Of a stretch of DNA of 56,540 nucleotides, positions 1 through 56,540 are shown in pieces. The stretch covers positions 1 to 56,540 of the forward strand of contig SVQK01000122.1 in assembly GCA_015065385.1 (NCBI GenBank), written 5' to 3'. The position numbers and the translations under genes were made by a program. The notes under the pieces are model-generated. The model saw nothing but the letters and a program-made list of their open reading frames with translations, ran no database searches and had not been told where the DNA came from. The stretch is from Oscillospiraceae bacterium. Lineage in GTDB: Bacteria; Bacillota; Clostridia; Oscillospirales; CAG-272. How positions within the stretch are numbered: the stretch's first letter is position 1; each line of letters opens with the position of its first letter.

Positions 1-1
1 T

Positions 2-256
2 ATCGAAGCCCGGACACGGAACAACGAGCGGATGGACGTGGTGATCGACTATCTCGGCGAGCGGTTCGTGGTGGAGCTCAAGATCTGGCGGGGGAACGCC
101 TACAACGAACGCGGCGAGGACCAGCTTGCGGCGTATCTCGATTACTACCACCTCGACCGCGGCTATATGCTCAGCTACAATTTCAACCGGAAGAAAACCG
201 TCGGCGTACACACCGTTCCCGGCGGGGACAAAACGCTTGTCGAAGCGGTGGTGTGA
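2..256 (+). CDS. PD-(D/E)XK nuclease-domain protein, 3' end only (DUF1703/AAA-ATPase-like family)
   Basis: Only the last 84 residues are present; the frame is open to the window's left edge, so the gene begins upstream. The fragment carries a PD-(D/E)XK core: an Asp in 'MDVVIDY' followed by the 'ELK' strand of 'FVVELKIW', then the helix 'GEDQLAAYLDYY' and a final strand 'RGYMLSYNF'. This is the typical C-terminus of the clostridial and Bacteroides AAA-ATPase-like proteins with a DUF1703 nuclease tail (usual length about 500-550 aa). These are abundant, often multi-copy proteins of unknown physiological role. No catalytic residue seems lost in the visible part. The next genes are a small toxin-antitoxin-like cluster, so the left edge of the window is probably accessory DNA. 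Family assignment is by motif only. Confidence 0.75.
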   Translation: MEARTRNNERMDVVIDYLGERFVVELKIWRGNAYNERGEDQLAAYLDYYHLDRGYMLSYNFNRKKTVGVHTVPGGDKTLVEAVV

Positions 257-368
257 GGCTTATTCTTTGATTACTGCGGCGTACTTTTTCCATGTCGGTG
301 ATCGGAGGGGCGTGAGAGGGGGAGGAGGACATCCGGTTTACGACGTGGGGGGACGCCGTGCGGAAACC

Positions 369-605
369 GTTGACTGTATTACGGATCACAGAAAAGGGTT
401 TATTGAGCGGGACGAAGAAGATATTATCATCGGCCCCGTGGCGAATGACCAGACCTTTCAGACGATCGGTTTATATTTCAGAGGGTTTATCACGGCAGAA
501 ATGGCTCTCCAGCTTCTTCTTCCTCAGAATCTGAAAGACCAATATTGCATCAAGACGGAAAAAGCGCTCGCCTGTCTCGTTTTCAAGGAGGTCAAGTGGT
601 TATGA
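369..605 (+). pseudogene. DUF3990 family protein remnant (C-terminal half)
   Basis: The reading frame ending at the TGA at 603-605 encodes a clear DUF3990 C-terminus: 'EDIIIGPVANDQ', then 'LYFRGFITAEMAL', then 'DQYCIKTEKALACLVFKEV'. DUF3990 proteins are about 150-170 aa and start with an ADP-ribosyltransferase-like 'YHGS' segment; that half is absent. Only 112 bases separate the upstream nuclease gene from the first recognisable residue, so the N-terminus was deleted rather than frameshifted. The stop overlaps the next ATG (ATGA at 602-605), preserving the original translational coupling to the partner gene. I infer a toxin-like gene inactivated by truncation while its small partners remain. 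It is formally open further upstream, but those residues resemble nothing. Confidence 0.7.
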
Positions 606-847
606 ATGTCATGATTCCGGAACTTTATGATTATTACGATAAGGAACTGACTCAGCTGATTTCAAAAAAATACGGCTACAGCCCGATGAAAGCACTCAGG
701 GAGTTTTTGAACTCGGAAACGCGTTCCATGCTTGAAAATCCCGATTTGGAACTCTGGGCTTTCAGTCCGCTGGTCTTGTTCGATATGTGGGAAGCGGAAA
801 AAGTTACAGGAGACCCGAGAAATTCTGTTTATATCCGGGAGGATTGA
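602..847 (+). CDS. small DUF3990-associated protein (antitoxin-like)
   Basis: 81 aa, starting at ATG 602 behind the strong ribosome site AAGGAGG (586-592) and overlapping the stop of the DUF3990 remnant. The protein is all-helical in appearance: 'ELTQLISKKYGYSPMKAL', 'FLNSETRSMLENPDLELW', and a conserved-looking 'SPLVLFDMWEAEKV'. Proteins of this type recur beside DUF3990 and DUF3791 genes in Clostridia; no biochemical role is established. The next gene starts one base after this stop (847/849), so all three form one transcription unit. I infer an antitoxin or accessory role from context only. An upstream in-frame start at 545 would add 19 residues that look like antisense noise and lacks a ribosome site. 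Confidence 0.65.
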   Translation: MNVMIPELYDYYDKELTQLISKKYGYSPMKALREFLNSETRSMLENPDLELWAFSPLVLFDMWEAEKVTGDPRNSVYIRED

Positions 848-848
848 C

Positions 849-1058
849 ATGAGCGCGGAAATGGAATACTTTATCTATCTTCTCGAATACTATGCTGAAT
901 ATACGAAAAAATCCGCGAGGGATGTGTTAAAGGAATGGGACGGCAAAGGAATCACAGATACCATTTTCAACGGATATTTTCGATATCATCAGGAGCGCAT
1001 CGAAAACGCCTTTGAAGACATTGACAGCCTTCTTGCGACGGGGAGACACGCGTCGTGA
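849..1058 (+). CDS. DUF3791 domain protein
   Basis: 69 aa. The sequence 'EMEYFIYLLEYYAEYTKKSA' followed by 'VLKEWDGKGITDTIFNGYF' and 'RIENAFEDIDSLL' matches the DUF3791 pattern: an N-terminal helix with 'F.I.lle.YAe', a Leu-rich middle, and a C-terminal acidic 'DID..L' tail. DUF3791 genes are typically next to DUF3990 genes and are viewed as antitoxin-like partners. The start at 849 lies one base past the preceding stop, with GGGAGG (837-842) as ribosome site. It appears intact although its DUF3990 partner is truncated. No terminator is obvious immediately downstream. Confidence 0.75.
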   Translation: MSAEMEYFIYLLEYYAEYTKKSARDVLKEWDGKGITDTIFNGYFRYHQERIENAFEDIDSLLATGRHAS

Positions 1059-1509
1059 TCGGCAGGAAACAGTTAATCTCCACACACAGAGGTTGCTCCC
1101 CGTCCGACCCTATTCTTTGTCTACACCGGCGCAAACTTTTCCTCCCGCCCTCTGTTTCTCCGGTCAGACTGGAAACCTCACCCAAACCTCCTGACCCCAT
1201 ACTCTACCATATCCGTGACCGGAACACCCGGAGATATGCCTGCAAGAAATGTTTATATACCATCCAAATCCGAGCCGAAATGCCCGGAAACCCTTGTAAA
1301 TAAACAAAAAAAGACCTGCCCGGCCCTTCGGGACCAAGAGGCTGCCTGTTTACTATGTAAACGGTTCAAATCCAGTCACTCCGATGTTATGCCACAATGC
1401 GAGGGAAACTGCAATAGGCAAGAAACCGCCCCTGCAGCAAATTGCCACAGGAGCGGACTTTACATTTTTCCCCACGACGCCGCGGAGTTCCGGTCAGAAC
1501 CTCTTTGTT
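1059..1509. other. 451-bp gap with no recognisable gene
   Basis: Both strands were read and no frame here looks like a protein. The stretch contains a short perfect palindrome, GTTTAC-TAT-GTAAAC (about 1348-1362), and a small GC hairpin near 1319-1334. Neither is followed by a convincing T-run. It is the 3' flank of both the DUF3791 gene and the convergent SLH gene. I see no RNA gene or mobile-element end. Confidence 0.5.
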
Positions 1510-3744
1510 TTACTTTGCTGCATTCTCGCAGAACGCCCTGATTGCGGCGGCGACCTCCCAGCGGAGGGCCGGGACCGACGGATTCAGATCCCCGTCCGTA
1601 TCGGTAATCATGTCATTCTCGACAGACCAGAACATCGGAAGCTTCGCGTAATCGGCGATGTCAAAGACATCGTTGTAGCTCAGGTAGTTTGTATTCTCAT
1701 CAATGGCTACAGAGTAACCTTTGTAGTCGGCGTAACGGTACAGAATCGCCGCCAGCTGCTCTCTGGTCACAGGATCGGTCGGTCTGTACTTCCCGTTGCC
1801 GTAACCGTTGACGATGCCGGTCATGGCCGCCCATTCAACACCATCGGTGTACCATTCGCCGGAAGGAACGTCGGTGAAGGTTCCGCTGTATGCGACGGCA
1901 GGTTCACCTTCGAGGCGGTAGAGAATGGTGACGATCATGCCGCGGGTCAGGGTTGCATAGGGATCGAACTTCGTCGCGGACACGCCGTTCATGATGTTGT
2001 TGTCATAGACATACTTGACGGCGGCGTAGAACGGATCTGTCTTTGCCACATCTATGAAGGGTATGTCGGAAGTATCCTTAATGCGAACAGGATCTGTGTC
2101 ATCCTTTATCAGCGGGTTGAACCGGCGGCCCATGATCAGGCTGTTGTAAATCCAGTCATCTTTGCCTGAGGATGTCCCGTCGGAAAGATTCGGGAGCGTT
2201 TCTGACCATGTCTTCGTGTATATCTTTCCGTCAGGTCCCCGCACAGTCGCCGTATATATGACAGTGCCCCCTCTGTATGGCGCAGGTTCCCTGGCAATCA
2301 CCGATGTCACTGTGGCTATCGCCGTATAGGGCGGTGCGGACGGGTCATCCGTGCGATAGAATGCTGCCGTGACGTTCCCGGGATCGGAAAGATCCCACAC
2401 AGGATCCGAACAGGAAGGTTCAGACTGTTCAGGGGGAGTGGGTCTCTTGTACGCGGGCTCTATTCTCGGATAGAAGTGCGTTCCGTAGCCCTCGCCGCTT
2501 CCGTCGAACATCTTTCCCGTCTTCGTACTCAGGCAGCACAGCTCGATGCCGATAGATTCCGGTTCCGCGCAGAAGCCGGTCAGATTCCCCGTCAGCTGCA
2601 GTTCCGGTCTGTCTGAAAGGACAGAATTCCAGATATCGACAACACCGGTTGAGCAATTCATGACCATGAGGCCATACTCATTGTTTTCCGGATCGGCAAG
2701 ATACCCCTTGAGGGATTCAAGCTCTTCGGCTGTGATTTCCACGGTATAGAACGTGTACGATGCTTGGATGTCATCGAAAACGAACTGATTGTACGCTTCC
2801 CGATTTATATCCATTCCACCGTCCGAAGTGCCCGTCACCGGATTGACCCCCGTCTCACGCGTTTCTTTGTAAATCTGCGCCAAAGTCGCCATCATGGTGT
2901 CAAACGCAAGGGGCCCGTTGTTTACCGCATCGTTATCCTCATAGTACTGCATCTCCGAAACCAGGATCGGCGTGTACATGCAGGTTTCGGCGATCGTGCT
3001 GCTGTCCAGCGTCCGAAGCGTTGTCAGAAGACGGTCCGCGTCGTGAGGATAATTCGAGACTGTGATGCCTTCCCCTGCTCTGAGACTGACCGTCCGGGGT
3101 TCGGACCGCTTTCCGTAATCCAACAGCTCAAAATAGGATGCTCTGTCTTCCAGCGGAATCTCGTCCGAATACAGCGCCGGGTCGGAGGGATAGGCGTTCG
3201 GATTGTCCTCATACGCCTCCATCAAAGCGATGTATTTGTCCGTCGGCTTGTAATAGCGGTAACAGCTGACATCCAGATCCAGATCTTCATATGTGGTAAA
3301 GTTGATCAGGCTGTGTGCCACGATCTGCGCTTCGAAGAAATGCCTCGTCGCAATTGTAAGCCGTCCAACGTACGGACCTGTTTCTTTCGCCGCGCCGTTT
3401 CTGATACCGCGGGCAGCCATCCGCTTCGGATTCAGCACTTCCGGGGCACTGACGTAGACCCATCCCGTTTCGTCCTGATAGCCCGCGTTCGGTTCCTCAA
3501 CCAGTTCGGAATTATTCAGATAATACCCGGGCAGCTTGTTCACGATTTCGTCCTTGACGCTTTTCGGAGCATCAATGTAAGCAAAGATGCCCGTACCGGC
3601 AGGTTCGAGATAGTAATCGGTCTTCTCTCCGTCTTTCATCCCCACAGCGGCATTCCATGCGCGGAGGGCAACCGTCGCACAGCTGTTTTTCAGGATGGAG
3701 AACCTGCCAAGGTTCCCTGCAAGCGCCTGCTCCATCCTCCTCAA
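1510..3744 (-). CDS. SLH-domain surface protein, 5' end disrupted
   Basis: 744 aa from a TTG at 3744. The C-terminus carries three S-layer-homology repeats, beginning at 'FIDVAKTDPFYAAVKYV', 'FTDVPSGEWYTDGVEWA' and 'YNDVFDIADYAKLPMFW', which anchor proteins to cell-wall polymers. The larger N-terminal part is unrecognised; it contains a Cys motif 'FSILKNSCATVALRAW' reminiscent of NlpC-like or DUF4105 papain folds. There is no signal peptide. Protein-like coding continues in frame upstream of the TTG ('ELYNQKLEWDQYENV', 'FELDITETQLRRM') to 3832, where two adjacent TGA codons (3835-3840) block it and no start exists. A consensus promoter lies only 60 bp further upstream. The N-terminus with its export signal therefore seems lost and the gene is probably non-functional; TTG is only the first usable codon. 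Confidence 0.75.
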   Translation of the reverse strand: MRRMEQALAGNLGRFSILKNSCATVALRAWNAAVGMKDGEKTDYYLEPAGTGIFAYIDAPKSVKDEIVNKLPGYYLNNSELVEEPNAGYQDETGWVYVSAPEVLNPKRMAARGIRNGAAKETGPYVGRLTIATRHFFEAQIVAHSLINFTTYEDLDLDVSCYRYYKPTDKYIALMEAYEDNPNAYPSDPALYSDEIPLEDRASYFELLDYGKRSEPRTVSLRAGEGITVSNYPHDADRLLTTLRTLDSSTIAETCMYTPILVSEMQYYEDNDAVNNGPLAFDTMMATLAQIYKETRETGVNPVTGTSDGGMDINREAYNQFVFDDIQASYTFYTVEITAEELESLKGYLADPENNEYGLMVMNCSTGVVDIWNSVLSDRPELQLTGNLTGFCAEPESIGIELCCLSTKTGKMFDGSGEGYGTHFYPRIEPAYKRPTPPEQSEPSCSDPVWDLSDPGNVTAAFYRTDDPSAPPYTAIATVTSVIAREPAPYRGGTVIYTATVRGPDGKIYTKTWSETLPNLSDGTSSGKDDWIYNSLIMGRRFNPLIKDDTDPVRIKDTSDIPFIDVAKTDPFYAAVKYVYDNNIMNGVSATKFDPYATLTRGMIVTILYRLEGEPAVAYSGTFTDVPSGEWYTDGVEWAAMTGIVNGYGNGKYRPTDPVTREQLAAILYRYADYKGYSVAIDENTNYLSYNDVFDIADYAKLPMFWSVENDMITDTDGDLNPSVPALRWEVAAAIRAFCENAAK

Positions 3745-3896
3745 TTGTGTTTCCGTGATGTCGAGTTCGAACGTGACATTTTCATACTGATCCCATTCCA
3801 GCTTCTGGTTATACAGCTCGCGATTGAAGCATACTCATCATAAGTATTGTTTCCTCGAATTCATTCGGTAACCCCTTGCCGGGGATTTATGGATAT

Positions 3897-3925
3897 ATTA
3901 TACAAGAACGGTTCGGCATTGTCAA
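3897..3925 (-). promoter_or_regulatory. sigma-A promoter upstream of disrupted SLH gene
   Basis: Read on the minus strand: TTGACA (3920-3925), 17-bp spacer, TATAAT (3897-3902), a perfect consensus. About 50 nt downstream the DNA already encodes the interior of the SLH protein, supporting a deletion or rearrangement between promoter and gene. Confidence 0.75.
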
Positions 3926-4051
3926 CAGAAACTCTGAGAAATAAGGAGGCCTCGCAGCCTCCCGTGGTCCTTTCCCTGACTATATCCATCCTCTCGGTTT
4001 TACACAATATCATACTATTCTTGTCAGATAGTGTCAATATTGATTTCCGAT

Positions 4052-4086
4052 CAAAAAGGGAGGTCGTCTATTTCCTTCGTCCTCCC
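4052..4086 (-). terminator. rho-independent terminator, minus strand
   Basis: On the minus strand GGGAGG (4081-4086) pairs with CCTCCC (4058-4063) and is followed by a T-run (4053-4057). It lies 27 bp past the stop of the minus-strand frame ending at 4113, suggesting that frame is or was a gene. Confidence 0.55.
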
Positions 4087-4112
4087 GATTTCGTGCTGAA
4101 GTATCTACTGTT

Positions 4113-4403
4113 TCACGACGGAGGACTCCCCTTCCTCTCCGTCTTGACCTTTGAAATCTTCTCCGTCAGCAGGACTTCGCACTCCTCCTCGCTGGGGGCA
4201 TAGACGGTCCGGCTATTCTTTATCTTCTGCGATGGAGATTTTTCGGATCCGGGCAGAGGGTTCAAAGCTTGTGCCGGTTTACGACGCGGGGGTGTTTCTC
4301 CGTTCTGTTTCCGAATGAGGATTTCTTCCTCAGAGGAATCCGACTCATTCCGAACTCCCTGCAAATTCCGATAGAAAATTCCGCGCCGTCTCCTGTTCTG
4401 CAA
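4113..4403 (-). CDS. uncertain small ORF or gene remnant
   Basis: 96 codons. The C-terminal third looks like real protein, with the helical segment 'APSEEECEVLLTEKISKVK', while the N-terminal part is Arg- and Ser-rich and may not be coding. A good intrinsic terminator follows 27 bp after the stop. I do not recognise the family; it could be the tail of a decayed transposon or recombinase gene. No convincing ribosome site was found for the 4403 start. Confidence 0.25.
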   Translation of the reverse strand: MQNRRRRGIFYRNLQGVRNESDSSEEEILIRKQNGETPPRRKPAQALNPLPGSEKSPSQKIKNSRTVYAPSEEECEVLLTEKISKVKTERKGSPPS

Positions 4404-4607
4404 AAGCTCTTCTTTTCCCTTTGATGCCGGGAAAAGCCGGATTTTTCGGTTTTGCGCGAAAGAAGTTCACAGAAATTGCCCGAATTCTCAAAAAAGGGGA
4501 TGCAAAATCCGGCGGTTTGGTGTATAATAGGATCGGCAAAAATCCCGCGCCGACGTTCTGCCCGCCCCGGGAGGGCAAATCCACCGTCCGCGCGAAAGGA
4601 GACTGCA

Positions 4608-5771
4608 ATGAAACGGATTCTGTCCCTATTTCTCGCCTTTGTCTTTGTCGCCGCGCTGGGCATTACGGCCTATGCAGACGACTATGCCTCCTCTGTGACC
4701 GTCTCGGGCTTATCGGCTCCCGCGGACGGCAAGATCCCCTCGACGGTCGTGACCGTCAGCGCGGGATCCCTTGACACCGTGGAGTGGTTCCTTGCCGACG
4801 ACAGGGAAGTCGCCCTTGCCGCCGGTGAGACGTTCAAGGCGGGCCACAAGTACGCCGCGTACATCTACATCGATCCGCTTCCCGCTCTTCCGTGGCAGCC
4901 CCTGATTCAGGGCAACACCCTCTACACCGAGGTTTCGGACGTGAACGCCTCCGTTTACGACGAAGCCGGAAAATCCATCAAGGTCACGGGCAACTTCCTC
5001 TTCAACGGACAGCTGATGCTGCAGGTATTCGTGACCTGTCCCGGTGAGCGCAGGGACGAAACCGCGCCCGCACCTGCTCCCGAACCTGCGCCCGCACCTG
5101 CACCGGAACCGGCTCCCGCTCCCGCGCCCGAACCCAAACCGGAACCCGCGAAGGTACGCCCCGATTTCAGCGACGTCGCTCCCACGGACTGGTTCCATGA
5201 CTGGGTGTACGGCGCTGTGGATCTCGGACTTGTCAACGGCAAGGGCAAGGGGGATGACGGACGCGACCGCTTCGATCCGAACGGAAACATGACCTTCGCC
5301 GAAGCCTCCAAACTGGCTGCCTGCCTCCATCAGCTCCATTCCACCGGAAAGGTCACGCTCCAGAACGGCGATCCGTGGTATAAGTCCTATGTGGATTACT
5401 GCGCGTCGAACGGCATCCTCGCCGCCTCTTCCGAAAATGGAGGCATCACCGCCGCCGATGTGATGAGCCGCGCCAACGAAGCCGTGACCCGCGGAGAGTT
5501 CGCATGGATCTTCGCCCACGCCCTTCCCGAGAGCGCGCTCGCCGGAAAGAACACGATTCCGGACAACGCCATTCCCGATGTGAAGAGCGGCTCCGGCTAC
5601 TGGGTCTCCTCCGTCTACACCCTGTACCGCGCGGGCATCCTGAACGGCAGCGACGACAAGGGCACCTTCCATCCCGGCGACAACATCAACCGGGCCGCGG
5701 TGTCCGCGATCTGCGTCCGGATGATCCAGACCGAAAAACGGGTCGGCGCGCCCGCGAATCTGAACGGCTGA
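4608..5771 (+). CDS. exported SLH-domain surface protein
   Basis: 387 aa, ATG 4608 after AAAGGA (4595-4600). Residues 1-23 are a signal peptide with an 'AYA' cleavage site. Residues 24-150 form a beta-rich unrecognised domain. Residues 152-182 are a flexible linker of repeated 'APAPEP' units. Residues 185-387 hold three SLH repeats, beginning at 'FSDVAPTDWFHDWV', at the segment after 'NGDPWYKSYVDYCASN', and at 'PDVKSGSGYWVSSVY'; the middle repeat is stretched. The architecture (export signal, small head, Pro linker, SLH anchor) is that of a wall-bound surface protein. The head's ligand is unknown. A -10 TATAAT sits at 4523-4528 and a strong hairpin terminator follows at 5831-5865, so it is monocistronic. 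Confidence 0.9.
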   Translation: MKRILSLFLAFVFVAALGITAYADDYASSVTVSGLSAPADGKIPSTVVTVSAGSLDTVEWFLADDREVALAAGETFKAGHKYAAYIYIDPLPALPWQPLIQGNTLYTEVSDVNASVYDEAGKSIKVTGNFLFNGQLMLQVFVTCPGERRDETAPAPAPEPAPAPAPEPAPAPAPEPKPEPAKVRPDFSDVAPTDWFHDWVYGAVDLGLVNGKGKGDDGRDRFDPNGNMTFAEASKLAACLHQLHSTGKVTLQNGDPWYKSYVDYCASNGILAASSENGGITAADVMSRANEAVTRGEFAWIFAHALPESALAGKNTIPDNAIPDVKSGSGYWVSSVYTLYRAGILNGSDDKGTFHPGDNINRAAVSAICVRMIQTEKRVGAPANLNG

Positions 5772-5830
5772 CGGACGACCGCTGACCGATCCCTGCCCGC
5801 ACAGATTCATGAGGATTCCGCAATAAACAG

Positions 5831-5865
5831 AAAGTTCAGTCTGCATTCCGCGGGCTGAACTTTTT
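5831..5865 (+). terminator. rho-independent terminator after SLH gene
   Basis: AAAGTTCAG (5831-5839) pairs with CTGAACTTT around a GC loop and runs into TTTTT (5861-5865). The A-rich left side means it can also stop minus-strand transcripts from the HAD gene. Confidence 0.8.
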
Positions 5866-5891
5866 GACTGTCTGAAGGCGAAGCGGACAGG

Positions 5892-6746
5892 TCAGAGCCG
5901 TATCCCCTGCGCCGCAAGATCTCTGAGTATGAATTCCGTGACGTTCTCGCAGACGGCATCCGCGGCGGACCGGACTTCCTCCTGCGCAGAGGAGACGGCG
6001 ACGGATACGTCCGAGGCTTCGAACATGGGCAGATCGTTCCGGTTGTCCCCGAAGGATACCACGCGGTCCGCCCCAGTGAAGGCGCGCAAAAAGGCAGCCG
6101 CCCTGCTTTTGGAAGCGGTCTCAGAGAAGATCTCCAGATACCACACCTCCGGCCGGTAGGCGTCCCGGTAATAGGTCAGCCGGATCCCGGGGATTCCTTC
6201 CGCAGCAACGGCGGACGAACGGATCAGGTCCTCCCCGCCGAGAACGCAGAAATACACGGTCTCCCCGGTCAGCTCCGAGGGCGAGGCGAACCGGAGAAAC
6301 GGCTTGCCGTACCGTTCGATCCGTTCGTCCATGAAGCGGCGCATCGCGTCGTTTTTGAGTTCCCGGTACGAGGTGAGAAGGGGATCGCCCATCACCGGAC
6401 GCGCTTCGTCCACCGTGTAGACAAAGGGCTCAGCCCCGGTCGAATCCAGCGCGCCGAGAACGCGGAGGGCGGCGTCGGACGGGATCTTTTCCACGGACAG
6501 ATAGCGTCCCGCCCGCATGTCCCGGATCATCGTCCCGTTCATCAGCGCGACGGGCGCGCATCCGGGAAGGGAAAAATCGACGGAGCGGAGGATCGAGGAG
6601 ACGGAGCGCACCGTCCGGGCCGTGGCGAAGGAGATCTTCACCCCCGCCGCCGCCATCCGGTTGATCCGCTCCGCATCCTCTTCGGGCAGCCTCGCCGCCG
6701 GATCCAGCAGCGTTCCGTCGAGATCGGAAAGATACAGCGTTGTCAT
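5892..6746 (-). CDS. Cof-type HAD-superfamily hydrolase
   Basis: 284 aa. HAD motif I is 'LSDLDGTLLD' (nucleophile D8, acid/base D10). A motif II Thr lies in 'ISFATARTVRSV', and motif IV is 'VVSFGDNRNDLPMFEAS', the Mg2+-binding site. The C2-type cap between them is typical of the Cof/YidA/YwpJ group, cytoplasmic sugar-phosphate or nucleotide-level phosphatases with broad substrate range. Length is normal (260-290 aa). It lies 99 bp downstream of mgtE in the same direction, with an intrinsic terminator between them, so it may be expressed by read-through; its ribosome site is weak (GAGG about 13 nt away). The exact substrate cannot be deduced. Confidence 0.88.
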   Translation of the reverse strand: MTTLYLSDLDGTLLDPAARLPEEDAERINRMAAAGVKISFATARTVRSVSSILRSVDFSLPGCAPVALMNGTMIRDMRAGRYLSVEKIPSDAALRVLGALDSTGAEPFVYTVDEARPVMGDPLLTSYRELKNDAMRRFMDERIERYGKPFLRFASPSELTGETVYFCVLGGEDLIRSSAVAAEGIPGIRLTYYRDAYRPEVWYLEIFSETASKSRAAAFLRAFTGADRVVSFGDNRNDLPMFEASDVSVAVSSAQEEVRSAADAVCENVTEFILRDLAAQGIRL

Positions 6747-6765
6747 GATATCGGAAAAACCTCGT

Positions 6766-6798
6766 AAAAAGCGGGGAAGGAAACGGATCCCTCCCCGC
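6766..6798 (-). terminator. rho-independent terminator after mgtE
   Basis: On the minus strand GCGGGGAGGG (6789-6798) pairs with CCTTCCCCGC (6771-6780), followed by TTTTT (6766-6770). It separates mgtE from the HAD gene. Confidence 0.75.
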
Positions 6799-6845
6799 CT
6801 GTTCTGTTGTATGTGAAGCCCGCTCCGACCGGATCGGAGACCGGC

Positions 6846-8225
6846 TCAGAGATGGAGCAGGGCGGTGGCGATCCCGAAGTAAACCAGCAGGGAGACCGCG
6901 TCCACGATCGTCGTGATGAACGGAGACGCCATGACCGCCGGGTCGAACCCCAGTTTCTTGGCGATCATCGGGAGCGTGCAGCCGATCAGCTTCGCCACGC
7001 AGATCGTGAATACCATGGTCAGGCAGACCACAAGCCCTACGATGGGCGTCACGCCCGGGTTGTTCATGAGCAGGTGGTCGATCAGCATCACCTTCGCAAA
7101 GCAGGCCGCGGCCACGACGATGCCGCAGAGCACCGCCGTCCGGATCTCCTTCCAGATCACGCGGAGGATGTCCCGGAACTCCACCTCGCCGAGGGAGAGG
7201 GCGCGGATCACGGTGACGGAGGACTGGGAACCAGAGTTGCCGCCCGTGTCCATGAGCATCGGGATGAAGATCGTCAGCACCGCGACGGCTTGCAGCTTTT
7301 CCTCGAAGACGTTGAGGATCATGCCCGTGAAGGTCGCGGACACCATCAGGAGCAGCAGCCACGGGATCCTGTGCTTGAAGAGGTCGAAGGGAGAGGATTT
7401 CAGATAGGTCTTGTCGGACGGCGTCATACCGCCCATGATCTCGATGTCCTCCGTGGCCTCCTCTTCCATGACGCTCATCGCGTCGTCGAAGGTGATGATC
7501 CCCACGATGCGGGTCTCGGTGTCCACTACGGGCAGGGCGAGAAAGTGGTATTTCGACAGCATCTGCGCCACCTCTTCCTTGTCGGTCTGGGTGGTGACGG
7601 AGATGACGTTCGGCTCCATGACGTCCGTGATGAGTTCGGTGTCGTCCTGCGTCAGGAGCAGGGTCTTGACCGAGACGGTCCCCACGAGGGTCCGCTCGGA
7701 GGTCACATAGCAGGTGTAGATGGTCTCCTTGTCCACGCCCGTGCGCCGGATGTGCGTGATTGCGTCGCCCACGGTCATGGAGGTGCGGAGGGAGACGTAC
7801 TCCGTGGTCATGATGGACCCGGCGGAGTTCTCCGGATAGTTCAGAAGGTTATTGATGTCCTTGCGCATGTCGGGAGCCGCCGCCGCGAGGATCCGCTGAA
7901 CCACGTTGGCGGGCATCTCCTCCACAATGTCCACAGCGTCGTCCACATACAGCTCATCCAGCACTTCGCGGAGCTCGGAGTCGGAGAAGCCGCGGATCAG
8001 AAGCTCCTGACTGTCCGGTTCCATCTCGACGAAGGTATCCGCCGCCAGCCCCTTGGGGAGCAGACGGAAGAGCAGGGGAAGGGAATCCTGCGCCATCTTG
8101 TCGAACACCGCCGCGATATCCGACGGGTTCATGGTGGACAGAACGTCCCGGAGAGAAGCGTATTTCTTGGCCTCGAGAAGCGCCGTCAGCGTGGTCTCGA
8201 GGGCAAAGGTGGTGTGCTCATTCAT
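6846..8225 (-). CDS. mgtE: magnesium transporter MgtE
   Basis: 459 aa, normal for MgtE. The N-terminal superhelical domain includes 'LLEAKKYASLRDVLSTMNP' and 'FDKMAQDSLPLLFRLLP'. Then come tandem CBS domains ('EYVSLRTSMTVGDAITHI', 'VMEPNVISVTTQTDKEEV', 'IVGIITFDDAM'), and finally five membrane segments with the Mg2+-selective 'MLMDTGGNSGSQSSV' loop and the terminal 'DPAVMASPFITTIVDAVSL'. MgtE is a homodimeric Mg2+ channel gated by cytosolic Mg2+ bound to the N and CBS domains. I chose ATG 8225 because AAGGAGG precedes it by nine bases; a start at 8273 would add 16 residues with no ribosome site. The gene sits behind a ~308-nt leader with a small ORF and alternative hairpins, suggesting conditional expression; no M-box riboswitch consensus was seen. 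Confidence 0.95.
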   Translation of the reverse strand: MNEHTTFALETTLTALLEAKKYASLRDVLSTMNPSDIAAVFDKMAQDSLPLLFRLLPKGLAADTFVEMEPDSQELLIRGFSDSELREVLDELYVDDAVDIVEEMPANVVQRILAAAAPDMRKDINNLLNYPENSAGSIMTTEYVSLRTSMTVGDAITHIRRTGVDKETIYTCYVTSERTLVGTVSVKTLLLTQDDTELITDVMEPNVISVTTQTDKEEVAQMLSKYHFLALPVVDTETRIVGIITFDDAMSVMEEEATEDIEIMGGMTPSDKTYLKSSPFDLFKHRIPWLLLLMVSATFTGMILNVFEEKLQAVAVLTIFIPMLMDTGGNSGSQSSVTVIRALSLGEVEFRDILRVIWKEIRTAVLCGIVVAAACFAKVMLIDHLLMNNPGVTPIVGLVVCLTMVFTICVAKLIGCTLPMIAKKLGFDPAVMASPFITTIVDAVSLLVYFGIATALLHL

Positions 8226-8305
8226 CGGTGCATTCCTCCTTGTCAGAACATTCATAACACGGGAAGCCGACACATGAGACCGACGTATTCCGATTTAAGG
8301 CGCGC

Positions 8306-8349
8306 GGAACCGGACGGAGAACAGCGGGCTTCGGTTCCCGCACTCCGTC
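8306..8349 (-). promoter_or_regulatory. mutually exclusive hairpins in the mgtE leader
   Basis: In plus coordinates GACGGAG (8313-8319) pairs with CTCCGTC (8343-8349), with an inner stem GCGGG (8324-8328)/CCCGC (8337-8341). GGAACCG (8306-8312) is instead complementary to CGGTTCC (8332-8338), which overlaps the inner stem, so the two folds exclude each other. They lie between the leader ORF and mgtE, as expected of an attenuator. The pairing is seen; the regulatory role is inferred. Confidence 0.4.
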
Positions 8350-8365
8350 TGAGGCTGCGTGCGCG

Positions 8366-8482
8366 TCAGGATCCGTACCGGGAGGAAACGCGTCTCCCCC
8401 GGACAGGCGTTATGCGCCGTATGGGTACAGATTCCGTCGTACTTCGGCCCGGAATTGTGCCGTTGGTACTTCCAGCATCCAT
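8366..8482 (-). CDS. putative leader peptide upstream of mgtE
   Basis: 38 codons, starting at 8482 behind a perfect AAGGAGG and ending at 8366. It begins about 50 nt after the predicted transcript start. The peptide is rich in Arg, Pro and Ser, with the run 'PIRRITPVRGRR' near its end. Pro- and Arg-rich leader peptides are used by some Mg2+-transport genes (MgtL of Salmonella mgtA) to sense translation speed. No homology to MgtL is claimed; similarity is in layout only. It could simply be a chance frame, but the ribosome site is stronger than that of many genes here. Confidence 0.35.
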   Translation of the reverse strand: MDAGSTNGTIPGRSTTESVPIRRITPVRGRRVSSRYGS

Positions 8483-8539
8483 GACGTTTCCTCCTTTTCG
8501 TTTTTTGATGAAGATTCAGCGGAAATTCCGCCATATTGA

Positions 8540-8568
8540 ATTATACCACGAAGGAGGGGAATTGTCAA
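8540..8568 (-). promoter_or_regulatory. sigma-A promoter of the mgtE leader
   Basis: Minus strand: TTGACA (8563-8568), 17 bp, TATAAT (8540-8545). Predicted start near 8533, about 308 nt upstream of the mgtE ATG. It is divergent from the GH31 promoter at 8622-8650. Confidence 0.8.
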
Positions 8569-8621
8569 GCCCGCGCCCGATTCCCGCCGGATTCTCCTCC
8601 CCTCGGATTGCCGATCCTCCC

Positions 8622-8650
8622 TTGACTTTGAATCGCTCCGGCGGTATAAT
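8622..8650 (+). promoter_or_regulatory. sigma-A promoter of the GH31 gene
   Basis: TTGACT (8622-8627), 17-bp spacer, TATAAT (8645-8650); the gene starts 78 bp downstream. Together with the divergent mgtE promoter it accounts for the 502-bp gap 8226-8727. Confidence 0.8.
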
Positions 8651-8727
8651 AAACTTGTATGATTCTGCGCCCGCGCAAAACGGCTGTCCGACCGATCGCC
8701 GGTCCTGAAAGAAAAAAGGAGAACGTC

Positions 8728-10443
8728 ATGAAAAAATTCACCTTCGGAACCCCGGAAACCCTCGTCCCCTCGAAGTTCTGCGACGCCTTCGACTACCGCG
8801 AGGGAGAGGTCCGCTATCCCGCCTCGAACTTCATTTTCAAGGACAGAGCGTCCGACTGCATTCTGGAATTCCCCATCGAGGACGACTGCCAGATTTTCGG
8901 CTTCGGCCTGCAGCTGAAACAGTTCGCCCACCGCGGCAGGAAGCTGAAAATGGACGTGAACGCCGACCCGGTCACCGCAAACGGCGAGAGCCACGCCCCG
9001 GTCCCCTTCTTCGTCACCAACAAGGGGTACGGCATGTACTTCGACACGGCCCGGTACGCGGAATTCTACTGCGGCAAACAGAAGAATCCGGCGTTCAGCG
9101 GCGCGGCGTCCGTATCCGAAGGGGGAGCGGCCGACAGCGAGGCAGCCCTGTACGCGAGCCGCCGGGAGACCTCCGCGTGGATGAGCGTCCGCATTCCCGC
9201 CGCGCACGGCATCGACGTCTACGTCATCGAAGGGGACAGCATCACGGATATCGTCTCCCAGTACAACATGCTCGCCGGCGGCGGCCCCGAGGTCCCGGAA
9301 TGGGGACTCGGCATGCTCTACCGCTGCTATACCGGCTGGGACTCCGAAAAGATCAAATCCGTGGCCGACTATTTCCGCGCGAACGACATCCCCTGCGATA
9401 TCATCGGTCTGGAACCGGGCTGGCATTCCCACGCCTATTCCTGCACCTATAAATGGAGCGACCGCTATCCGGATCCCGACGGATTCCTCTCCTATCTGAA
9501 GGAGCGCGGCTATCACATCAACCTCTGGGAGCACGCCTTCACCCATCCGGACGCGGATTTCTTCGACGAGATCGCGCCGTATTCCGGGGACTGGATGGTC
9601 TGGGGCGGCCTTGTCCCGGATTTCGCAACGCCCGAGGCACGGAAGATCTTCGCCGACTACATGCGGGAGCACCTCGTGGAACACGGTGTGGACGGCTTCA
9701 AGCTCGACGAATGCGACAGCAGCGACAACACCGGCGGCTGGTCCTTCCCCCTGTCCGCGGAGTTCCCCTCCGGTTTGGACGGCATGCAGTACCACTCCCT
9801 CTTCGGAACCCTGTATGTCAAGACGATTATGGACGCGCTCGGAGGCACCCCGACCCTCGGAGAGGTGAGACAGATGGGCGCGCTTGCCGCCTCCTATCCC
9901 TTCGTGCTGTACAGCGACCTGTACGATCACCGGGACTTTATCCGCGGCGTGGTCAACTCCGGCTTCTCAGGCATCCTCTGGGCTCCCGAATTCCGCTCCG
10001 CCCACTCGAAGGAGGAGTGCGTGCGCCGGATGCAGGCCGTGGTCTTTTCCGTCCAGTGCCTTGTGAACGCGTGGAACTACGACGGGATCCCGTGGGTGAT
10101 CCATGAGTGCGAGGACGAGGTGAAGGAGCTTCTCAGCGTCCGCGCGGGCCTCATCCCCATGCTCAAGGCGGCCTTCGAGGAATACCACCGCACCGGAAAG
10201 CCCCCGGTCCGCGCGCTGGTCATGGACTACACCGACGATGAAAAGACCTATCATATCGACAACGAATACCTCTTCTGCGACGACCTGCTGGTAGCCCCGA
10301 TCGCGGCGGGAACCGGGGACGAGCGCGAGGTCTACCTCCCCGTCGCCGACAAATGGGAGGACTACTTCACCGGCGAACCCGTCGAAAGCGGCTCCTTCCG
10401 CGTGAAGACCGAAGGGATCCCGGTGTACAGAAGAAGGAAATGA
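8728..10443 (+). CDS. glycoside hydrolase family 31 protein
   Basis: 571 aa, ATG 8728 behind AAAGGAG. It shows the GH31 N-terminal beta domain, then a catalytic barrel starting near 'VPEWGLGMLYRCYTGWDSE'. The nucleophile strand is 'VDGFKLDECD' with D327 as the expected nucleophile. GH31 enzymes are retaining alpha-glucosidases, alpha-xylosidases and relatives. The usual acid/base region (W-x-G-D) is replaced by 'SGILWAPEFRSAHSKEE', so the proton donor and substrate cannot be assigned with confidence. There is no signal peptide, so the enzyme is cytoplasmic and presumably acts on imported oligosaccharides. It is preceded by its own promoter (8622-8650) and followed 21 bp later by the dead dinD gene. 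Fold call is firm, specificity open. Confidence 0.85.
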   Translation: MKKFTFGTPETLVPSKFCDAFDYREGEVRYPASNFIFKDRASDCILEFPIEDDCQIFGFGLQLKQFAHRGRKLKMDVNADPVTANGESHAPVPFFVTNKGYGMYFDTARYAEFYCGKQKNPAFSGAASVSEGGAADSEAALYASRRETSAWMSVRIPAAHGIDVYVIEGDSITDIVSQYNMLAGGGPEVPEWGLGMLYRCYTGWDSEKIKSVADYFRANDIPCDIIGLEPGWHSHAYSCTYKWSDRYPDPDGFLSYLKERGYHINLWEHAFTHPDADFFDEIAPYSGDWMVWGGLVPDFATPEARKIFADYMREHLVEHGVDGFKLDECDSSDNTGGWSFPLSAEFPSGLDGMQYHSLFGTLYVKTIMDALGGTPTLGEVRQMGALAASYPFVLYSDLYDHRDFIRGVVNSGFSGILWAPEFRSAHSKEECVRRMQAVVFSVQCLVNAWNYDGIPWVIHECEDEVKELLSVRAGLIPMLKAAFEEYHRTGKPPVRALVMDYTDDEKTYHIDNEYLFCDDLLVAPIAAGTGDEREVYLPVADKWEDYFTGEPVESGSFRVKTEGIPVYRRRK

Positions 10444-10464
10444 CGGAAGGAAAGGGCTGAACCG

Positions 10465-11312
10465 ATGTTTTTCAATTTCACTAAGGATGAAACAGTCTTT
10501 GAATCGATCCGCCATACCTTGGAGGACGGAACTGAGTTCTGGTATGCCCGCGAATTACAGAATGCGCTGGAGTACACCGAGTAGCGCAATTTTGTCAAAG
10601 TAATAGAAAAAGCAAAGATTGCCTGTGCCAACAGCGGAAACTCTACGGATGACCATTTTGGTGAGGTCAACAAAATGGTCACTCTCGGCTCCGGTGCGGA
10701 AAGAGAAATTCAGGATTACATGCTCTCCCGGTACGCATGTTATCTGATTGTCCAGAATGGTGACCCGCATAAGGAAGTCATTGCCATAGGTCAGACCTAT
10801 TTCGCCGTTAAAACCCGGCAGCAGGAAGTGATTGAGAATTACGACTCGCTGACCGAGGATCAGAAGCGGCTGGCGATCCGCAAAGAAATCGCGGCTCATA
10901 ATAAAGCGCTGGCAGAGGCGGCAAATCAGGCCGGGATCACAGAACCTGTGGAGTATGCGGTGTTTCAGAACTGGGGCTATAAAGGTTGTACGGCGGGATG
11001 GACATGAAAGCCATTCACGCATACAAAGGGCTGAAAAAGAGTCAGAAAATTCTGGATCATATGGGCAGTACCGAGCTTGCGGCGAATCTGTTCCGCGCTA
11101 CGCAGACGGAGGAAAAGCTGCGCAGGGATCAGGTCCGCGGAAAAGACGCGGCGAACGCCACTCATTTTGCTGTGGGGAAAAAGGTGCGGGAGACGATCCG
11201 GGAACTTGGCGGAACCATGCCGGAAGACCTTCCCGTCCCGGAGAAGAGCATCGCTCAGCTGGAACGCGAACAGAACAAAAAACAGCTTAAGGGAAAAGAA
11301 GACAATCAATAA
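10465..11312 (+). pseudogene. dinD: DNA-damage-inducible protein D (DinD), inactivated
   Basis: The conceptual translation is a near-complete DinD (BRO-N-like domain, about 280 aa), from 'FESIRHTLEDGTEFWYAREL' to 'EKSIAQLEREQNKK'. Two lesions interrupt it. First, an in-frame amber TAG at 10582-10584, where the family usually has Trp before 'RNFVKVIEKAK'. Second, a one-base loss near 10984-10989, shifting the frame between 'QNWGYKG' and 'YGGMDMKAIHAYKGLKKSQ'. Frame two continues to 11312. DinD (E. coli) is LexA-controlled and inhibits RecA strand exchange. No SOS-box-like site was seen upstream here. Two independent defects argue for a pseudogene rather than sequencing error, though reads would settle it. 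Confidence 0.85.
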
Positions 11313-11326
11313 AGGATCAAGATCAT

Positions 11327-12697
11327 ATGTCAAAGAAAACAAAAGTCGGATTCGTTTCGCTCGGGTGCTCGAAGAACCTCTGCGACACGGAGATCATGCT
11401 CCGCCACCTTGTGGACGAAGGGTATGAGATTACGCCGGAGGAGACCGAGGCGGACGTGGTGATCGTCAACACCTGCGCCTTTATCGAGAGCGCGAAAAAG
11501 GAATCCATCGACAACATCATCGACCTCGGATGGCTGAAAAAGCACAACGGCCTGAAGGGGATCATCGTCACCGGATGCCTTGCCGAACGGTACCGGGATC
11601 AGGTCACGAAGGAGCTGCCCGAGGTGGACGCCATCCTCGGCGTGGGGAGTATCCACCGGATCGGCGAGGCCGTGAAGTCCGTGCTCGAGAACGCCGGAAA
11701 GAAGGGCGGAAAGAAGAAAAAATACGCCTGCTTCGACGACAAGGAGAGCTCCGAACTCGGCGGCGAACGGGTCATCACCACCGGGGACGCCATGGCCTAC
11801 CTGAAAATCGCCGAGGGCTGCTCCAACCGGTGCACCTACTGCGCCATCCCCATGATCCGCGGCAAAATGCGCAGCCGGACTATGAAGGAGCTGGTGGAGG
11901 AGGCGACCTCCCTCGACGCGATGGGCGTGAAGGAGCTGGTTCTCATCGCGCAGGACACCTCCGCCTACGGGATCGACCTCTACGGGGAATACGCCTTACC
12001 CGAGCTGATCCGCGGCATCACCGACGCGACGAACATCCCGTGGATCCGCCTGCTCTACTGCTACCCCGACAAAATCACCGACGCGCTGGTGGACGAGATC
12101 AAAAACAACCCGCGCGTGGTGAAGTACATCGATATTCCGATCCAGCATATCGCCGACCCCGTCCTGACCCGCATGAACCGGCACGGGGACGCCGCCATGA
12201 TCCGCGAGGCCGTGGCGAAACTGCGGACGGTTCCCGGCATGGTGCTCCGTTCCACCGCGATCGTCGGATTCCCCGGCGAGACGGAGGAGGAGTTCCGCCA
12301 GCTGTGCGAATTTCTGAAAGAGGCGAAGTTCGAGCGGTTCGGCGCGTTTACTTATTCGCAGGAGGAGGACACCCCGGCGGCGTCCTTCCCGGATCAGATC
12401 GACGAGCAGGTGAAGCAGGACCGGTACGATATCCTCATGCAGACCCAGCTGGCGGTCAGCGAGGCGTACAACCAGTCCCGCGTGGGGAAGACCTACCGCG
12501 TGCTCTGCGAGGGATGGGATCCCGTGGCCGGTTCCCACTTCGGACGGAGCTACGCCGAGGCCGCGGACATCGACGGCAAGATCTGGTTCTCCGCCAAGCG
12601 GAAAGACCTCCGCATTGCCGAGGGCGAGTTGATCGACGTGAAGATCACCGAGGCCATGGACTACGATCTGGTGGGTGAAGCGGTTCTGAACGTGTGA
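11327..12697 (+). CDS. rimO: ribosomal protein S12 methylthiotransferase RimO
   Basis: 456 aa, typical length. The N-terminal UPF0004 domain has the three cluster cysteines C14 ('SLGCSKNLCD'), C50 ('VNTCAFI') and C84 ('VTGCLAERY'). The radical-SAM motif is 'EGCSNRCTYCAIP' (C165, C169, C172). A C-terminal TRAM domain follows from about residue 390. 'SLGCSKN' and 'FGAFTYSQEEDTPA' favour RimO over MiaB. RimO binds two [4Fe-4S] clusters and adds a methylthio group to the conserved Asp of ribosomal protein S12. It starts 14 bp after the dinD remnant, so it may share the upstream transcript. The Lys-rich insert 'KKGGKKKKYACF' (residues 125-136) between domains is unusual. Confidence 0.96.
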   Translation: MSKKTKVGFVSLGCSKNLCDTEIMLRHLVDEGYEITPEETEADVVIVNTCAFIESAKKESIDNIIDLGWLKKHNGLKGIIVTGCLAERYRDQVTKELPEVDAILGVGSIHRIGEAVKSVLENAGKKGGKKKKYACFDDKESSELGGERVITTGDAMAYLKIAEGCSNRCTYCAIPMIRGKMRSRTMKELVEEATSLDAMGVKELVLIAQDTSAYGIDLYGEYALPELIRGITDATNIPWIRLLYCYPDKITDALVDEIKNNPRVVKYIDIPIQHIADPVLTRMNRHGDAAMIREAVAKLRTVPGMVLRSTAIVGFPGETEEEFRQLCEFLKEAKFERFGAFTYSQEEDTPAASFPDQIDEQVKQDRYDILMQTQLAVSEAYNQSRVGKTYRVLCEGWDPVAGSHFGRSYAEAADIDGKIWFSAKRKDLRIAEGELIDVKITEAMDYDLVGEAVLNV

Positions 12698-12775
12698 GGA
12701 GAAGCGAGCGGGCGGTGTGCTCGGGATCCTCCGTCCGCTCCGCCCGACTGTCGCGGCATATGAAAGGAGACTGTC

Positions 12776-12988
12776 ATGGACGACAGAATGCTCACAGTCG
12801 TTTTCGGCCTGATTCTGGCTGCGCTCGGCCTGTTTCCCGCCATTTTCCCGGATAAGTTCGCCCGGCTCCGCACATGGCAGATCAAGGACGCGGAACCGAG
12901 CGACGCCTATGTCATTGTGACCCGGATCGTCGGCGTTGCCCTGATCCTCGTCGGCCTCTGCATTGCCGCGGGCAGGCCGATCTTCTGA
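12776..12988 (+). CDS. DUF6199-like small membrane protein
   Basis: 70 aa with two membrane helices: 'TVVFGLILAALGLFPAIFP' near the N-terminus and 'VTRIVGVALILVGLCIAAG' at the C-terminus, joined by a polar loop containing 'LRTWQIKDAEPSDAYVIVTR'. ATG 12776 has AAAGGAG at good spacing. Proteins of this pattern (two helices, Lys/Asp-containing loop, 'RxxGxxLxxxGL') are annotated DUF6199 in Firmicutes; no function is known. It lies between rimO and pgsA in the same direction, with 78- and 74-bp gaps. No own promoter is clear. Confidence 0.7.
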   Translation: MDDRMLTVVFGLILAALGLFPAIFPDKFARLRTWQIKDAEPSDAYVIVTRIVGVALILVGLCIAAGRPIF

Positions 12989-13062
12989 CCTCCCGCCCCG
13001 CCCCTCCGCCCCTCCGCCCTTCTGCCCCGTCCGCCTGACCAAAACAATCCGAGGTGTATAAA

Positions 13063-13650
13063 ATGAATCTTCCCAACAAGCTCACCATGTTCCGCATCCT
13101 GATGGTGCCGGTGTTTCTCGTGTTGCTCTGCGTCCCGCAGGTCGGAGAGGCCATGGGGCAGACCGCCCTGCTTCTGACGACGGCGGCCGTCTTCGGGATC
13201 ACGTCCCTGACGGATATGATCGACGGCAAGATCGCCCGGAAGTACAACCTCATCACCGACTTCGGCAAGTTCATGGATCCTCTCGCCGACAAGTTCCTCG
13301 TGATGGCAGCCATGCTCGGGATCCTCGTGAAGTTCGACGACCTCCGCCCCGTGTTCGTCTGGGCCGCCGCCGTCGTGATCTTCCGCGAGTTCGCCGTCAC
13401 CTCCCTCCGCCTCGTGTGCGCCCAGAAGGCCGGAAAGGTCATCGCCGCCGCATGGCTCGGAAAGGTCAAGACCACCACGCAGATGATCTGCATTGTCTGC
13501 GTCCTGCTCGAGCCGCTGATCCCCCATCCGCTGTTCTCGGAACATCACATCCTCTCCTATATCACCATCGCCGTGATGACCGTCATGACCCTGTGGTCCG
13601 GGATCGACTATCTCCGCCTGTACTGGCCCTACATCGGGGAGACGAAATGA
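13063..13650 (+). CDS. pgsA: CDP-diacylglycerol--glycerol-3-phosphate 3-phosphatidyltransferase
   Basis: 195 aa. The CDP-alcohol phosphatidyltransferase signature D-G-x2-A-R-x8-G-x3-D-x3-D is complete: D54, G55, A58, R59, G68, D72 and D76 in 'DMIDGKIARKYNLITDFGK' and 'FMDPLADKF'. The enzyme is an integral membrane protein that makes phosphatidylglycerophosphate, the first committed step to phosphatidylglycerol. ATG 13063 is preferred (GAGGTG in front); the GTG at 13054 would add three residues. The stop overlaps the ATG of the downstream DNA glycosylase (ATGA), so the two are translationally coupled. Confidence 0.95.
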   Translation: MNLPNKLTMFRILMVPVFLVLLCVPQVGEAMGQTALLLTTAAVFGITSLTDMIDGKIARKYNLITDFGKFMDPLADKFLVMAAMLGILVKFDDLRPVFVWAAAVVIFREFAVTSLRLVCAQKAGKVIAAAWLGKVKTTTQMICIVCVLLEPLIPHPLFSEHHILSYITIAVMTVMTLWSGIDYLRLYWPYIGETK

Positions 13651-14570
13651 CCGGCCCCCGCGTCGTTGACGAATGGACCGACTCCGCCGGACTTCCCGCG
13701 GTCGCCGTTGACTGCGGAGGGTGCGGCGGATTTTCCGTGGAGAAAACCTTCAACTGCGGCCAGACCTTCCGCTTTCTCGCGGAGCCGGAGAATCCCGGCC
13801 GCGTTTCCGGATCCGTGCGGATGGGCAAAGGATTGCCCGAGGCGCGGATCTTTGCGGACGGATCGGGCGTGGATCCCGGGACCGGAGAGGGCCTGCTGAT
13901 TCTCGGGGGCGTTACGGCGGACACCTTCCGGGAGCGGTGGGCGGATTACTTCGATCTCAGAGAGGACTACGCGGCGGGGGAGCGGATCATCCTCGACGCC
14001 ATGCCCGACCGACGGAGCCGCGCGGAAATGGCCGAAGCGCTCAGGATCGGCCGGGGCATCCGCATTCTGAGGCAGGATCCGTGGGAGACCCTCGTCACGT
14101 TCATTTTGAGCCAGAACAATAACATTCCCCGAATCCGCGGGATCGTCGCAAGACTCTGCGCGGCCTGTGAAAACCGCTTCCCGGAGCCGGAGGATCTCTG
14201 CCGCATCGGAACGGACGGGCTATACGGCCTCGGCTGCGGATTCCGGGCGAAATACCTCTCGGACGCCGCGGAAAAGGTCCTCTCCGGCGGGATCGATCCC
14301 GTGCGGATCCGGACGGCGGAACGGTATGAGGACGCGGAGGCCGAGCTCGAACGCATCGTCGGCGTCGGTCCGAAGGTCGCGGCCTGCGTCCTGCTCTTCG
14401 GCTTCCACCGGACGGACGCCTTCCCCGTGGACGTCTGGATGAAAAAAGCCCTCGCGGAGCGTTTCCCGGAGGGATTCGACCCCGCGCCTCTCAGCAGATG
14501 GGCCGGGTACGCGCAGCAATGTCTGTTTTACGCGGAGAGAGCGCGTAGATATAGTGTGTCCACACTATGA
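13647..14570 (+). CDS. ogg: 8-oxoguanine DNA glycosylase/AP lyase (OGG1 family)
   Basis: 307 aa. The OGG1 N-terminal domain starts with 'VEKTFNCGQTFRF'. The helix-hairpin-helix-GPD region reads 'VGVGPKVAACVLLFGFHRTD' then 'AFPVDVWM', giving the Schiff-base lysine K243 and the catalytic D262. 'ILSQNNNIPRIRGIVARL' is the usual helix of the family. The enzyme excises 8-oxoguanine and nicks the abasic site. The start overlaps the pgsA stop by four bases. The last residues ('RYSVSTL') are encoded inside the perfect palindrome ATAGTGTG-TC-CACACTAT (14551-14568), whose right end also supplies the TGA. The C-terminus may therefore have been replaced when the adjacent repeat arrived. The catalytic core is complete. 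Confidence 0.92.
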   Translation: MTGPRVVDEWTDSAGLPAVAVDCGGCGGFSVEKTFNCGQTFRFLAEPENPGRVSGSVRMGKGLPEARIFADGSGVDPGTGEGLLILGGVTADTFRERWADYFDLREDYAAGERIILDAMPDRRSRAEMAEALRIGRGIRILRQDPWETLVTFILSQNNNIPRIRGIVARLCAACENRFPEPEDLCRIGTDGLYGLGCGFRAKYLSDAAEKVLSGGIDPVRIRTAERYEDAEAELERIVGVGPKVAACVLLFGFHRTDAFPVDVWMKKALAERFPEGFDPAPLSRWAGYAQQCLFYAERARRYSVSTL

Positions 14571-15005
14571 AAAACGAAACGCTGCGCGTTTCTGGAATTG
14601 GATGCCATGCTCAGGGCGGGAGGCACGGGGGGACACCAGCTCAGGCCGCAGTTTTCCCCCCGTGCGGGGGTTTCCTTGGCCATATGGCATAAGGCGACAG
14701 CTCGCCCCTGCATCCAGATTCGACAGTTCATCCCACTGTCCTCGCGCGAAGTTTCGCCTCCGGCGAACTTCAGAAATTCGCCTTTGGCGAACTTTCCGCG
14801 GACTATGCTCATTTAGCTGAAACATGCGATGAATTCCGTCTTCGCCGAAATTCATCGGTTTGCTCTGCCGAGACGGCGACGCAAACAGCGATCGAAACGC
14901 GCATGAGCAGAGTGGGCTGAAAAACAGTGGATATCGTTCCCCTTCACGCCGGAACAGACAGGTTCAGCCCTTGCTTCACTTGCATTTAGGCTGAGAACAG
15001 TATAA
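14548..15005. repeat. hairpin-rich non-coding repeat element
   Basis: This 458-bp stretch has no credible gene but dense secondary structure: palindrome ATAGTGTG/CACACTAT (14551-14568); twin hairpins AAGTTTCGCC/GGCGAACTT (14749-14770) and AAATTCGCC/GGCGAACTTT (14774-14795); ATGAATT/AATTCAT near 14830-14857; and a nested pair with GGGCTGA (from about 14918) pairing TCAGCCC, with an inner GTTCC/GGAAC. The right end (14984-15005) matches the end of the dispersed repeat at 28159 and 56400. I infer a decayed MITE-like or structured-RNA element. Short frames on the minus strand here are not convincing genes. Confidence 0.5.
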
Positions 15006-15018
15006 TTCCCGCGCTGAA

Positions 15019-15085
15019 ATAAAAACCGCCCGGGGCGGCAGACTCTGACGATTTCCGTTCAGGATCCGCCGAACCGGGCGTTTTA
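15019..15085 (-). terminator. rho-independent terminator after trkH
   Basis: Minus strand: CGCCCGG (from about 15080) pairs with CCGGGCG (about 15028-15034) around a long loop, followed by a TTTTTATTT tract. It lies 29 bp past the trkH stop. Confidence 0.7.
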
Positions 15086-15113
15086 CGAAATCCCTTCCAA
15101 AGGGATATCCGTT

Positions 15114-16559
15114 TTATCTCTTCCTCCACGTCGCCGGCGTGAAGGTGAGGAGCAGGGGATAGATCTCCAGCCGCCCGAGCAGCATCGCCGCGGAGAGCGC
15201 GATCTTTGAGACCGGGCCGTAATCCGCGTACCCGCCCATCGGACCCACCGCGGAAAAGCCCGGTCCGACGTTGTTGAAGCAGGCGACCACCGCCGTGATG
15301 TGCGTTTCGAGATCGAAGGGCTCGTGCCCGATGATCAGAAAGATTGCCGCCATCAGAAGCGCGTAGACGGCGAAATAGCTCGTCACACCGGCCCGCGTGC
15401 TCTCGTCCAGCGGCTTGCCCTCGAACCGGACCGTCGTCACCGAACGGGGATGCAGGAGCTTGCTCAGTTCCCGCCCCGCGCCCTTGAACAGGATGCACAC
15501 CCGGGACACCTTGAGGCCGCCCGCCGTGGATCCCGCGCATCCGCCCATGAACATCAGAAGCAGCAGGATCACCCGCGAGAGATTCGGCCAGAGGTTGAAG
15601 TCCGCGGAGGAATACCCGGTCGTCGTGATGATCGAGGCCACCTGAAAGGCCGCCTGACGGAACGCCTCGCCGAAGCTGCCGATCATCGACAGGATGTTGG
15701 CCGTGATGATCCCCGTGGCGACGACCACCGTACCGAGATAGGTCCAGAGTTCTTCCGACCGGAGCGCGGAACGGAACCGCTTCAGAAGGAGCAGGTAGTA
15801 CAGGTTGAAGTTCACGCCGAACAGGAGCATGAAGATCGTGATCACCCACTGGAGATACGGGGAGTAGGCTCCGATGCTGTCCGACCGGACACTGAATCCG
15901 CCCGTGCCCGCCGTGCCGAAGGAGTGGATCAGGGACTCGAAGAGACTCATGCCCCCGAAGAGGAGGAAGACCACCTCGGTCAGCGTCAGTCCGATATACA
16001 TCAGATAGAGGATCTTCGCCGTGTCCTTCACCCGCGGCACGATCTTGTCCACCACCGGCCCGGGCATTTCCGCGCGCATGATGTGGATCGAACGCCCCGT
16101 GGAGTCGGAGAAGATCGCCATCATCAGAACAAGCACGCCCATGCCGCCGATCCAGTGCGTGAAGCTCCGCCAGAACGCCCCGCCGTGGCTCAGCGCGGTC
16201 ACATCCCGCAGAATGGAGGCCCCGGTCGTGGTCAGGCCGCTGACGATTTCGAAGAAGGCGTCCACCGGGGAGGCGATGTCCCCCGTGAGAATGAGCGGGA
16301 CCGCCCCGACCGCCGACATGAGGATCCACGCAAGCCCCACCGTGACAAATCCTTCCCGGGCGTAGATCGTGCGGTCGCAGTGCGCGAAGATCCGGCTCAC
16401 GATCCATCCCGCGAACGTTGACGCCGCCGCCGTGCAGAAAAACACCAGCGCGACGCGCCATTCCCGGTAGCAGAGGGCGCAGAGGGCGGGGAGAGCCATG
16501 AGCGCGCCTTCGAGGGTGATGATATTGCCGAGCGTCCGGCAGATCATTTTGTGATTCAT
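15114..16559 (-). CDS. trkH: potassium uptake protein TrkH
   Basis: 481 aa multi-pass membrane protein. The four pore loops are visible: 'VSGLTTTGASIL', 'FGTAGTGGFSV', 'IITTTGYSSADF' and 'CFNNVGPGFSAVG'; the conserved pore glycines are present. 'LMFMGGCAGSTAGGLKV' is the hallmark segment before the last repeat. TrkH dimers form the K+ channel and are gated by the TrkA ring. The gene follows trkA by 10 bp and is clearly co-transcribed; ribosome site GAGGGG. A terminator follows. Confidence 0.95.
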   Translation of the reverse strand: MNHKMICRTLGNIITLEGALMALPALCALCYREWRVALVFFCTAAASTFAGWIVSRIFAHCDRTIYAREGFVTVGLAWILMSAVGAVPLILTGDIASPVDAFFEIVSGLTTTGASILRDVTALSHGGAFWRSFTHWIGGMGVLVLMMAIFSDSTGRSIHIMRAEMPGPVVDKIVPRVKDTAKILYLMYIGLTLTEVVFLLFGGMSLFESLIHSFGTAGTGGFSVRSDSIGAYSPYLQWVITIFMLLFGVNFNLYYLLLLKRFRSALRSEELWTYLGTVVVATGIITANILSMIGSFGEAFRQAAFQVASIITTTGYSSADFNLWPNLSRVILLLLMFMGGCAGSTAGGLKVSRVCILFKGAGRELSKLLHPRSVTTVRFEGKPLDESTRAGVTSYFAVYALLMAAIFLIIGHEPFDLETHITAVVACFNNVGPGFSAVGPMGGYADYGPVSKIALSAAMLLGRLEIYPLLLTFTPATWRKR

Positions 16560-16569
16560 AGGACACCCC

Positions 16570-17943
16570 TCATCTGGCGGCCAGAATGTCGGAGAGATCC
16601 GCCAGCCGATGCCCGGAGGTCAGCACGATGACCCGGTCGCCCGGCAGGATCACGTCTTCGCCGCCCGGAACGATGGTCTTCCGCCCGCGGATGATCCCCG
16701 CCATGAGGATGTTCGGCTTCATATTGACGGCAAGCTCGCGGAGCGGGGTTTCGGTGAGGCCCTCCGAGGACTGCTTCACCAGAAATTCCAGCGCTTCCGC
16801 ACGTCCGTCCATGAGCTTGTAAAGGGTTTCCACCTGAGAGTCCTGAGAGTTCTCGAGCGCGCGGGCATACTGAACCATCACGTCCGCGATGATGCGCCGC
16901 GGGGAGATGTAGGTCTCCAGCCCCAGCTTCTCCGCCATGGAGCAGAGCTCGTCCCGGTTGATCTTCGAGATGACCTTCGGGACCTTCTGGGAGGCGGCGT
17001 AAATCGAGATCAGAATGTTCTCCTCGTCCATGCCGGTGAGGGAGACGAAGGCGTCGGAATCCCGGATCCCTTCTTCCAGCAGAAGCTCCTGCTGCGCGCC
17101 GTCCCCGAGCACGACGGACACCCCGGGCAGGTTTTCCGAAAGCTCCTGCGCCACGGCCTCGTTCTTTTCGATCACCTTCACGTCCATGCCGGACGCCGAG
17201 AGCATCTTCGAGAGATAGAACGCCGTCCGCGATCCGCCGAGCAGCATGACCCGCCGCGCCTTTTTCGTGATAAGCCCCGCCTCCCGCATGAATTTGCCGA
17301 TTTCGGAGGGGGACGCCGTGATGCCGATGCGGTCTCCGCTTTTCAGCACGAAATCGCCGAGCGGGATGAAGACCTTGTCCTCCCGCTGCACGGTGCAGAT
17401 CAGCACCTTCGCCTTGAACCGGGTGCGCAGATCGCGCAGAACCAGCCCTGCGAGGGGGGAGTCCTCCCGCAGGATCAGCTCCACCATTTCGAACGTCCGC
17501 CCGGAAAAAGTCTCGATCTTGGCGGCGGAGGGCAGGCGCAGGATGTCGAAGAGTTCCCGCGCCGCGAGCAGCTCCGGATTGATCGCCATCGACAGCTCGA
17601 GCTCGCGCTTCATGAAGTCGAGGGACGCGTCGTTGTACTCCGGGTTGCGGATCCGCGCGATGGTGTGGCCCGCGCCCATCCGGCGGGCAAGGAAACAGGC
17701 GAGCATGTTCAGCTCGTCCGATCCCGTCACCGCGATGAACAGCTCCGCTTCGCGCACGCCCGCGTTTTCGAGCGTTTCGCAGTCCGCGCCGTTCCCGCGC
17801 ACGCCGATCACGTCGTAAATGTTGGTGACCTCGGCGATGACGGCGGGATCGTCGTCCAGCGCGACCAGATCGTGCCCCTCGGCTGCCAGCGCGGCGAGAA
17901 TGGTCGTCCCGATCTTGCCGCAGCCGCATACGATGATTTTCAT
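16570..17943 (-). CDS. trkA: Trk system potassium uptake regulator TrkA
   Basis: 457 aa with the duplicated RCK-N/RCK-C layout. First Rossmann motif 'VCGCGKIGTTILAALAAEG'; first C-domain around 'LVLRDLRTRFKAKVLICTV'; second Rossmann motif 'VMLLGGSRTAFYLSKML', in which the usual Gly-x-Gly is less perfect; second C-domain 'PLRELAVNMKPNILMAGI'. TrkA is a cytoplasmic NAD(H)/ATP-binding ring that gates TrkH. ATG 17943 follows CGAGGAAG. It is first gene of the trkA-trkH operon, with a consensus promoter 33-61 bp upstream. Confidence 0.95.
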   Translation of the reverse strand: MKIIVCGCGKIGTTILAALAAEGHDLVALDDDPAVIAEVTNIYDVIGVRGNGADCETLENAGVREAELFIAVTGSDELNMLACFLARRMGAGHTIARIRNPEYNDASLDFMKRELELSMAINPELLAARELFDILRLPSAAKIETFSGRTFEMVELILREDSPLAGLVLRDLRTRFKAKVLICTVQREDKVFIPLGDFVLKSGDRIGITASPSEIGKFMREAGLITKKARRVMLLGGSRTAFYLSKMLSASGMDVKVIEKNEAVAQELSENLPGVSVVLGDGAQQELLLEEGIRDSDAFVSLTGMDEENILISIYAASQKVPKVISKINRDELCSMAEKLGLETYISPRRIIADVMVQYARALENSQDSQVETLYKLMDGRAEALEFLVKQSSEGLTETPLRELAVNMKPNILMAGIIRGRKTIVPGGEDVILPGDRVIVLTSGHRLADLSDILAAR

Positions 17944-17975
17944 GGTACTTCCTCGTGTTCTTCCGCATTTGCCGT

Positions 17976-18004
17976 ATTATATCACAGAAACGGGATCCTG
18001 TCAA
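17976..18004 (-). promoter_or_regulatory. sigma-A promoter of trkA-trkH
   Basis: Minus strand: TTGACA (17999-18004), 17 bp, TATAAT (17976-17981), all consensus. Confidence 0.8.
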
Positions 18005-18066
18005 CCGACCCCGACCCGGCAGCAGGACGGCGCAGGCGGCGGTATCGGCCGGATCCGGTTTCTGAA

Positions 18067-18111
18067 AAACGAACAGGCGGAACCCTTCTTCGGGAGTTCC
18101 GCCCGTTTTTG
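18067..18111 (-). terminator. terminator of the seven-gene envelope operon
   Basis: Minus strand: GGGCGGAACTCCC and GGGTTCCGCC fold into a long stem over a short loop, followed by a T-rich tract. It starts six bases beyond the DUF6935 stop and separates this operon from the trkA promoter. Confidence 0.75.
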
Positions 18112-18116
18112 CGCTG

Positions 18117-18701
18117 TCAGGCCCACGGATCCGCTTCGGCGGGGATCCGGATATCGGGCAGAAGGTAGTTTTCCCACAGGAACCATTCGCCCGTGCTCTC
18201 TTTCTTCCGCAGCAGGATCTGCCGGGGAGAATCCGCGCCGGAGGAAATACAGTTCAGGCGGCAGTAGCCCTCGTTCTGCCATGTGTACGGATCCTCGAAG
18301 AACGTGACGCGGTAGGGAAGGGTCGGCGCGTAGTTGTTCTGCGGGGACGTCCCGGCAAAATAGGAGCGGATGACGTACATCTTGCCCGACAGCCTGTCCC
18401 GGATGAACTGCTCCTCGAAGGGCGACATGGGACGGGGGCCGCGGAGATAGTTCACCATCGCGTGCGTCCCGGCCCGGTCCTCTTCCCACCGGTTCAGCGC
18501 GGCAACCGTCAGCGCGGCCGTGCCGTAGGGGAGCTTCAGATCGGACAGCGGGCAGGCCTTCAGCTCGTCGAGGGAGGCCGGGAGCGCGTCGAAGGCAATC
18601 GTCACGGCGGGATACCCCTGCGCGGTCTTGCCGACGGTCAGGGAAACGCCGTTCTGTGCCTTTCCCCCGGCTTCTTTCAAAAGATCGTCGAAAATGCCCA
18701 T
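18117..18701 (-). CDS. DUF6935-like protein
   Basis: 194 aa, no signal peptide or membrane segment. Recognisable family features are 'LPYGTAALTVAALNRWEEDR', 'LRGPRPMSPFEEQFIRDRL', 'YVIRSYFAGTSPQNNYAP', and a C-terminal 'ADSPRQILLRKK...GEWFLWE' block. Related clostridial proteins are listed as DUF6935 with no function, often beside SPFH, TPM and zinc-ribbon membrane proteins as here. It is last in the seven-gene operon, 19 bp after the TPM gene, with GAGGAGG ribosome site. I infer a cytoplasmic partner of the envelope complex, from context only. Confidence 0.7.
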   Translation of the reverse strand: MGIFDDLLKEAGGKAQNGVSLTVGKTAQGYPAVTIAFDALPASLDELKACPLSDLKLPYGTAALTVAALNRWEEDRAGTHAMVNYLRGPRPMSPFEEQFIRDRLSGKMYVIRSYFAGTSPQNNYAPTLPYRVTFFEDPYTWQNEGYCRLNCISSGADSPRQILLRKKESTGEWFLWENYLLPDIRIPAEADPWA

Positions 18702-18720
18702 GCCTCGCCCTCCTCAGCCG

Positions 18721-19548
18721 TCAGTATTTCCCGTGGCTTCCGCTGTGCGAAACGCCGCCGGAGCTCATGTGGGTCGTTGTGCCGCCGCCTCCGGAACGCT
18801 CGGTTTCGCGCGGGGTGCGGGAGACGTGCCGTCCGATGAAGAAATCGTTCGCCTGCGTGATCTGCACGGTGTCGTCCCGGGCGTAGGAGCGCGCGCTCGG
18901 CTGGCTGCGCACGGATTTCAGCTGGCTCTTCATGCTCGATACGGGAACCAGACCGCCGAGCAGACCGGCCACGACGGATCCGAGAACCCTCATGAGCGAG
19001 AAGGGCTTGACGGGTTCCTTGTCGCTGTCGTAGTCGTAGGGGAAGCCGTTGTCCTTTTCATACTGGAGCAGGGCGGCGCAGGAATTGGCGAACTCCTTGT
19101 AAGCCCCGCTGTAGTTGTCCTCCCTGAGATAGGGCAGGAAGTTGTTGACGAGATACTCCTCGCGCCCGTAGTCGGTGAAGGTGCGGTTGCACGATCCCGC
19201 CGCGGTCACGGCCCAGTCCCGGTCTCCCGTCACCTGAATGAGCAGGATGCCGCCGGTTTTGTCCCCGGTCCCGTAGCCGTTCTGGTCGTAGAAATCGTCC
19301 GCGAAGGCCTCGATGTCGTAGTACCCGTACATGGTCTCGAAGGTCATGACGCCGACGTCCACGCCGTACTGGGAGGAAATGCTTTTCAGAATCGTTTCGA
19401 CCGCCGCCGCGTCCGCGCTCGAAAGAAGACCGGCTTCGTCGTACAGAAGGGGCCGCCCCTCGACGTGGGGAACCTCCGCGGAGACGGAGCAGACGAGCAG
19501 GACGGACACCGCGATCAGGGAAAGAAGCGCAAGAATGCCTTTTTTCAT
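18721..19548 (-). CDS. TPM domain protein (YdjH-like)
   Basis: 275 aa. A signal peptide (residues 1-24, ending 'SVSA') precedes a TPM fold: 'LYDEAGLLSSADAAAVETIL', 'YGVDVGVMTFETMYG', 'KTGGILLIQVTGDRDWAVTA' and 'NFLPYLREDNYSGAYKEF'. A hydrophobic helix, 'LMRVLGSVVAGLLGGLVPV' (residues about 184-202), is followed by a basic/Ser segment and a Gly/Ser/His-rich tail ending 'SGGVSHSGSHGKY'. TPM proteins are membrane-tethered domains facing the outside; the Bacillus subtilis counterpart YdjH sits beside YdjG and YdjI. The same trio is present here. RBS AGGAGGG; 13 bp after the zinc-ribbon gene. Confidence 0.85.
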   Translation of the reverse strand: MKKGILALLSLIAVSVLLVCSVSAEVPHVEGRPLLYDEAGLLSSADAAAVETILKSISSQYGVDVGVMTFETMYGYYDIEAFADDFYDQNGYGTGDKTGGILLIQVTGDRDWAVTAAGSCNRTFTDYGREEYLVNNFLPYLREDNYSGAYKEFANSCAALLQYEKDNGFPYDYDSDKEPVKPFSLMRVLGSVVAGLLGGLVPVSSMKSQLKSVRSQPSARSYARDDTVQITQANDFFIGRHVSRTPRETERSGGGGTTTHMSSGGVSHSGSHGKY

Positions 19549-19561
19549 GTTCTGCCCTCCT

Positions 19562-20710
19562 TTACATCGCCTGGAACATGGTGACGAGCAGGTAGACCAC
19601 CGCCGCGAAGATGCCGCCGTAGAGCAGGAGATACTTCCAGTACGCTCCCTTGTCCACCGGCAGGTCGCCGACGAATTTGCCCGTCTGCGCGTTCATGGCG
19701 AAGGTGTACTTGCCGCCCTTCCAGCTGGTGTTGAGCAGCCACACGGGATAGAGGGCGTAGCGGACCCGCGAATCCCGCAGCTGGATCGAGGAGCTGTCGA
19801 GGCTCACGGTCTCGTAGCCGTGCACCTGTTCGGCGAAGGTCATTTCCGCGGTCTTGCGGATGCGTTCGTTGGCGCGGTCCACGCTCTGCTCCGCCGTCAC
19901 GTCGTATTTATCGGCCAGATATCCCGCCAGATACGCCGTCTGGAAGGGGACTGCCTCGGACACGTCGAAGGGCTCGATGGATTCCATCAGGGTGTCGTCC
20001 ATCTTGGAGGAGCCGTCCGCCGGAACCGCCTCGAAGCTCATGGAGCCTCCGCGGTCCACCAGATATTCCTCGGTCTCCACATAGTTGTAGTTCCGGTCCG
20101 ACCATGCCCGGGTGCGGGTGGCGCGGAACCGGAGCTTCACGTCCGCAGAGGAGTCGAAGAGCCAGTAGGGAACGTAGATCCCCTTGATCTCGTCGAGGTG
20201 CTGCTCGTCGCTGAACAGCTTCGGAGCCATCTTCTTGCTCTTGGCGTGCATCCGGAGCGCGTCCTTCGCCGCCTTTTTGTCCAGCTTGAAGGGGATCACC
20301 AGATCCGGCTTCAGGGCTCCGGTGAAGTTGCCCATCACGACGACGGGATTCCCGCAGAACGGGCAGGAGGTGGCCGCCATGGACTCGTCGCCGACGATTT
20401 CGCCGCCGCAGGAGTTGCAGACGTACACCTTCATTCCAGCGGTCTCGCCGCTGTCCCATTCCGAACCCGCGTCGGTGTTCCAGTTGAGCTGATCCTCCGG
20501 AAGAGGCACGGCGTCCTCGGGGTTCATCGGCTCCCCGTCAGGCCCGGTCTGGACCGCTCCCGCCGCCGTGTTCAGCTGTTCGTCCTTTCCCGCCAGCTCC
20601 TCCATGGAGAAGACGCTGTCGCAGTAGGGACACTTCATTTTCTGTATCGCCGGATCGAATTCAAGCGCGCCGCCGCAGGCAGGGCATTTGTATTCCATTA
20701 ATTCCGCCAT
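19562..20710 (-). CDS. TFIIB-type zinc-ribbon membrane protein (YdjG-like)
   Basis: 382 aa. N-terminal zinc ribbon 'YKCPACGGALEF' plus 'MKCPYCDSVF'. A second ribbon in the middle reads 'YVCNSCGGEIVG' and 'SCPFCGNPVVV'. A long region with 'LKPDLVIPFKLDKKAA' and 'IYVPYWLFDSSADV' follows, and a C-terminal membrane helix 'LLLYGGIFAAVVYLLVTMF'. This is the architecture of YdjG of B. subtilis, encoded with the TPM and SPFH proteins and associated with membrane-stress responses. Here a lipoprotein gene is inserted between it and the SPFH gene. AAGGAGG lies 13 nt before the chosen ATG, rather far; Met5 (20698) would be even further. Confidence 0.88.
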   Translation of the reverse strand: MAELMEYKCPACGGALEFDPAIQKMKCPYCDSVFSMEELAGKDEQLNTAAGAVQTGPDGEPMNPEDAVPLPEDQLNWNTDAGSEWDSGETAGMKVYVCNSCGGEIVGDESMAATSCPFCGNPVVVMGNFTGALKPDLVIPFKLDKKAAKDALRMHAKSKKMAPKLFSDEQHLDEIKGIYVPYWLFDSSADVKLRFRATRTRAWSDRNYNYVETEEYLVDRGGSMSFEAVPADGSSKMDDTLMESIEPFDVSEAVPFQTAYLAGYLADKYDVTAEQSVDRANERIRKTAEMTFAEQVHGYETVSLDSSSIQLRDSRVRYALYPVWLLNTSWKGGKYTFAMNAQTGKFVGDLPVDKGAYWKYLLLYGGIFAAVVYLLVTMFQAM

Positions 20711-20733
20711 AGTCGGATCATTACCTCCTTGTA

Positions 20734-21639
20734 TCAGGAATCAAGCGTCCGCGCGATTTCCTTGAGGACGCTCAAAAGGGGTTCGTAGTGAGGGTCGCCC
20801 CAGCCGCTGTCGCTGAACGACTGCTTTTCCCAGTATGCCGAGAGATGGTAGGTCGTCGCGTCGAGGGGCATGAGTTCTTCTTCGTCCTCCGCCGGGGATT
20901 CCCAGCGGGCCGAGGACGCAGCCAGGGCGGAGTAGAGACCGCTTTCCCGGGCTGCCGCGCGGATCTCATCCGTCTGGGCGTCGGAAAGAGGTCGGTCGTC
21001 CAGTTCGACGGTATGCTCCTCCCAATCCCCGTCCGCTTCCGTCACGAAGATGAAATACGCGGATAAAAACGCTGCGCCGTCCTCTTCCCGGAAATCGAAG
21101 GAGAAGGATCCTTCGATCCACGAGGCGGACGCGGAGACGGAAAGGTATTTCAGCTCTCCGGCCTCCTCCTCGGGAATCCCGTACGCGCGGGCAGCTTTCG
21201 AAAGGAAGGAGCGGATCTCTTCCTCGCCCTCGGGTTTGACGGAGGTCATTTTCTCCGCGCCATTCTCCCATGTGAACGAAGCCTTCCGGCTCGTCGCGTC
21301 AAGGACTCCTATGTTGTGAGCTTTCCTGCCGGAGAGAACGGACTTTTCAAATCCGGTGTCCTTCACGGCCTGCCGGAAATCCCCGAGGACCGAGGCCGGG
21401 ACTTTCACATGGTCGAGCTCGAGACGGCCCTCGCCGTTGTCCTCGTCGCAGGAGAGGAAAACGCCCTCCTCCGTCTCCGCGAGGGAGAAGGAATAGCTGT
21501 TTCCGTAGTCCATGCGCGAGACCGAAATCCACGCGGAGACGATTTCCCCGGACGGACGCTTCCCGCACCCGAACAGCGCGAGCATCGATCCCGCGGCAAG
21601 GATGCCTGTCAGTACAGAGATCATGAGACGGCCTTTCAT
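20734..21639 (-). CDS. lipoprotein of unknown function
   Basis: 301 aa. A lipoprotein signal ends in 'ALFGC' (lipidated C25). The mature part contains two similar halves: 'WISVSRMDYGNSYSFSLAET' with a later 'VSASASWIEGSFSFDFREED', each followed by a 'LELD'-type acidic strand (positions about 73 and 216). This suggests an internal duplication of a roughly 130-residue beta-rich unit. I do not recognise a family. It lies between the SPFH and zinc-ribbon genes; RBS AAGGGGG. It presumably sits on the outer face of the membrane next to the TPM protein. Confidence 0.7.
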   Translation of the reverse strand: MKGRLMISVLTGILAAGSMLALFGCGKRPSGEIVSAWISVSRMDYGNSYSFSLAETEEGVFLSCDEDNGEGRLELDHVKVPASVLGDFRQAVKDTGFEKSVLSGRKAHNIGVLDATSRKASFTWENGAEKMTSVKPEGEEEIRSFLSKAARAYGIPEEEAGELKYLSVSASASWIEGSFSFDFREEDGAAFLSAYFIFVTEADGDWEEHTVELDDRPLSDAQTDEIRAAARESGLYSALAASSARWESPAEDEEELMPLDATTYHLSAYWEKQSFSDSGWGDPHYEPLLSVLKEIARTLDS

Positions 21640-21731
21640 ACCGGTGCACCCCCTTTATCTGCAAAACGGAAAAGCGGGATCCGGGGAGGAAACCCGAAAA
21701 GGCCCTCCCCGATCCGCGTCTTTCAGGGGAT

Positions 21732-23153
21732 TTACTGAACGTCTTCGTCGCCGAAGGGATCGCCGCACTCAGGGCAGAACTTCGGCGGGTTGGCGGGATC
21801 CTCGGGTTCCCAGCCGCACTTGTCGCACTTGTACAGCTTCGCGCCCGCGGGCTTCTTGGTGCCGCAGTCGGAGCAGAACTTGCCCTTGTTGGTCGTGCCG
21901 CAGTTCGGGCAGGTCCAGCCGTCGGGCGTCTCGTCGGGCTTCTTGGTGCCGCACTCGGGGCAGAACTTGCCGGTCGCGGTCTTGCCGCAGGTCGGGCAGG
22001 TCCAGGAACCGGCAGCCGGCTTCGGCTCGGGCTTCTTGGTGCCGCATTCGGGGCAGAACTTGCCGGTGGCCGCCTTGCCGCAGGTCGGGCAGGTCCATGT
22101 GTCAGCCGCGGGAGCCGCCGGGGCCGCCTGCTGCTGCATCTGCTGCTGCTGGAGTCCCGCCGCGAAGAGGTTGGCCGCATTGGCCGCGCCGCCCTGCTGA
22201 TTGGCCATGCCCATCGCCATGAAGCCGTTGACCGCGCCGTTCGGGTTGGCTGCCGCGGTGGCTGCGTTGGCGGCGGAGGTGGAGGTGGTGAAGGCGGACT
22301 GAGCGAAGGCGTCGCCGCGCATCATCGCGGTTTCTTCCCAGGTGGTGATCTTCTTTCTCTGATCCTCGGGGATGGAGGGAACGCCCATGGAGACGGAGAA
22401 CACGGAGATGCCGCGCTTGCCCCATTCGTTCGCCAGCTCTTCGTTGAGCGCGTTCTTGAGCTCCTTGGTGTGCGCCGGGATCTGGTCGTAGGATACGCCG
22501 GCGGCGGAGAGATGCGCGAGAGCGGGCTGGAGGGCGTCGATCAGCTCGGCCTTCAGAGTGGGGTCGATCTGGGAGCGCTCGTAGCTCACGGCGACGTTGG
22601 CTGCTACCTCGGTGTAGAAGAGAAGCGGGTTGGTCAGCTTGTAGGAGTACATGCCGTTGCAGCGCAGGTCAACGGACATCTTGTAGCCCAGCTGCTCGTT
22701 GATGACGACCTTGAAGGGAACAGGGTTGGCGGTGCCGAACTTGTTGTTCGGGATTTCCTTGGTGTTGAAGTAGTAGACGCGCTGGTCCTTGGCCGTGTCG
22801 CCGCCGAAGGTGAAGCGCTTGCCGATGGTCTTGAAGGTGTCGAGGATGGAGGAGCCGAGGGAGCCGGAGAAGATGGAGGGCTCGGTGGAGGTGTCGTACT
22901 TGAATTCGCCCGGTTCGGCGCAGACTTCCACGATCTTGCCCTGCTCCACGATGATCATGCACTGGCCGTCCGCCACCGCGATGATGGAACCGTTGGAGAT
23001 GATGTTGTCGTTGCCGCGGTTGTTGCCCTTGGTCCTCTTCTGGCCTTTCACCATCAGGGTGTCGGCGTCAAGAGCGTCGCAGTAGAAGTATTCTTTCCAC
23101 TGATCGGCGAGGGTGTTGCCTACGGAGCCCAGTGCTGCTGCGATAAGTCCCAT
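21732..23153 (-). CDS. SPFH-domain protein with four C-terminal zinc ribbons (YdjI-like)
   Basis: 473 aa. Residues 1-270 form an SPFH (virion-core/YdjI) domain: 'DQWKEYFYCDALDADTLMV', 'SIIAVADGQCMIIVEQGKI', 'DQRVYYFNTKEIPNNKFGT', 'LRCNGMYSYKLTNPLLFY'. An Ala/Asn/Gln-rich linker with 'LQQQQMQQQ' follows, then four zinc ribbons: 'WTCPTCGKAATGKFCPECG', a near copy, 'WTCPNCGTTNKGKFCSDCG', and 'YKCDKCGW' with 'FCPECGD'. B. subtilis YdjI is the SPFH member of the ydjFGHI membrane-stress group and lacks so many ribbons. No membrane helix, so it probably binds the membrane peripherally as an oligomer. RBS AAAGGAG. No PspA homologue is encoded in the window. Confidence 0.88.
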   Translation of the reverse strand: MGLIAAALGSVGNTLADQWKEYFYCDALDADTLMVKGQKRTKGNNRGNDNIISNGSIIAVADGQCMIIVEQGKIVEVCAEPGEFKYDTSTEPSIFSGSLGSSILDTFKTIGKRFTFGGDTAKDQRVYYFNTKEIPNNKFGTANPVPFKVVINEQLGYKMSVDLRCNGMYSYKLTNPLLFYTEVAANVAVSYERSQIDPTLKAELIDALQPALAHLSAAGVSYDQIPAHTKELKNALNEELANEWGKRGISVFSVSMGVPSIPEDQRKKITTWEETAMMRGDAFAQSAFTTSTSAANAATAAANPNGAVNGFMAMGMANQQGGAANAANLFAAGLQQQQMQQQAAPAAPAADTWTCPTCGKAATGKFCPECGTKKPEPKPAAGSWTCPTCGKTATGKFCPECGTKKPDETPDGWTCPNCGTTNKGKFCSDCGTKKPAGAKLYKCDKCGWEPEDPANPPKFCPECGDPFGDEDVQ

Positions 23154-23282
23154 GAGTAAATCTCCTTTTGAATATAAAATTGTTTTTTGGATCTATGGTT
23201 CAGCCGGGGGACGGGATCCCGCCGGCGTGAAGCGCGAATGTGCAAATGGATAAAGAGATCAGCGTGAAGATCCGTCTTCGGA

Positions 23283-26042
23283 TCAGTTCCAGCCGCCGTC
23301 GTCTCCGGAGAGGGGCCAGGTGAAGATCGGCGCGCCGTCGTTTCCCGCGGAGGACTGGGAGTCGTCGGGCCATCCGTCCGGATCCGTGCCGTTCTCCCAG
23401 CCGCTGTCGTTTCCGTCCGGTTCCCATGGCGAGGGCTCCGGTTCGTCCGCCGACTGCGGTGCCTCCGGTCCGTCCGTTGACTGCGGTGCCTCCGGTTCGG
23501 CGGGTTCCTGTACAGTCGGCTCCGGTTCAGCCGGTTCCACGGCCGGACGGGTCGCGGGATCCCGGTTGTCCGTCCACAGCTCCGTGTCGCCATCCCCGGC
23601 GGGAACCTGAATCCAGCCGGTGACCTCGTCCGAGAGGCGCGCGTCCCGGAAGAACCAGTCCCATCCGTCGGGCATTTCGAGCCGGAAAGCCGCGCTCTGC
23701 GGGATGCGCACGCGGATGAACGCCACCTCCGTCCCTTCGTTCAGAACGTGGAACGCGGCGATCCGGACGCTGTCCCACGGCGCGAGGAAGTCCTCCCCGG
23801 CAAAGACGCCGTAGTAGAAGCGGGTTTCCTCTTCGACGGCCCCTTCGTCCACGGTCTGACGGGACCGGAGGGCGAGCGTGTCACGGTCGGCGGTGATGCG
23901 GATATACCGCTCTTCCCCGAGAGGAACATAGAACATCCGGTCGCCCGTTCCGTTTCCGCCGTTCACGGGAACCAGCTCTTTCAGGGCTCCGCTTTTCAGC
24001 GCGTTCTCGAGGAGGGAGGTGACGGCGTCGTCGTGCGCATAGGCAGCGTCGGGATTCTTGACCACGTCCCCGTACGAGGCGACGTAGGAGGTCCATCCGT
24101 CCTCCGCTTTCATCCGGACCGCGCCGATTTCGGCGGATTCTCCGGAGCCGTTTTTGACGTAGCGGATCCACGAGCTCCCGTCCTTCCGGAAGGAGACGGT
24201 CCCGTCCCCGCCCTCCATTGTGACGGAGCCGTACCGCGCGACAAGGGAGGATACCGCGTTCGCCCCGATCAGGCCTGCCGCGCTGAGTTCGGAGACGTCC
24301 GCCGGTGTGACCTTCGCCGCGCCCGTGACCCAGATCTCATGGGACTGACCGTCCGCAGCCGCCTGGAAAGAACCGGGCGCGGGCTGGGTGCGGTCCGCGT
24401 CGTACCAGTATTCCGCGTCGGAGAGGAAGGAGAGCCGGAACGCCCACCCCGCCGGGATAGCAAAGGAGAGATCCTCCGCCGGGGCGTTGACCCATTCGAC
24501 GTGATAGACGACGGTCCGCTCTTCGCCGAGGGAGGAGAAAATGGCCTCGTCCGTCTTCGCGCCTCCGCGGGTGACGGTCAGGGAGGAGAGCGCGTGGGCG
24601 TTCGTTCCCGTGGTGTCCGTCTCGATGGAGCGGAGGAGCAGGCTGTCCTTCTCCACAATGATCCGGGACATGACGGGAACGCCGTTCTGCATGGACCGCA
24701 CGGTGAAGAGCACCGAGGATCCGGAGACGGTCACGCTCCCCACGGATCCGGCCGGGATGAAGGAGGAGATCAGGTTTTCCGTCGAGACCGTGTTGTCGGC
24801 GGATTTGAACGCGTACCCGTTTTTGTCGGGATAGCGCACGCCGTCCCTGAGATACCGCCGCTCGGAGGGGCTTCCGGACAGCGTGTCGGTGTAGACGACG
24901 ATCTGCCGCCCGTCGCTCTCGTAGGCGACCGCTTCTTCGGTCTTCGCCTTTCCGTTCTCCTCGGTCTTGAAGACGTAGCCCGCCGATCCGTGGACGGGAA
25001 GCAGGGCGGAGAGGGCGTTTGCCTTCCGCACGTCTTCCAGCGTGAAGGTCAGCTCCTCGGGCGAGAGGGAATAGTAGTCCGTCAGAGCCGCCGTGATCCG
25101 CTCCGCTCCGAACCGGTCCGCCCCGAGGGTGTAGGTCACCTGCCGGGATACGGTCCCGTCCTCGTTGTAGGAGGTGAAGGATTTGATTTCGTAGGACCGG
25201 GCGTCGAGGGTGAAGTCCGCGCGCCGCGTCCCGTCTTTGCTTTCGCAGCGGACGAGGATCCCGTCCGTGGTTTCCGAAGGTTCTGCCTCGGCCTCTTCCT
25301 GTCCCTCTTCTCCGGGCTCCGCTTCCTGCGACGGTTCCGGTTTCGGGCGTTCGATCCGGCTCAGCGTCCCGTCCAGATACGGGGCGAAGGGATTGTCAAA
25401 CGCGGTGAAGGCTCTTGCGTCTTCGCTCAGGGAGACGGGGACGGCGGGATTGTCGTAGTCGGCGGCGGAGGCGTACAGCGTCACCCCGTCCGCGGTCCGA
25501 ACGGTCCCGAAACATCCCGACGGCGTTCCTCTCATATCGCAGAACTCCACGGAAGCCCGTCCGCCGGGGGTGTCGATGAGGTAGTGATAGCCCTTCCGCG
25601 GTCCGTTCACCGTCGCCTCCTCGGTCAGCACGCAGCCGTACCGGGCGACGAGCAGGGCCGTTTCGTTGGCGGCGGCGGCGTTTTTCAGCGTCAGGGCGCG
25701 GGAGGAGGCTTGTCCGGAAGTCCCGGAAGAACCGGAGGAGAAGGGATCGGGTTCAGCCTCCGTCTCCTCCCCTTCGTCCGGCTTGCCGATGTTCGCCTCC
25801 GGGTCTTCGCCGTCCGGGGGAGTTTCTGTCTCCGCTTCGGTTTCCGCGTCTCCGGGATGGACGATCGGCGGCGGGGGGCCTTCCACGAGTCCGGTTTCGC
25901 CGGTCTGGGCAGGGGGAGCGTATTCCTCCCGGAACTGCCCGGCGAACTCCGTGATGTCGCTGAGGCTGCACCCCGCGGACGCCGTACCGGCAGCAAGAAG
26001 CAGCGCGGCAAGGAGAACGGATATGCGTGATGGTTGTTTCAT
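23283..26042 (-). CDS. large lipoprotein with repeated C-terminal-type domain
   Basis: 919 aa. Lipoprotein signal 'TASAGCS' (C25), then a low-complexity Glu/Pro-rich spacer (about 45-105). The rest contains at least two units that each end in a similar block: 'WAFRLSFLSDAEYWYDADRT' leading to 'EIWVTGAA', and 'FRLEMPDGWDWFFRDARLSD' leading to 'ELWTDNRD'. The same block closes the neighbouring 506-aa lipoprotein. The C-terminus (about 830-919) is Pro-, Glu- and Asp-rich. I recognise no catalytic motif and no family. It lies 61 bp downstream of the 506-aa lipoprotein gene and 129 bp upstream of the SPFH gene, within the same operon. RBS is weak. Confidence 0.75.
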   Translation of the reverse strand: MKQPSRISVLLAALLLAAGTASAGCSLSDITEFAGQFREEYAPPAQTGETGLVEGPPPPIVHPGDAETEAETETPPDGEDPEANIGKPDEGEETEAEPDPFSSGSSGTSGQASSRALTLKNAAAANETALLVARYGCVLTEEATVNGPRKGYHYLIDTPGGRASVEFCDMRGTPSGCFGTVRTADGVTLYASAADYDNPAVPVSLSEDARAFTAFDNPFAPYLDGTLSRIERPKPEPSQEAEPGEEGQEEAEAEPSETTDGILVRCESKDGTRRADFTLDARSYEIKSFTSYNEDGTVSRQVTYTLGADRFGAERITAALTDYYSLSPEELTFTLEDVRKANALSALLPVHGSAGYVFKTEENGKAKTEEAVAYESDGRQIVVYTDTLSGSPSERRYLRDGVRYPDKNGYAFKSADNTVSTENLISSFIPAGSVGSVTVSGSSVLFTVRSMQNGVPVMSRIIVEKDSLLLRSIETDTTGTNAHALSSLTVTRGGAKTDEAIFSSLGEERTVVYHVEWVNAPAEDLSFAIPAGWAFRLSFLSDAEYWYDADRTQPAPGSFQAAADGQSHEIWVTGAAKVTPADVSELSAAGLIGANAVSSLVARYGSVTMEGGDGTVSFRKDGSSWIRYVKNGSGESAEIGAVRMKAEDGWTSYVASYGDVVKNPDAAYAHDDAVTSLLENALKSGALKELVPVNGGNGTGDRMFYVPLGEERYIRITADRDTLALRSRQTVDEGAVEEETRFYYGVFAGEDFLAPWDSVRIAAFHVLNEGTEVAFIRVRIPQSAAFRLEMPDGWDWFFRDARLSDEVTGWIQVPAGDGDTELWTDNRDPATRPAVEPAEPEPTVQEPAEPEAPQSTDGPEAPQSADEPEPSPWEPDGNDSGWENGTDPDGWPDDSQSSAGNDGAPIFTWPLSGDDGGWN

Positions 26043-26103
26043 GGTCGATCGGCCTGTATCTTCGTCAGTTTCAATATCGGATGCGCGGGCTGTTTTTCGG
26101 GGA

Positions 26104-27624
26104 TCATCCCGCGGCGTTGGTGGCCCAGAGCGTCAGGTCTTCTTCTCCGGGTTCTATGGGGTTGTCCACGGCGCCTGTAAACCCTTCGTTGGCGTAGAGA
26201 AAGAGATCTCCCCACGCGATCAGAGTGAGCTTCCATTCCTTCGGCACATGGAGGTAATAGTCGATCGGCGCGGGATTGAGTCCGCCCTCGTACCATGTGC
26301 CCTTGACGCGGATGATCCGCTGGTTCGAGACGTCCTTCCGGAGGGGGGCCATGAAGTCCTCGGCCTTGTCCCGTCCGTATTCCGCGGTGCGGGAGTAGGT
26401 CAGCGTCCCGTCGGCGTTATACCGCTCGAAGGAGACCACCGCCAGCGAATCGGCGAGGACGGTGTAGACGAGAGTTTCGCCCTCGAGGATCTCGGGAGCG
26501 GTCCGGAAGGTCACGGTGTCCCCGCCAGTCTCGAGGATTTCGGCGGGCGCGTTGTAAAAGTCGTAGAAGAACTCAATGTCGCCGGGATAGGTCCCCGCGG
26601 GCGTCGAATCTCCCAGAGCGAAGGAGGCGGAAACCCCTTCGCCGTCCGCCGAGGCATAGAGGATGTTCTCCCCGTCCCAGAAGGAGTAGTTCGTATAGGT
26701 GTACGGCGTCATGGCATCGTCGTAGGCATGCCCTTCGGTGACGGACAGAATGCCGGGATCGTCCACCAGATAGTACGAATCCGACGTGACGTTTCCCGGG
26801 GTCTCGTAGTACGACGTCTCCCTGACGTGGAATCCGCCGTAGGTCATAACGAGATTCCCCACCAGATTGGCCTCGGTGAGGTGCTCCCACGTCAGCTGTC
26901 TTTGTAGGTCTTCGGTCCCGCCCTCCGGTTCGTCCCATGAGAAATCGGTGAGGAACAGATAGACAAGGGGCGGGGCGGCGTTTTCACCGGCGTCCGGAGG
27001 ATTCTCGAACGCGGCGTACAAAAGGCACCGGCGGACCCCTTCGTCGAGGTGATCCTCCACGGAGACGATCCATGTGCCGTCCTCCTGTTCAGCGGAGAGC
27101 GCGCGCCATACGCCGAGCGTATCGTCGAGCATTTTTGCGTAGTCGTCGAACCGGAATCCCGGCACGCCGTCTCTTGTCTCGGCTTCGGCGCCTTCCAGCC
27201 CGAGCCAGTCGGGCCGCGGGAGGGGATCTTCGCCCGGACGGAGCGCGGAGCAGATCGCCTCGGCTGCCGTTTCCGGGATCCACGCGGCCTCGTCCGGTCC
27301 GGTCTGACGGGCGGTCATGGCGGCGTAGTACCCGACCGCGCTCCAGAGTCCGCCCGGATCGTCCAGATGGTCCCTCCCCCATCCCACGAGCGTCATGGCG
27401 AGCGCTTCGCTGAGCGTCTTCTCGTCGGGAAGGAACGCAGGGGCTTCCGGCGCGGGTTCGGGTTCGGGATCGGCGGGGACAGGATCGGGAACGGCTGTCG
27501 TCTCCGTCTGATCCGCGCCGCCCTGCGTCCCGTCGATCTTCTCCAGCCTGATACAGCCGGAGGACGAGAGGAGAAGGACGGAAAGGAGCAGGGGAAGAAC
27601 GCGGCTGCGCAGGACTTTCTTCAT
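26104..27624 (-). CDS. lipoprotein, first gene of the envelope operon
   Basis: 506 aa. Signal 'LLLSSSGC' (C24), short Thr/Pro/Glu-rich spacer, then an unrecognised domain with 'MTLVGWGRDHLDDPGGLWSA', 'DEAAWIPETAAEAICSALRP', and a middle beta region. The C-terminal block 'DYYLHVPKEWKLTLIAWGD' to 'LTLWATNAAG' recurs twice in the downstream 919-aa lipoprotein. ATG 27624 is preferred over 27648, since a GAGG-type site precedes it and the lipoprotein signal then has normal length. A consensus promoter lies 160-190 bp upstream. Function unknown; I infer an exposed partner of the SPFH/TPM complex. Confidence 0.75.
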   Translation of the reverse strand: MKKVLRSRVLPLLLSVLLLSSSGCIRLEKIDGTQGGADQTETTAVPDPVPADPEPEPAPEAPAFLPDEKTLSEALAMTLVGWGRDHLDDPGGLWSAVGYYAAMTARQTGPDEAAWIPETAAEAICSALRPGEDPLPRPDWLGLEGAEAETRDGVPGFRFDDYAKMLDDTLGVWRALSAEQEDGTWIVSVEDHLDEGVRRCLLYAAFENPPDAGENAAPPLVYLFLTDFSWDEPEGGTEDLQRQLTWEHLTEANLVGNLVMTYGGFHVRETSYYETPGNVTSDSYYLVDDPGILSVTEGHAYDDAMTPYTYTNYSFWDGENILYASADGEGVSASFALGDSTPAGTYPGDIEFFYDFYNAPAEILETGGDTVTFRTAPEILEGETLVYTVLADSLAVVSFERYNADGTLTYSRTAEYGRDKAEDFMAPLRKDVSNQRIIRVKGTWYEGGLNPAPIDYYLHVPKEWKLTLIAWGDLFLYANEGFTGAVDNPIEPGEEDLTLWATNAAG

Positions 27625-27782
27625 GCTGATACCTCGTATATCGGTCATCCGGAACGAAAACCGCTCCGGGCACGGATTTCACGCCGCCGTCACCCCCCGC
27701 CGCGCCTCCTGTTCGGAACGCTGAAACCGGGGATTCCGGGCGATTTTCCGCAGAAATGCCGGGAAGATCTGTCTTCAATCGT

Positions 27783-27811
27783 ATTATAGCAAATCAAGGG
27801 GCGTCTGTCAA
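27783..27811 (-). promoter_or_regulatory. sigma-A promoter of the seven-gene envelope operon
   Basis: Minus strand: TTGACA (27806-27811), 17 bp, TATAAT (27783-27788). No other strong promoter is visible before the terminator at 18067-18111, so one transcript of about 9.7 kb is likely. Confidence 0.75.
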
Positions 27812-28018
27812 CCGAGAGAAGGAAAAATGAGAAGGCGGACAGGGCGCGGAGCCTTTTGAGAAGCCGGATCCCGCCCTGCGATTAAATTCCGGTGAGAACC
27901 GTTCTCATCCCGCCTCATACGAATCTCATTCTAAAAGGGGGGACGCGGCTTTCTTTCGGAGAAAGCCTGGCAAAGAACTTTATGGGGAGTAGGTAATGGA
28001 TCGGCTATACCAATCAAG
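27812..28018. other. intergenic segment with two inverted repeats
   Basis: TGAGAAC-C-GTTCTCA (about 27892-27906) is a perfect 15-bp palindrome. GGCTTTCT-TTCGG-AGAAAGCC (27947-27967) is a perfect hairpin. From about 27997 the GGATCGGCTATA arm pairs with TATAGCCATCC inside the adjacent repeat. No gene is seen. Confidence 0.45.
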
Positions 28019-28159
28019 TGAAGCTGAGGCTTCGACACACCAATATAGCCATCCAACCTTATCAGAGTTATCGCACGCGAGCTCATCGCACGGCGATTCG
28101 CACCCTACATGGAGCGATCAAAACCCATATAGTTTAGCTTTTTTGGCTGAGAACAGTAT
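28019..28159 (+). repeat. dispersed 141-bp repeat, copy A
   Basis: Matches 56400-56540 in inverted orientation with 8 differences in 141 positions (about 94%). Starts at a GAAGC-TGA-GGCTTC hairpin, contains two ATCGCACG direct repeats, and ends in GGCTGAGAACAGTAT. The last 22 bp also match 14984-15005. The end abuts, and supplies the first base of, the complementary stop codon of the DUF4091 gene (28159-28161). Confidence 0.85.
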
Positions 28160-29709
28160 CAGTCAGACAGCGCCGCGAGCAGTCTGCGCTTCGCCGCCGT
28201 GAAGGCCGCCACGTCATATTCCACGTCCTTGAAGGAGCGGAACACGGAGGCGCAGATCTCGTCCGCCAGAGCCTTGTCGCGCGCCGCGAGGACTTTCAGC
28301 ATCTCATATTCCTCCGCGCCTTCCCGCTCCGCCTCCAGACGGATGGAGAGCCACGGGCCGTCCGTTCCGGGGTAGAGGATGTGCGTGTCGCCCGCGGGCA
28401 GGAAGCAGACGGCGTCGGTGTTGTGGTGTTCCGGGCAGTTCAGCTCGAAGGGATCCTGACCGGGCTGATAGCAGTTCGCCGCCCAGTGGAGGAAGCCCGT
28501 GAGGTCGTATTTGTAGTTGCCCCAGTGCAGATAGCGGGTGGAGAGGAGCGGATAGTCCATGAACCGGTTGATGTAGCCGTACTCTCTGGGACCGCAGCAG
28601 ACGTAGTGCCAGATTTCCGCGCCGTTCTGCCGGAAGGTCTCGATCTCGGCCCGGTGCCTGTCGTATTCCGCGTTGAGGGGGACCCAGACGTCCAGGGCGC
28701 CGTGGAGGTTGCCGTAGGACATGGCGTCGCAGAGTCGGATCTCCGGAACGATCTTGTGGATCAGGCCGCAGAGGGCGCGGAACTCGGTCGCGTTCTCGGC
28801 GTTCGGCTCGTCGGCCACGCCCATCACGCAGTCCTTCGTCCATCCGTGCTCGTCCAGCACCGCTTTCAGGGCGGGGAGGTACTGGGTCAGATAGCAGTAG
28901 CCCTCGTAGGACATGGAGGGGATCGACCCGCGCAGAAGGATGGTGGAGGCCGACCAGCTCTTCCGCCAGCCGACGGAGGGCAGGTTGAAATACTTCATGC
29001 CCGCCGCACGGTAGGTCTCGATCGTCTTTACAAGGCCCGAGAAGTCGAACTCCCACTTGTTCGGGGAGACCTCCTTCGCCCCGACGCCGCCCACATACAT
29101 CATGTTCTGATGCAGTCTGCGGAGCGCGGCGAGGTACTTCCGGTCCATCGCGCCGTACTCCGGAGTGCCGGGGGTGAGCCCGTGCCATTTCTCGAGCGGA
29201 GCGCGGCTGTATCCGAGGATGATCTTGAGCGTCTCCTCCGGCAGGACCGCAGAGTAGATTTCGAGCGTTCCCGGGATCTGTTGCCCGTTGACGGAGACGG
29301 TGAAGGGATACGTTCCGGGCGCGGCGTCCCGTTCCGTTTTGAGCGCGATATAGAGGCCGCCCTGCTTTTCCTCTCCCTCGACGTCCACCGTGCCGTCAAA
29401 GGTGCGCAGGCAGTCGTAGAGACGGTAGGGCGCGATCCGCTCGGGCCAGTGGGGCTTTCTCCCGTCGTCCGGGATGCCGTGGTTGCGCTCGACCATGACG
29501 GAGCGGAGCGAATAGATTTCCGGGACAACGCCGTCGGGCAGGCCGCAGAAGTCCACGCTCACGGCGGGGGAATCCAGATCGCGGAGGAGCAGCTGGAAGG
29601 AGGCGTATCCTCCCCGGGCGGTAAAGGTTTCGGCTTCCGCGGACGAGGTCTTGTATTCGAAGACGTCCGGATAGGTGAATTCGGCGGATGAAACGACGGT
29701 ATAGCGCAT
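28159..29709 (-). CDS. DUF4091 domain glycoside-hydrolase-like protein
   Basis: 516 aa, no signal peptide. An N-terminal beta domain (to about 165) precedes a TIM-barrel-like middle ('GYSRAPLEKWHGLTPGTPEY', 'CVMGVADEPNAENATEFRAL', 'GAEIWHYVCCGPREYGY'), and a C-terminal DUF4091 block 'LSTRYLHWGNYKYDLTGFLH' with 'WLSIRLEAEREGAEEYEML'. DUF4091 proteins are putative glycosidases related to GH-A barrels; the Glu in 'VADEPNAE' is a candidate catalytic residue. The substrate is unknown. GAGGAGG precedes ATG 29709. The stop codon lies exactly at the end of repeat copy A, so the last residues may have been set by that insertion. Confidence 0.85.
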   Translation of the reverse strand: MRYTVVSSAEFTYPDVFEYKTSSAEAETFTARGGYASFQLLLRDLDSPAVSVDFCGLPDGVVPEIYSLRSVMVERNHGIPDDGRKPHWPERIAPYRLYDCLRTFDGTVDVEGEEKQGGLYIALKTERDAAPGTYPFTVSVNGQQIPGTLEIYSAVLPEETLKIILGYSRAPLEKWHGLTPGTPEYGAMDRKYLAALRRLHQNMMYVGGVGAKEVSPNKWEFDFSGLVKTIETYRAAGMKYFNLPSVGWRKSWSASTILLRGSIPSMSYEGYCYLTQYLPALKAVLDEHGWTKDCVMGVADEPNAENATEFRALCGLIHKIVPEIRLCDAMSYGNLHGALDVWVPLNAEYDRHRAEIETFRQNGAEIWHYVCCGPREYGYINRFMDYPLLSTRYLHWGNYKYDLTGFLHWAANCYQPGQDPFELNCPEHHNTDAVCFLPAGDTHILYPGTDGPWLSIRLEAEREGAEEYEMLKVLAARDKALADEICASVFRSFKDVEYDVAAFTAAKRRLLAALSD

Positions 29710-29760
29710 GGTGATTCCTCCTCAAAGGCCGCGCGTGGTTCTGCGGCGGATTCTGCCGTT

Positions 29761-29789
29761 ATTTTACCGGAAAAACAATGGATAATCAA
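29761..29789 (-). promoter_or_regulatory. promoter of the DUF4091 gene
   Basis: Minus strand: TTGATT (29784-29789), 17 bp, TAAAAT (29761-29766). Divergent from the GH16 promoter 34 bp away. Confidence 0.6.
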
Positions 29790-29822
29790 CCCTGTTTCTG
29801 TGAAAAAATCATGTTTTCTCCC

Positions 29823-29851
29823 TTGTATTCCGCGCAGGAACTTGCTATAAT
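29823..29851 (+). promoter_or_regulatory. promoter of the GH16 gene
   Basis: TTGTAT (29823-29828), 17 bp, TATAAT (29846-29851), with an extended -10 TGC in front. Confidence 0.75.
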
Positions 29852-29904
29852 GAGAACTGAGGACTGCGGAACAGACTGAAATCAAGCGAAAAGGAGACGG
29901 ATCC

Positions 29905-30618
29905 ATGAGCGGCGAAAGAACCATGACCATCGGCTCCCGCGAATACCGGCTGAGCTTTGAGGACAACTTTGAGGGCGACTCCCTCGATCTTACGAAATGG
30001 TCCCTCTGCCCGGAGGGAAGACGGCAGGATATCGGAGGAGAGTGGGCGGATTCCGAGACCTCCGTGCACGACGGCAATCTGTGGCTGCGGGCGAGGATCC
30101 GGGAGGACGGCGTCCCCGTTTCCGGCGGGATCAGGACCCTCGGCAAATTCGCCCAGACCCGCGGCTATTTCGAATGCCGGATGATGTTCCCGAAGACCAC
30201 CGGATTCTGGGGCGCGTTCTGGATGATGTGCGGCAGGGTCGGAAAGGTGGACGGCTCGGCGGTGTCCGGCGCGGAGATCGATATCATCGAGAGCGGGGAG
30301 TGCGCGCGGCGGGGCGTCAACCACGCGATCCACTGGGACGGCTACGGCGACGCGCACAAATCGGTGTCCGAGGTGATCCCGAAGGTCCCGGAGCTTTACG
30401 AGGGGTTTCATACTTACGCCTTCCAGTGGACGGAGGAGGAGTACGTCTTCTTCATCGACGGGCGGGAGACGTGGCGGACTTCGGAGCCCGGCATCTGCGC
30501 CTTCCCCGGCTATATGAAGGTCACGACGGAATTCGGATCCTGGGCCGCCCCCATCGTCCCGGACGAGCTGCCGGACTACTGCCGCGTCGATTACGTCAGA
30601 GCATGGGCGGAGGCCTGA
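29905..30618 (+). CDS. glycoside hydrolase family 16 protein
   Basis: 237 aa. The GH16 active-site strand is 'EIDIIES' with nucleophile E124, D126 and acid/base E129. Other landmarks are 'GYFECRMMFPKTTGFWGAFW' before it, and 'GFHTYAFQWTEEEYVFFIDG' after it. Family members cleave beta-1,3(4)-glucans, laminarin, carrageenan or agar. The protein is essentially only the catalytic jelly-roll, with no signal peptide, binding module or anchor, so it should be cytoplasmic; this is unusual for GH16. AAAGGAG precedes ATG 29905. The next gene, a DUF1080 protein, has its own promoter. Confidence 0.9.
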   Translation: MSGERTMTIGSREYRLSFEDNFEGDSLDLTKWSLCPEGRRQDIGGEWADSETSVHDGNLWLRARIREDGVPVSGGIRTLGKFAQTRGYFECRMMFPKTTGFWGAFWMMCGRVGKVDGSAVSGAEIDIIESGECARRGVNHAIHWDGYGDAHKSVSEVIPKVPELYEGFHTYAFQWTEEEYVFFIDGRETWRTSEPGICAFPGYMKVTTEFGSWAAPIVPDELPDYCRVDYVRAWAEA

Positions 30619-30634
30619 CGCTTTCGGAATCCGC

Positions 30635-30663
30635 TTGACACCGGCGGCCCGGGGTGGTATAAT
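30635..30663 (+). promoter_or_regulatory. sigma-A promoter of the DUF1080 gene
   Basis: TTGACA (30635-30640), 17 bp, TATAAT (30658-30663). Transcription should begin near 30671. Confidence 0.8.
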
Positions 30664-30709
30664 AGGCCCCGGAGATCTCCGCCGGATGGGCGAAAGGAAG
30701 GTATTCTCT

Positions 30710-31285
30710 GTGGAAAAAGTCATTCTCTTTGACGGAACGTCCCTCGACAAATGGATGAACCGGGACGGCTCCCCGGTCGGCTGGGCTGTGGAAAACGGCG
30801 TCATGACCGTGACGCACGGCGACATCATCTCGAAGGAAACATACGGCGACGCCCATATCCATGTGGAATGGATGGAGCCGGACATGCCGTGGGCATCCGG
30901 TCAGGGCAAGGGAAACAGCGGCGTGTACGTCCACGGCTGCTACGAGATTCAGGTGCTGGATTCCTACGGGATCGAGAAGCCGGATTTCTCCGACTGCGGC
31001 GCGGTCTACTCCATGTACGCTCCCCTCACGAACGCCTGCAAGCCGGCCCTGTGGTGGCAGACCTACGACATCTACGTCCGCGCGCCCCGCTTCGAGGACG
31101 GGAAGGTCGTGAAAAACGGCTTTATGACGGTGCTTCAGAACGGGATCGTGATCCACAACAACATCGAGCTGACCCGGAATACCCCCGGCGGCGTGACGGA
31201 CCATGTTGTGGCGGAAGGTCCCCTGCTTCTTCAGGATCACGGCAACCCGGTCTCCTTCCGGAACGTCTGGTTCGAGCGGCTGTAA
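30710..31285 (+). CDS. DUF1080 protein (3-keto-disaccharide hydrolase family)
   Basis: 191 aa from GTG 30710, chosen because AAGGAAGG stands eight bases in front; ATG 30686 would leave only a 15-nt leader. It is a single DUF1080 jelly-roll: 'ILFDGTSLDKWMNRDGSP', 'GKGNSGVYVHGCYEIQVLDS', and a closing 'LQDHGNPVSFRNVWFERL'. The family hydrolyses 3-keto-glycosides formed by a dehydrogenase or is found as a sugar-binding module. No signal peptide, so it is cytoplasmic. No 3-dehydrogenase gene is seen nearby. A terminator follows 58 bp after the stop. Confidence 0.88.
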   Translation: MEKVILFDGTSLDKWMNRDGSPVGWAVENGVMTVTHGDIISKETYGDAHIHVEWMEPDMPWASGQGKGNSGVYVHGCYEIQVLDSYGIEKPDFSDCGAVYSMYAPLTNACKPALWWQTYDIYVRAPRFEDGKVVKNGFMTVLQNGIVIHNNIELTRNTPGGVTDHVVAEGPLLLQDHGNPVSFRNVWFERL

Positions 31286-31342
31286 AGCGGGCGATTTATC
31301 AAAGAAAAATATATCGGCACAGTATAACTACCGCCGGAAAGC

Positions 31343-31377
31343 GGACAGGCTGGGCGTGACCCGGTCTGTCCTTTTTT
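31343..31377 (+). terminator. rho-independent terminator after DUF1080 gene
   Basis: GGACAG-G-CTGGG and CCCGG-T-CTGTCC form a stem (31343-31371) followed by TTTTTT. Confidence 0.8.
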
Positions 31378-31420
31378 CAGGGCAAAAATCGCACAGAGAG
31401 CATAGAGCGGAGCGGAGAGA

Positions 31421-32131
31421 ATGGGAATGAACGGACAGAGCGCGGAAGCGAAGAAAATCGGAAAAATGAACGAGGCGGCGTGGGTGATCGGCATTTTTGC
31501 CTGCTCCCTCGGCGTCTGCCTCTGCACCAAAGCGGATTTCGGCCTCTCCATGATCGCCGCGCCGCCGTATATCCTCCACTACGCCCTGCGGGGGATCTTT
31601 CCGTGGTTCACGCAGGGCAGGGCGGAGTACGTCTGGCAGGCGGTCCTGCTCCTCGGCATGTGTCTGGCGGTGCGCCGGTTCCGCTGGCGGTATCTTCTCT
31701 CCTTCGCCGCCGCCTTCATCGCCGGAAAGAGCATCGACCTCTGGTTTCTGCTCCTCGGCGGCAACGGCGTGTATGAAAGCATGCCGGTCCGGATCCTTGC
31801 CTTTGCCGCGGGAGAGCTGATCACCTCGGTCGCCATCGCGTTCGTGTTCCGCACGACCTGGCCCGTTCAGATCTACGAGCTTCTGGTGCGGGAGATCGCG
31901 GACCGGTATTCCCTCGACGTCAACCGGGTCAAGATGGTCAACGATATCGCGCTGTTCGTGCTCTCCGCCGCGCTGTCCTTCCTTCTGACGGGCGGATTCC
32001 ACGGCTTCGGCGTCGGAACGGTCCTCATCACCGCCGTGAACGCGCCCCTTATCGCCCTGTGCGGCAAAGTCCTCGACCGGTGGTTCGCCTTCGACTCCCG
32101 GTTTCCGAAGCTGAGCGGATGGCTCGGCTGA
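31421..32131 (+). CDS. YczE/DUF6198-like integral membrane protein
   Basis: 236 aa with about five to six hydrophobic segments: 'AAWVIGIFACSLGVCLCTKA', 'WQAVLLLGMCLAVRR', 'YLLSFAAAFIAGKSIDLWF', 'ILAFAAGELITSVAIAFVF', 'IALFVLSAALSFLLTGGF', 'VGTVLITAVNAPLIALCG'. The pattern 'KADFGLSMIAAPPYIL' and the 'F.GVGTV' near the end are typical of the YczE/YitT-type families of unknown transport function. Two starts are possible: ATG 31421, and ATG 31427, which has better spacing to GGAGAG. No partner gene is obvious. Confidence 0.75.
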   Translation: MGMNGQSAEAKKIGKMNEAAWVIGIFACSLGVCLCTKADFGLSMIAAPPYILHYALRGIFPWFTQGRAEYVWQAVLLLGMCLAVRRFRWRYLLSFAAAFIAGKSIDLWFLLLGGNGVYESMPVRILAFAAGELITSVAIAFVFRTTWPVQIYELLVREIADRYSLDVNRVKMVNDIALFVLSAALSFLLTGGFHGFGVGTVLITAVNAPLIALCGKVLDRWFAFDSRFPKLSGWLG

Positions 32132-32193
32132 AAGGCTCCGGCGGACGGCGGATCCCCGGTCTGCGGAAATTTCAAAAAAGTTTGAAAAACCTC

Positions 32194-32222
32194 TTGACAG
32201 CGCGTGAGGCTTGTGATATAAT
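32194..32222 (+). promoter_or_regulatory. sigma-A promoter of the tRNA operon
   Basis: TTGACA (32194-32199), 17 bp, TATAAT (32217-32222). The first tRNA begins 42 bp downstream. Confidence 0.85.
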
Positions 32223-32263
32223 TCATCACGTCGGCGCGGAAAAGTACCGCAGCACGGAAAAAT

Positions 32264-32337
32264 GGCCCGGTAGTTCAGTTGGTTAGAACGCTAGCCTGTC
32301 ACGCTAGAGGTCACGAGTTCGAGTCTCGTCCGGGTCG
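32264..32337 (+). tRNA. tRNA-Asp (GTC)
   Basis: 74 nt. The acceptor GGCCCGG pairs with CCGGGTC; D-arm AGTTCAGTTGG; anticodon loop CTGTCAC gives GTC; T-loop GTTCGAGTC. Discriminator G. The 3' CCA is not encoded. Confidence 0.95.
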
Positions 32338-32366
32338 TGACGCGGATCTTCTGATTCCCGGCAAAT

Positions 32367-32439
32367 GCCTCTGTAGCTCAGTTGGTAGAGCAGGGGATTG
32401 AAAATTCCCGTGTCGTTGGTTCAATTCCGACCGGAGGCA
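32367..32439 (+). tRNA. tRNA-Phe (GAA)
   Basis: 73 nt. The acceptor GCCTCTG pairs with CGGAGGC; anticodon loop ATTGAAAAT gives GAA; T-loop GGTTCAATTCC; discriminator A. CCA is not encoded. Confidence 0.95.
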
Positions 32440-32442
32440 TAT

Positions 32443-32515
32443 GCGGATTTAGCTCATTTGGTAGAGCGCAACCTTGCCAAGGTTGAGGTGGCGGGTCCGA
32501 GCCCCGTAATCCGCT
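32443..32515 (+). tRNA. tRNA-Gly (GCC)
   Basis: 73 nt. The acceptor GCGGATT pairs with AATCCGC; anticodon loop CTTGCCAAG gives GCC; T-arm CGGGTCCGAGCCCCG; discriminator T. CCA is not encoded. Confidence 0.95.
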
Positions 32516-32517
32516 TA

Positions 32518-32550
32518 AAGACGGTGACGTAAAGTCCCGTCTTTTCTTTT
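32518..32550 (+). terminator. terminator of the tRNA operon
   Basis: AAGACGG (32518-32524) pairs with CCGTCTT (32537-32543), followed by TTCTTTT. Confidence 0.8.
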
Positions 32551-32758
32551 GCGTGTGTATTCTACATAAATAGATAAGCATGGAACCTTTGTCCTTGTGT
32601 GGCCTGATGGGGAAGAGGGAGGGATCTTGCCATATTTTCTGAAACGATCCCCCCATCGTTACATTTTATACAAGGAATTTTTAACAATATCCCCCTGCAT
32701 TCCCGGAGCGGTTTGCGATATACTAACCGATAAGATTTGAAAACTGCGAGGAGTTCCC

Positions 32759-35746
32759 GTGCTCAAGCTCGATAAGATCACAAAAATCTATCCCTCCGGC
32801 GACGTGACGGCTCTCAGCGAGGTGTCCGTCTCCTTCCGGAAGAACGAATTCGTATCCATCCTCGGCCCGTCCGGCTGCGGAAAGACGACCCTTTTGAACA
32901 TCATCGGCGGCCTTGACCGCTATACCTCTGGCGAGCTGCGGATCCGCCATGTCCCCACGGCCGAGTTCACCGACCGAGACTGGGACACCTACCGGAATCA
33001 CTCCATCGGATTCGTCTTCCAGTCCTACAACCTCATCCCCCATCAGAGCGTCCTCGCCAACGTCGAGCTGGCCCTGACTCTTTCGGGCGTGTCGAAAGCC
33101 GAGCGGAGGCAGCGGGCGAAAGAGGCCCTCGAGGCGGTGGGACTGGGCGATCAGCTGAAAAAGAGGCCCTCCCAGATGTCCGGCGGCCAGATGCAGCGGG
33201 TGGCCATCGCGCGGGCTCTGGTGAACGATCCGGATATCCTTCTGGCCGACGAGCCGACGGGGGCGCTGGACTCCGAGACCTCCGTGCAGGTGATGGAGAT
33301 TTTGCGGAAGGTGGCGGAGAAGAAGCTCATCATCATGGTCACCCACAATCCGGAGCTGGCGGAGCGGTATTCCACCCGCATCATCCGCCTTCTGGACGGC
33401 CAGGTGCTCTCCGACTCCAATCCCTATTCTCCCGAAGAGGAGGACGGGGAAACCTACGGGGAAGAAGCCGGCTCCGACGAGATGGAGCGGAACGACGAGA
33501 AGGTCCGGGGCAGGAAGAAGCGGACCTCCATGTCCTTCTTCACCGCCCTTTCCCTGAGCCTCAACAACCTCATGACGAAGAAGGCGCGGACCTTTCTGAC
33601 GGCGTTCGGCGGATCCATCGGCATCATCGGGATCGCGCTGATTTTATCCCTGTCCAACGGCATCAACGCGTACATCGCCAAGGTGCAGGAGGACACCCTG
33701 TCGGCCTATCCGATCCGGATCGACCGGGAGACCGTGGACCTCTCCTCCATGCTCACCGCCATGACGCAGGCAAGGGAAAGCGCGTCGGACGACGGCGAAT
33801 GGGTGGACGACGGCATGATCCGCTCCAACACCGTGACGCTGGACCTGCTCGAAACCATGTCGAATCTCGAGGTCCAGACCAACAACCTCTCCCGCTTCAT
33901 GGACTATATCGACGAAACGGGCGGGGACTTCGACGGCAGGGCGACGGCGGTCTCCTACGGCTACGACGCCCCCCTGACCCTCTACTCCGTGACGGAGACG
34001 GACGAGAAGGGCCTTCCGGTCCGGATCAATCCGTCCTCCCTGTTCGCCGGGATGCGCGGAGGGCAGGGACAGGGCGGAGGCAGTCCCATGGGCGGCGGGT
34101 TCTACTCCCTCGACGTCTGGGAGGAGATGATCGACAATCCCTCGCTCATGGCCGAACAGTACGAGCTTGTGGCGGGCAAATGGCCGGAGAACTGGAACGA
34201 GCTGGTTCTGACCGTGGACAAGTACAACCGGATCAACGACATTTATCTCTATTCCCTCGGGATCAAGGATTCCGGCGAGTTCCGCGAGATCATGAAGGCC
34301 GTGTTCAGCGGGGAGGAGATCGAGATCAAGAGCGACGCCTTCACGCCCGACGAGCTGATCGGCACGGAATTTGCCCTGATCCTCCCCTCGGATCTCTGGC
34401 AGGAGGGCGAGGACGGCTGGACGGATATGTCGGAGAACGAATCGTTCATGAAGCTGGCCCTCGAAACCAGCGAGCGGCTCTCCATCGTCGGCATCATCCG
34501 CCCGTCCCCCGACGCCGTGGCGACGTCTTTGAACGGCGCGGTCGGCTATCTTCCGGCCCTGACCCGGCACATCATGGAGAAGACGGAGGCCTCCCCGGCG
34601 GCGACGGCGCAGAAGGCCGATCCGGACAACGATATCTTCCTCGGGCTTCCCTTTGCGACGGACGACTTCAACGAGGACAGCCTCACCGAAGAGGAACGCG
34701 CCGCGGCGATCCGGTCCGCGCTCGGGAAGATGAACTCCGCGGATAAAGCCGCCGCCTATACCAATTCCATGACCTCCCTCTCGGACGAGGACGCCGCGGA
34801 GATGGCCTCCTCCCAGCTTGCCACCATGCCGGCGCAGGCCCTCCGCCCCATGCTCTCCCAGACCCTGATGGAGGAGAGCGGCATGGACGAGGCCACGGTC
34901 GGCGCGTATCTGGACGGCATGACCGACGAGGAGATCGCGTCCCTCGCGGAGCAGATGGTGACGGCGCAGGTGAAGGCACGGTACGCCGAGGACGCCGCCG
35001 CAAGACTCGGAGCTATGACGCAGGACGATCTGGCCGCGGCTCTGGATTCGACGCTTGAACAGATGGACGACGCGGCTGTGGCGAAGGTTTTCGCGGACTA
35101 TATGCCCCCCGTGGTCTCCGACCGGACGTTTGAGGAGGCGCTCTCCGAAATCGGCGTGGTGGACCGGCGCAATCCCGGCTATATCCGAATCTACAGCGGG
35201 ACCTTCGCGGCAAAGGACGGCATCGCGGACATGATCCGGGACTACAACGCGGAGAGAAACGCGGAGGGGCGCGAGGAGGATGTGATCAACTACACGGATT
35301 ACGTCGCCCTCATGATGTCCTCCATCTCCACGATCATCAACGTGATTTCGTATGTGCTCATCGCCTTCGTGTCCATCTCCCTTGTGGTGTCCTCCATCAT
35401 GATCGGCATCATCACCTATATCTCCGTGCTCGAGCGGACCAAGGAGATCGGGATCCTGCGGGCGGTCGGCGCGTCCAAGCGGGATATCTCCCGGGTGTTC
35501 AACGCGGAGACCCTCATCGTCGGATTCTGCTCCGGCGCCCTCGGGATCCTCGTGACGCTGCTGCTCTGCATCCCGGCGAATATGATCATCAAGCACCTGA
35601 CGGATATCGGAGGGCTGGCGAAGCTCCCGGCGGCGGGCGGCGTCGCGCTGGTCGTGATTTCCATGCTGCTTACCATGCTGGCGGGCCTGATCCCCTCCGG
35701 CCTCGCCGCGCGGAAGGATCCCGTCGAAGCGCTGAGGAACGAATAA
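32759..35746 (+). CDS. MacB-like ABC transporter, fused ATPase and FtsX-type permease
   Basis: 995 aa from GTG 32759 (GAGGAG six bases ahead). Residues 1-225 are an ABC ATPase: Walker A 'GPSGCGKTT', signature '[15 protein letters not shown]', Walker B '[13 protein letters not shown]', and the H-loop in '[14 protein letters not shown]'. A charged linker follows. A first membrane helix, '[20 protein letters not shown]', starts near 280. A large extracellular domain of about 560 residues, with a Gly-rich loop '[14 protein letters not shown]' and repeated Asp/Glu-Ala-rich helices, leads to three C-terminal FtsX helices ('[20 protein letters not shown]', '[16 protein letters not shown]', '[19 protein letters not shown]'). 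The MacB/LolD group powers export or mechanotransmission for peptides and lipoproteins. Here ATPase and permease are one chain, common in Clostridia. Substrate unknown. Confidence 0.92.
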
Positions 35747-35780
35747 GCGAGGCAAAACGCGCGCGGCGCGGGATTCTCCC

Positions 35781-35809
35781 TTGCAATCCGGCGCGGGATT
35801 TGCTATAAT
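35781..35809 (+). promoter_or_regulatory. promoter of the PHP-domain gene
   Basis: TTGCAA (35781-35786), 17 bp, TATAAT (35804-35809) with TGC extension. Its spacer start TCCGGCGCG is shared with the PduL promoter. Confidence 0.75.
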
Positions 35810-35887
35810 AGCAGCGACAGGCTTCCCGCGGAGCACAGAAGAACCTCACGGGAAACCGGAACCTGAGACGGAAAGAGGACCCTCAAT

Positions 35888-37246
35888 ATGAAGCAGACTC
35901 TCTACGATTACGACGTATTTCCGATGGTGTTCCCGGTCGGCGAGCCCACCGAGATCACGGTACGGCCTCTCGGAGCGCACGCGGCGTTTCCGGCGGACGT
36001 ACGGGTCACGCTGCACCGGCTGGACTCCGGCTCACCGCGGCATGAGTTTTCCGCGTGGAACAAGGTTGATTTCGACGCGCCTCTCTGCGAAGACGGGCGG
36101 CTGCGCTTCACGTTCAGAGCGGAGGCGGAGTGCGAATACTTCATCCGGATCTGGAGCGGGGATCGGCGTTTCGCCCAGCTGTCCGTCTATGCCGTCGGCG
36201 ACGATCTGGCGGAGCGGATCCCGCTCAAGGGCGACCTCCATATGCACACCTGCCGCTCAGACGGGCGCGAGGATCCCGGGATCGTCTGCGCCAACTACCG
36301 GATGCGCGGGTACGATTTCTGCGTCATCACGGACCACCACCGCTATTATCCGTCCCTCGAGGCCATCGCGGATTATGCCGGAGCGAAGTGCCCCCTGAAC
36401 ATCCTCCCCGGCGAGGAAGTCCACCTGCGCGGGACCGACGTCCACATCGTCAACGCGGGCGGGACCTTCTCGGTCAACGGCCTCTTCCCGTGGTCCGCGA
36501 ACTTCACCGAGACGGACGGAGCCCTCGACAAGCGGCGCATGAACGACTCGGTGAATCCCCCCGCCGTCCTGACGGAAGAGCGGTATGAAGAAGAGCTCCG
36601 CGCCATCGAGGCGGAGTATCCCGACTGCCCGGCGGACGTCAACCTGCGCTGGTTCTCCGTCTGCGTCTTCGCTCTCAGAAAGATCCGGGAGGGCGGCGGC
36701 CTCGGCGTGTACGCGCATCCGTACTGGATCGCCGACATGTGGCACGTTCCGGAGCCGCTCAACCGGTACATGCTGGAGAAGCATCCCTTCGACGCCTTCG
36801 AGGTGCTGGGCGGCGAGAACTACTACGAGCAGAACGGATTCCAGACCGCGGTCTACTACGACGAGTACCGGCAGGGAAGGATCCATCCCATCGTGGGCTC
36901 TACCGACACGCACGGCTCGACGGAGCACAACCGCAACGCAGACATCTGCTCCACCATCGTCTTCGCCCGCGAAAACGAGCGGAGCGAAATCGTGGATTCC
37001 ATCAAAAACCGCTATTCCGTGGCGGTGGACTCCATTTCGAAGGAATACCGCCTCGTCGGCGAGTTCCGGTTCCAGAAATACGCGTCCTTCCTCATGGAGA
37101 ACTACTTCCCGATCCACGACCGGGCGGCTTCGGTGGACGGGGAGATCATGCGCCGGTACTACCTCGGCGAGGAGAGCGCGGACACCCTCTCGTCCTTCGC
37201 GGACCGCGCCGAAGCGTTCATCCGGAAGTACATCCGCACGAAATAA
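35888..37246 (+). CDS. PHP-domain metal-dependent phosphoesterase-like protein
   Basis: 452 aa. An N-terminal beta domain (1-115) is followed by a PHP domain: motif I 'LKGDLHMHTCRSDG', motif II 'DFCVITDHHRYYPS', 'LPGEEVHL', a His in 'GVYAHPYWI', and the terminal metal site 'IVGSTDTHGSTEHNRN'. The metal-binding His and Asp residues appear intact. PHP proteins are metal-dependent phosphoesterases or polymerase-associated nucleases. The extra N-terminal domain and cytoplasmic location resemble CehA/McbA-type hydrolases of unknown substrate. RBS AAAGAGG; its own promoter. No stable operon partner, though the PH-domain gene follows 42 bp later. Confidence 0.88.
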   Translation: MKQTLYDYDVFPMVFPVGEPTEITVRPLGAHAAFPADVRVTLHRLDSGSPRHEFSAWNKVDFDAPLCEDGRLRFTFRAEAECEYFIRIWSGDRRFAQLSVYAVGDDLAERIPLKGDLHMHTCRSDGREDPGIVCANYRMRGYDFCVITDHHRYYPSLEAIADYAGAKCPLNILPGEEVHLRGTDVHIVNAGGTFSVNGLFPWSANFTETDGALDKRRMNDSVNPPAVLTEERYEEELRAIEAEYPDCPADVNLRWFSVCVFALRKIREGGGLGVYAHPYWIADMWHVPEPLNRYMLEKHPFDAFEVLGGENYYEQNGFQTAVYYDEYRQGRIHPIVGSTDTHGSTEHNRNADICSTIVFARENERSEIVDSIKNRYSVAVDSISKEYRLVGEFRFQKYASFLMENYFPIHDRAASVDGEIMRRYYLGEESADTLSSFADRAEAFIRKYIRTK

Positions 37247-37288
37247 AAAAGCCCCGAACGGAAATCGGACAATCGGAAAGGAGACGAC

Positions 37289-37672
37289 ATGGCCGAATCC
37301 CCTCTCTGGACAGGAAAAAAACGGACCATATTCGGTCTGCCCTGGACTTTTACCCACTACACCCTCACCGACACCTGCCTCTTCATCCGGAGCGGGGCCT
37401 TTACCGTCCGCGAAGAGGAGATCCGCCTGTACCGCATTCTGGACGTGACCCTGCGCCAGAGCTTCAGAGAGCGGCTGTTCGGACTGGGCACGCTCCATCT
37501 CTGCACCTCCGACCAGTCCACGCCCGAGGTGGATATCAAGCGCATCAAGCACCCGAAGGAGGTCCGCACCATTCTGTCCGACCGTGCCGAGATCGAGCGC
37601 TCCTCCAAGCTCGAGGGCATGCGCGAGCTGATGAATCAGGCGACGAACGCCGGACTCGGACATTCGGACTGA
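37289..37672 (+). CDS. bacterial PH-domain protein (YdbS/DUF304-like)
   Basis: 127 aa. The core 'YTLTDTCLFIRSGAFTVREE' and 'IRLYRILDVTLRQSFRERLF' followed by 'LGTLHLCTSDQSTPEVDIKR' is the bPH_2 pattern. Most family members have membrane helices; here there is none, so it may be a soluble version. A C-terminal helix 'LEGMRELMNQATNAGL' extends beyond the domain. RBS AAAGGAG. The function of bPH_2 proteins is mostly unknown. Confidence 0.8.
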   Translation: MAESPLWTGKKRTIFGLPWTFTHYTLTDTCLFIRSGAFTVREEEIRLYRILDVTLRQSFRERLFGLGTLHLCTSDQSTPEVDIKRIKHPKEVRTILSDRAEIERSSKLEGMRELMNQATNAGLGHSD

Positions 37673-37721
37673 GCCCGCTCCGCGCGTCTGCCTTTATCCG
37701 ACATTTTGAAAGGAGAATCCC

Positions 37722-37970
37722 ATGGACATCAAAGCGAAAATCGAAGAGCTCGTCAAGAAGGTGACGGACGACAAGGCGATGAAGGAAAAGTTCGAGAAGG
37801 ATCCCGTGAAGACCGTGGAAAGCGTTCTCGGCGTGGATCTGCCCGACGAGCAGGTCAAGATGATCATCGAATCCGTGAAGGCGAAGGTGAATCAGAGCGG
37901 CGACGCCTCCTCCTCCGGCATCGCGGACGCCATCAAGAACACCCTCGGCGGCCTGTTCGGAGGGAAATAA
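37722..37970 (+). CDS. 82-aa protein resembling a Nif11/NHLP-type leader peptide
   Basis: 82 aa. N-terminal helix 'MDIKAKIEELVKKVTDDKAM' and 'KEKFEKDPVKTVESVLGVDL' with a 'DLPDEQVKMIIESVKAKV' second helix, then a short Ser-rich link and 'IADAIKNTLGGLFGGK'. Small clostridial proteins with this layout resemble nitrile-hydratase-like (NHLP/Nif11) RiPP leaders ending in 'GG', but no maturation enzyme or transporter for it is adjacent (the ABC fusion at 32759 is 2 kb away). It could equally be a stand-alone helical protein. AAAGGAG ribosome site; terminator 36 bp after the stop. Confidence 0.65.
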   Translation: MDIKAKIEELVKKVTDDKAMKEKFEKDPVKTVESVLGVDLPDEQVKMIIESVKAKVNQSGDASSSGIADAIKNTLGGLFGGK

Positions 37971-38005
37971 GATCGGGCGGAGCAAAAAAGCGACCCTACA
38001 CAAAA

Positions 38006-38041
38006 CGGAGCGTTCCTTGAAAGGACGCTCCGCTGTTTGTT
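38006..38041 (+). terminator. rho-independent terminator after the 82-aa gene
   Basis: CGGAGCGTTCC (38006-38016), loop TTGAAA, GGACGCTCCG (38023-38032), then a T-rich tract. It faces the convergent TetM-like gene. Confidence 0.8.
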
Positions 38042-38071
38042 TGGTGGATTTTTGGAAGGAAAGCCCGCGGT

Positions 38072-40111
38072 TCACATATCCTCAATCGACAGCTGATACG
38101 CCCCTCTTGCCCAGAGGATCCATTTCGAGCGGTCGAGGGGATTGACGCCGCGGCGGGGATTGACGTGCTCCTCCCCGTCTCGGCATTCCCGGTAGCCGTG
38201 GAAGGACGAGGACAGAACCGCCTTGCCGGAGGACCACGACGCCAGCTTCACCGGGAACTCCATGGAGGTGGATACCGGGACGATTGCCTCGATGACCGCC
38301 GTGTCCCCGAAGAAGAGCGGCGCGTCGTATTCCCCGCGCATCCGGACGATCTCGCCCGTGATTTTGCCGGAGAGGGAGGCGTCCGCGGTGATCCGGAGCT
38401 TCAGCAGCGGCTCGAGAATGGTCGATCCCAGATCCCTCAGTCCGTTCATGAAGGCCATCGGCGTGCAGACGAAGAAGTCGAGCGGGTGGGTGTGGATCGT
38501 GTGGTGCTGTCCTCCCACGAGCGTGCACCGGAAGTCCGTGACCTCCCAGCCGTACAGCCCCTGCTCGAGGCACTGATAGAACGACGTGCGGATGTGGGTC
38601 TGGTAGCGGTAGAAGCACTGGTTCGACGGGAGCCTTCCGTGGTAGGAGACGCCGTAGCCCCGGGGCATGGGCTCGAATTTGAACTGCACCACGGCCCAGC
38701 AGGGCTTCGGCATGGTGTAGTCGGCATAGGCGAATCCGGCGCGGGCGGGCGTCTCCTTGTAAATCACCGTCGGCGGGGAGAAGGAGGCCGCCAGCCCGTA
38801 CCGCTCCCTCAGAAGCGCGTCAAGGATCTCAAGCTGGATCTTTCCGGTGGTGGAGATGGTGATTTCCCGCTGGCCGTTCTCCCATTTCGCGTCGATGTAG
38901 GGCTCCTCCTCGGTCAGCTCGGACAGGGCGGCGGCGAGAGGCGGGATCTTTTCGGGATCCGCGTCGGACGGGGTGACCTTGACGCGGAGAAACGGCGTGG
39001 CGAGACGGTAGGCCTCCCCCAGCTCGAGCGATCCGACGAACTGGCCCGCCCGGGCGGAGGGAAGACCGCACAGCGCGGCAATGTCCCCGCCTTCCACCTC
39101 CCCCGCGTCCGTAAAGCGTCCCCCGGTGAATTTCCGGATCTGGGACACCTTCTCGGAGACGGGCGGTTTTTCGGCCAGCGCGACGGCGTCGTCCTCCTCC
39201 CCGTCCGGATTGGCGAGGCGGGGGTCGGCGGGGCGGAGCAGGGTGACCTCGTCCCGGTTGGCGATCCGTCCCCCGAAGAGGCGGATGTGGGAGATCTTGC
39301 CCATCTGCCGGTCGTGCTCGATCTTGAAGATGATGCCGGAGAGGGATTCCGTGGCCCGCCGCGCGGAGGAGGGCATGAACGACGTCATGAAGTCGAGCAG
39401 ATCTTCCGCTCCGACGCCCAGCTTGGCCGATCCCGCGAGCACCGGCGTGACGAGGCATCCGGCGATCCCATCCCGGAGCAGGCTTTCCGCCCGGTCGTGA
39501 GGAAGGATCTCGTCCGAGAGAAACGCGTCCGCAGCCTCTTCCGAAATGTCCGCGATCCCCTCCGTCACCGCCCGGTCGAAGTCTTCCCCGCGGAGCAGCC
39601 GGGAGGAGGCCGTGTCAAATCCGTCGTTTTCGCATTCGGTCAGCGGGAGCAGGACGTGATCTGTGACGCGCGAAAGATCTGAGAGAACCGCCCTCCGGTC
39701 CGCGCCCGCCCGGTCGAGCTTGTTGATGAAGACCAGCCGGGGCAGTCCTGCCTTGTCCAGCGCGCGGAGGATGTTTTCCGTGTGCGCCCGGACGCCCTCC
39801 ACGGCGGAGACCACCACCACGGCGTAGTCGAGAGCGGCGAGGGACCGCTCCACCTCTCCCGCGAAGTCCACATGGCCGGGGGTGTCGATGATATTGACCG
39901 TGACACCCTTCCATTCGGCGGAGGCGGTGGAAGTCCGCACGGAAATGCCCCGTTTCCGCTCCACGGAGAGGTTGTCGGTGGCGGTCGTCCCTTCGTCCAC
40001 GGAGCCCGCCCGGCGCACCGCTCCCATGAGAAAGAGCAGCTGTTCCGTCAGGGTCGTTTTCCCCGCGTCCACATGGGCGAGGATCCCGATGTTGTGATAG
40101 ATCTTCGGCAT
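38072..40111 (-). CDS. TetM/TetW-like translation factor GTPase
   Basis: 679 aa from ATG 40111. GTPase motifs: G1 'AHVDAGKTT' (12-20), G3 'DTPGH' (76-80), G4 'NKLD' (130-133), G5 'GSAKLG'. Domains II-V of the EF-G fold follow, including 'GVSYHGRLPSNQCFYRYQ'. Length and order match ribosomal-protection proteins (Tet(M), Tet(W), Otr(A), about 640 aa) and their chromosomal relatives. These GTPases release tetracycline from the ribosome or act in related translation rescue. There is no mobile-element context, and the GC content equals that of neighbours, so this is more likely a resident factor than an acquired resistance gene; resistance cannot be claimed. Ribosome site is poor; the TTG at 40117 is an alternative start. 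Confidence 0.85.
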   Translation of the reverse strand: MPKIYHNIGILAHVDAGKTTLTEQLLFLMGAVRRAGSVDEGTTATDNLSVERKRGISVRTSTASAEWKGVTVNIIDTPGHVDFAGEVERSLAALDYAVVVVSAVEGVRAHTENILRALDKAGLPRLVFINKLDRAGADRRAVLSDLSRVTDHVLLPLTECENDGFDTASSRLLRGEDFDRAVTEGIADISEEAADAFLSDEILPHDRAESLLRDGIAGCLVTPVLAGSAKLGVGAEDLLDFMTSFMPSSARRATESLSGIIFKIEHDRQMGKISHIRLFGGRIANRDEVTLLRPADPRLANPDGEEDDAVALAEKPPVSEKVSQIRKFTGGRFTDAGEVEGGDIAALCGLPSARAGQFVGSLELGEAYRLATPFLRVKVTPSDADPEKIPPLAAALSELTEEEPYIDAKWENGQREITISTTGKIQLEILDALLRERYGLAASFSPPTVIYKETPARAGFAYADYTMPKPCWAVVQFKFEPMPRGYGVSYHGRLPSNQCFYRYQTHIRTSFYQCLEQGLYGWEVTDFRCTLVGGQHHTIHTHPLDFFVCTPMAFMNGLRDLGSTILEPLLKLRITADASLSGKITGEIVRMRGEYDAPLFFGDTAVIEAIVPVSTSMEFPVKLASWSSGKAVLSSSFHGYRECRDGEEHVNPRRGVNPLDRSKWILWARGAYQLSIEDM

Positions 40112-40147
40112 GGTCAATTTTTATCCGATCGTCTGAAATTTTTATCT

Positions 40148-40176
40148 ATTATACACCGCGCCGCCCTCCGCGTCAA
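40148..40176 (-). promoter_or_regulatory. promoter of the TetM-like gene
   Basis: Minus strand: TTGACG (40171-40176), 17 bp, TATAAT (40148-40153). No leader-peptide attenuator like that of tet(M) is evident; the leader is short. Confidence 0.7.
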
Positions 40177-40225
40177 GTCCTCCCGGCCCCGGCTCCCGGC
40201 TCTCTTTCTTCTGCCGCATCCGCTC

Positions 40226-40254
40226 TTGACATCCGGCGCGCGGGGTGCTATAAT
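40226..40254 (+). promoter_or_regulatory. sigma-A promoter of pduL
   Basis: TTGACA (40226-40231), 17 bp, TATAAT (40249-40254). Confidence 0.8.
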
Positions 40255-40308
40255 AATCAGGATGCAGAATCAAATTTATCCAATCATCCATTCGGAGGAA
40301 CAGAAGCA

Positions 40309-40881
40309 ATGGCAAAAGTTCTCATTGAAACCAGCGCCCGTCACGTCCACCTGACCGAGGAGCACATCGCAATCCTCTTCGGCGAAGGACACACCCTCAC
40401 CAAGAAGAAGGACCTCTCCCAGCCCGGTCAGTTCGCCTGCGAAGAGCGCGTCACCGTCGTCGGCCCGAAGAAGTCCATTGAAAAGGTCTCCATCCTCGGT
40501 CCCGCAAGATCCGCCACTCAGGTCGAAGTCTCCCTGACCGACGCCCGCACCCTCGGCGTGACCGCTCCCGTCCGCGAGTCCGGCGACGTTGCCGGTTCCG
40601 CTCCCTGCAAGCTGATCGGCCCCTGCGGCGAAGTCGAGATCTCCGAAGGCGTGATCGCCGCCAAGCGCCACATCCACTTCACCCCCGAAGACGCGAAGGA
40701 ATTCGGCGTCGAGGACAAGCAGATCGTCTCCGTGAAGATCGAGTCCGAAGGCCGCAGCCTCGTGTTCGGCGACGTGGTGGTCCGCGTCAGCCCCAAGTTC
40801 AAGGCCGCGATGCACATCGACACCGACGAGGCCAACGCCGCCTGCGCGTTCGGCGAAGTCTGGGGCGAAGTGATCCTCTGA
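40309..40881 (+). CDS. pduL: PduL-type phosphate acyltransferase
   Basis: 190 aa. Zn-binding His motifs are 'SARHVHLTEEHIAILFG' near the N-terminus and 'AKRHIHFTPEDAKEFG' in the second half; 'LGPARSATQVEVSLTDAR' is a family block. PduL transfers the acyl group between acyl-CoA and phosphate (acetyl or propanoyl), as an alternative to Pta. No microcompartment genes are nearby and there is no long N-terminal encapsulation peptide, so this is the cytoplasmic, fermentative form. Own promoter and a strong terminator: monocistronic. RBS GGAGGAA. Confidence 0.92.
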   Translation: MAKVLIETSARHVHLTEEHIAILFGEGHTLTKKKDLSQPGQFACEERVTVVGPKKSIEKVSILGPARSATQVEVSLTDARTLGVTAPVRESGDVAGSAPCKLIGPCGEVEISEGVIAAKRHIHFTPEDAKEFGVEDKQIVSVKIESEGRSLVFGDVVVRVSPKFKAAMHIDTDEANAACAFGEVWGEVIL

Positions 40882-40904
40882 TTTTCCGATTCGTATAAAA
40901 ACAG

Positions 40905-40939
40905 AAACAGGTTCGGATTTGACTCCGAGCCTGTTTTTT
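40905..40939 (+). terminator. rho-independent terminator after pduL
   Basis: AAACAGG-T-TCGGA and TCCGA-G-CCTGTTT enclose a 7-nt loop, followed by T's; it can act on both converging genes. Confidence 0.8.
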
Positions 40940-40941
40940 CG

Positions 40942-41586
40942 TCACCGGAACCCCACCTCGCCGAGGACGAGCGGACAGTCTCGGAGCGCGTCCGCGATTT
41001 TCTTCTTCCGGGCGTCCTCCCCCGCGTCGTTGAAGAGAAAATCCCGGGAGCGCGGGATCCGGACGATCCGGAAGCTGAGCGCGCCGCCCGCAGGATCCGC
41101 CCCCGCCTCCGCCGCCCGCACCGCGTGAAGGGAGAGCTCGGCCAGCCGTTCGTCCGACGGTACTCCCGTGCCGACGAGCTGTCCGAGGGCTCTGATCCGA
41201 TCCCCCAGCGCGCGCGTCAGGGCGGCGGGAATCCCGGCATAGGAGGACGGGGCGGCATCGTTTTTTCCGAACGCGCCTTCCGCCCGCAGTCCGTCGAGCA
41301 CGTCCGGAAGAGCGTCCGGATAGGCCGGGGAGCGCATTCGTCCGAGCACAGCCGCTGCCATCCCGACCCGCGCCGCATAGGTCGCCTCCGGAGCGGATTC
41401 CGCCAGCGTCAGGGACAGAAGCGTCTCTTCGGCGGGCGTCAGCGTCGGACGGCAGTTTTCAGCCCGATCCGTCCCGACCGCACAGACGGATGCCGAAAGG
41501 CGCGGCATGAAGCAGATCAGGGCCAGGGCCGCAAGAAGCTGGCGGAGGCGGGAAACCGGGCGCGGACGGGCTGTTTTTTCGATCAT
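40942..41586 (-). CDS. SleB-like cell-wall hydrolase domain protein
   Basis: 214 aa. A signal/anchor segment 'LLAALALICFMPRLSASVCA' is followed by a Hydrolase_2-like region: 'LTLAESAPEATYAARVGMAA' and 'AVLGRMRSPAYPDALPDVL', aligning with the SleB pattern 'aEaRGE.yeGqvAVa.VvlNR'. The Glu corresponding to the catalytic residue is present ('LAES'), but the 'RGE' stretch is replaced. The rest is shorter and more divergent than spore cortex hydrolases. It may be a divergent wall hydrolase or a degenerate copy. No other sporulation gene is in the window. RBS GGAG. Confidence 0.65.
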   Translation of the reverse strand: MIEKTARPRPVSRLRQLLAALALICFMPRLSASVCAVGTDRAENCRPTLTPAEETLLSLTLAESAPEATYAARVGMAAAVLGRMRSPAYPDALPDVLDGLRAEGAFGKNDAAPSSYAGIPAALTRALGDRIRALGQLVGTGVPSDERLAELSLHAVRAAEAGADPAGGALSFRIVRIPRSRDFLFNDAGEDARKKKIADALRDCPLVLGEVGFR

Positions 41587-41720
41587 GGCGGAACTCCGTC
41601 ATCGTGACGTTCGTGCCGTCAGTATGCTCCGCCGTCTGAGATTTATGAGCGGGAGGTTGTGGAAACGCGGAAAAAAGCGGGAGACCATTTGTTGCGGAAG
41701 GTATGTCACAGAAGCCGGTC

Positions 41721-41963
41721 TTATTTTTTCGCTTCCGCGTCATTCACGGCAATTTCGATATGCCGAACGATTTCTGATGGTGAGATATTCAAAGCGGTTG
41801 ACAGTTTGAAGAGGGTGTCGAGCGTAGGTCTGCGTTCTCCGCGCTCGATGGCGGAAAGATGGGTTCTGCCGATATCTGCCAGTCCGCTGACAACCTCCTG
41901 AGAGCGTCCGGATTTTTCTCGCAGTTCCCGAAGTACAGTTCCGACAATCACAGGATCCAGCAT
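41721..41963 (-). CDS. XRE-family transcriptional regulator
   Basis: 80 aa: a stand-alone helix-turn-helix with 'VGTVLRELREKSGRSQEVVS' and 'GRTHLSAIERGERRPTLDTL' followed by 'KLSTALNISPSEIVRHIEIA'. ATG 41963 is chosen because the frame upstream is not protein-like; a purine-rich ribosome site precedes. It is divergent from the TM2-protein gene, with a 125-bp shared intergenic region, so it may regulate that operon and itself. Base composition is lower in GC than the neighbourhood, as in the next three genes. Confidence 0.85.
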   Translation of the reverse strand: MLDPVIVGTVLRELREKSGRSQEVVSGLADIGRTHLSAIERGERRPTLDTLFKLSTALNISPSEIVRHIEIAVNDAEAKK

Positions 41964-42025
41964 GGCGCACCATCCCTTTTTTCCTTGATTGTACAAAATT
42001 ATGTCCGGAACTTTGAACACATATG

Positions 42026-42054
42026 TTGACAACTGATTGAAAGCGTGGTAGAAT
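42026..42054 (+). promoter_or_regulatory. promoter of the TM2 operon
   Basis: TTGACA (42026-42031), 17 bp, TAGAAT (42049-42054). It lies between the divergent XRE gene and the TM2 gene. Confidence 0.7.
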
Positions 42055-42088
42055 ACTATTGACAACATTTGTGTTCGGAGGAGTTCGT

Positions 42089-42595
42089 ATGGATCAGAGA
42101 CCCGGAAATGGCAGCCCGGTTGTTCAAAGTCAGCCTCAGCAGCCGCAGTTTCAGACTCCCGCTCAGACACCGGTGCAGAGGCCGGTACAAGGGCAGGTTC
42201 AGCCGGTAAGGCAGTACGAAACGATATACTGCAGTACCTGTGGACAGCAAATCGCAAAGGTCGCCCTTGCCTGTCCTTTCTGCGGTGCTCCCGTATATCA
42301 GAATCAGCCGCAGCAATCTCAGCAGCCGCCGCAGATCATTATCAACAACAGTAACAGCAATGCGAACGTCAACATGCTCAGAAACGGCGGCTATGCAGGG
42401 ATCGTGCCAAAGCCGAAAAACAAGTGGGTTGCGTTGTTGCTTTGGTTTTTCCTCGGATTTGTCGGAGGCCACAAATTCTACGAAGGCAAGACCTTATTGG
42501 GAATTGTGTACATATTTACTGCGGGGTTGTTCGGCATCGGATGGATTATCGATTTCTTTGGACTGCTGTTTAAGCCAAATCCGTATTATGTATGA
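42089..42595 (+). CDS. zinc-ribbon and TM2-domain membrane protein
   Basis: 168 aa from ATG 42089 (GGAGGAG ahead). Residues 1-45 are Gln/Pro-rich; a zinc ribbon 'YCSTCGQQIAKVALACPFCG' follows; another Gln/Asn-rich stretch; then TM2: 'KPKNKWVALLLWFFLGFVGG' with 'HKFYEGKTLLGIVYIFTAGL' and 'GWIIDFFGLLF'. TM2 proteins have two helices around a short D/G-containing turn; function unknown. It starts an operon with a VanZ-like membrane protein and a secreted two-repeat protein. Confidence 0.88.
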   Translation: MDQRPGNGSPVVQSQPQQPQFQTPAQTPVQRPVQGQVQPVRQYETIYCSTCGQQIAKVALACPFCGAPVYQNQPQQSQQPPQIIINNSNSNANVNMLRNGGYAGIVPKPKNKWVALLLWFFLGFVGGHKFYEGKTLLGIVYIFTAGLFGIGWIIDFFGLLFKPNPYYV

Positions 42596-42620
42596 AGTGT
42601 GCACATCAGACAAGAGAGAT

Positions 42621-43052
42621 ATGGGGAAGGGATTGTTTTCCTTTAGCAATGTCGTCCTTCCGCTGTTGTGCGGAGCAGTCATATACTGGATATTTCGTCC
42701 GGACGCTATTGTAAGTAAATGGATTTCAAGCGTGTTCGGATCCTGCCCGGTGAGGGTGTCCTCGTTCGCTTTTCACAATTCGGGACTGCTTGCCTTTTGC
42801 AACAATCACCTTCCGGATATGCTTTGGGCGTATTCTTTCACCGCTTTGACTACCATCATACTGGAACACGAAAAAACGATTTTGTCAGTTTCTGCGTCCT
42901 TCACCTTTATGACGGAACTTTTACAGATTCCGGGTATTCTTCCCGGAGTTTTTGACTGGATCGACATTGTATTGGAGTGGACAGCCTGTGCCCTTGCTGT
43001 GCTGATCCTTATGTGGGACAAAACAATAGGAGGAGATTTCAATGAAAAATAA
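42621..43052 (+). CDS. VanZ-like small membrane protein
   Basis: 143 aa from ATG 42621; a start at 42588 would overlap the previous gene and lacks a ribosome site. Membrane segments: 'NVVLPLLCGAVIYWIF', 'MLWAYSFTALTTIIL', 'VLEWTACALAVLILMW'. The pair 'NHLPDMLWAYSF' and 'FMTELLQIPGILPGVFDWID' follows the VanZ-like pattern (Asp-Leu-Trp; Glu-x-x-Gln...Asp). VanZ-like proteins are tied to envelope and glycopeptide phenotypes; no activity is known here. Overlaps the next gene by 11 bp. Confidence 0.65.
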   Translation: MGKGLFSFSNVVLPLLCGAVIYWIFRPDAIVSKWISSVFGSCPVRVSSFAFHNSGLLAFCNNHLPDMLWAYSFTALTTIILEHEKTILSVSASFTFMTELLQIPGILPGVFDWIDIVLEWTACALAVLILMWDKTIGGDFNEK

Positions 43053-43962
43053 CAGAGTGAGATTTGTTTGTCTGGTTCTTGCTTGCGTCATGTTTCTGAC
43101 GATGGCGGCCGCGAGCAGTTCGGAAAATTCCGATTCACAGAAGCCATTGTCCGGTTCATCAAGCGGGAATACCTCTGAGAACAATTCGGGTGAAGAAAGC
43201 TCTGCGGAGACCGTTCAGGATATCACGATTGAAGAGCAGGTTCTGTTTGATCGGGACGGGATCGTCGTTACCGCCAAGGAGTTTTCTCATGACTCGATTT
43301 GGGGCGATAGTATAAAACTTCTTGTAGAAAACAACAGAGATGAAAATGTGACGGTCAGCTGCCGCAACCTGATCGTTAATCACTATATGGTTTCCAATTT
43401 GTTTTCCTGCGAAGTAGCAGCTGGCAAGAAGGTCAATAAAGAGCTCAGCCTTCCTTCCTCTGATTTGAAAAAAGCCGGAATCAGTACCGTTTCAGAAGTG
43501 GAAGCATCATTCAATGTATATAATTCTGATAATTGGGACGATATTTTCAATACTGACTTGATTTGCATTCAGACTTCCGCGTATGGGCAGGTGGAGTATA
43601 AAGCGGAGGAAAGCGGAAAAGAGCTGTTCAATAACGGAGAAATCCGCATTGTCGGGAAATATGTGGACGAGGATGACTTCTGGGGTGCTGCCATTCAACT
43701 TTTCATTGAAAACAACAGTGCTCAGACCATCGTCGTTCATGCGCGCGATTTTTCTGTGAACGGGTATATGCTGACGCCGCTGTTTTCAAGCACAGTCTTC
43801 CCCGGTCGGATGGCGATTGACGATATAACGCTGTTCTCTTCCGAAATGGAAGAGAATGGAATCGAATCCATTGAAGAAGTGGAGCTGACGTTCCATATCA
43901 CGGATGAGAGCTATTTCAATACAATAGCAGATTCAGAACCGATAACATTTACAATTGATTAA
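43042..43962 (+). CDS. secreted protein with tandem beta-sandwich repeats
   Basis: 306 aa. The signal peptide is 'VCLVLACVMFLTMAAASSSE', with no clear lipobox; a Ser/Glu-rich spacer follows to about residue 60. Two repeats are evident: 'LFDRDGIVVTAKEFSHDSIW' with 'LLVENNRDENVTV', then 'LFNNGEIRIVGKYVDEDDFW' with 'LFIENNSAQTIVV'; each ends in 'FNVYN'/'FHITD'-type strands. The fold resembles DUF4352/FxLYD-like extracellular modules. GGAGGAG ribosome site; starts 11 bp inside the VanZ-like gene, so coupled. A strong terminator follows. Confidence 0.75.
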   Translation: MKNNRVRFVCLVLACVMFLTMAAASSSENSDSQKPLSGSSSGNTSENNSGEESSAETVQDITIEEQVLFDRDGIVVTAKEFSHDSIWGDSIKLLVENNRDENVTVSCRNLIVNHYMVSNLFSCEVAAGKKVNKELSLPSSDLKKAGISTVSEVEASFNVYNSDNWDDIFNTDLICIQTSAYGQVEYKAEESGKELFNNGEIRIVGKYVDEDDFWGAAIQLFIENNSAQTIVVHARDFSVNGYMLTPLFSSTVFPGRMAIDDITLFSSEMEENGIESIEEVELTFHITDESYFNTIADSEPITFTID

Positions 43963-43985
43963 CCGGATGCATAAAACAAAAGCGT

Positions 43986-44030
43986 CCCCCTCCGGTTCCA
44001 CTGTGCGGAATCTGGAGGGGGAGTTTTGTG
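43986..44030 (+). terminator. terminator of the TM2 operon
   Basis: CCCCCTCC (43986-43993) pairs with GGAGGGGG (44014-44021), followed by AGTTTTGTG. Confidence 0.75.
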
Positions 44031-44043
44031 TGTGCGTCTTCTT

Positions 44044-45468
44044 TTACAGGATTTCCCCTCTCACCGGAAACACTCCGGGATCGTACCCGCCCCAGCTTTC
44101 GGCGTTCAGGGTGAAGCCGGAATCCCCGTCCCGGGCGAACGTCCATTCCGTCCGATGGGGACAGTTGAGAAACCGCACGGAGAAGACGAGCCTGTTCTCC
44201 TCCGCCGAATAGGAGGCGGCTGTGCGGCACCGTTCCCGATCGGGCGTGGACATTTTATCGACGAGCTTCGGCTTGAGCTTCGCCGCGACGACCGTTGACT
44301 CCGCCCAGTGTCCCCGTCCCGCCGCGACCGTGTACTGATCCGCGCCGTCGGAGAAGGTGAAGCGCATCTCGTCGGCCGCCGCGTCATAACGGAAATAGCA
44401 TCCCGTCCAGCCGAGGGCGTTTTCCTCCAGCCGGATGAAGCGGTCCTCGAACCCCGCGCGGCGTAGGGGGGAGGAGATCGGCGCGTACTCCGGCAGAACG
44501 AGGTCGGAATCCTCCGCCGTGTCCTCGTCGAAGAGATGGGGGACGAAGTCCATGATCCGGTCGATCTCCCGCTGCATGTCGCCGAGCTCGGTCTGTACGG
44601 CGATCACAAGCTCCCGCTCCGGAAGGACCACGCAGAGCTGGCCGTACGCGCCGTCCCCGCGGAATCCCTCCCGGGCGTTGACCCAGAACTGGAACCCGTA
44701 GCCGGAACACCAGTCGGGCGAGCCGTTCGAGGAGTTGTCGGAGATCGGGGACGTCGCCTCCGCCACCCATTTCTCCGACAGGAGCCGGGTCCCGTTCCAG
44801 ACGCCGCGGTTGAGGTACAAAAGCCCCAGCTTCGAAATGTCGTCCACGGAGACGTGAATGCCGGTGCCGCCCTCGTTCGATCCGTCCGGCGTGCGGTTCC
44901 AGCGGATGTCGGAGATTCCGAGGGGCATGAAGAGCTTCCATGTGAGGTAGTCGAGCAGCTTCATGCCGGAGAGCTTTTCCATGATGTGGGAGAGCATGAG
45001 GGTCGCGCCGGTGTTGTAGGCGAAGTGCGTCCCCGGCTCATAGGGGATCGGCTGGGTCATGAAGGAGCGGATCTCGTCCTCCGAGCGGATCATCCCCGGC
45101 ATCGCGCATCCGCCGTGGCCGCTGTTCATCGAGAGGATGTGACGGACCTTCATTTTCAGAAGATTCGGCTGCGGATCCGCGGGCACGGCGTCCGGGAACA
45201 GATCGACGAGGCGCGCGTCCAGGTCGAGCTTTCCTTCGTCCGCGAGGAATCCCACGGCGGTGGAGCAGAAGGATTTGGAGAGGGAATAGATTTCCCGCTT
45301 GTCCGAGCAGGAATAGGGAGCCGGAGCGATCCGGAGAACGAGGGCGCCCCGATGGTGGATCTCGATCGCGTGGATTTCGTCCTGTCCGGGGCAAAATCCT
45401 TCGAACAGGCGGTTCACGGCGGAGCGGGAGACGGCGGGCGCGAGGTAGAGATCGGCGCGGTGAAGCAT
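44044..45468 (-). CDS. beta-lactamase-family serine hydrolase
   Basis: 474 aa, no signal peptide. The SxxK motif is S62-L-S-K65 in 'IYSLSKSFCSTAVGFLADEG'. The second motif is 'FAYNTGATLML', where Tyr directly precedes Asn (Y151-N152) instead of the usual Y-x-N. 'GYGFQFWVN' and 'YGQLCVVLPERELV' are the third-motif area. A C-terminal domain (about 330-474) is unrecognised. Members include esterases, DD-peptidases and dimer hydrolases; substrate is open. Lack of a signal peptide argues against a wall enzyme. AAAGGAG ribosome site; 65 bp after the CofE-like gene and possibly co-transcribed. Confidence 0.85.
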   Translation of the reverse strand: MLHRADLYLAPAVSRSAVNRLFEGFCPGQDEIHAIEIHHRGALVLRIAPAPYSCSDKREIYSLSKSFCSTAVGFLADEGKLDLDARLVDLFPDAVPADPQPNLLKMKVRHILSMNSGHGGCAMPGMIRSEDEIRSFMTQPIPYEPGTHFAYNTGATLMLSHIMEKLSGMKLLDYLTWKLFMPLGISDIRWNRTPDGSNEGGTGIHVSVDDISKLGLLYLNRGVWNGTRLLSEKWVAEATSPISDNSSNGSPDWCSGYGFQFWVNAREGFRGDGAYGQLCVVLPERELVIAVQTELGDMQREIDRIMDFVPHLFDEDTAEDSDLVLPEYAPISSPLRRAGFEDRFIRLEENALGWTGCYFRYDAAADEMRFTFSDGADQYTVAAGRGHWAESTVVAAKLKPKLVDKMSTPDRERCRTAASYSAEENRLVFSVRFLNCPHRTEWTFARDGDSGFTLNAESWGGYDPGVFPVRGEIL

Positions 45469-45533
45469 GGGATCAAACTCCTTTCGAAAATCAAAGAGAA
45501 AGGCGGGAAAGAAAATCTCTCCCGCCGGAGTCG

Positions 45534-46736
45534 TCAGTCGTTCGTGTAATTGTCAAAGTATCCCTGCACCAGCACTACGGGCGTGCCCTTGTCGCCGGAG
45601 CCGGAGGTCAGGTCGCAGAGGGAGCCGATGAGGTCGGTCAGCTGGCGGGGTGTGGTGCCCTGAGAGGCCATGGAGCCCTTGAGGTCGCCGTCCTTTTCCC
45701 GGATCGACTTCGAAATCGCCTCTTTCAGCGCGTCGCCGGAGAGGTCCTTGTAGTCGTTGTCCGCCAGATATTTGAGCTTCAGCTCGTTCGGCGTCCCGAT
45801 CAGGCCGGAGGTGTGGAACGGGGAGACGACCGGGTCGGCCAGCTCCCAGATCTTGCCCTGAGGATCCTTGAACGCGCCGTCGCCGTAGATCATGACCTCC
45901 ACCTTCGCGCCGGTCTTGTCAAGGATGTTTTTCTGAATGGCCTCGACGAGCGGCTGGGCGTTTCTCGGGAAGAGCTTGATCTTTTCCTCGGTGGATTTGT
46001 TCGAGCCGAGCAGGCCGTAGGTCTCGTTGCAGCCGGAGCCGTTCACCGGGGCGTTCAGAATGTCGTCCAGACCGAGCACGACCTTCGCGCCGGCAGCTTT
46101 CAGGATCCGTTTGGTTCTCTTCCGGGTGTGAATGTCGCAGGTGAGGATGCGGTCCGCGTAGTCGAGGATGGCGGCGGGACGGTTGGCGAAAATGATCTCC
46201 GCCTCGGCCCCCTCCTCCCGGATCAGATCGCCGTAGTAGGCCACATAGTCCACGCCGGTGAAGGGATGGCGGTTCTCGCCGAACAGAGCGCGGTACTTCT
46301 CGAGGGAGAGCACGTCCGCGTAGGGATCGACGCCCGCCTCGTCCAGCGCGTCCAGGGACACGAGCTCGTTGCCCACCTCGTCGGAGGGATAGCTCAGCAT
46401 GAGGACGATCTTCTTCGCGCCTCTTGCGATCCCGCGCAGGCAGATGGCGAACCGGTTGCGGGAGAGGATCGGGAAAATGACCCCGACGGTCTCCCCGCCC
46501 AGCTTCGCGCGGACGTCGGCGGCGATATCGTCCACGGAGGCGTAGTTGCCCTGCGCTCTGGCGACGATGGACTCGGTGACGGCGATCACATCCCGGTCGC
46601 GGAGAGAGAACCCTTCGGAGCGGGACGCTTCGATCACGCTGTCGGTGACGATGACGGAGAGGTCGTCCCCCTCCCGGATGATGGGGCAGCGGACGCCGCG
46701 GGACACGGTTCCGACCCTGCGCTCTTTGTTTTCCAT
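45534..46736 (-). CDS. CofE-like coenzyme F420-0:L-glutamate ligase family protein
   Basis: 400 aa. The F420_ligase pattern is visible: 'EGFSLRDRDVIAVTESIVAR' at the N-terminus, 'VLMLSYPSDEVGNELVSLD', and 'VEVMIYGDGAFKDPQGKIWE'. CofE adds glutamates to F420-0, but no other F420 gene is present, and Clostridia of this type normally lack F420. The 400-aa clostridial homologues are thus of uncertain function, perhaps another amide ligation. AAAGGAA ribosome site; own promoter. Confidence 0.8.
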   Translation of the reverse strand: MENKERRVGTVSRGVRCPIIREGDDLSVIVTDSVIEASRSEGFSLRDRDVIAVTESIVARAQGNYASVDDIAADVRAKLGGETVGVIFPILSRNRFAICLRGIARGAKKIVLMLSYPSDEVGNELVSLDALDEAGVDPYADVLSLEKYRALFGENRHPFTGVDYVAYYGDLIREEGAEAEIIFANRPAAILDYADRILTCDIHTRKRTKRILKAAGAKVVLGLDDILNAPVNGSGCNETYGLLGSNKSTEEKIKLFPRNAQPLVEAIQKNILDKTGAKVEVMIYGDGAFKDPQGKIWELADPVVSPFHTSGLIGTPNELKLKYLADNDYKDLSGDALKEAISKSIREKDGDLKGSMASQGTTPRQLTDLIGSLCDLTSGSGDKGTPVVLVQGYFDNYTND

Positions 46737-46774
46737 GCGGATATTTCCTTTCGGAATCAGAAGATTTCCCGTAT

Positions 46775-46803
46775 ATTATACTATAGAATCGTCTGTAATG
46801 CAA
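46775..46803 (-). promoter_or_regulatory. promoter of the CofE-like gene
   Basis: Minus strand: TTGCAT (46798-46803), 17 bp, TATAAT (46775-46780). Confidence 0.7.
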
Positions 46804-46995
46804 GAAGAAATCGCCAATTGCCCGCCCGCGCGCCGCGAAAAAGTGCGCTGCCCGGAGCGGGAGTATTTGACGCCTCCGACAGGGTTGATTCCGGTTCCCG
46901 AATCAGTTTCGGACGAATCCACAAAAAGGACGCGTGGGGATGCGTCCGGCGTTGCTGCCGTTACAAATTGTTAACAGTCGGCGGGGGAAAAACCG

Positions 46996-47024
46996 TTGAC
47001 AGAGGGGTGTGAATTTGTTATAAT
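46996..47024 (+). promoter_or_regulatory. sigma-A promoter of the fatty-acid operon
   Basis: TTGACA (46996-47001), 17 bp, TATAAT (47019-47024), leader about 85 nt. Just upstream, GTTACAAATTGTTAAC (46960-46975) is a weakly palindromic AT-rich box that could be an operator; it matches neither the FapR nor the FabT consensus. Confidence 0.8.
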
Positions 47025-47118
47025 CGGTGCGAATAGAAATAGTTGCCATGAGTGAACTGTAAGCACCGAAAACGATTGCCGACCGGTTCATATCCGGCTT
47101 TTTGAGGAGGACATTTCC

Positions 47119-48084
47119 ATGGGCTTTCGGTTCCTCGGCACGGGCAGCGCGGCTCCCGCCAGAATTCTGACCAACGACGATCTCTCCGCGATGGTGGAGA
47201 CCTCGGACGAGTGGATCACCACCCGGGTCGGCGTGCGGGAGAGACGGATCGCCGTCGAAGAAACCACCGCGTCTCTTGCGGCCGAAGCAGCCCGGCGGGC
47301 TCTCGAACAGAGCGGCGTGTCCCCGGAAGAGCTCGATCTCATCCTCTGCGCCACCATCACAGCGGACGACGTCTGTCCCACGGTGGCGGGCGCGGTTCAG
47401 GAGGCTCTCGGCGCGTCCTGCCCGGCTTTCGATATCAGCTCCGCCTGCTCCGGATTCCTCTTCGCCCTTGAGACGGCGGCGGGATTCTTCGCCCGCGGGA
47501 CCGTGAAAAAAGCCCTCGTCATCGGCGCGGAGCGGATCTCGAAGATCCTCGACTGGAGCGACCGGTCCACCTGCGTCATCTTCGGCGACGGAGCGGGCGC
47601 GGCGGTCCTCGGGGCTTCGGAGGAGGATTCCTACCTCGTGAGCGAGCTGCACACCGCGGGCGGATCCGACGTGATCCACATTCCGGCATATCAGGGCCAG
47701 TCCCCGTTCCGGAAGGTTCCCGAGGGCGAGCGTCCCCCGGTGATCTTCATGGCCGGTCAGGAGACCTTCAAGTTCGCCGTCAACGCGATGGTGAACCACA
47801 TCCGGTCCATGGCGGAGAAGATCGGGAAGACGCCGGAGGAGCTGGATTTCGTCGTCCCCCATCAGGCGAATACCCGCATCATCGATTTCGCCGCGAAGAA
47901 GCTGAACCTTCCCCCGGAGAAGTTCATCGTGACCATCCAGAACTACGGCAACACCGCGGCGGCGAGCGTTCCCACAGCCCTTGACGAAGCGAACCGGTCC
48001 GGCAGGATCAAGCGGGGCGACCTCGTGGCAATGGTGGCCTTCGGCGGAGGACTGTCCTCGGCGGGCGCCATCGTGCGGTGGTAG
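47119..48084 (+). CDS. fabH: beta-ketoacyl-ACP synthase III
   Basis: 321 aa. Catalytic C110 in 'SSACSGFLFAL', H248 in 'VPHQAN' and N278 in 'YGNTAAAS' form the FabH triad. It condenses acetyl-CoA (or a branched starter) with malonyl-ACP, starting each fatty-acid cycle. First gene of the FAS II operon behind a consensus promoter; RBS GAGGAGG. Confidence 0.97.
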   Translation: MGFRFLGTGSAAPARILTNDDLSAMVETSDEWITTRVGVRERRIAVEETTASLAAEAARRALEQSGVSPEELDLILCATITADDVCPTVAGAVQEALGASCPAFDISSACSGFLFALETAAGFFARGTVKKALVIGAERISKILDWSDRSTCVIFGDGAGAAVLGASEEDSYLVSELHTAGGSDVIHIPAYQGQSPFRKVPEGERPPVIFMAGQETFKFAVNAMVNHIRSMAEKIGKTPEELDFVVPHQANTRIIDFAAKKLNLPPEKFIVTIQNYGNTAAASVPTALDEANRSGRIKRGDLVAMVAFGGGLSSAGAIVRW

Positions 48085-48129
48085 GATTTTTTATCAGCCA
48101 ATCATTTTTTCACATAAAGGAGAACCAAC

Positions 48130-48354
48130 ATGACCACATTCGAGAAAATCAGAGACATCATTGCCGACAAGTCCGGCGAGGACGGTGAGAACATCACCCC
48201 CGAGACCGAATACACCGACCTCGGCATCGACTCCCTCACCATCGTCGAGATCCTCATGGACATCGAGGACGAGTTCGGCGTGACCGTGGAAGCGGCCAAC
48301 GCGGGCAAGACCGTCGGCGACCTCGTTGCGAAGGTCGAGGAGGAAGCGAAGTGA
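48130..48354 (+). CDS. acpP: acyl carrier protein
   Basis: 74 aa. The phosphopantetheine site is S35 in 'DLGIDSLTIVE'. Acidic helices ('ILMDIEDEFGVTV') are typical. It carries all intermediates of the pathway. AAAGGAG ribosome site. The stop is overlapped by the fabK GTG (GTGA). Confidence 0.97.
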   Translation: MTTFEKIRDIIADKSGEDGENITPETEYTDLGIDSLTIVEILMDIEDEFGVTVEAANAGKTVGDLVAKVEEEAK

Positions 48355-49307
48355 TCCGCACGCCTCTGTGCGATCTCTGCGGGATCCGCTATCCCGTTTT
48401 TCAGGGCGGCATGGCCCATGTGTCTGACGGGCGGCTCGCGGCGGCGGTGTCGGAGGCCGGCGGTCTCGGCATCATCTCCGCGATGAATTTCGGCGGAACG
48501 AAGCTGCGCGATCAGATCCGCGAGGCGAGGGAGCTCACCTCGAAGCCCATCGGCGTCAACATCATGCTCCAGGCCCCCACGGCCAAGGACTCGGCGGCGA
48601 TCTGCGCGGAAGAAAAGGTGGAGATCGTGACCACCGGCGCGGGCAACCCGTCGGAGTTCATGCCCCTGTGGCTGGACGCCGGATGCCGGGTGATCCCGGT
48701 CGTGGCGTCCGCGGCTCTTGCGAAAATGATGGAACGCTGCGGCGCGGCGGCTGTCATCGCGGAGGGCGGAGAGAGCGGCGGCCACATCGGCGAGGCGGCG
48801 ACCATGCCCCTCGTTCCGCAGGTGGTCGATGCCGTGAAGATCCCCGTTCTCGCGGCGGGCGGGATCGCGGACGGGCGCGGACTGGCGGCGGCTCTCATGC
48901 TCGGCGCGGTCGGCGTTCAGATGGGAACCCGCTTCATCACGGCGAAGGAATGCGGCGTCCCCCAGCACTACAAGGATCTGATCCTGAAGGCCACCGACAC
49001 CTCCACCATCGTCACCGGACGGCGGCTCGGGCACACGGTGCGCTCCCTCAAGACGCCCTATTCCCGCCATTACGCGCAGGTCGAATACACCGATATCTCC
49101 GACGAAGATCTGGAAGCCCTCGGCGTCGGCTCCCTGCGCAAGGCGGCCATCGACGGCGACGAAAAGGGCGGCTGCTATCTGGCCGGTCAGATCGCCGGGC
49201 TGGTGAAGCGGGAACAGACCGCCGCCGAGATCCTCTGGGACGTGATGCGTGAGGCCGAGGCGCTTCTCGGAAACGCGGGGAAATGGCTCGCGGACGAATC
49301 CGTATAA
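48351..49307 (+). CDS. fabK: enoyl-ACP reductase II, FMN-dependent
   Basis: 318 aa from GTG 48351, overlapping acpP by four bases. It is a 2-nitropropane-dioxygenase-type TIM barrel: 'YPVFQGGMAHVSDGRLAAAV' at the N-terminus, 'GESGGHIGEAATMPLVPQVV', 'IPVLAAGGIADGRGLAAALM' and 'GVQMGTRFITAKEC' (flavin phosphate site). FabK catalyses the last reduction of each elongation cycle and is insensitive to triclosan. No fabI or fabV appears in the operon. Confidence 0.95.
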   Translation: MIRTPLCDLCGIRYPVFQGGMAHVSDGRLAAAVSEAGGLGIISAMNFGGTKLRDQIREARELTSKPIGVNIMLQAPTAKDSAAICAEEKVEIVTTGAGNPSEFMPLWLDAGCRVIPVVASAALAKMMERCGAAAVIAEGGESGGHIGEAATMPLVPQVVDAVKIPVLAAGGIADGRGLAAALMLGAVGVQMGTRFITAKECGVPQHYKDLILKATDTSTIVTGRRLGHTVRSLKTPYSRHYAQVEYTDISDEDLEALGVGSLRKAAIDGDEKGGCYLAGQIAGLVKREQTAAEILWDVMREAEALLGNAGKWLADESV

Positions 49308-49343
49308 CCGCGCGCATACCACGACAGAAAAAGGATTTTCACT

Positions 49344-50279
49344 ATGGGAAAAATCGCGTTTGTCTTTTCCGGACAGGGAGCGCAGTACCCGGGGATGGGC
49401 GAGAGCCTCCGCTCCGCCTCCCCCGCCGTCCGACGCCTCTACGACATGGCTGAGACGCTGAGGCCCGGCATCTCCGAGCTGTCTTTCCGCGGCACGGCGG
49501 AGGAGCTGAAACAGACCGTCAATACCCAGCCCGCGCTGTATCTGGTGGATCTGGGGGCCGCGCTCGCGCTCAGGGAGGCCGGGATCGTCCCGGATGCCGT
49601 CGGCGGATTCTCCCTCGGCGAGCTGCCCGCTCTTGCCTTTGCGGGGGCCTATTCCGCCGAGACCGGATTCGCCCTCGTGCTGAAACGGGCGGCGGCGATG
49701 GCCGAGGCGTCGGAGAACATGCCGGACACCCCAGCGATGGCGGCCGTCATGCGCCTTGCTCCCGAGGAGATCGAAAGCCTCTGCGCCGGGATCGACAGCG
49801 TGTGGCCGGCGAACTACAACGCCCCCGAGCAGACCGTCATTTCCGGAACGGCCTCCGGCGTCGCGGCGTTCAGGCAGCGCTGCGCGGACGGCGGGATCTC
49901 GGCGCGGCTCGTGGACCTTCCGGTGAGCGGCGCGTTCCATACGCCCTTCATGGCTCCGGCTTCGGAAGCCTTTGCGCCGGTTCTCGAGGGAACGGAGTTC
50001 GCCCGGCCGGCCATGCCCGTTTACGCCAATCTGACGGGCGGGCTCTATCCCGAGGATCCGGGGGAGTTTGCCGGGATCCTCGCGCGGCAGATCAAAAATC
50101 CGGTGCGCTGGACCGACGAGATCCGCGCCATGATCGCCTCCGGTGTCGATACCTTTGTGGAATGCGGCCCGGGCAAGACGCTCTGCGGCCTGATCAGAAA
50201 GATCGACAAGTCGGCGGCGGTTTATCAGGTGGAAAACGAAGAAACGCTCCGCGCGGCGGTTTCGGCCATCCTCGGCTGA
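49344..50279 (+). CDS. fabD: malonyl-CoA:ACP transacylase
   Basis: 311 aa. Nucleophile S90 in 'GGFSLGELPAL' (GxSxG); 'FSGQGAQYPGMGE' at the N-terminus; 'LPVSGAFHTPFM' holds the catalytic His. It loads malonyl groups on ACP. RBS AAAGGA. Confidence 0.96.
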   Translation: MGKIAFVFSGQGAQYPGMGESLRSASPAVRRLYDMAETLRPGISELSFRGTAEELKQTVNTQPALYLVDLGAALALREAGIVPDAVGGFSLGELPALAFAGAYSAETGFALVLKRAAAMAEASENMPDTPAMAAVMRLAPEEIESLCAGIDSVWPANYNAPEQTVISGTASGVAAFRQRCADGGISARLVDLPVSGAFHTPFMAPASEAFAPVLEGTEFARPAMPVYANLTGGLYPEDPGEFAGILARQIKNPVRWTDEIRAMIASGVDTFVECGPGKTLCGLIRKIDKSAAVYQVENEETLRAAVSAILG

Positions 50280-50342
50280 TCCCGGACGGCGGAGGGTCAA
50301 GATTCATACAGAGACAGACGACTGAGGCGGAAAGGGTTGACT

Positions 50343-51101
50343 ATGGGATTCTATTCGGATGTGATGCTCAAGGGACAGACCGCGGTCGTGACCGGCGCGT
50401 CGAGAGGCATCGGATACGCGATCGCCGCGGCTATGGCGGAATGCGGCGCGGATATCGCCATCGTGGATTACTGCCCGGAGGAGGTGTCCGGCAAGGCGGC
50501 AGAAGAGCTGGCCGAAAAGTCCGGCGCGAACGTGCGGGCTTATCGCTGCGACGTGTCCTCCTTTGAAGAGGCGGAGAAGACGGTGAAGCAAATCGCCGCG
50601 GACTTCGGACGGATCGACATTCTCGTGAACAACGCGGGCATCACCATGGACGGTCTGATCGCGCAGATGAAGGAGGACGCCTTCACCCGGGTGCTGAACA
50701 TCAATCTGGGCGGCGCGTTCAACATGACCCGGCACGTCATCCGCACCATGATGCGGCAGAAGTACGGGCGGATCGTGAACATGGCCTCCATCGCCGGTCT
50801 GACGGGGAACGCGGGGCAGGTGAACTACGCCTCCTCCAAGGCGGGACTGGTCGGCCTGACCAAATCCGTCGCCAAGGAGCTCGCCTCCCGCGGGATCACG
50901 GCGAACGCCATCGCCCCCGGATTTGTGGAAACGGACATGACGAAGGATATCCCCGAGGACGCGCCGCTGAGACAGCAGATCCCCCTCGGACGCATGGCCA
51001 AGCCGGAGGAGATCGCCGCCCTCGCGGTGTTCCTCTGCTCCCCCGCCGCGTCGTACATCACCGGAGAGGTGATCCGCATCGACGGCGGTCTTGCGATGTG
51101 A
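50343..51101 (+). CDS. fabG: 3-oxoacyl-ACP reductase
   Basis: 252 aa from ATG 50343 (GGAAAGGG ahead; the TTG at 50337 would add two residues). SDR motifs: TGASRGIG (17-24), 'NNAG' (96-99), S149, Y162 and K166 in 'VNYASSKAG'. NADPH-dependent reduction of the 3-keto intermediate. Confidence 0.96.
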   Translation: MGFYSDVMLKGQTAVVTGASRGIGYAIAAAMAECGADIAIVDYCPEEVSGKAAEELAEKSGANVRAYRCDVSSFEEAEKTVKQIAADFGRIDILVNNAGITMDGLIAQMKEDAFTRVLNINLGGAFNMTRHVIRTMMRQKYGRIVNMASIAGLTGNAGQVNYASSKAGLVGLTKSVAKELASRGITANAIAPGFVETDMTKDIPEDAPLRQQIPLGRMAKPEEIAALAVFLCSPAASYITGEVIRIDGGLAM

Positions 51102-51130
51102 CGCAAATACCATAAGGAGAACCTGACAGA

Positions 51131-52363
51131 ATGGACAGACGGGTAGTCATCACCGGCATGGGGATCGTTTCCCCGATCGGATGCGGTACGGAACAGTTTG
51201 AAGCAGCCCTGACGGAGGGTGTCTGCGGCATCGGCCCCATCACCCGCTTTGACACCGCGGACTTCAAGGTCAAGGTGGCGGCGGAGGTGAAGGACGACTT
51301 CGATCCCCTGAAATACCTCTCGAAGATCGAAGTGAAGAAAATGGACCGCTTCACCCGGTACGCCATGTGCGCGGCATTGGAGGCGGTCGGGCAGTCCGGC
51401 ATCGTCGAGTGCGTGGATCCCGCTGAGTTCGGCGTCTACTACGGTTCCGGCATCGGCGGATTCGAGACCTTCGTGGAGGAGCACGACACGCTTCTCTCCC
51501 GCGGGCCGGGCCGGGTCTCTCCGATGTTCATTCCGAAGATGATCGGCAACATCGCCGCGGGGCAGATCGCCATCCGCTTCGGAGCGAAGGGGCCCTGCAT
51601 CAGCATCACCACCGCCTGCGCCACGGGAACCGGAGCCATCGGCGAGGCGTACCGCGCGATCCGCCACGGCTACTGCGAGGCGGCAGTCACCGGGGGAGCC
51701 GAGGCCACGATCCATCCTCTGGCGGTGGCGGGATTCCAGAACATGACCGCGCTGTCCCTGTCCGCGGATCCCATGCGCGCGTCCATCCCCTTCGATAAAG
51801 AGAGAGCCGGATTCGTCATGGGCGAGGGAGCGGGCGCGCTGGTGCTGGAGAGTTATGAGCACGCCGTTTCCAGAGGCGCGGAGATTTTCGCGGAGGTCGT
51901 CGGATACGGCTCCACCTGCGACGCGCATCACATCACGGCTCCCGATCCCGAGGCGGAGGCGTCCGGGCGGGCGTTCTCACAGGCCCTGAAGGAAGCGGGC
52001 TATACGGCGGACGACGTCGTCTACATCAACGCCCACGGAACCGGCACGCCCCTGAACGACGTGACGGAGACCAACGCGATCAAGCGGGCCTTCGGAGAAG
52101 ACGCGCGCCGGGTCAGGATCAGCTCCACCAAGTCCATGACCGGCCATATGCTGGGAGCGGCGGGAGCAGCCGAAGCCATCGCGTCCGTGCTCGCCCTGCG
52201 GTCCGGCGTGATCCCCCCGACCGTCCATCTGAACGTACCCGATCCGGACTGTGATCTGGACTACACCCCGAATCAGGCCGTCTTAGCGGATCCCACGCTG
52301 GCTCTGTCCTCCTCTCTGGGATTCGGCGGCCACAACAGCGTCATCGCGCTGAGAAAGATCTGA
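51131..52363 (+). CDS. fabF: beta-ketoacyl-ACP synthase II
   Basis: 410 aa. Catalytic C163 in 'TACATGTGAI', H302 in 'NAHGTGTPLND' and H339 in 'TGHMLGAAGA'. Performs chain elongation, including the step needed for longer and unsaturated chains. RBS AAGGAGA. In many Clostridia accB follows directly; here the next gene is fabZ. Confidence 0.97.
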   Translation: MDRRVVITGMGIVSPIGCGTEQFEAALTEGVCGIGPITRFDTADFKVKVAAEVKDDFDPLKYLSKIEVKKMDRFTRYAMCAALEAVGQSGIVECVDPAEFGVYYGSGIGGFETFVEEHDTLLSRGPGRVSPMFIPKMIGNIAAGQIAIRFGAKGPCISITTACATGTGAIGEAYRAIRHGYCEAAVTGGAEATIHPLAVAGFQNMTALSLSADPMRASIPFDKERAGFVMGEGAGALVLESYEHAVSRGAEIFAEVVGYGSTCDAHHITAPDPEAEASGRAFSQALKEAGYTADDVVYINAHGTGTPLNDVTETNAIKRAFGEDARRVRISSTKSMTGHMLGAAGAAEAIASVLALRSGVIPPTVHLNVPDPDCDLDYTPNQAVLADPTLALSSSLGFGGHNSVIALRKI

Positions 52364-52406
52364 CTCTCAGCGGAACGAAATCGGACTGACTGAGGAGGTT
52401 CCCTCC

Positions 52407-52853
52407 ATGAACAGAAAAGAACTCGAATCCCTTCTGCCCCACAGAGACTCCATGCTCCTTCTGGACGAGGCGGAGCTCGACGAAAACGGACACGCCCGCG
52501 GTAAAGTCCTCATCAAGGGAACGGAGTGGTTCCTCGACGGGCATTTTCCGGGACATCCCGTCGTTCCGGGCGTGATTCTGTGCGAAATGATGGCCCAGTC
52601 CGCCTGCGTCTGCCTCGAGGGCGAGATGAAGAAGGGCACGCTCCCCTTCTACGCCGGGCTCGACAAGGTGAAGTTCCGCCGTCCCGTGGAACCGGGCGAC
52701 GTGTTTGAAACGGAATGCGAGATCACCCGGGTCTTCAAGCCCATGTGGTTCGCCAAGGGCGTGGGACGCGTGAGGGGCGAGGTGGCCGTGACGGCTGAGT
52801 TCTCCTTCGCCCTCAAGGAACAGCCCGCGGCTTCGGAACCGGAGGAGAGCTGA
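52407..52853 (+). CDS. fabZ: 3-hydroxyacyl-ACP dehydratase
   Basis: 148 aa. Hot-dog fold with the active site 'GHFPGHPVVPGVILCEMMAQ' (H46 and E60). Dehydrates 3-hydroxyacyl-ACP. GAGGAGG ribosome site. It ends next to the accD start with no space for accC. Confidence 0.96.
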   Translation: MNRKELESLLPHRDSMLLLDEAELDENGHARGKVLIKGTEWFLDGHFPGHPVVPGVILCEMMAQSACVCLEGEMKKGTLPFYAGLDKVKFRRPVEPGDVFETECEITRVFKPMWFAKGVGRVRGEVAVTAEFSFALKEQPAASEPEES

Positions 52854-53660
52854 ATGGAACGGGTCATGCTGAAATGCCGGAAGTGCGGCCGGGAGACGCC
52901 CGAGGAGGTCCTCAAGTCCAACTGGTGGATCTGCCCGGGCTGCGGCGGCTACTTCCGTATGAGCGCGCGGGAACGGATCCGCCTTGTGGTGGACGAGGGT
53001 TCGTTCCGCGAGCTGGATCCCGCGATGCTGGGCGGAAACCCGCTGGACTTTCCGGAATACGACGGCAAGCTCGACAAGGCGCGGGAAACCAGCGGGGAGC
53101 GGGACGCCGTGGTCACGGGCTACGGCAGGATCGGCAAGCGGAAATGCGCGTTCTTCGTCATGGACTCCGGCTTTATGATGGGCTCCATGGGAACCGTCGT
53201 GGGCGAGAAAATCACCCGCGTTTTCGAATACGCAACGGAAAACCGCCTGCCTGTGATCGGATTCACCTGCTCGGGCGGCGCGCGGATGCAGGAGGGCGTT
53301 CTCTCCCTCATGCAGATGGCGAAAATCAGCGTCGCCTGCCGCTGGCACAGCAATGCCGGTCTCTTCTACATGGCGATCCTCACCGATCCCACGACCGGCG
53401 GCGTCACGGCCAGCTTTGCGATGGAGGGGGACGTGATCGCGGCGGAACCGGGAGCCCTCATCGGCTTCGCGGGCCAGCGCGTCATCGAGCAGACCACCGG
53501 ACAGAAGCTCCCCGAGGGGTTCCAGAAGGCGGAATTCCAGCTGGAGCACGGCTTCGCGGACTTCATCATCGGACGGAAGAAGATGAAGGACGTCATCGCG
53601 GAGCTCATCGACGTGAACACGCCCCGGGAACGTCCCGCGGACAAAAAACTGCCGAAATAA
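52854..53660 (+). CDS. accD: acetyl-CoA carboxylase carboxyltransferase subunit beta
   Basis: 268 aa. The zinc ribbon is complete: C8, C11, C27 and C30 in '[10 protein letters not shown]' and '[10 protein letters not shown]'. The crotonase-like core has '[20 protein letters not shown]'. Starts directly after the fabZ stop (GGAGGAGAG ahead). It needs AccA (next gene), AccB and AccC to form malonyl-CoA. Confidence 0.95.
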
Positions 53661-53672
53661 GGGGGAGGGACC

Positions 53673-54455
53673 ATGAACGCATACGACAAGGTCCTCTCCG
53701 CGCGGGCAGCGGACCGGGCGCAGGGCACGTTTTACATCAACCGCATCATCGACGATTTCATCGAACTCCACGGGGACCGCTCCTTCGGGGACGACGGCGC
53801 CATCGTGGGAGGCGTGGGATATCTGGACAAGAGGCCGGTGACCGTCATCACCATGAACCGCGGCGAAACGCTGGAGGAACGCATGAAGCGGAACTTCGGC
53901 TGCCCGTCTCCGGAGGGATACCGGAAGGCGCTCCGGCTCATGAAGCAGGCGGAGAAGTTCGGACGCCCCGTGATCTGCTTTGTCGGATCCCCCGGCGCGT
54001 ACTGCGGCATCACCGCCGAGGAGAGGGGACAGGGACAGGCCATCGCGCAGAACCTCTGGGAAATGGCCGCGCTCGAGATCCCGATCCTGACCGTGGTGAC
54101 CGGCGAGGGCGGATCCGGCGGCGCGCTGGCTCTGAGCGTCTGCGACCGGATGATCATGCTGGAGGACGCGGTGTATTCCGTCGTGTCCCCGGAGGGCTGC
54201 GCGACGATCCTCTGGAAGGACGCGGGACGCGCGAAGGAGGCGGCGGAGCTGTTGAAGCTCACCTCGGACGATCTTCTCCGGCTGGGCGTGGCGGACGCCG
54301 TCCTCGAGGAGAGCGGAAAAACGCCCGAGCAGGTGGCAAAGGAGATGAAGAAGCTCCTTGTCTCCTCCCTGAAGGAGCTGGACAAGATCCGCATCTCCGT
54401 CCTTCTGGCGAGCCGGTATCAGCGGTACCGCAAAATCGGCGATCTTTGGAACTGA
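53673..54455 (+). CDS. accA: acetyl-CoA carboxylase carboxyltransferase subunit alpha
   Basis: 260 aa. Core motifs: 'ELHGDRSFGDDGAIVGGVGY', 'FVGSPGAYCGITAEERGQGQ', 'GEGGSGGALALSVCDRMIML' and 'SVVSPEGCATILWKDAGRAK'. Forms the carboxyltransferase with AccD. Last gene of the operon; GGGGGAGG ribosome site. Downstream A/T-rich hairpin sequences (about 54472-54500) may end the transcript. Confidence 0.95.
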   Translation: MNAYDKVLSARAADRAQGTFYINRIIDDFIELHGDRSFGDDGAIVGGVGYLDKRPVTVITMNRGETLEERMKRNFGCPSPEGYRKALRLMKQAEKFGRPVICFVGSPGAYCGITAEERGQGQAIAQNLWEMAALEIPILTVVTGEGGSGGALALSVCDRMIMLEDAVYSVVSPEGCATILWKDAGRAKEAAELLKLTSDDLLRLGVADAVLEESGKTPEQVAKEMKKLLVSSLKELDKIRISVLLASRYQRYRKIGDLWN

Positions 54456-54465
54456 ATCCGCTCAC

Positions 54466-54500
54466 GGCTAATTTTTTCAGAAAAAATTTTCATTTTTTTC
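54466..54500 (+). terminator. possible A/T-rich terminator of the fatty-acid operon
   Basis: GAAAAAAT pairs with ATTTTTTTC close behind accA. The stem is weak, and a second GGGAA/TTCCC hairpin follows near 54512-54527. Termination here is plausible but not certain. Confidence 0.35.
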
Positions 54501-54639
54501 AAAAGAGAGGGAACTTTTTCTTCCCCCGCGTCGTCTAACCTGTGTACGCGGAAAAGCTCCCCCGCTCCGACCGGCCCCTGCCGAAACCGGACGGTTGGGA
54601 AAGGGAACCCGCATTCCGAAACTCAGAAAGGACTGTATT

Positions 54640-56316
54640 ATGAAAAAAATCTTCGCACTCGTGCTGGCGGTTCTGACCGTCCTCGGCCTGTCCTCCGCAG
54701 CCTTCGCGGCGACGGTTTACAACGCTTCGGATCTCGCCGGTCTGTTGAACGGCGGTATCGTCATCTCCGGCGGAAACGGCGGCTACGGCAGCCTGTACGG
54801 AACCGGGCTTGAAAACCTCTTCGGCGGCCTGGTTGACGCAAACGGCAACAAAATCTACGACAGCGTCTACACCAGCTGGTTCGACGCCTGCCCGAAGGAC
54901 ACCTGCGACGGCACGGCGATCTTCTATGTCGAAAACGGCAGGATCAAGTGGATCTGCACCAAATGCGATTCCTCCGGCGTGATCGGCGGTTCCGGAACCG
55001 ATTCCGGCAGCGGCACCGTTCACACCGCCGTGTTCTGCAAGACCTGCGGCAAGAGCGACATGCTCGTCCCCGTCAACCACACCGTGAAAGACGGCAAGTA
55101 TTACGACGTGTACTACTGCTCCCGCTGCGACCAGCTCACCTATGTGGAGAACAAGGTACCCTCTGCCGGTTCCGCGGATTACTACGGCCTCGAGCAGACC
55201 ATGAGCTGCCTCAAGGGCTGCGGCAAGACTGCCACCCTCAAGGGCTACGTCATCAAGGACAATCAGCTCTACGCCCAGTATGAATGCCCCAACCACCACA
55301 CCTTCGACGTCCGGGTGGACAACACCTATTATTCCGGCGGATCCTTCTACCGCGGCTACACCATTCAGGTAGTGTCCGCGACCGGCGGTTCCTACTATCT
55401 GGACAACAGCTCCGCCCGCTACGGCGACAGCAGAACCGTGTACTTCTATCCCGCCGAAGGCTACGTCCTCTCCTCTGTGACGGTCAACGGCGTGGACGCG
55501 ACCGTGAGGGACAACAAGGTCACCTTCATCGTGACGGGCGACACCGTGGTCCGTCCCTCCTTCGTGAAGACCATCTCCTACAAGGACTTCACCATCACCG
55601 CGAAGACCAACGGCAACGGCTCCGTCAGCGCCTCCAAGAACAACGCCGGCCTGAAGAGCGCGGCGACTGTGACCGCGAAGAACGCCGACCGCGTCGTTTA
55701 CAACTTCTATCCCGCCTCCCGCAACTACAGAGTGTCCGACGTGAAGATCGACGGCAAGTCTCAGGGCGCGATCGGTTCCTACACCTTCACCAGCCTGACT
55801 GCCAACCACACCGTGGAAGTGACCTTCTCGTGGATCAACCCCTACTGCGACGTGGAAGCCAAGTACCTCTCCGCGGTTGAGTACGCGACCGAAGCCGGGC
55901 TCATGGGCCAGTACAACACCGTCGGCGGCAAGACCTACTTCTCCGGACGCTCCGGCATCACCGTCGGGGACCTGGTCTTCGCGCTGACCGAGCTCTCCGA
56001 CACCGCCGCGAGACTGAACTCCGACGCGGACCGCATCGCATGGGCGGTCAACTACGGCATCATTTCGAAGAACACCAACCTGAACGTGGCCTGCGACGTC
56101 CAGCGCGCCTGCACGCTCGTCAAGCTGTATCTGGAAGCGCTCGAAGACCTGAACAAGGTTTCCTTCACCAAGCTCAACCGCTGGGACACCGTCCGGAACA
56201 ACGCCATCTCCCTGAATCTGGCGACCGGCAAGACCTTCGACGGCAACCGTACTCTCCACCGCTACGATCTGGCCTCCATCTGCCGCCTGATCGCCCGTCT
56301 GGAGTATAAGGGCTGA
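54640..56316 (+). CDS. exported protein with zinc ribbons, bacterial repeats and divergent SLH region
   Basis: 558 aa from ATG 54640 (AAAGGA ahead). Signal peptide 1-23 ('AFA' site). Residues about 80-225 hold Cys pairs resembling three zinc ribbons: 'CPKDTC' with 'CTKC'; 'CKTCGK' with 'CSRC'; 'CLKGCG' with 'CPNHH'. Two divergent InlB-type repeats follow, 'VYFYPAEGYVLSSVTVNGVD' and 'YNFYPASRNYRVSDVKIDGK', each closing in 'T...P.F' or 'VEVTFS'. Residues about 410-520 resemble degenerate SLH repeats ('YLSAVEYATEAGLMGQYN', 'RIAWAVNYGIISKNTNLN'). I infer a wall-attached surface protein. Secreted zinc ribbons are unusual. Strong terminator downstream. Confidence 0.8.
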   Translation: MKKIFALVLAVLTVLGLSSAAFAATVYNASDLAGLLNGGIVISGGNGGYGSLYGTGLENLFGGLVDANGNKIYDSVYTSWFDACPKDTCDGTAIFYVENGRIKWICTKCDSSGVIGGSGTDSGSGTVHTAVFCKTCGKSDMLVPVNHTVKDGKYYDVYYCSRCDQLTYVENKVPSAGSADYYGLEQTMSCLKGCGKTATLKGYVIKDNQLYAQYECPNHHTFDVRVDNTYYSGGSFYRGYTIQVVSATGGSYYLDNSSARYGDSRTVYFYPAEGYVLSSVTVNGVDATVRDNKVTFIVTGDTVVRPSFVKTISYKDFTITAKTNGNGSVSASKNNAGLKSAATVTAKNADRVVYNFYPASRNYRVSDVKIDGKSQGAIGSYTFTSLTANHTVEVTFSWINPYCDVEAKYLSAVEYATEAGLMGQYNTVGGKTYFSGRSGITVGDLVFALTELSDTAARLNSDADRIAWAVNYGIISKNTNLNVACDVQRACTLVKLYLEALEDLNKVSFTKLNRWDTVRNNAISLNLATGKTFDGNRTLHRYDLASICRLIARLEYKG

Positions 56317-56354
56317 GCGTCCGCAGAACGCTCCGAACAAACGGTATAAAACAG

Positions 56355-56389
56355 AACAGGCTCACCGGGAAACCGACGGGCCTGTTTTT
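56355..56389 (+). terminator. rho-independent terminator after last gene
   Basis: AACAGGC (56355-56361) pairs with GCCTGTT (56380-56386) around a GC-rich loop, then TTT. Confidence 0.8.
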
Positions 56390-56399
56390 GACAGATGTT

Positions 56400-56540
56400 A
56401 TACTATTCTCAGCCTAAAAAGCTAAACTGTATGGGTTTTGATCGCTTCATGTAGGGTGCGAATCGCCGTGCGATGAGCTCGCGTGCGATAACTCTGATAA
56501 GGTTGGATGGCTATATTGGTGTACCAAAGCTTCAGCTTCA
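56400..56540 (-). repeat. dispersed 141-bp repeat, copy B (runs to the window end)
   Basis: Inverted copy of 28019-28159 with 8 differences in 141 positions. Its conserved end (AGTATAA...GGCTGAGAA on the minus strand) lies 11 bp past the terminator of the preceding gene. The other end is cut by the window. Confidence 0.85.

Follow-up and report, generated by a model that had tools for sequence, protein, structure and literature searches.

The analysed stretch of DNA (the window, 56,540 nucleotides) carries a seven-gene envelope operon, in which proteins resembling YdjG, YdjH and YdjI of Bacillus subtilis are encoded together with three lipoproteins (LP1, LP2 and LP3) and a DUF6935 protein. 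The question raised by this locus is whether the gene set represents a distinct machine, as proposed in the first-pass annotation on account of the missing PspA and the added lipoproteins and DUF6935, and what its products may do together at the membrane.

Organization and conservation of the operon

Seven ORFs, all in the same direction on the minus strand, occupy positions 27648-18117 between a promoter and a terminator and are separated, in the order from LP1 to DUF6935, by gaps of 61, 129, 92, 23, 13 and 19 nt. All seven are present as initially annotated, and the gene identities given there are correct. The sigma-70-type promoter (27783..27811, minus strand; TTGACA-17-TATAAT with TG) reaches a consensus score of 12/12. 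The intrinsic terminator identified through a stem search (18072..18107, minus strand) is a hairpin of 14 pairs with a T tail. Within a 15-kb stretch four promoter-like sites were found, compared with 2.2 +/- 1.6 in shuffles, and only two of them score 12/12; the second (18004-17976) precedes trkA-trkH. The terminator stem (18107-18072) is the longest among the 20 sites found (11.8 +/- 4.1 sites in shuffles). Both elements can be retained as the borders of the operon. The trkA and trkH genes are excluded from it, as the terminator and a 12/12 promoter of their own intervene; together with a GH123 glycosidase gene just upstream in the window, they are the flanking genes of the Pfam scan. TrkA is also encoded downstream of the operon in the congener G024, and TrkA-TrkH in G005.

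The order LP-LP-SPFH-(LP3)-YdjG-TPM-DUF6935 is kept in nine congeners, either complete or distributed over partial contigs; the lack of a conserved neighbourhood, named beforehand as the result that would speak against the proposal, was thus not encountered. There is one upstream lipoprotein gene in G010 and G019, two in G000, G016, G011, G024 and G002, and at least two in G018, the contig of G005 being cut. In a scan run without a shuffle control, a promoter-like site ahead of LP1 was identified in four of the seven congener contigs covering this place (12/12 in G000, G016 and G024, 11/12 in G010) and none in G011, G019 and G002. The gap between the lipoprotein and SPFH genes contains no such site in any of the nine congeners; G016 has a weak one (9/12) close to the junction of SPFH and LP3. 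Co-transcription of the seven genes as one unit is assumed as part of the tentative explanation given below.

The SPFH-YdjG-TPM core and the DUF6935 protein

The SPFH protein (21732..23153, minus strand) shows the features of the YdjI type: (i) a Band_7_1 domain (Pfam, 2.5e-16); (ii) a C-terminal double zinc ribbon match, the eight CxxC motifs making four ribbons; (iii) the lack of a membrane anchor, the SPFH half containing no more than one hydrophobic window of borderline value (1.61). It is the sole Band_7_1 match in the genome. Among the control genomes, that of B. subtilis also has a match to this family, presumably YdjI. The codon bias of the SPFH gene, the strongest of nine genes measured (Nc 27.9), is far from that of LP1 (Nc 43.2), which indicates that the operon products may be made very unequally.

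For the YdjG-like protein (19562..20710, minus strand) all Pfam matches are below cutoff, the best of them being zinc ribbons. Its CxxC motifs at residues 9, 27, 98 and 116 correspond to two N-terminal ribbons, followed by a central domain and a C-terminal transmembrane segment (residues 358-382), an arrangement that would place it in the YdjG type as judged from its sequence. It is homologous (26-27% identity) to the YdjG-like protein encoded beside PspA in G053 and G076, two genomes of the same taxonomic order. The TPM protein (18721..19548, minus strand; TPM_phosphatase, 1e-23) possesses a signal sequence, a TPM domain, the later of two hydrophobic segments (residues 183-201) and a Gly/Ser/His-rich end, and so combines the membrane-bound TPM domain and low-complexity tail of YdjH. 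The last gene (18117..18701, minus strand) encodes a DUF6935 protein (Pfam, 3.7e-50) without a hydrophobic segment, predicted to be cytosolic. Its structure model is good (pLDDT 92) and gave no fold match at E <= 0.001 among PDB or viral proteins. The term DUF6935 is absent from the literature searched, and the operon provides this family with a gene context.

PspA/IM30 (PF04012) was not found in the operon, in its own genome (94% complete) or in any of 48 searched genomes of the family, with 9 of 14 controls positive. The first-pass annotation was correct in this respect, and the operon is not a phage shock protein (Psp) system. A loss of PspA peculiar to the window is rejected, as none was found across the searched genomes of the family. 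In the wider set, PspA exceeds the cutoff in six of 79 genomes.

A linked SPFH-YdjG-TPM triad occurs in 33 of the 79 genomes, only two of which have a PspA gene, unlinked in each case. The order is SPFH-YdjG-TPM in 29 and that of B. subtilis (YdjG-TPM-SPFH) in four. This count used SPFH matches starting at query residue 1 and covering at least about 100 residues, main YdjG matches, and TPM matches on the relevant contigs; it omits short or second segments, zinc-ribbon-only matches and TPM matches on contigs without SPFH or YdjG. A count of 53 in the survey omits very short N-terminal SPFH fragments (e.g. G038, G044, G062, G067). At 16 of 80 named SPFH loci, a DUF6935 gene shares the strand of SPFH and is no more than 4.3 kb away from it. 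Triads of this kind, free of PspA and equivalent to a rearranged ydjGHI of B. subtilis, are thus common among related Clostridia, and the core is not special to the window. As PspA-free triads are usual and DUF6935 is recurrent, neither marks a distinct machine here, contrary to what had been proposed. YdjGHI has been investigated in its capacity as the docking site of PspA at the membrane; as this dock is mostly kept in relatives without PspA, it must also serve a separate purpose, which becomes testable in the absence of PspA.

The lipoproteins and the LP1/LP2 module

The three lipoproteins were called by a simple pattern and hydropathy instead of a trained predictor, each having a lipobox after a hydrophobic stretch: SSGC in LP1, SAGC in LP2 and LFGC in LP3. 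The first two are weak in this genome; those of LP1 in congeners are more canonical (ALSGC in G011, ALAGC in G024). None of the three proteins matches a Pfam family above cutoff, and LP1 and LP2 as whole proteins match no NCBIfam family either. LP3 (20734..21639, minus strand) is missing in two of the seven congeners whose contigs cover its place and is dispensable. It is not the gene found between SPFH and YdjG of other Clostridia, which mostly encodes a DUF4428-type zinc-ribbon protein. Lipoprotein-like ORFs lie between SPFH and YdjG at loci L084, L086 and L096.

LP1 (26104..27648, minus strand) and LP2 (23283..26042, minus strand) have as their building block a module some 250 residues long, present in 1-4 copies per protein. 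LP1 consists of an N-terminal domain (residues 75-234) and one C-terminal module (residues 252-512), and LP2 of three tandem modules (residues 117-320, partial; 333-575; 589-826) and a low-complexity tail. The module has been detected in nine species of the genus, each with this operon form, and weakly in one other of the 79 genomes; it is absent from 79 of the 80 named loci. The LP1/LP2 pair is what is new in the operon, a lineage-specific addition. The module represents an expandable lipoprotein family without a match in the libraries searched.

In two congener paralogues the module is located behind S-layer (SLH) domains, which indicates a surface module, and in congeners it is also joined to a DHHW/AlgX-like protein. 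Local synteny of solitary paralogues exists among close congeners (e.g. G011, G019, G010 and G002; G000:C117 and G024:C121; G000:C57 and G018:C161), and a lipoprotein-like neighbour is common to G000:C1 and G024:C108.

Sequence searches of the modules against Pfam and PDB gave nothing informative, and none of the 15 scanned matches LolA, RseB or LppX in Pfam or such a protein in PDB. A structure model of the region around LP2 residues 328-580 reached a mean pLDDT of 70, and two among the five models computed had values of 45-46. The PDB search gave 18 fold matches at E <= 0.001, every one of them to LolA, RseB, MucB, LprG or sponge EPD-BCP1 (best E 6e-5, probability 1.00), but with query TM-scores of only 0.26-0.39. 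This model of moderate confidence suggests that the module may have a LolA/RseB-like fold.

The lipoproteins may instead share only the regulation of the operon, as lineage-specific surface proteins captured upstream of an ancestral SPFH-YdjG-TPM-DUF6935 set and co-expressed without a common machine. This is considered rather doubtful. It fits the four solitary module lipoproteins of this genome, which lie on contigs without an SPFH gene and indicate that the module does not need the scaffold, and those of congeners, with no partner gene common to all. The varying numbers of modules and upstream lipoprotein genes, and the linked triad without the lipoproteins in eight other congeners and at most loci elsewhere, also agree with it. 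However, all nine module-bearing congeners have the module directly ahead of SPFH, and distant LP3 relatives adjoin DUF6935 also in two other genomes (L044, L051).

Sequence identity drops from 78-94% in the cytosolic parts to 29-70% in the exposed parts in three comparisons. This rapid divergence and the changing repeat number could be expected if the exposed parts were targets of phages or other attackers and the unit served in defence or against membrane damage, its lipoproteins acting as decoys or in a receptor-like way. Such a role is very improbable: the defence-family search of the seven proteins gave it no support, the single match being that of the SPFH zinc ribbons to Cas12f; the dN/dS values of the exposed genes (0.21-0.66) are below 1, so that positive selection across entire genes is not indicated; and the flanking genes covered by the Pfam scan are those named above. 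An equally remote chance is given to the view that the lipoproteins bind nutrients or glycans at the surface of a polysaccharide-degrading rumen or gut bacterium and lie near SPFH by coincidence, since the adjacent GH123 gene, the rumen or gut sources in many relatives' records and the SLH and DHHW/AlgX-like fusions are offset by the absence of a carbohydrate-binding family match, a predicted fold pointing to lipid binding, and the lack of a family common to the genes upstream of LP1 in L031, L034 and L037.

Proposed function and comparison with known systems

The preferred explanation, put at slightly less than an even chance, is that RseB/LolA-like lipoproteins were added to a PspA-independent YdjGHI-type membrane scaffold and provide it with an outer face, which probably samples lipids. 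A presumably abundant SPFH protein would form an oligomeric scaffold inside the cell; the tail-anchored zinc-ribbon YdjG-like protein and the TPM protein, whose TPM domain would face outwards, would keep it at the membrane, and DUF6935 would be a cytosolic partner. LP1 and LP2, and LP3 in most covered congeners, would be lipid-anchored outside. The repeated modules, predicted as a half-barrel with a small beta domain, may have lipids or amphiphilic molecules as ligands and signal the state of the membrane or wall, through putative contacts with the TPM and YdjG proteins, to SPFH, which could then locally alter membrane order or wall synthesis. Products spanning the cytoplasm, membrane and outside, as envisaged in the first-pass annotation, are upheld at the level of prediction. 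If the module fold is right, the lipoproteins would be the missing outer face and a candidate for what TPM and YdjG listen to. An unlikely extension regards the lipoprotein arrays and the PspA-free SPFH protein as a complete outside-to-inside membrane-lipid sensor, its module number reshuffled between species, which would be a structural counterpart of the RseB/MucB switch acting via membrane organization instead of an anti-sigma factor.

LolA, RseB, LprG and EPDR1 form one superfamily binding hydrophobic ligands, as stated in PMC6363788, and MucB, composed of a half-barrel and a smaller beta domain, responds to lipids according to PMC7400510. In its extracytoplasmic location and in its predicted architecture, a half-barrel with a smaller beta domain after it, the module would resemble the stress sensors RseB/MucB and the lipid carriers LolA/LprG described there. 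In contrast to these proteins, to which it has no detectable sequence similarity, the module occurs in tandem in lipoproteins of a Clostridia-type bacterium, and no anti-sigma family is represented among the seven operon proteins.

The nearest genomic counterparts are the PspA-free SPFH-(DUF4428)-YdjG-TPM-(DUF6935) clusters of Clostridia, e.g. Anaeromassilibacillus sp. An172 (L078), Faecalicatena contorta (L085), Oliverpabstia intestinalis (L102) and Faecalibacterium prausnitzii (L079), which match the operon in core, order and a locus without PspA. They differ in lacking the LP1/LP2 module, and several carry between SPFH and YdjG, in the place of LP3, a DUF4428-type protein (Pfam-tested in L076 and L085, assigned by resemblance in the others).

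A search of titles and abstract beginnings returned no literature on this gene set itself beyond Psp/YdjI papers. In B. subtilis, as reported in PMC8581546, YdjI needs YdjG and YdjH for membrane localization, SPFH complex formation and membrane placement via YdjG/YdjH have been shown, YdjI foci form without PspA, and loss of YdjI rigidifies the membrane. The pspA-ydjGHI set, as described in PMC8581546, PMC11237479 and PMC9239133, likewise comprises an anchorless SPFH protein with a C-terminal zinc finger, a two-zinc-ribbon transmembrane protein and a TPM protein with a low-complexity tail, a likeness judged from domain architecture. In contrast to pspA-ydjGHI, no PspA was found in the operon, genome or family, and the order YdjG-TPM-SPFH is replaced by SPFH-YdjG-TPM, with DUF6935 at the end and three lipoproteins added.

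Organization and conservation of the operon

Re-examination of the window sequence bore out the seven minus-strand open reading frames (27648-18117) with their order and gap lengths, as well as the promoter and terminator. The SPFH, TPM and DUF6935 identities are upheld by Pfam score; that of the YdjG-like protein, for which no dedicated Pfam family scored above cutoff, is supported by its architecture (two zinc ribbons and a single C-terminal transmembrane segment) and by its homology to a protein encoded beside PspA in two further genomes of the order. The predicted lipoproteins LP1 and LP2 (upstream of SPFH) and LP3 (between SPFH and the YdjG-like gene) gave no match above cutoff in Pfam or NCBIfam. 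The strongest codon bias among nine genes measured belongs to SPFH (Nc 27.9; LP1 and LP3, Nc 43), which would fit a protein made in large amounts.

Between the promoter and the GH123 gene lie about 350 bases (27812-28158) with no listed ORF of at least 80 aa and no Rfam match. The trkA-trkH unit (15114-17943) comes directly after the operon and has a perfect promoter of its own (18004-17976); TrkA also follows the operon in genome G024, and TrkA-TrkH in G005. The window further carries three tRNA genes in a row (32264-32515) and, about 20 kb from the operon, FabH-like and FabF-like fatty-acid synthesis genes (47119-52360).

The neighbourhood proved to be conserved in congeners. A search of 25 genomes of the genus, the window's own (G000) included, showed the lipoprotein form of the operon in nine: G000, G002, G005, G010, G011, G016, G018, G019 and G024. 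The order from LP1 to DUF6935 is unbroken on a single contig in G000, G016 and G011; G024 has the full order on one contig but without LP3, the G005 contig begins within LP2 and also lacks LP3, and in G018, G019, G010 and G002 the operon is divided between two contigs each. LP3 occurs in five of the seven genomes whose contigs cover the site (G000, G016, G011, G019 and G018), the corresponding gap being 170 nt in G024 and 120 nt in G005. Upstream of SPFH there are two lipoprotein genes in G000, G016, G011, G024 and G002, at least two in G018 and one in G019 and G010; G005 is cut by the contig end. A fixed-consensus scan without shuffle control placed a promoter upstream of LP1 in four of seven contigs covering the site and a promoter-like site in none of the nine lipoprotein-SPFH gaps; it also marked a weak 9/12 site near the SPFH-LP3 junction of G016 and another such site within LP3 of G000.

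Compared with G018, G005 and G011, the SPFH, YdjG and DUF6935 proteins are 78-94% identical (dN/dS 0.07-0.22), and TPM and the three lipoproteins, where compared, 29-70% (dN/dS 0.21-0.66, the lipoprotein values being rough owing to many gap columns and high dS); the two dN/dS ranges touch at TPM of G011, and every value is below 1. The neighbours, compared with G005 only, gave 88% and 0.13 for TrkA and 80% and 0.19 for TrkH. As judged from these alignments, the divergence gradient tracks the predicted side of the membrane; it is less clean against the more distant G016 (SPFH 79%, YdjG 74%, DUF6935 59%, TPM 42% identity).

The SPFH-YdjG-TPM core, PspA and DUF6935

The first-pass annotation had taken the absence of PspA and the addition of lipoproteins and DUF6935 as suggesting a distinct machine; for PspA and DUF6935, the counts in relatives and public loci do not sustain that view. 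At E <= 0.001, SPFH was matched in 61 of the 79 genomes (own included), YdjG in 58, TPM in 56 and DUF6935 in 36. Part of the 61 SPFH matches are zinc ribbons only; the stricter count, with matches starting at the first residue and covering at least about 100 residues, is 53 genomes. YdjG is linked to SPFH in 39 of these, and all three genes are linked on one strand in 33 genomes (SPFH-YdjG-TPM in 29, YdjG-TPM-SPFH in 4), these numbers being lowered by contig ends. PspA was matched in eight of the 79 genomes at E <= 0.001 (six above the family cutoff), and in none of the 48 of the window's family. Of the 33 genomes with the triad, two (G054 and G078) have a PspA gene, unlinked to the triad; in G053 and G076 PspA adjoins a YdjG-like gene, followed by an SPFH-like gene. 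One frame of G069 contains three TPM matches.

At least 536 public stretches encode an SPFH relative, of which the best 80 were analysed. At least 3.5 kb is available downstream of SPFH in 61 of them; YdjG follows in 44 of the 61, and YdjG with TPM in 40. A custom PspA profile, built from five sequences and recovering a sixth (in locus L153) not used in building, found PspA in none of the best 80. The LP1/LP2 module described below and LP3 were each found in one of these 80 loci, in both cases the congener L068 (identical with contig C214 of G018). On these counts, neither the core nor its lack of PspA is unusual for these Clostridia, and DUF6935 recurs as an optional partner: a custom profile detected it in 16 of the best 80 loci, always on the same strand within 4.3 kb of SPFH, and adjoining or at most 327 nt ahead of SPFH in nine of the 16.

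The DUF6935 model, made with 17 homologues from public loci, is good (pLDDT 92), and gave no fold match at E <= 0.001 in the PDB or a viral library. Four DUF6935 copies per frame (about 1,040 residues) occur in G054 (C12:1004-3589) and G078 (C52:10685-13282), and the relative at L140:11709-12470 has a lipoprotein-like signal, unlike the cytosolic forms. A more distant group, about 39-52% identical, is found in congeners and relatives (L041, L042, L046, L047, L049, L062, L064 and L065), in larger clusters with small zinc-ribbon proteins, DUF4428 proteins and lipoproteins; several adjoin a divergent gene for a solute-binding protein and a gene for a membrane-anchored LuxR-type regulator.

Tandem double TPM domains occur in triad TPM proteins of L076, L085, L092, L097, L102, L116 and L123. 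In L084, L086 and L096, from other lineages, lipoprotein-like ORFs lie between SPFH and YdjG, that of L096 bearing BspA-type leucine-rich repeats; surface proteins may have joined the triad independently in these cases.

A lipoprotein module and its predicted fold

Iterated profile searching revealed a module of about 250 residues in both LP1 and LP2. LP1 has one module after an unlike N-terminal domain, and LP2 has three, the first incomplete. In nine congeners 15 ORFs contain one to four copies, some ORFs being cut by contig ends; the copies per upstream lipoprotein are 1+4 in G016, 3+1 in G011, 1+3 in G024, 2+1 in G002, 3 in G019 and 2 in G010. The profile of 15 modules matched 10 of the 79 relatives, namely the nine operon-bearing congeners and, weakly, G049 (2.8e-4). 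This module family and its match with the lipoprotein form of the operon are the strongest new facts, together with the observation that the YdjGHI-like core of this order mostly lives without PspA.

The module's place in the operon may reflect shared control only, since it is also solitary elsewhere: the window's own genome encodes four two-module lipoproteins that stand alone, on the separate contigs C70, C1, C57 and C117. That the module thrives alone in the same genome is the strongest doubt on reading the operon as a single machine. By eye, the solitary proteins start alike after the lipid cysteine (approximately CxKIxxID); their genes have no neighbour common to all, with local synteny among close congeners. 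One module is located behind SLH domains in G024 and G018, and a G016 copy is fused to a DHHW/AlgX-like protein that has an Ig-like domain; these are wall or surface settings.

The alignment used to model the module had eight rows, taken from the window and L068 alone; the model has mean pLDDT 70 and pTM 0.57 (the five models span 45 to 70). The modelled order is two helices, long strands, a poorly modelled part, strands, a helix and, lastly, a small beta domain (about 70 residues). At E <= 0.001 the PDB gave 18 matches, every one of them to LolA, RseB, MucB, LprG or sponge EPD-BCP1 (by its name presumably an ependymin relative), with low TM-scores (0.26-0.39 by query length); no sequence match to LolA/RseB-type families was found. 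The list is consistent, because PMC6363788 places LolA, LolB, RseB, LprG and EPDR1 in a single superfamily binding hydrophobic ligands. MucB, as described in PMC7400510, combines a half-barrel of about 190 residues at its N-terminus with a smaller beta domain, a two-part layout similar to that of the module as modelled. On this model, a LolA/RseB-type fold is likely.

Proposed layout and comparison with known systems

Read as a single machine, the operon would provide a scaffold on the inside, two links in the membrane and, on the outside, lipoproteins that probably bind lipids; each outer-to-inner link is putative. For B. subtilis, PMC8581546 describes YdjI as soluble by prediction and recruited to the membrane through YdjG and YdjH, with YdjI foci forming even without PspA. 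According to the same paper, loss of YdjI makes the membrane more rigid, and loss of YdjG or YdjH under alkaline stress causes a cell-shape and wall-synthesis defect which is not seen on loss of YdjI or PspA. In PMC11237479, a chaperone-like role is proposed for TPM and Band-7 partners, and surface lipoproteins of related PspA operons are suggested to couple outside sensing to membrane dynamics. The operon studied here fits the outside-sensing idea, with PspA removed.
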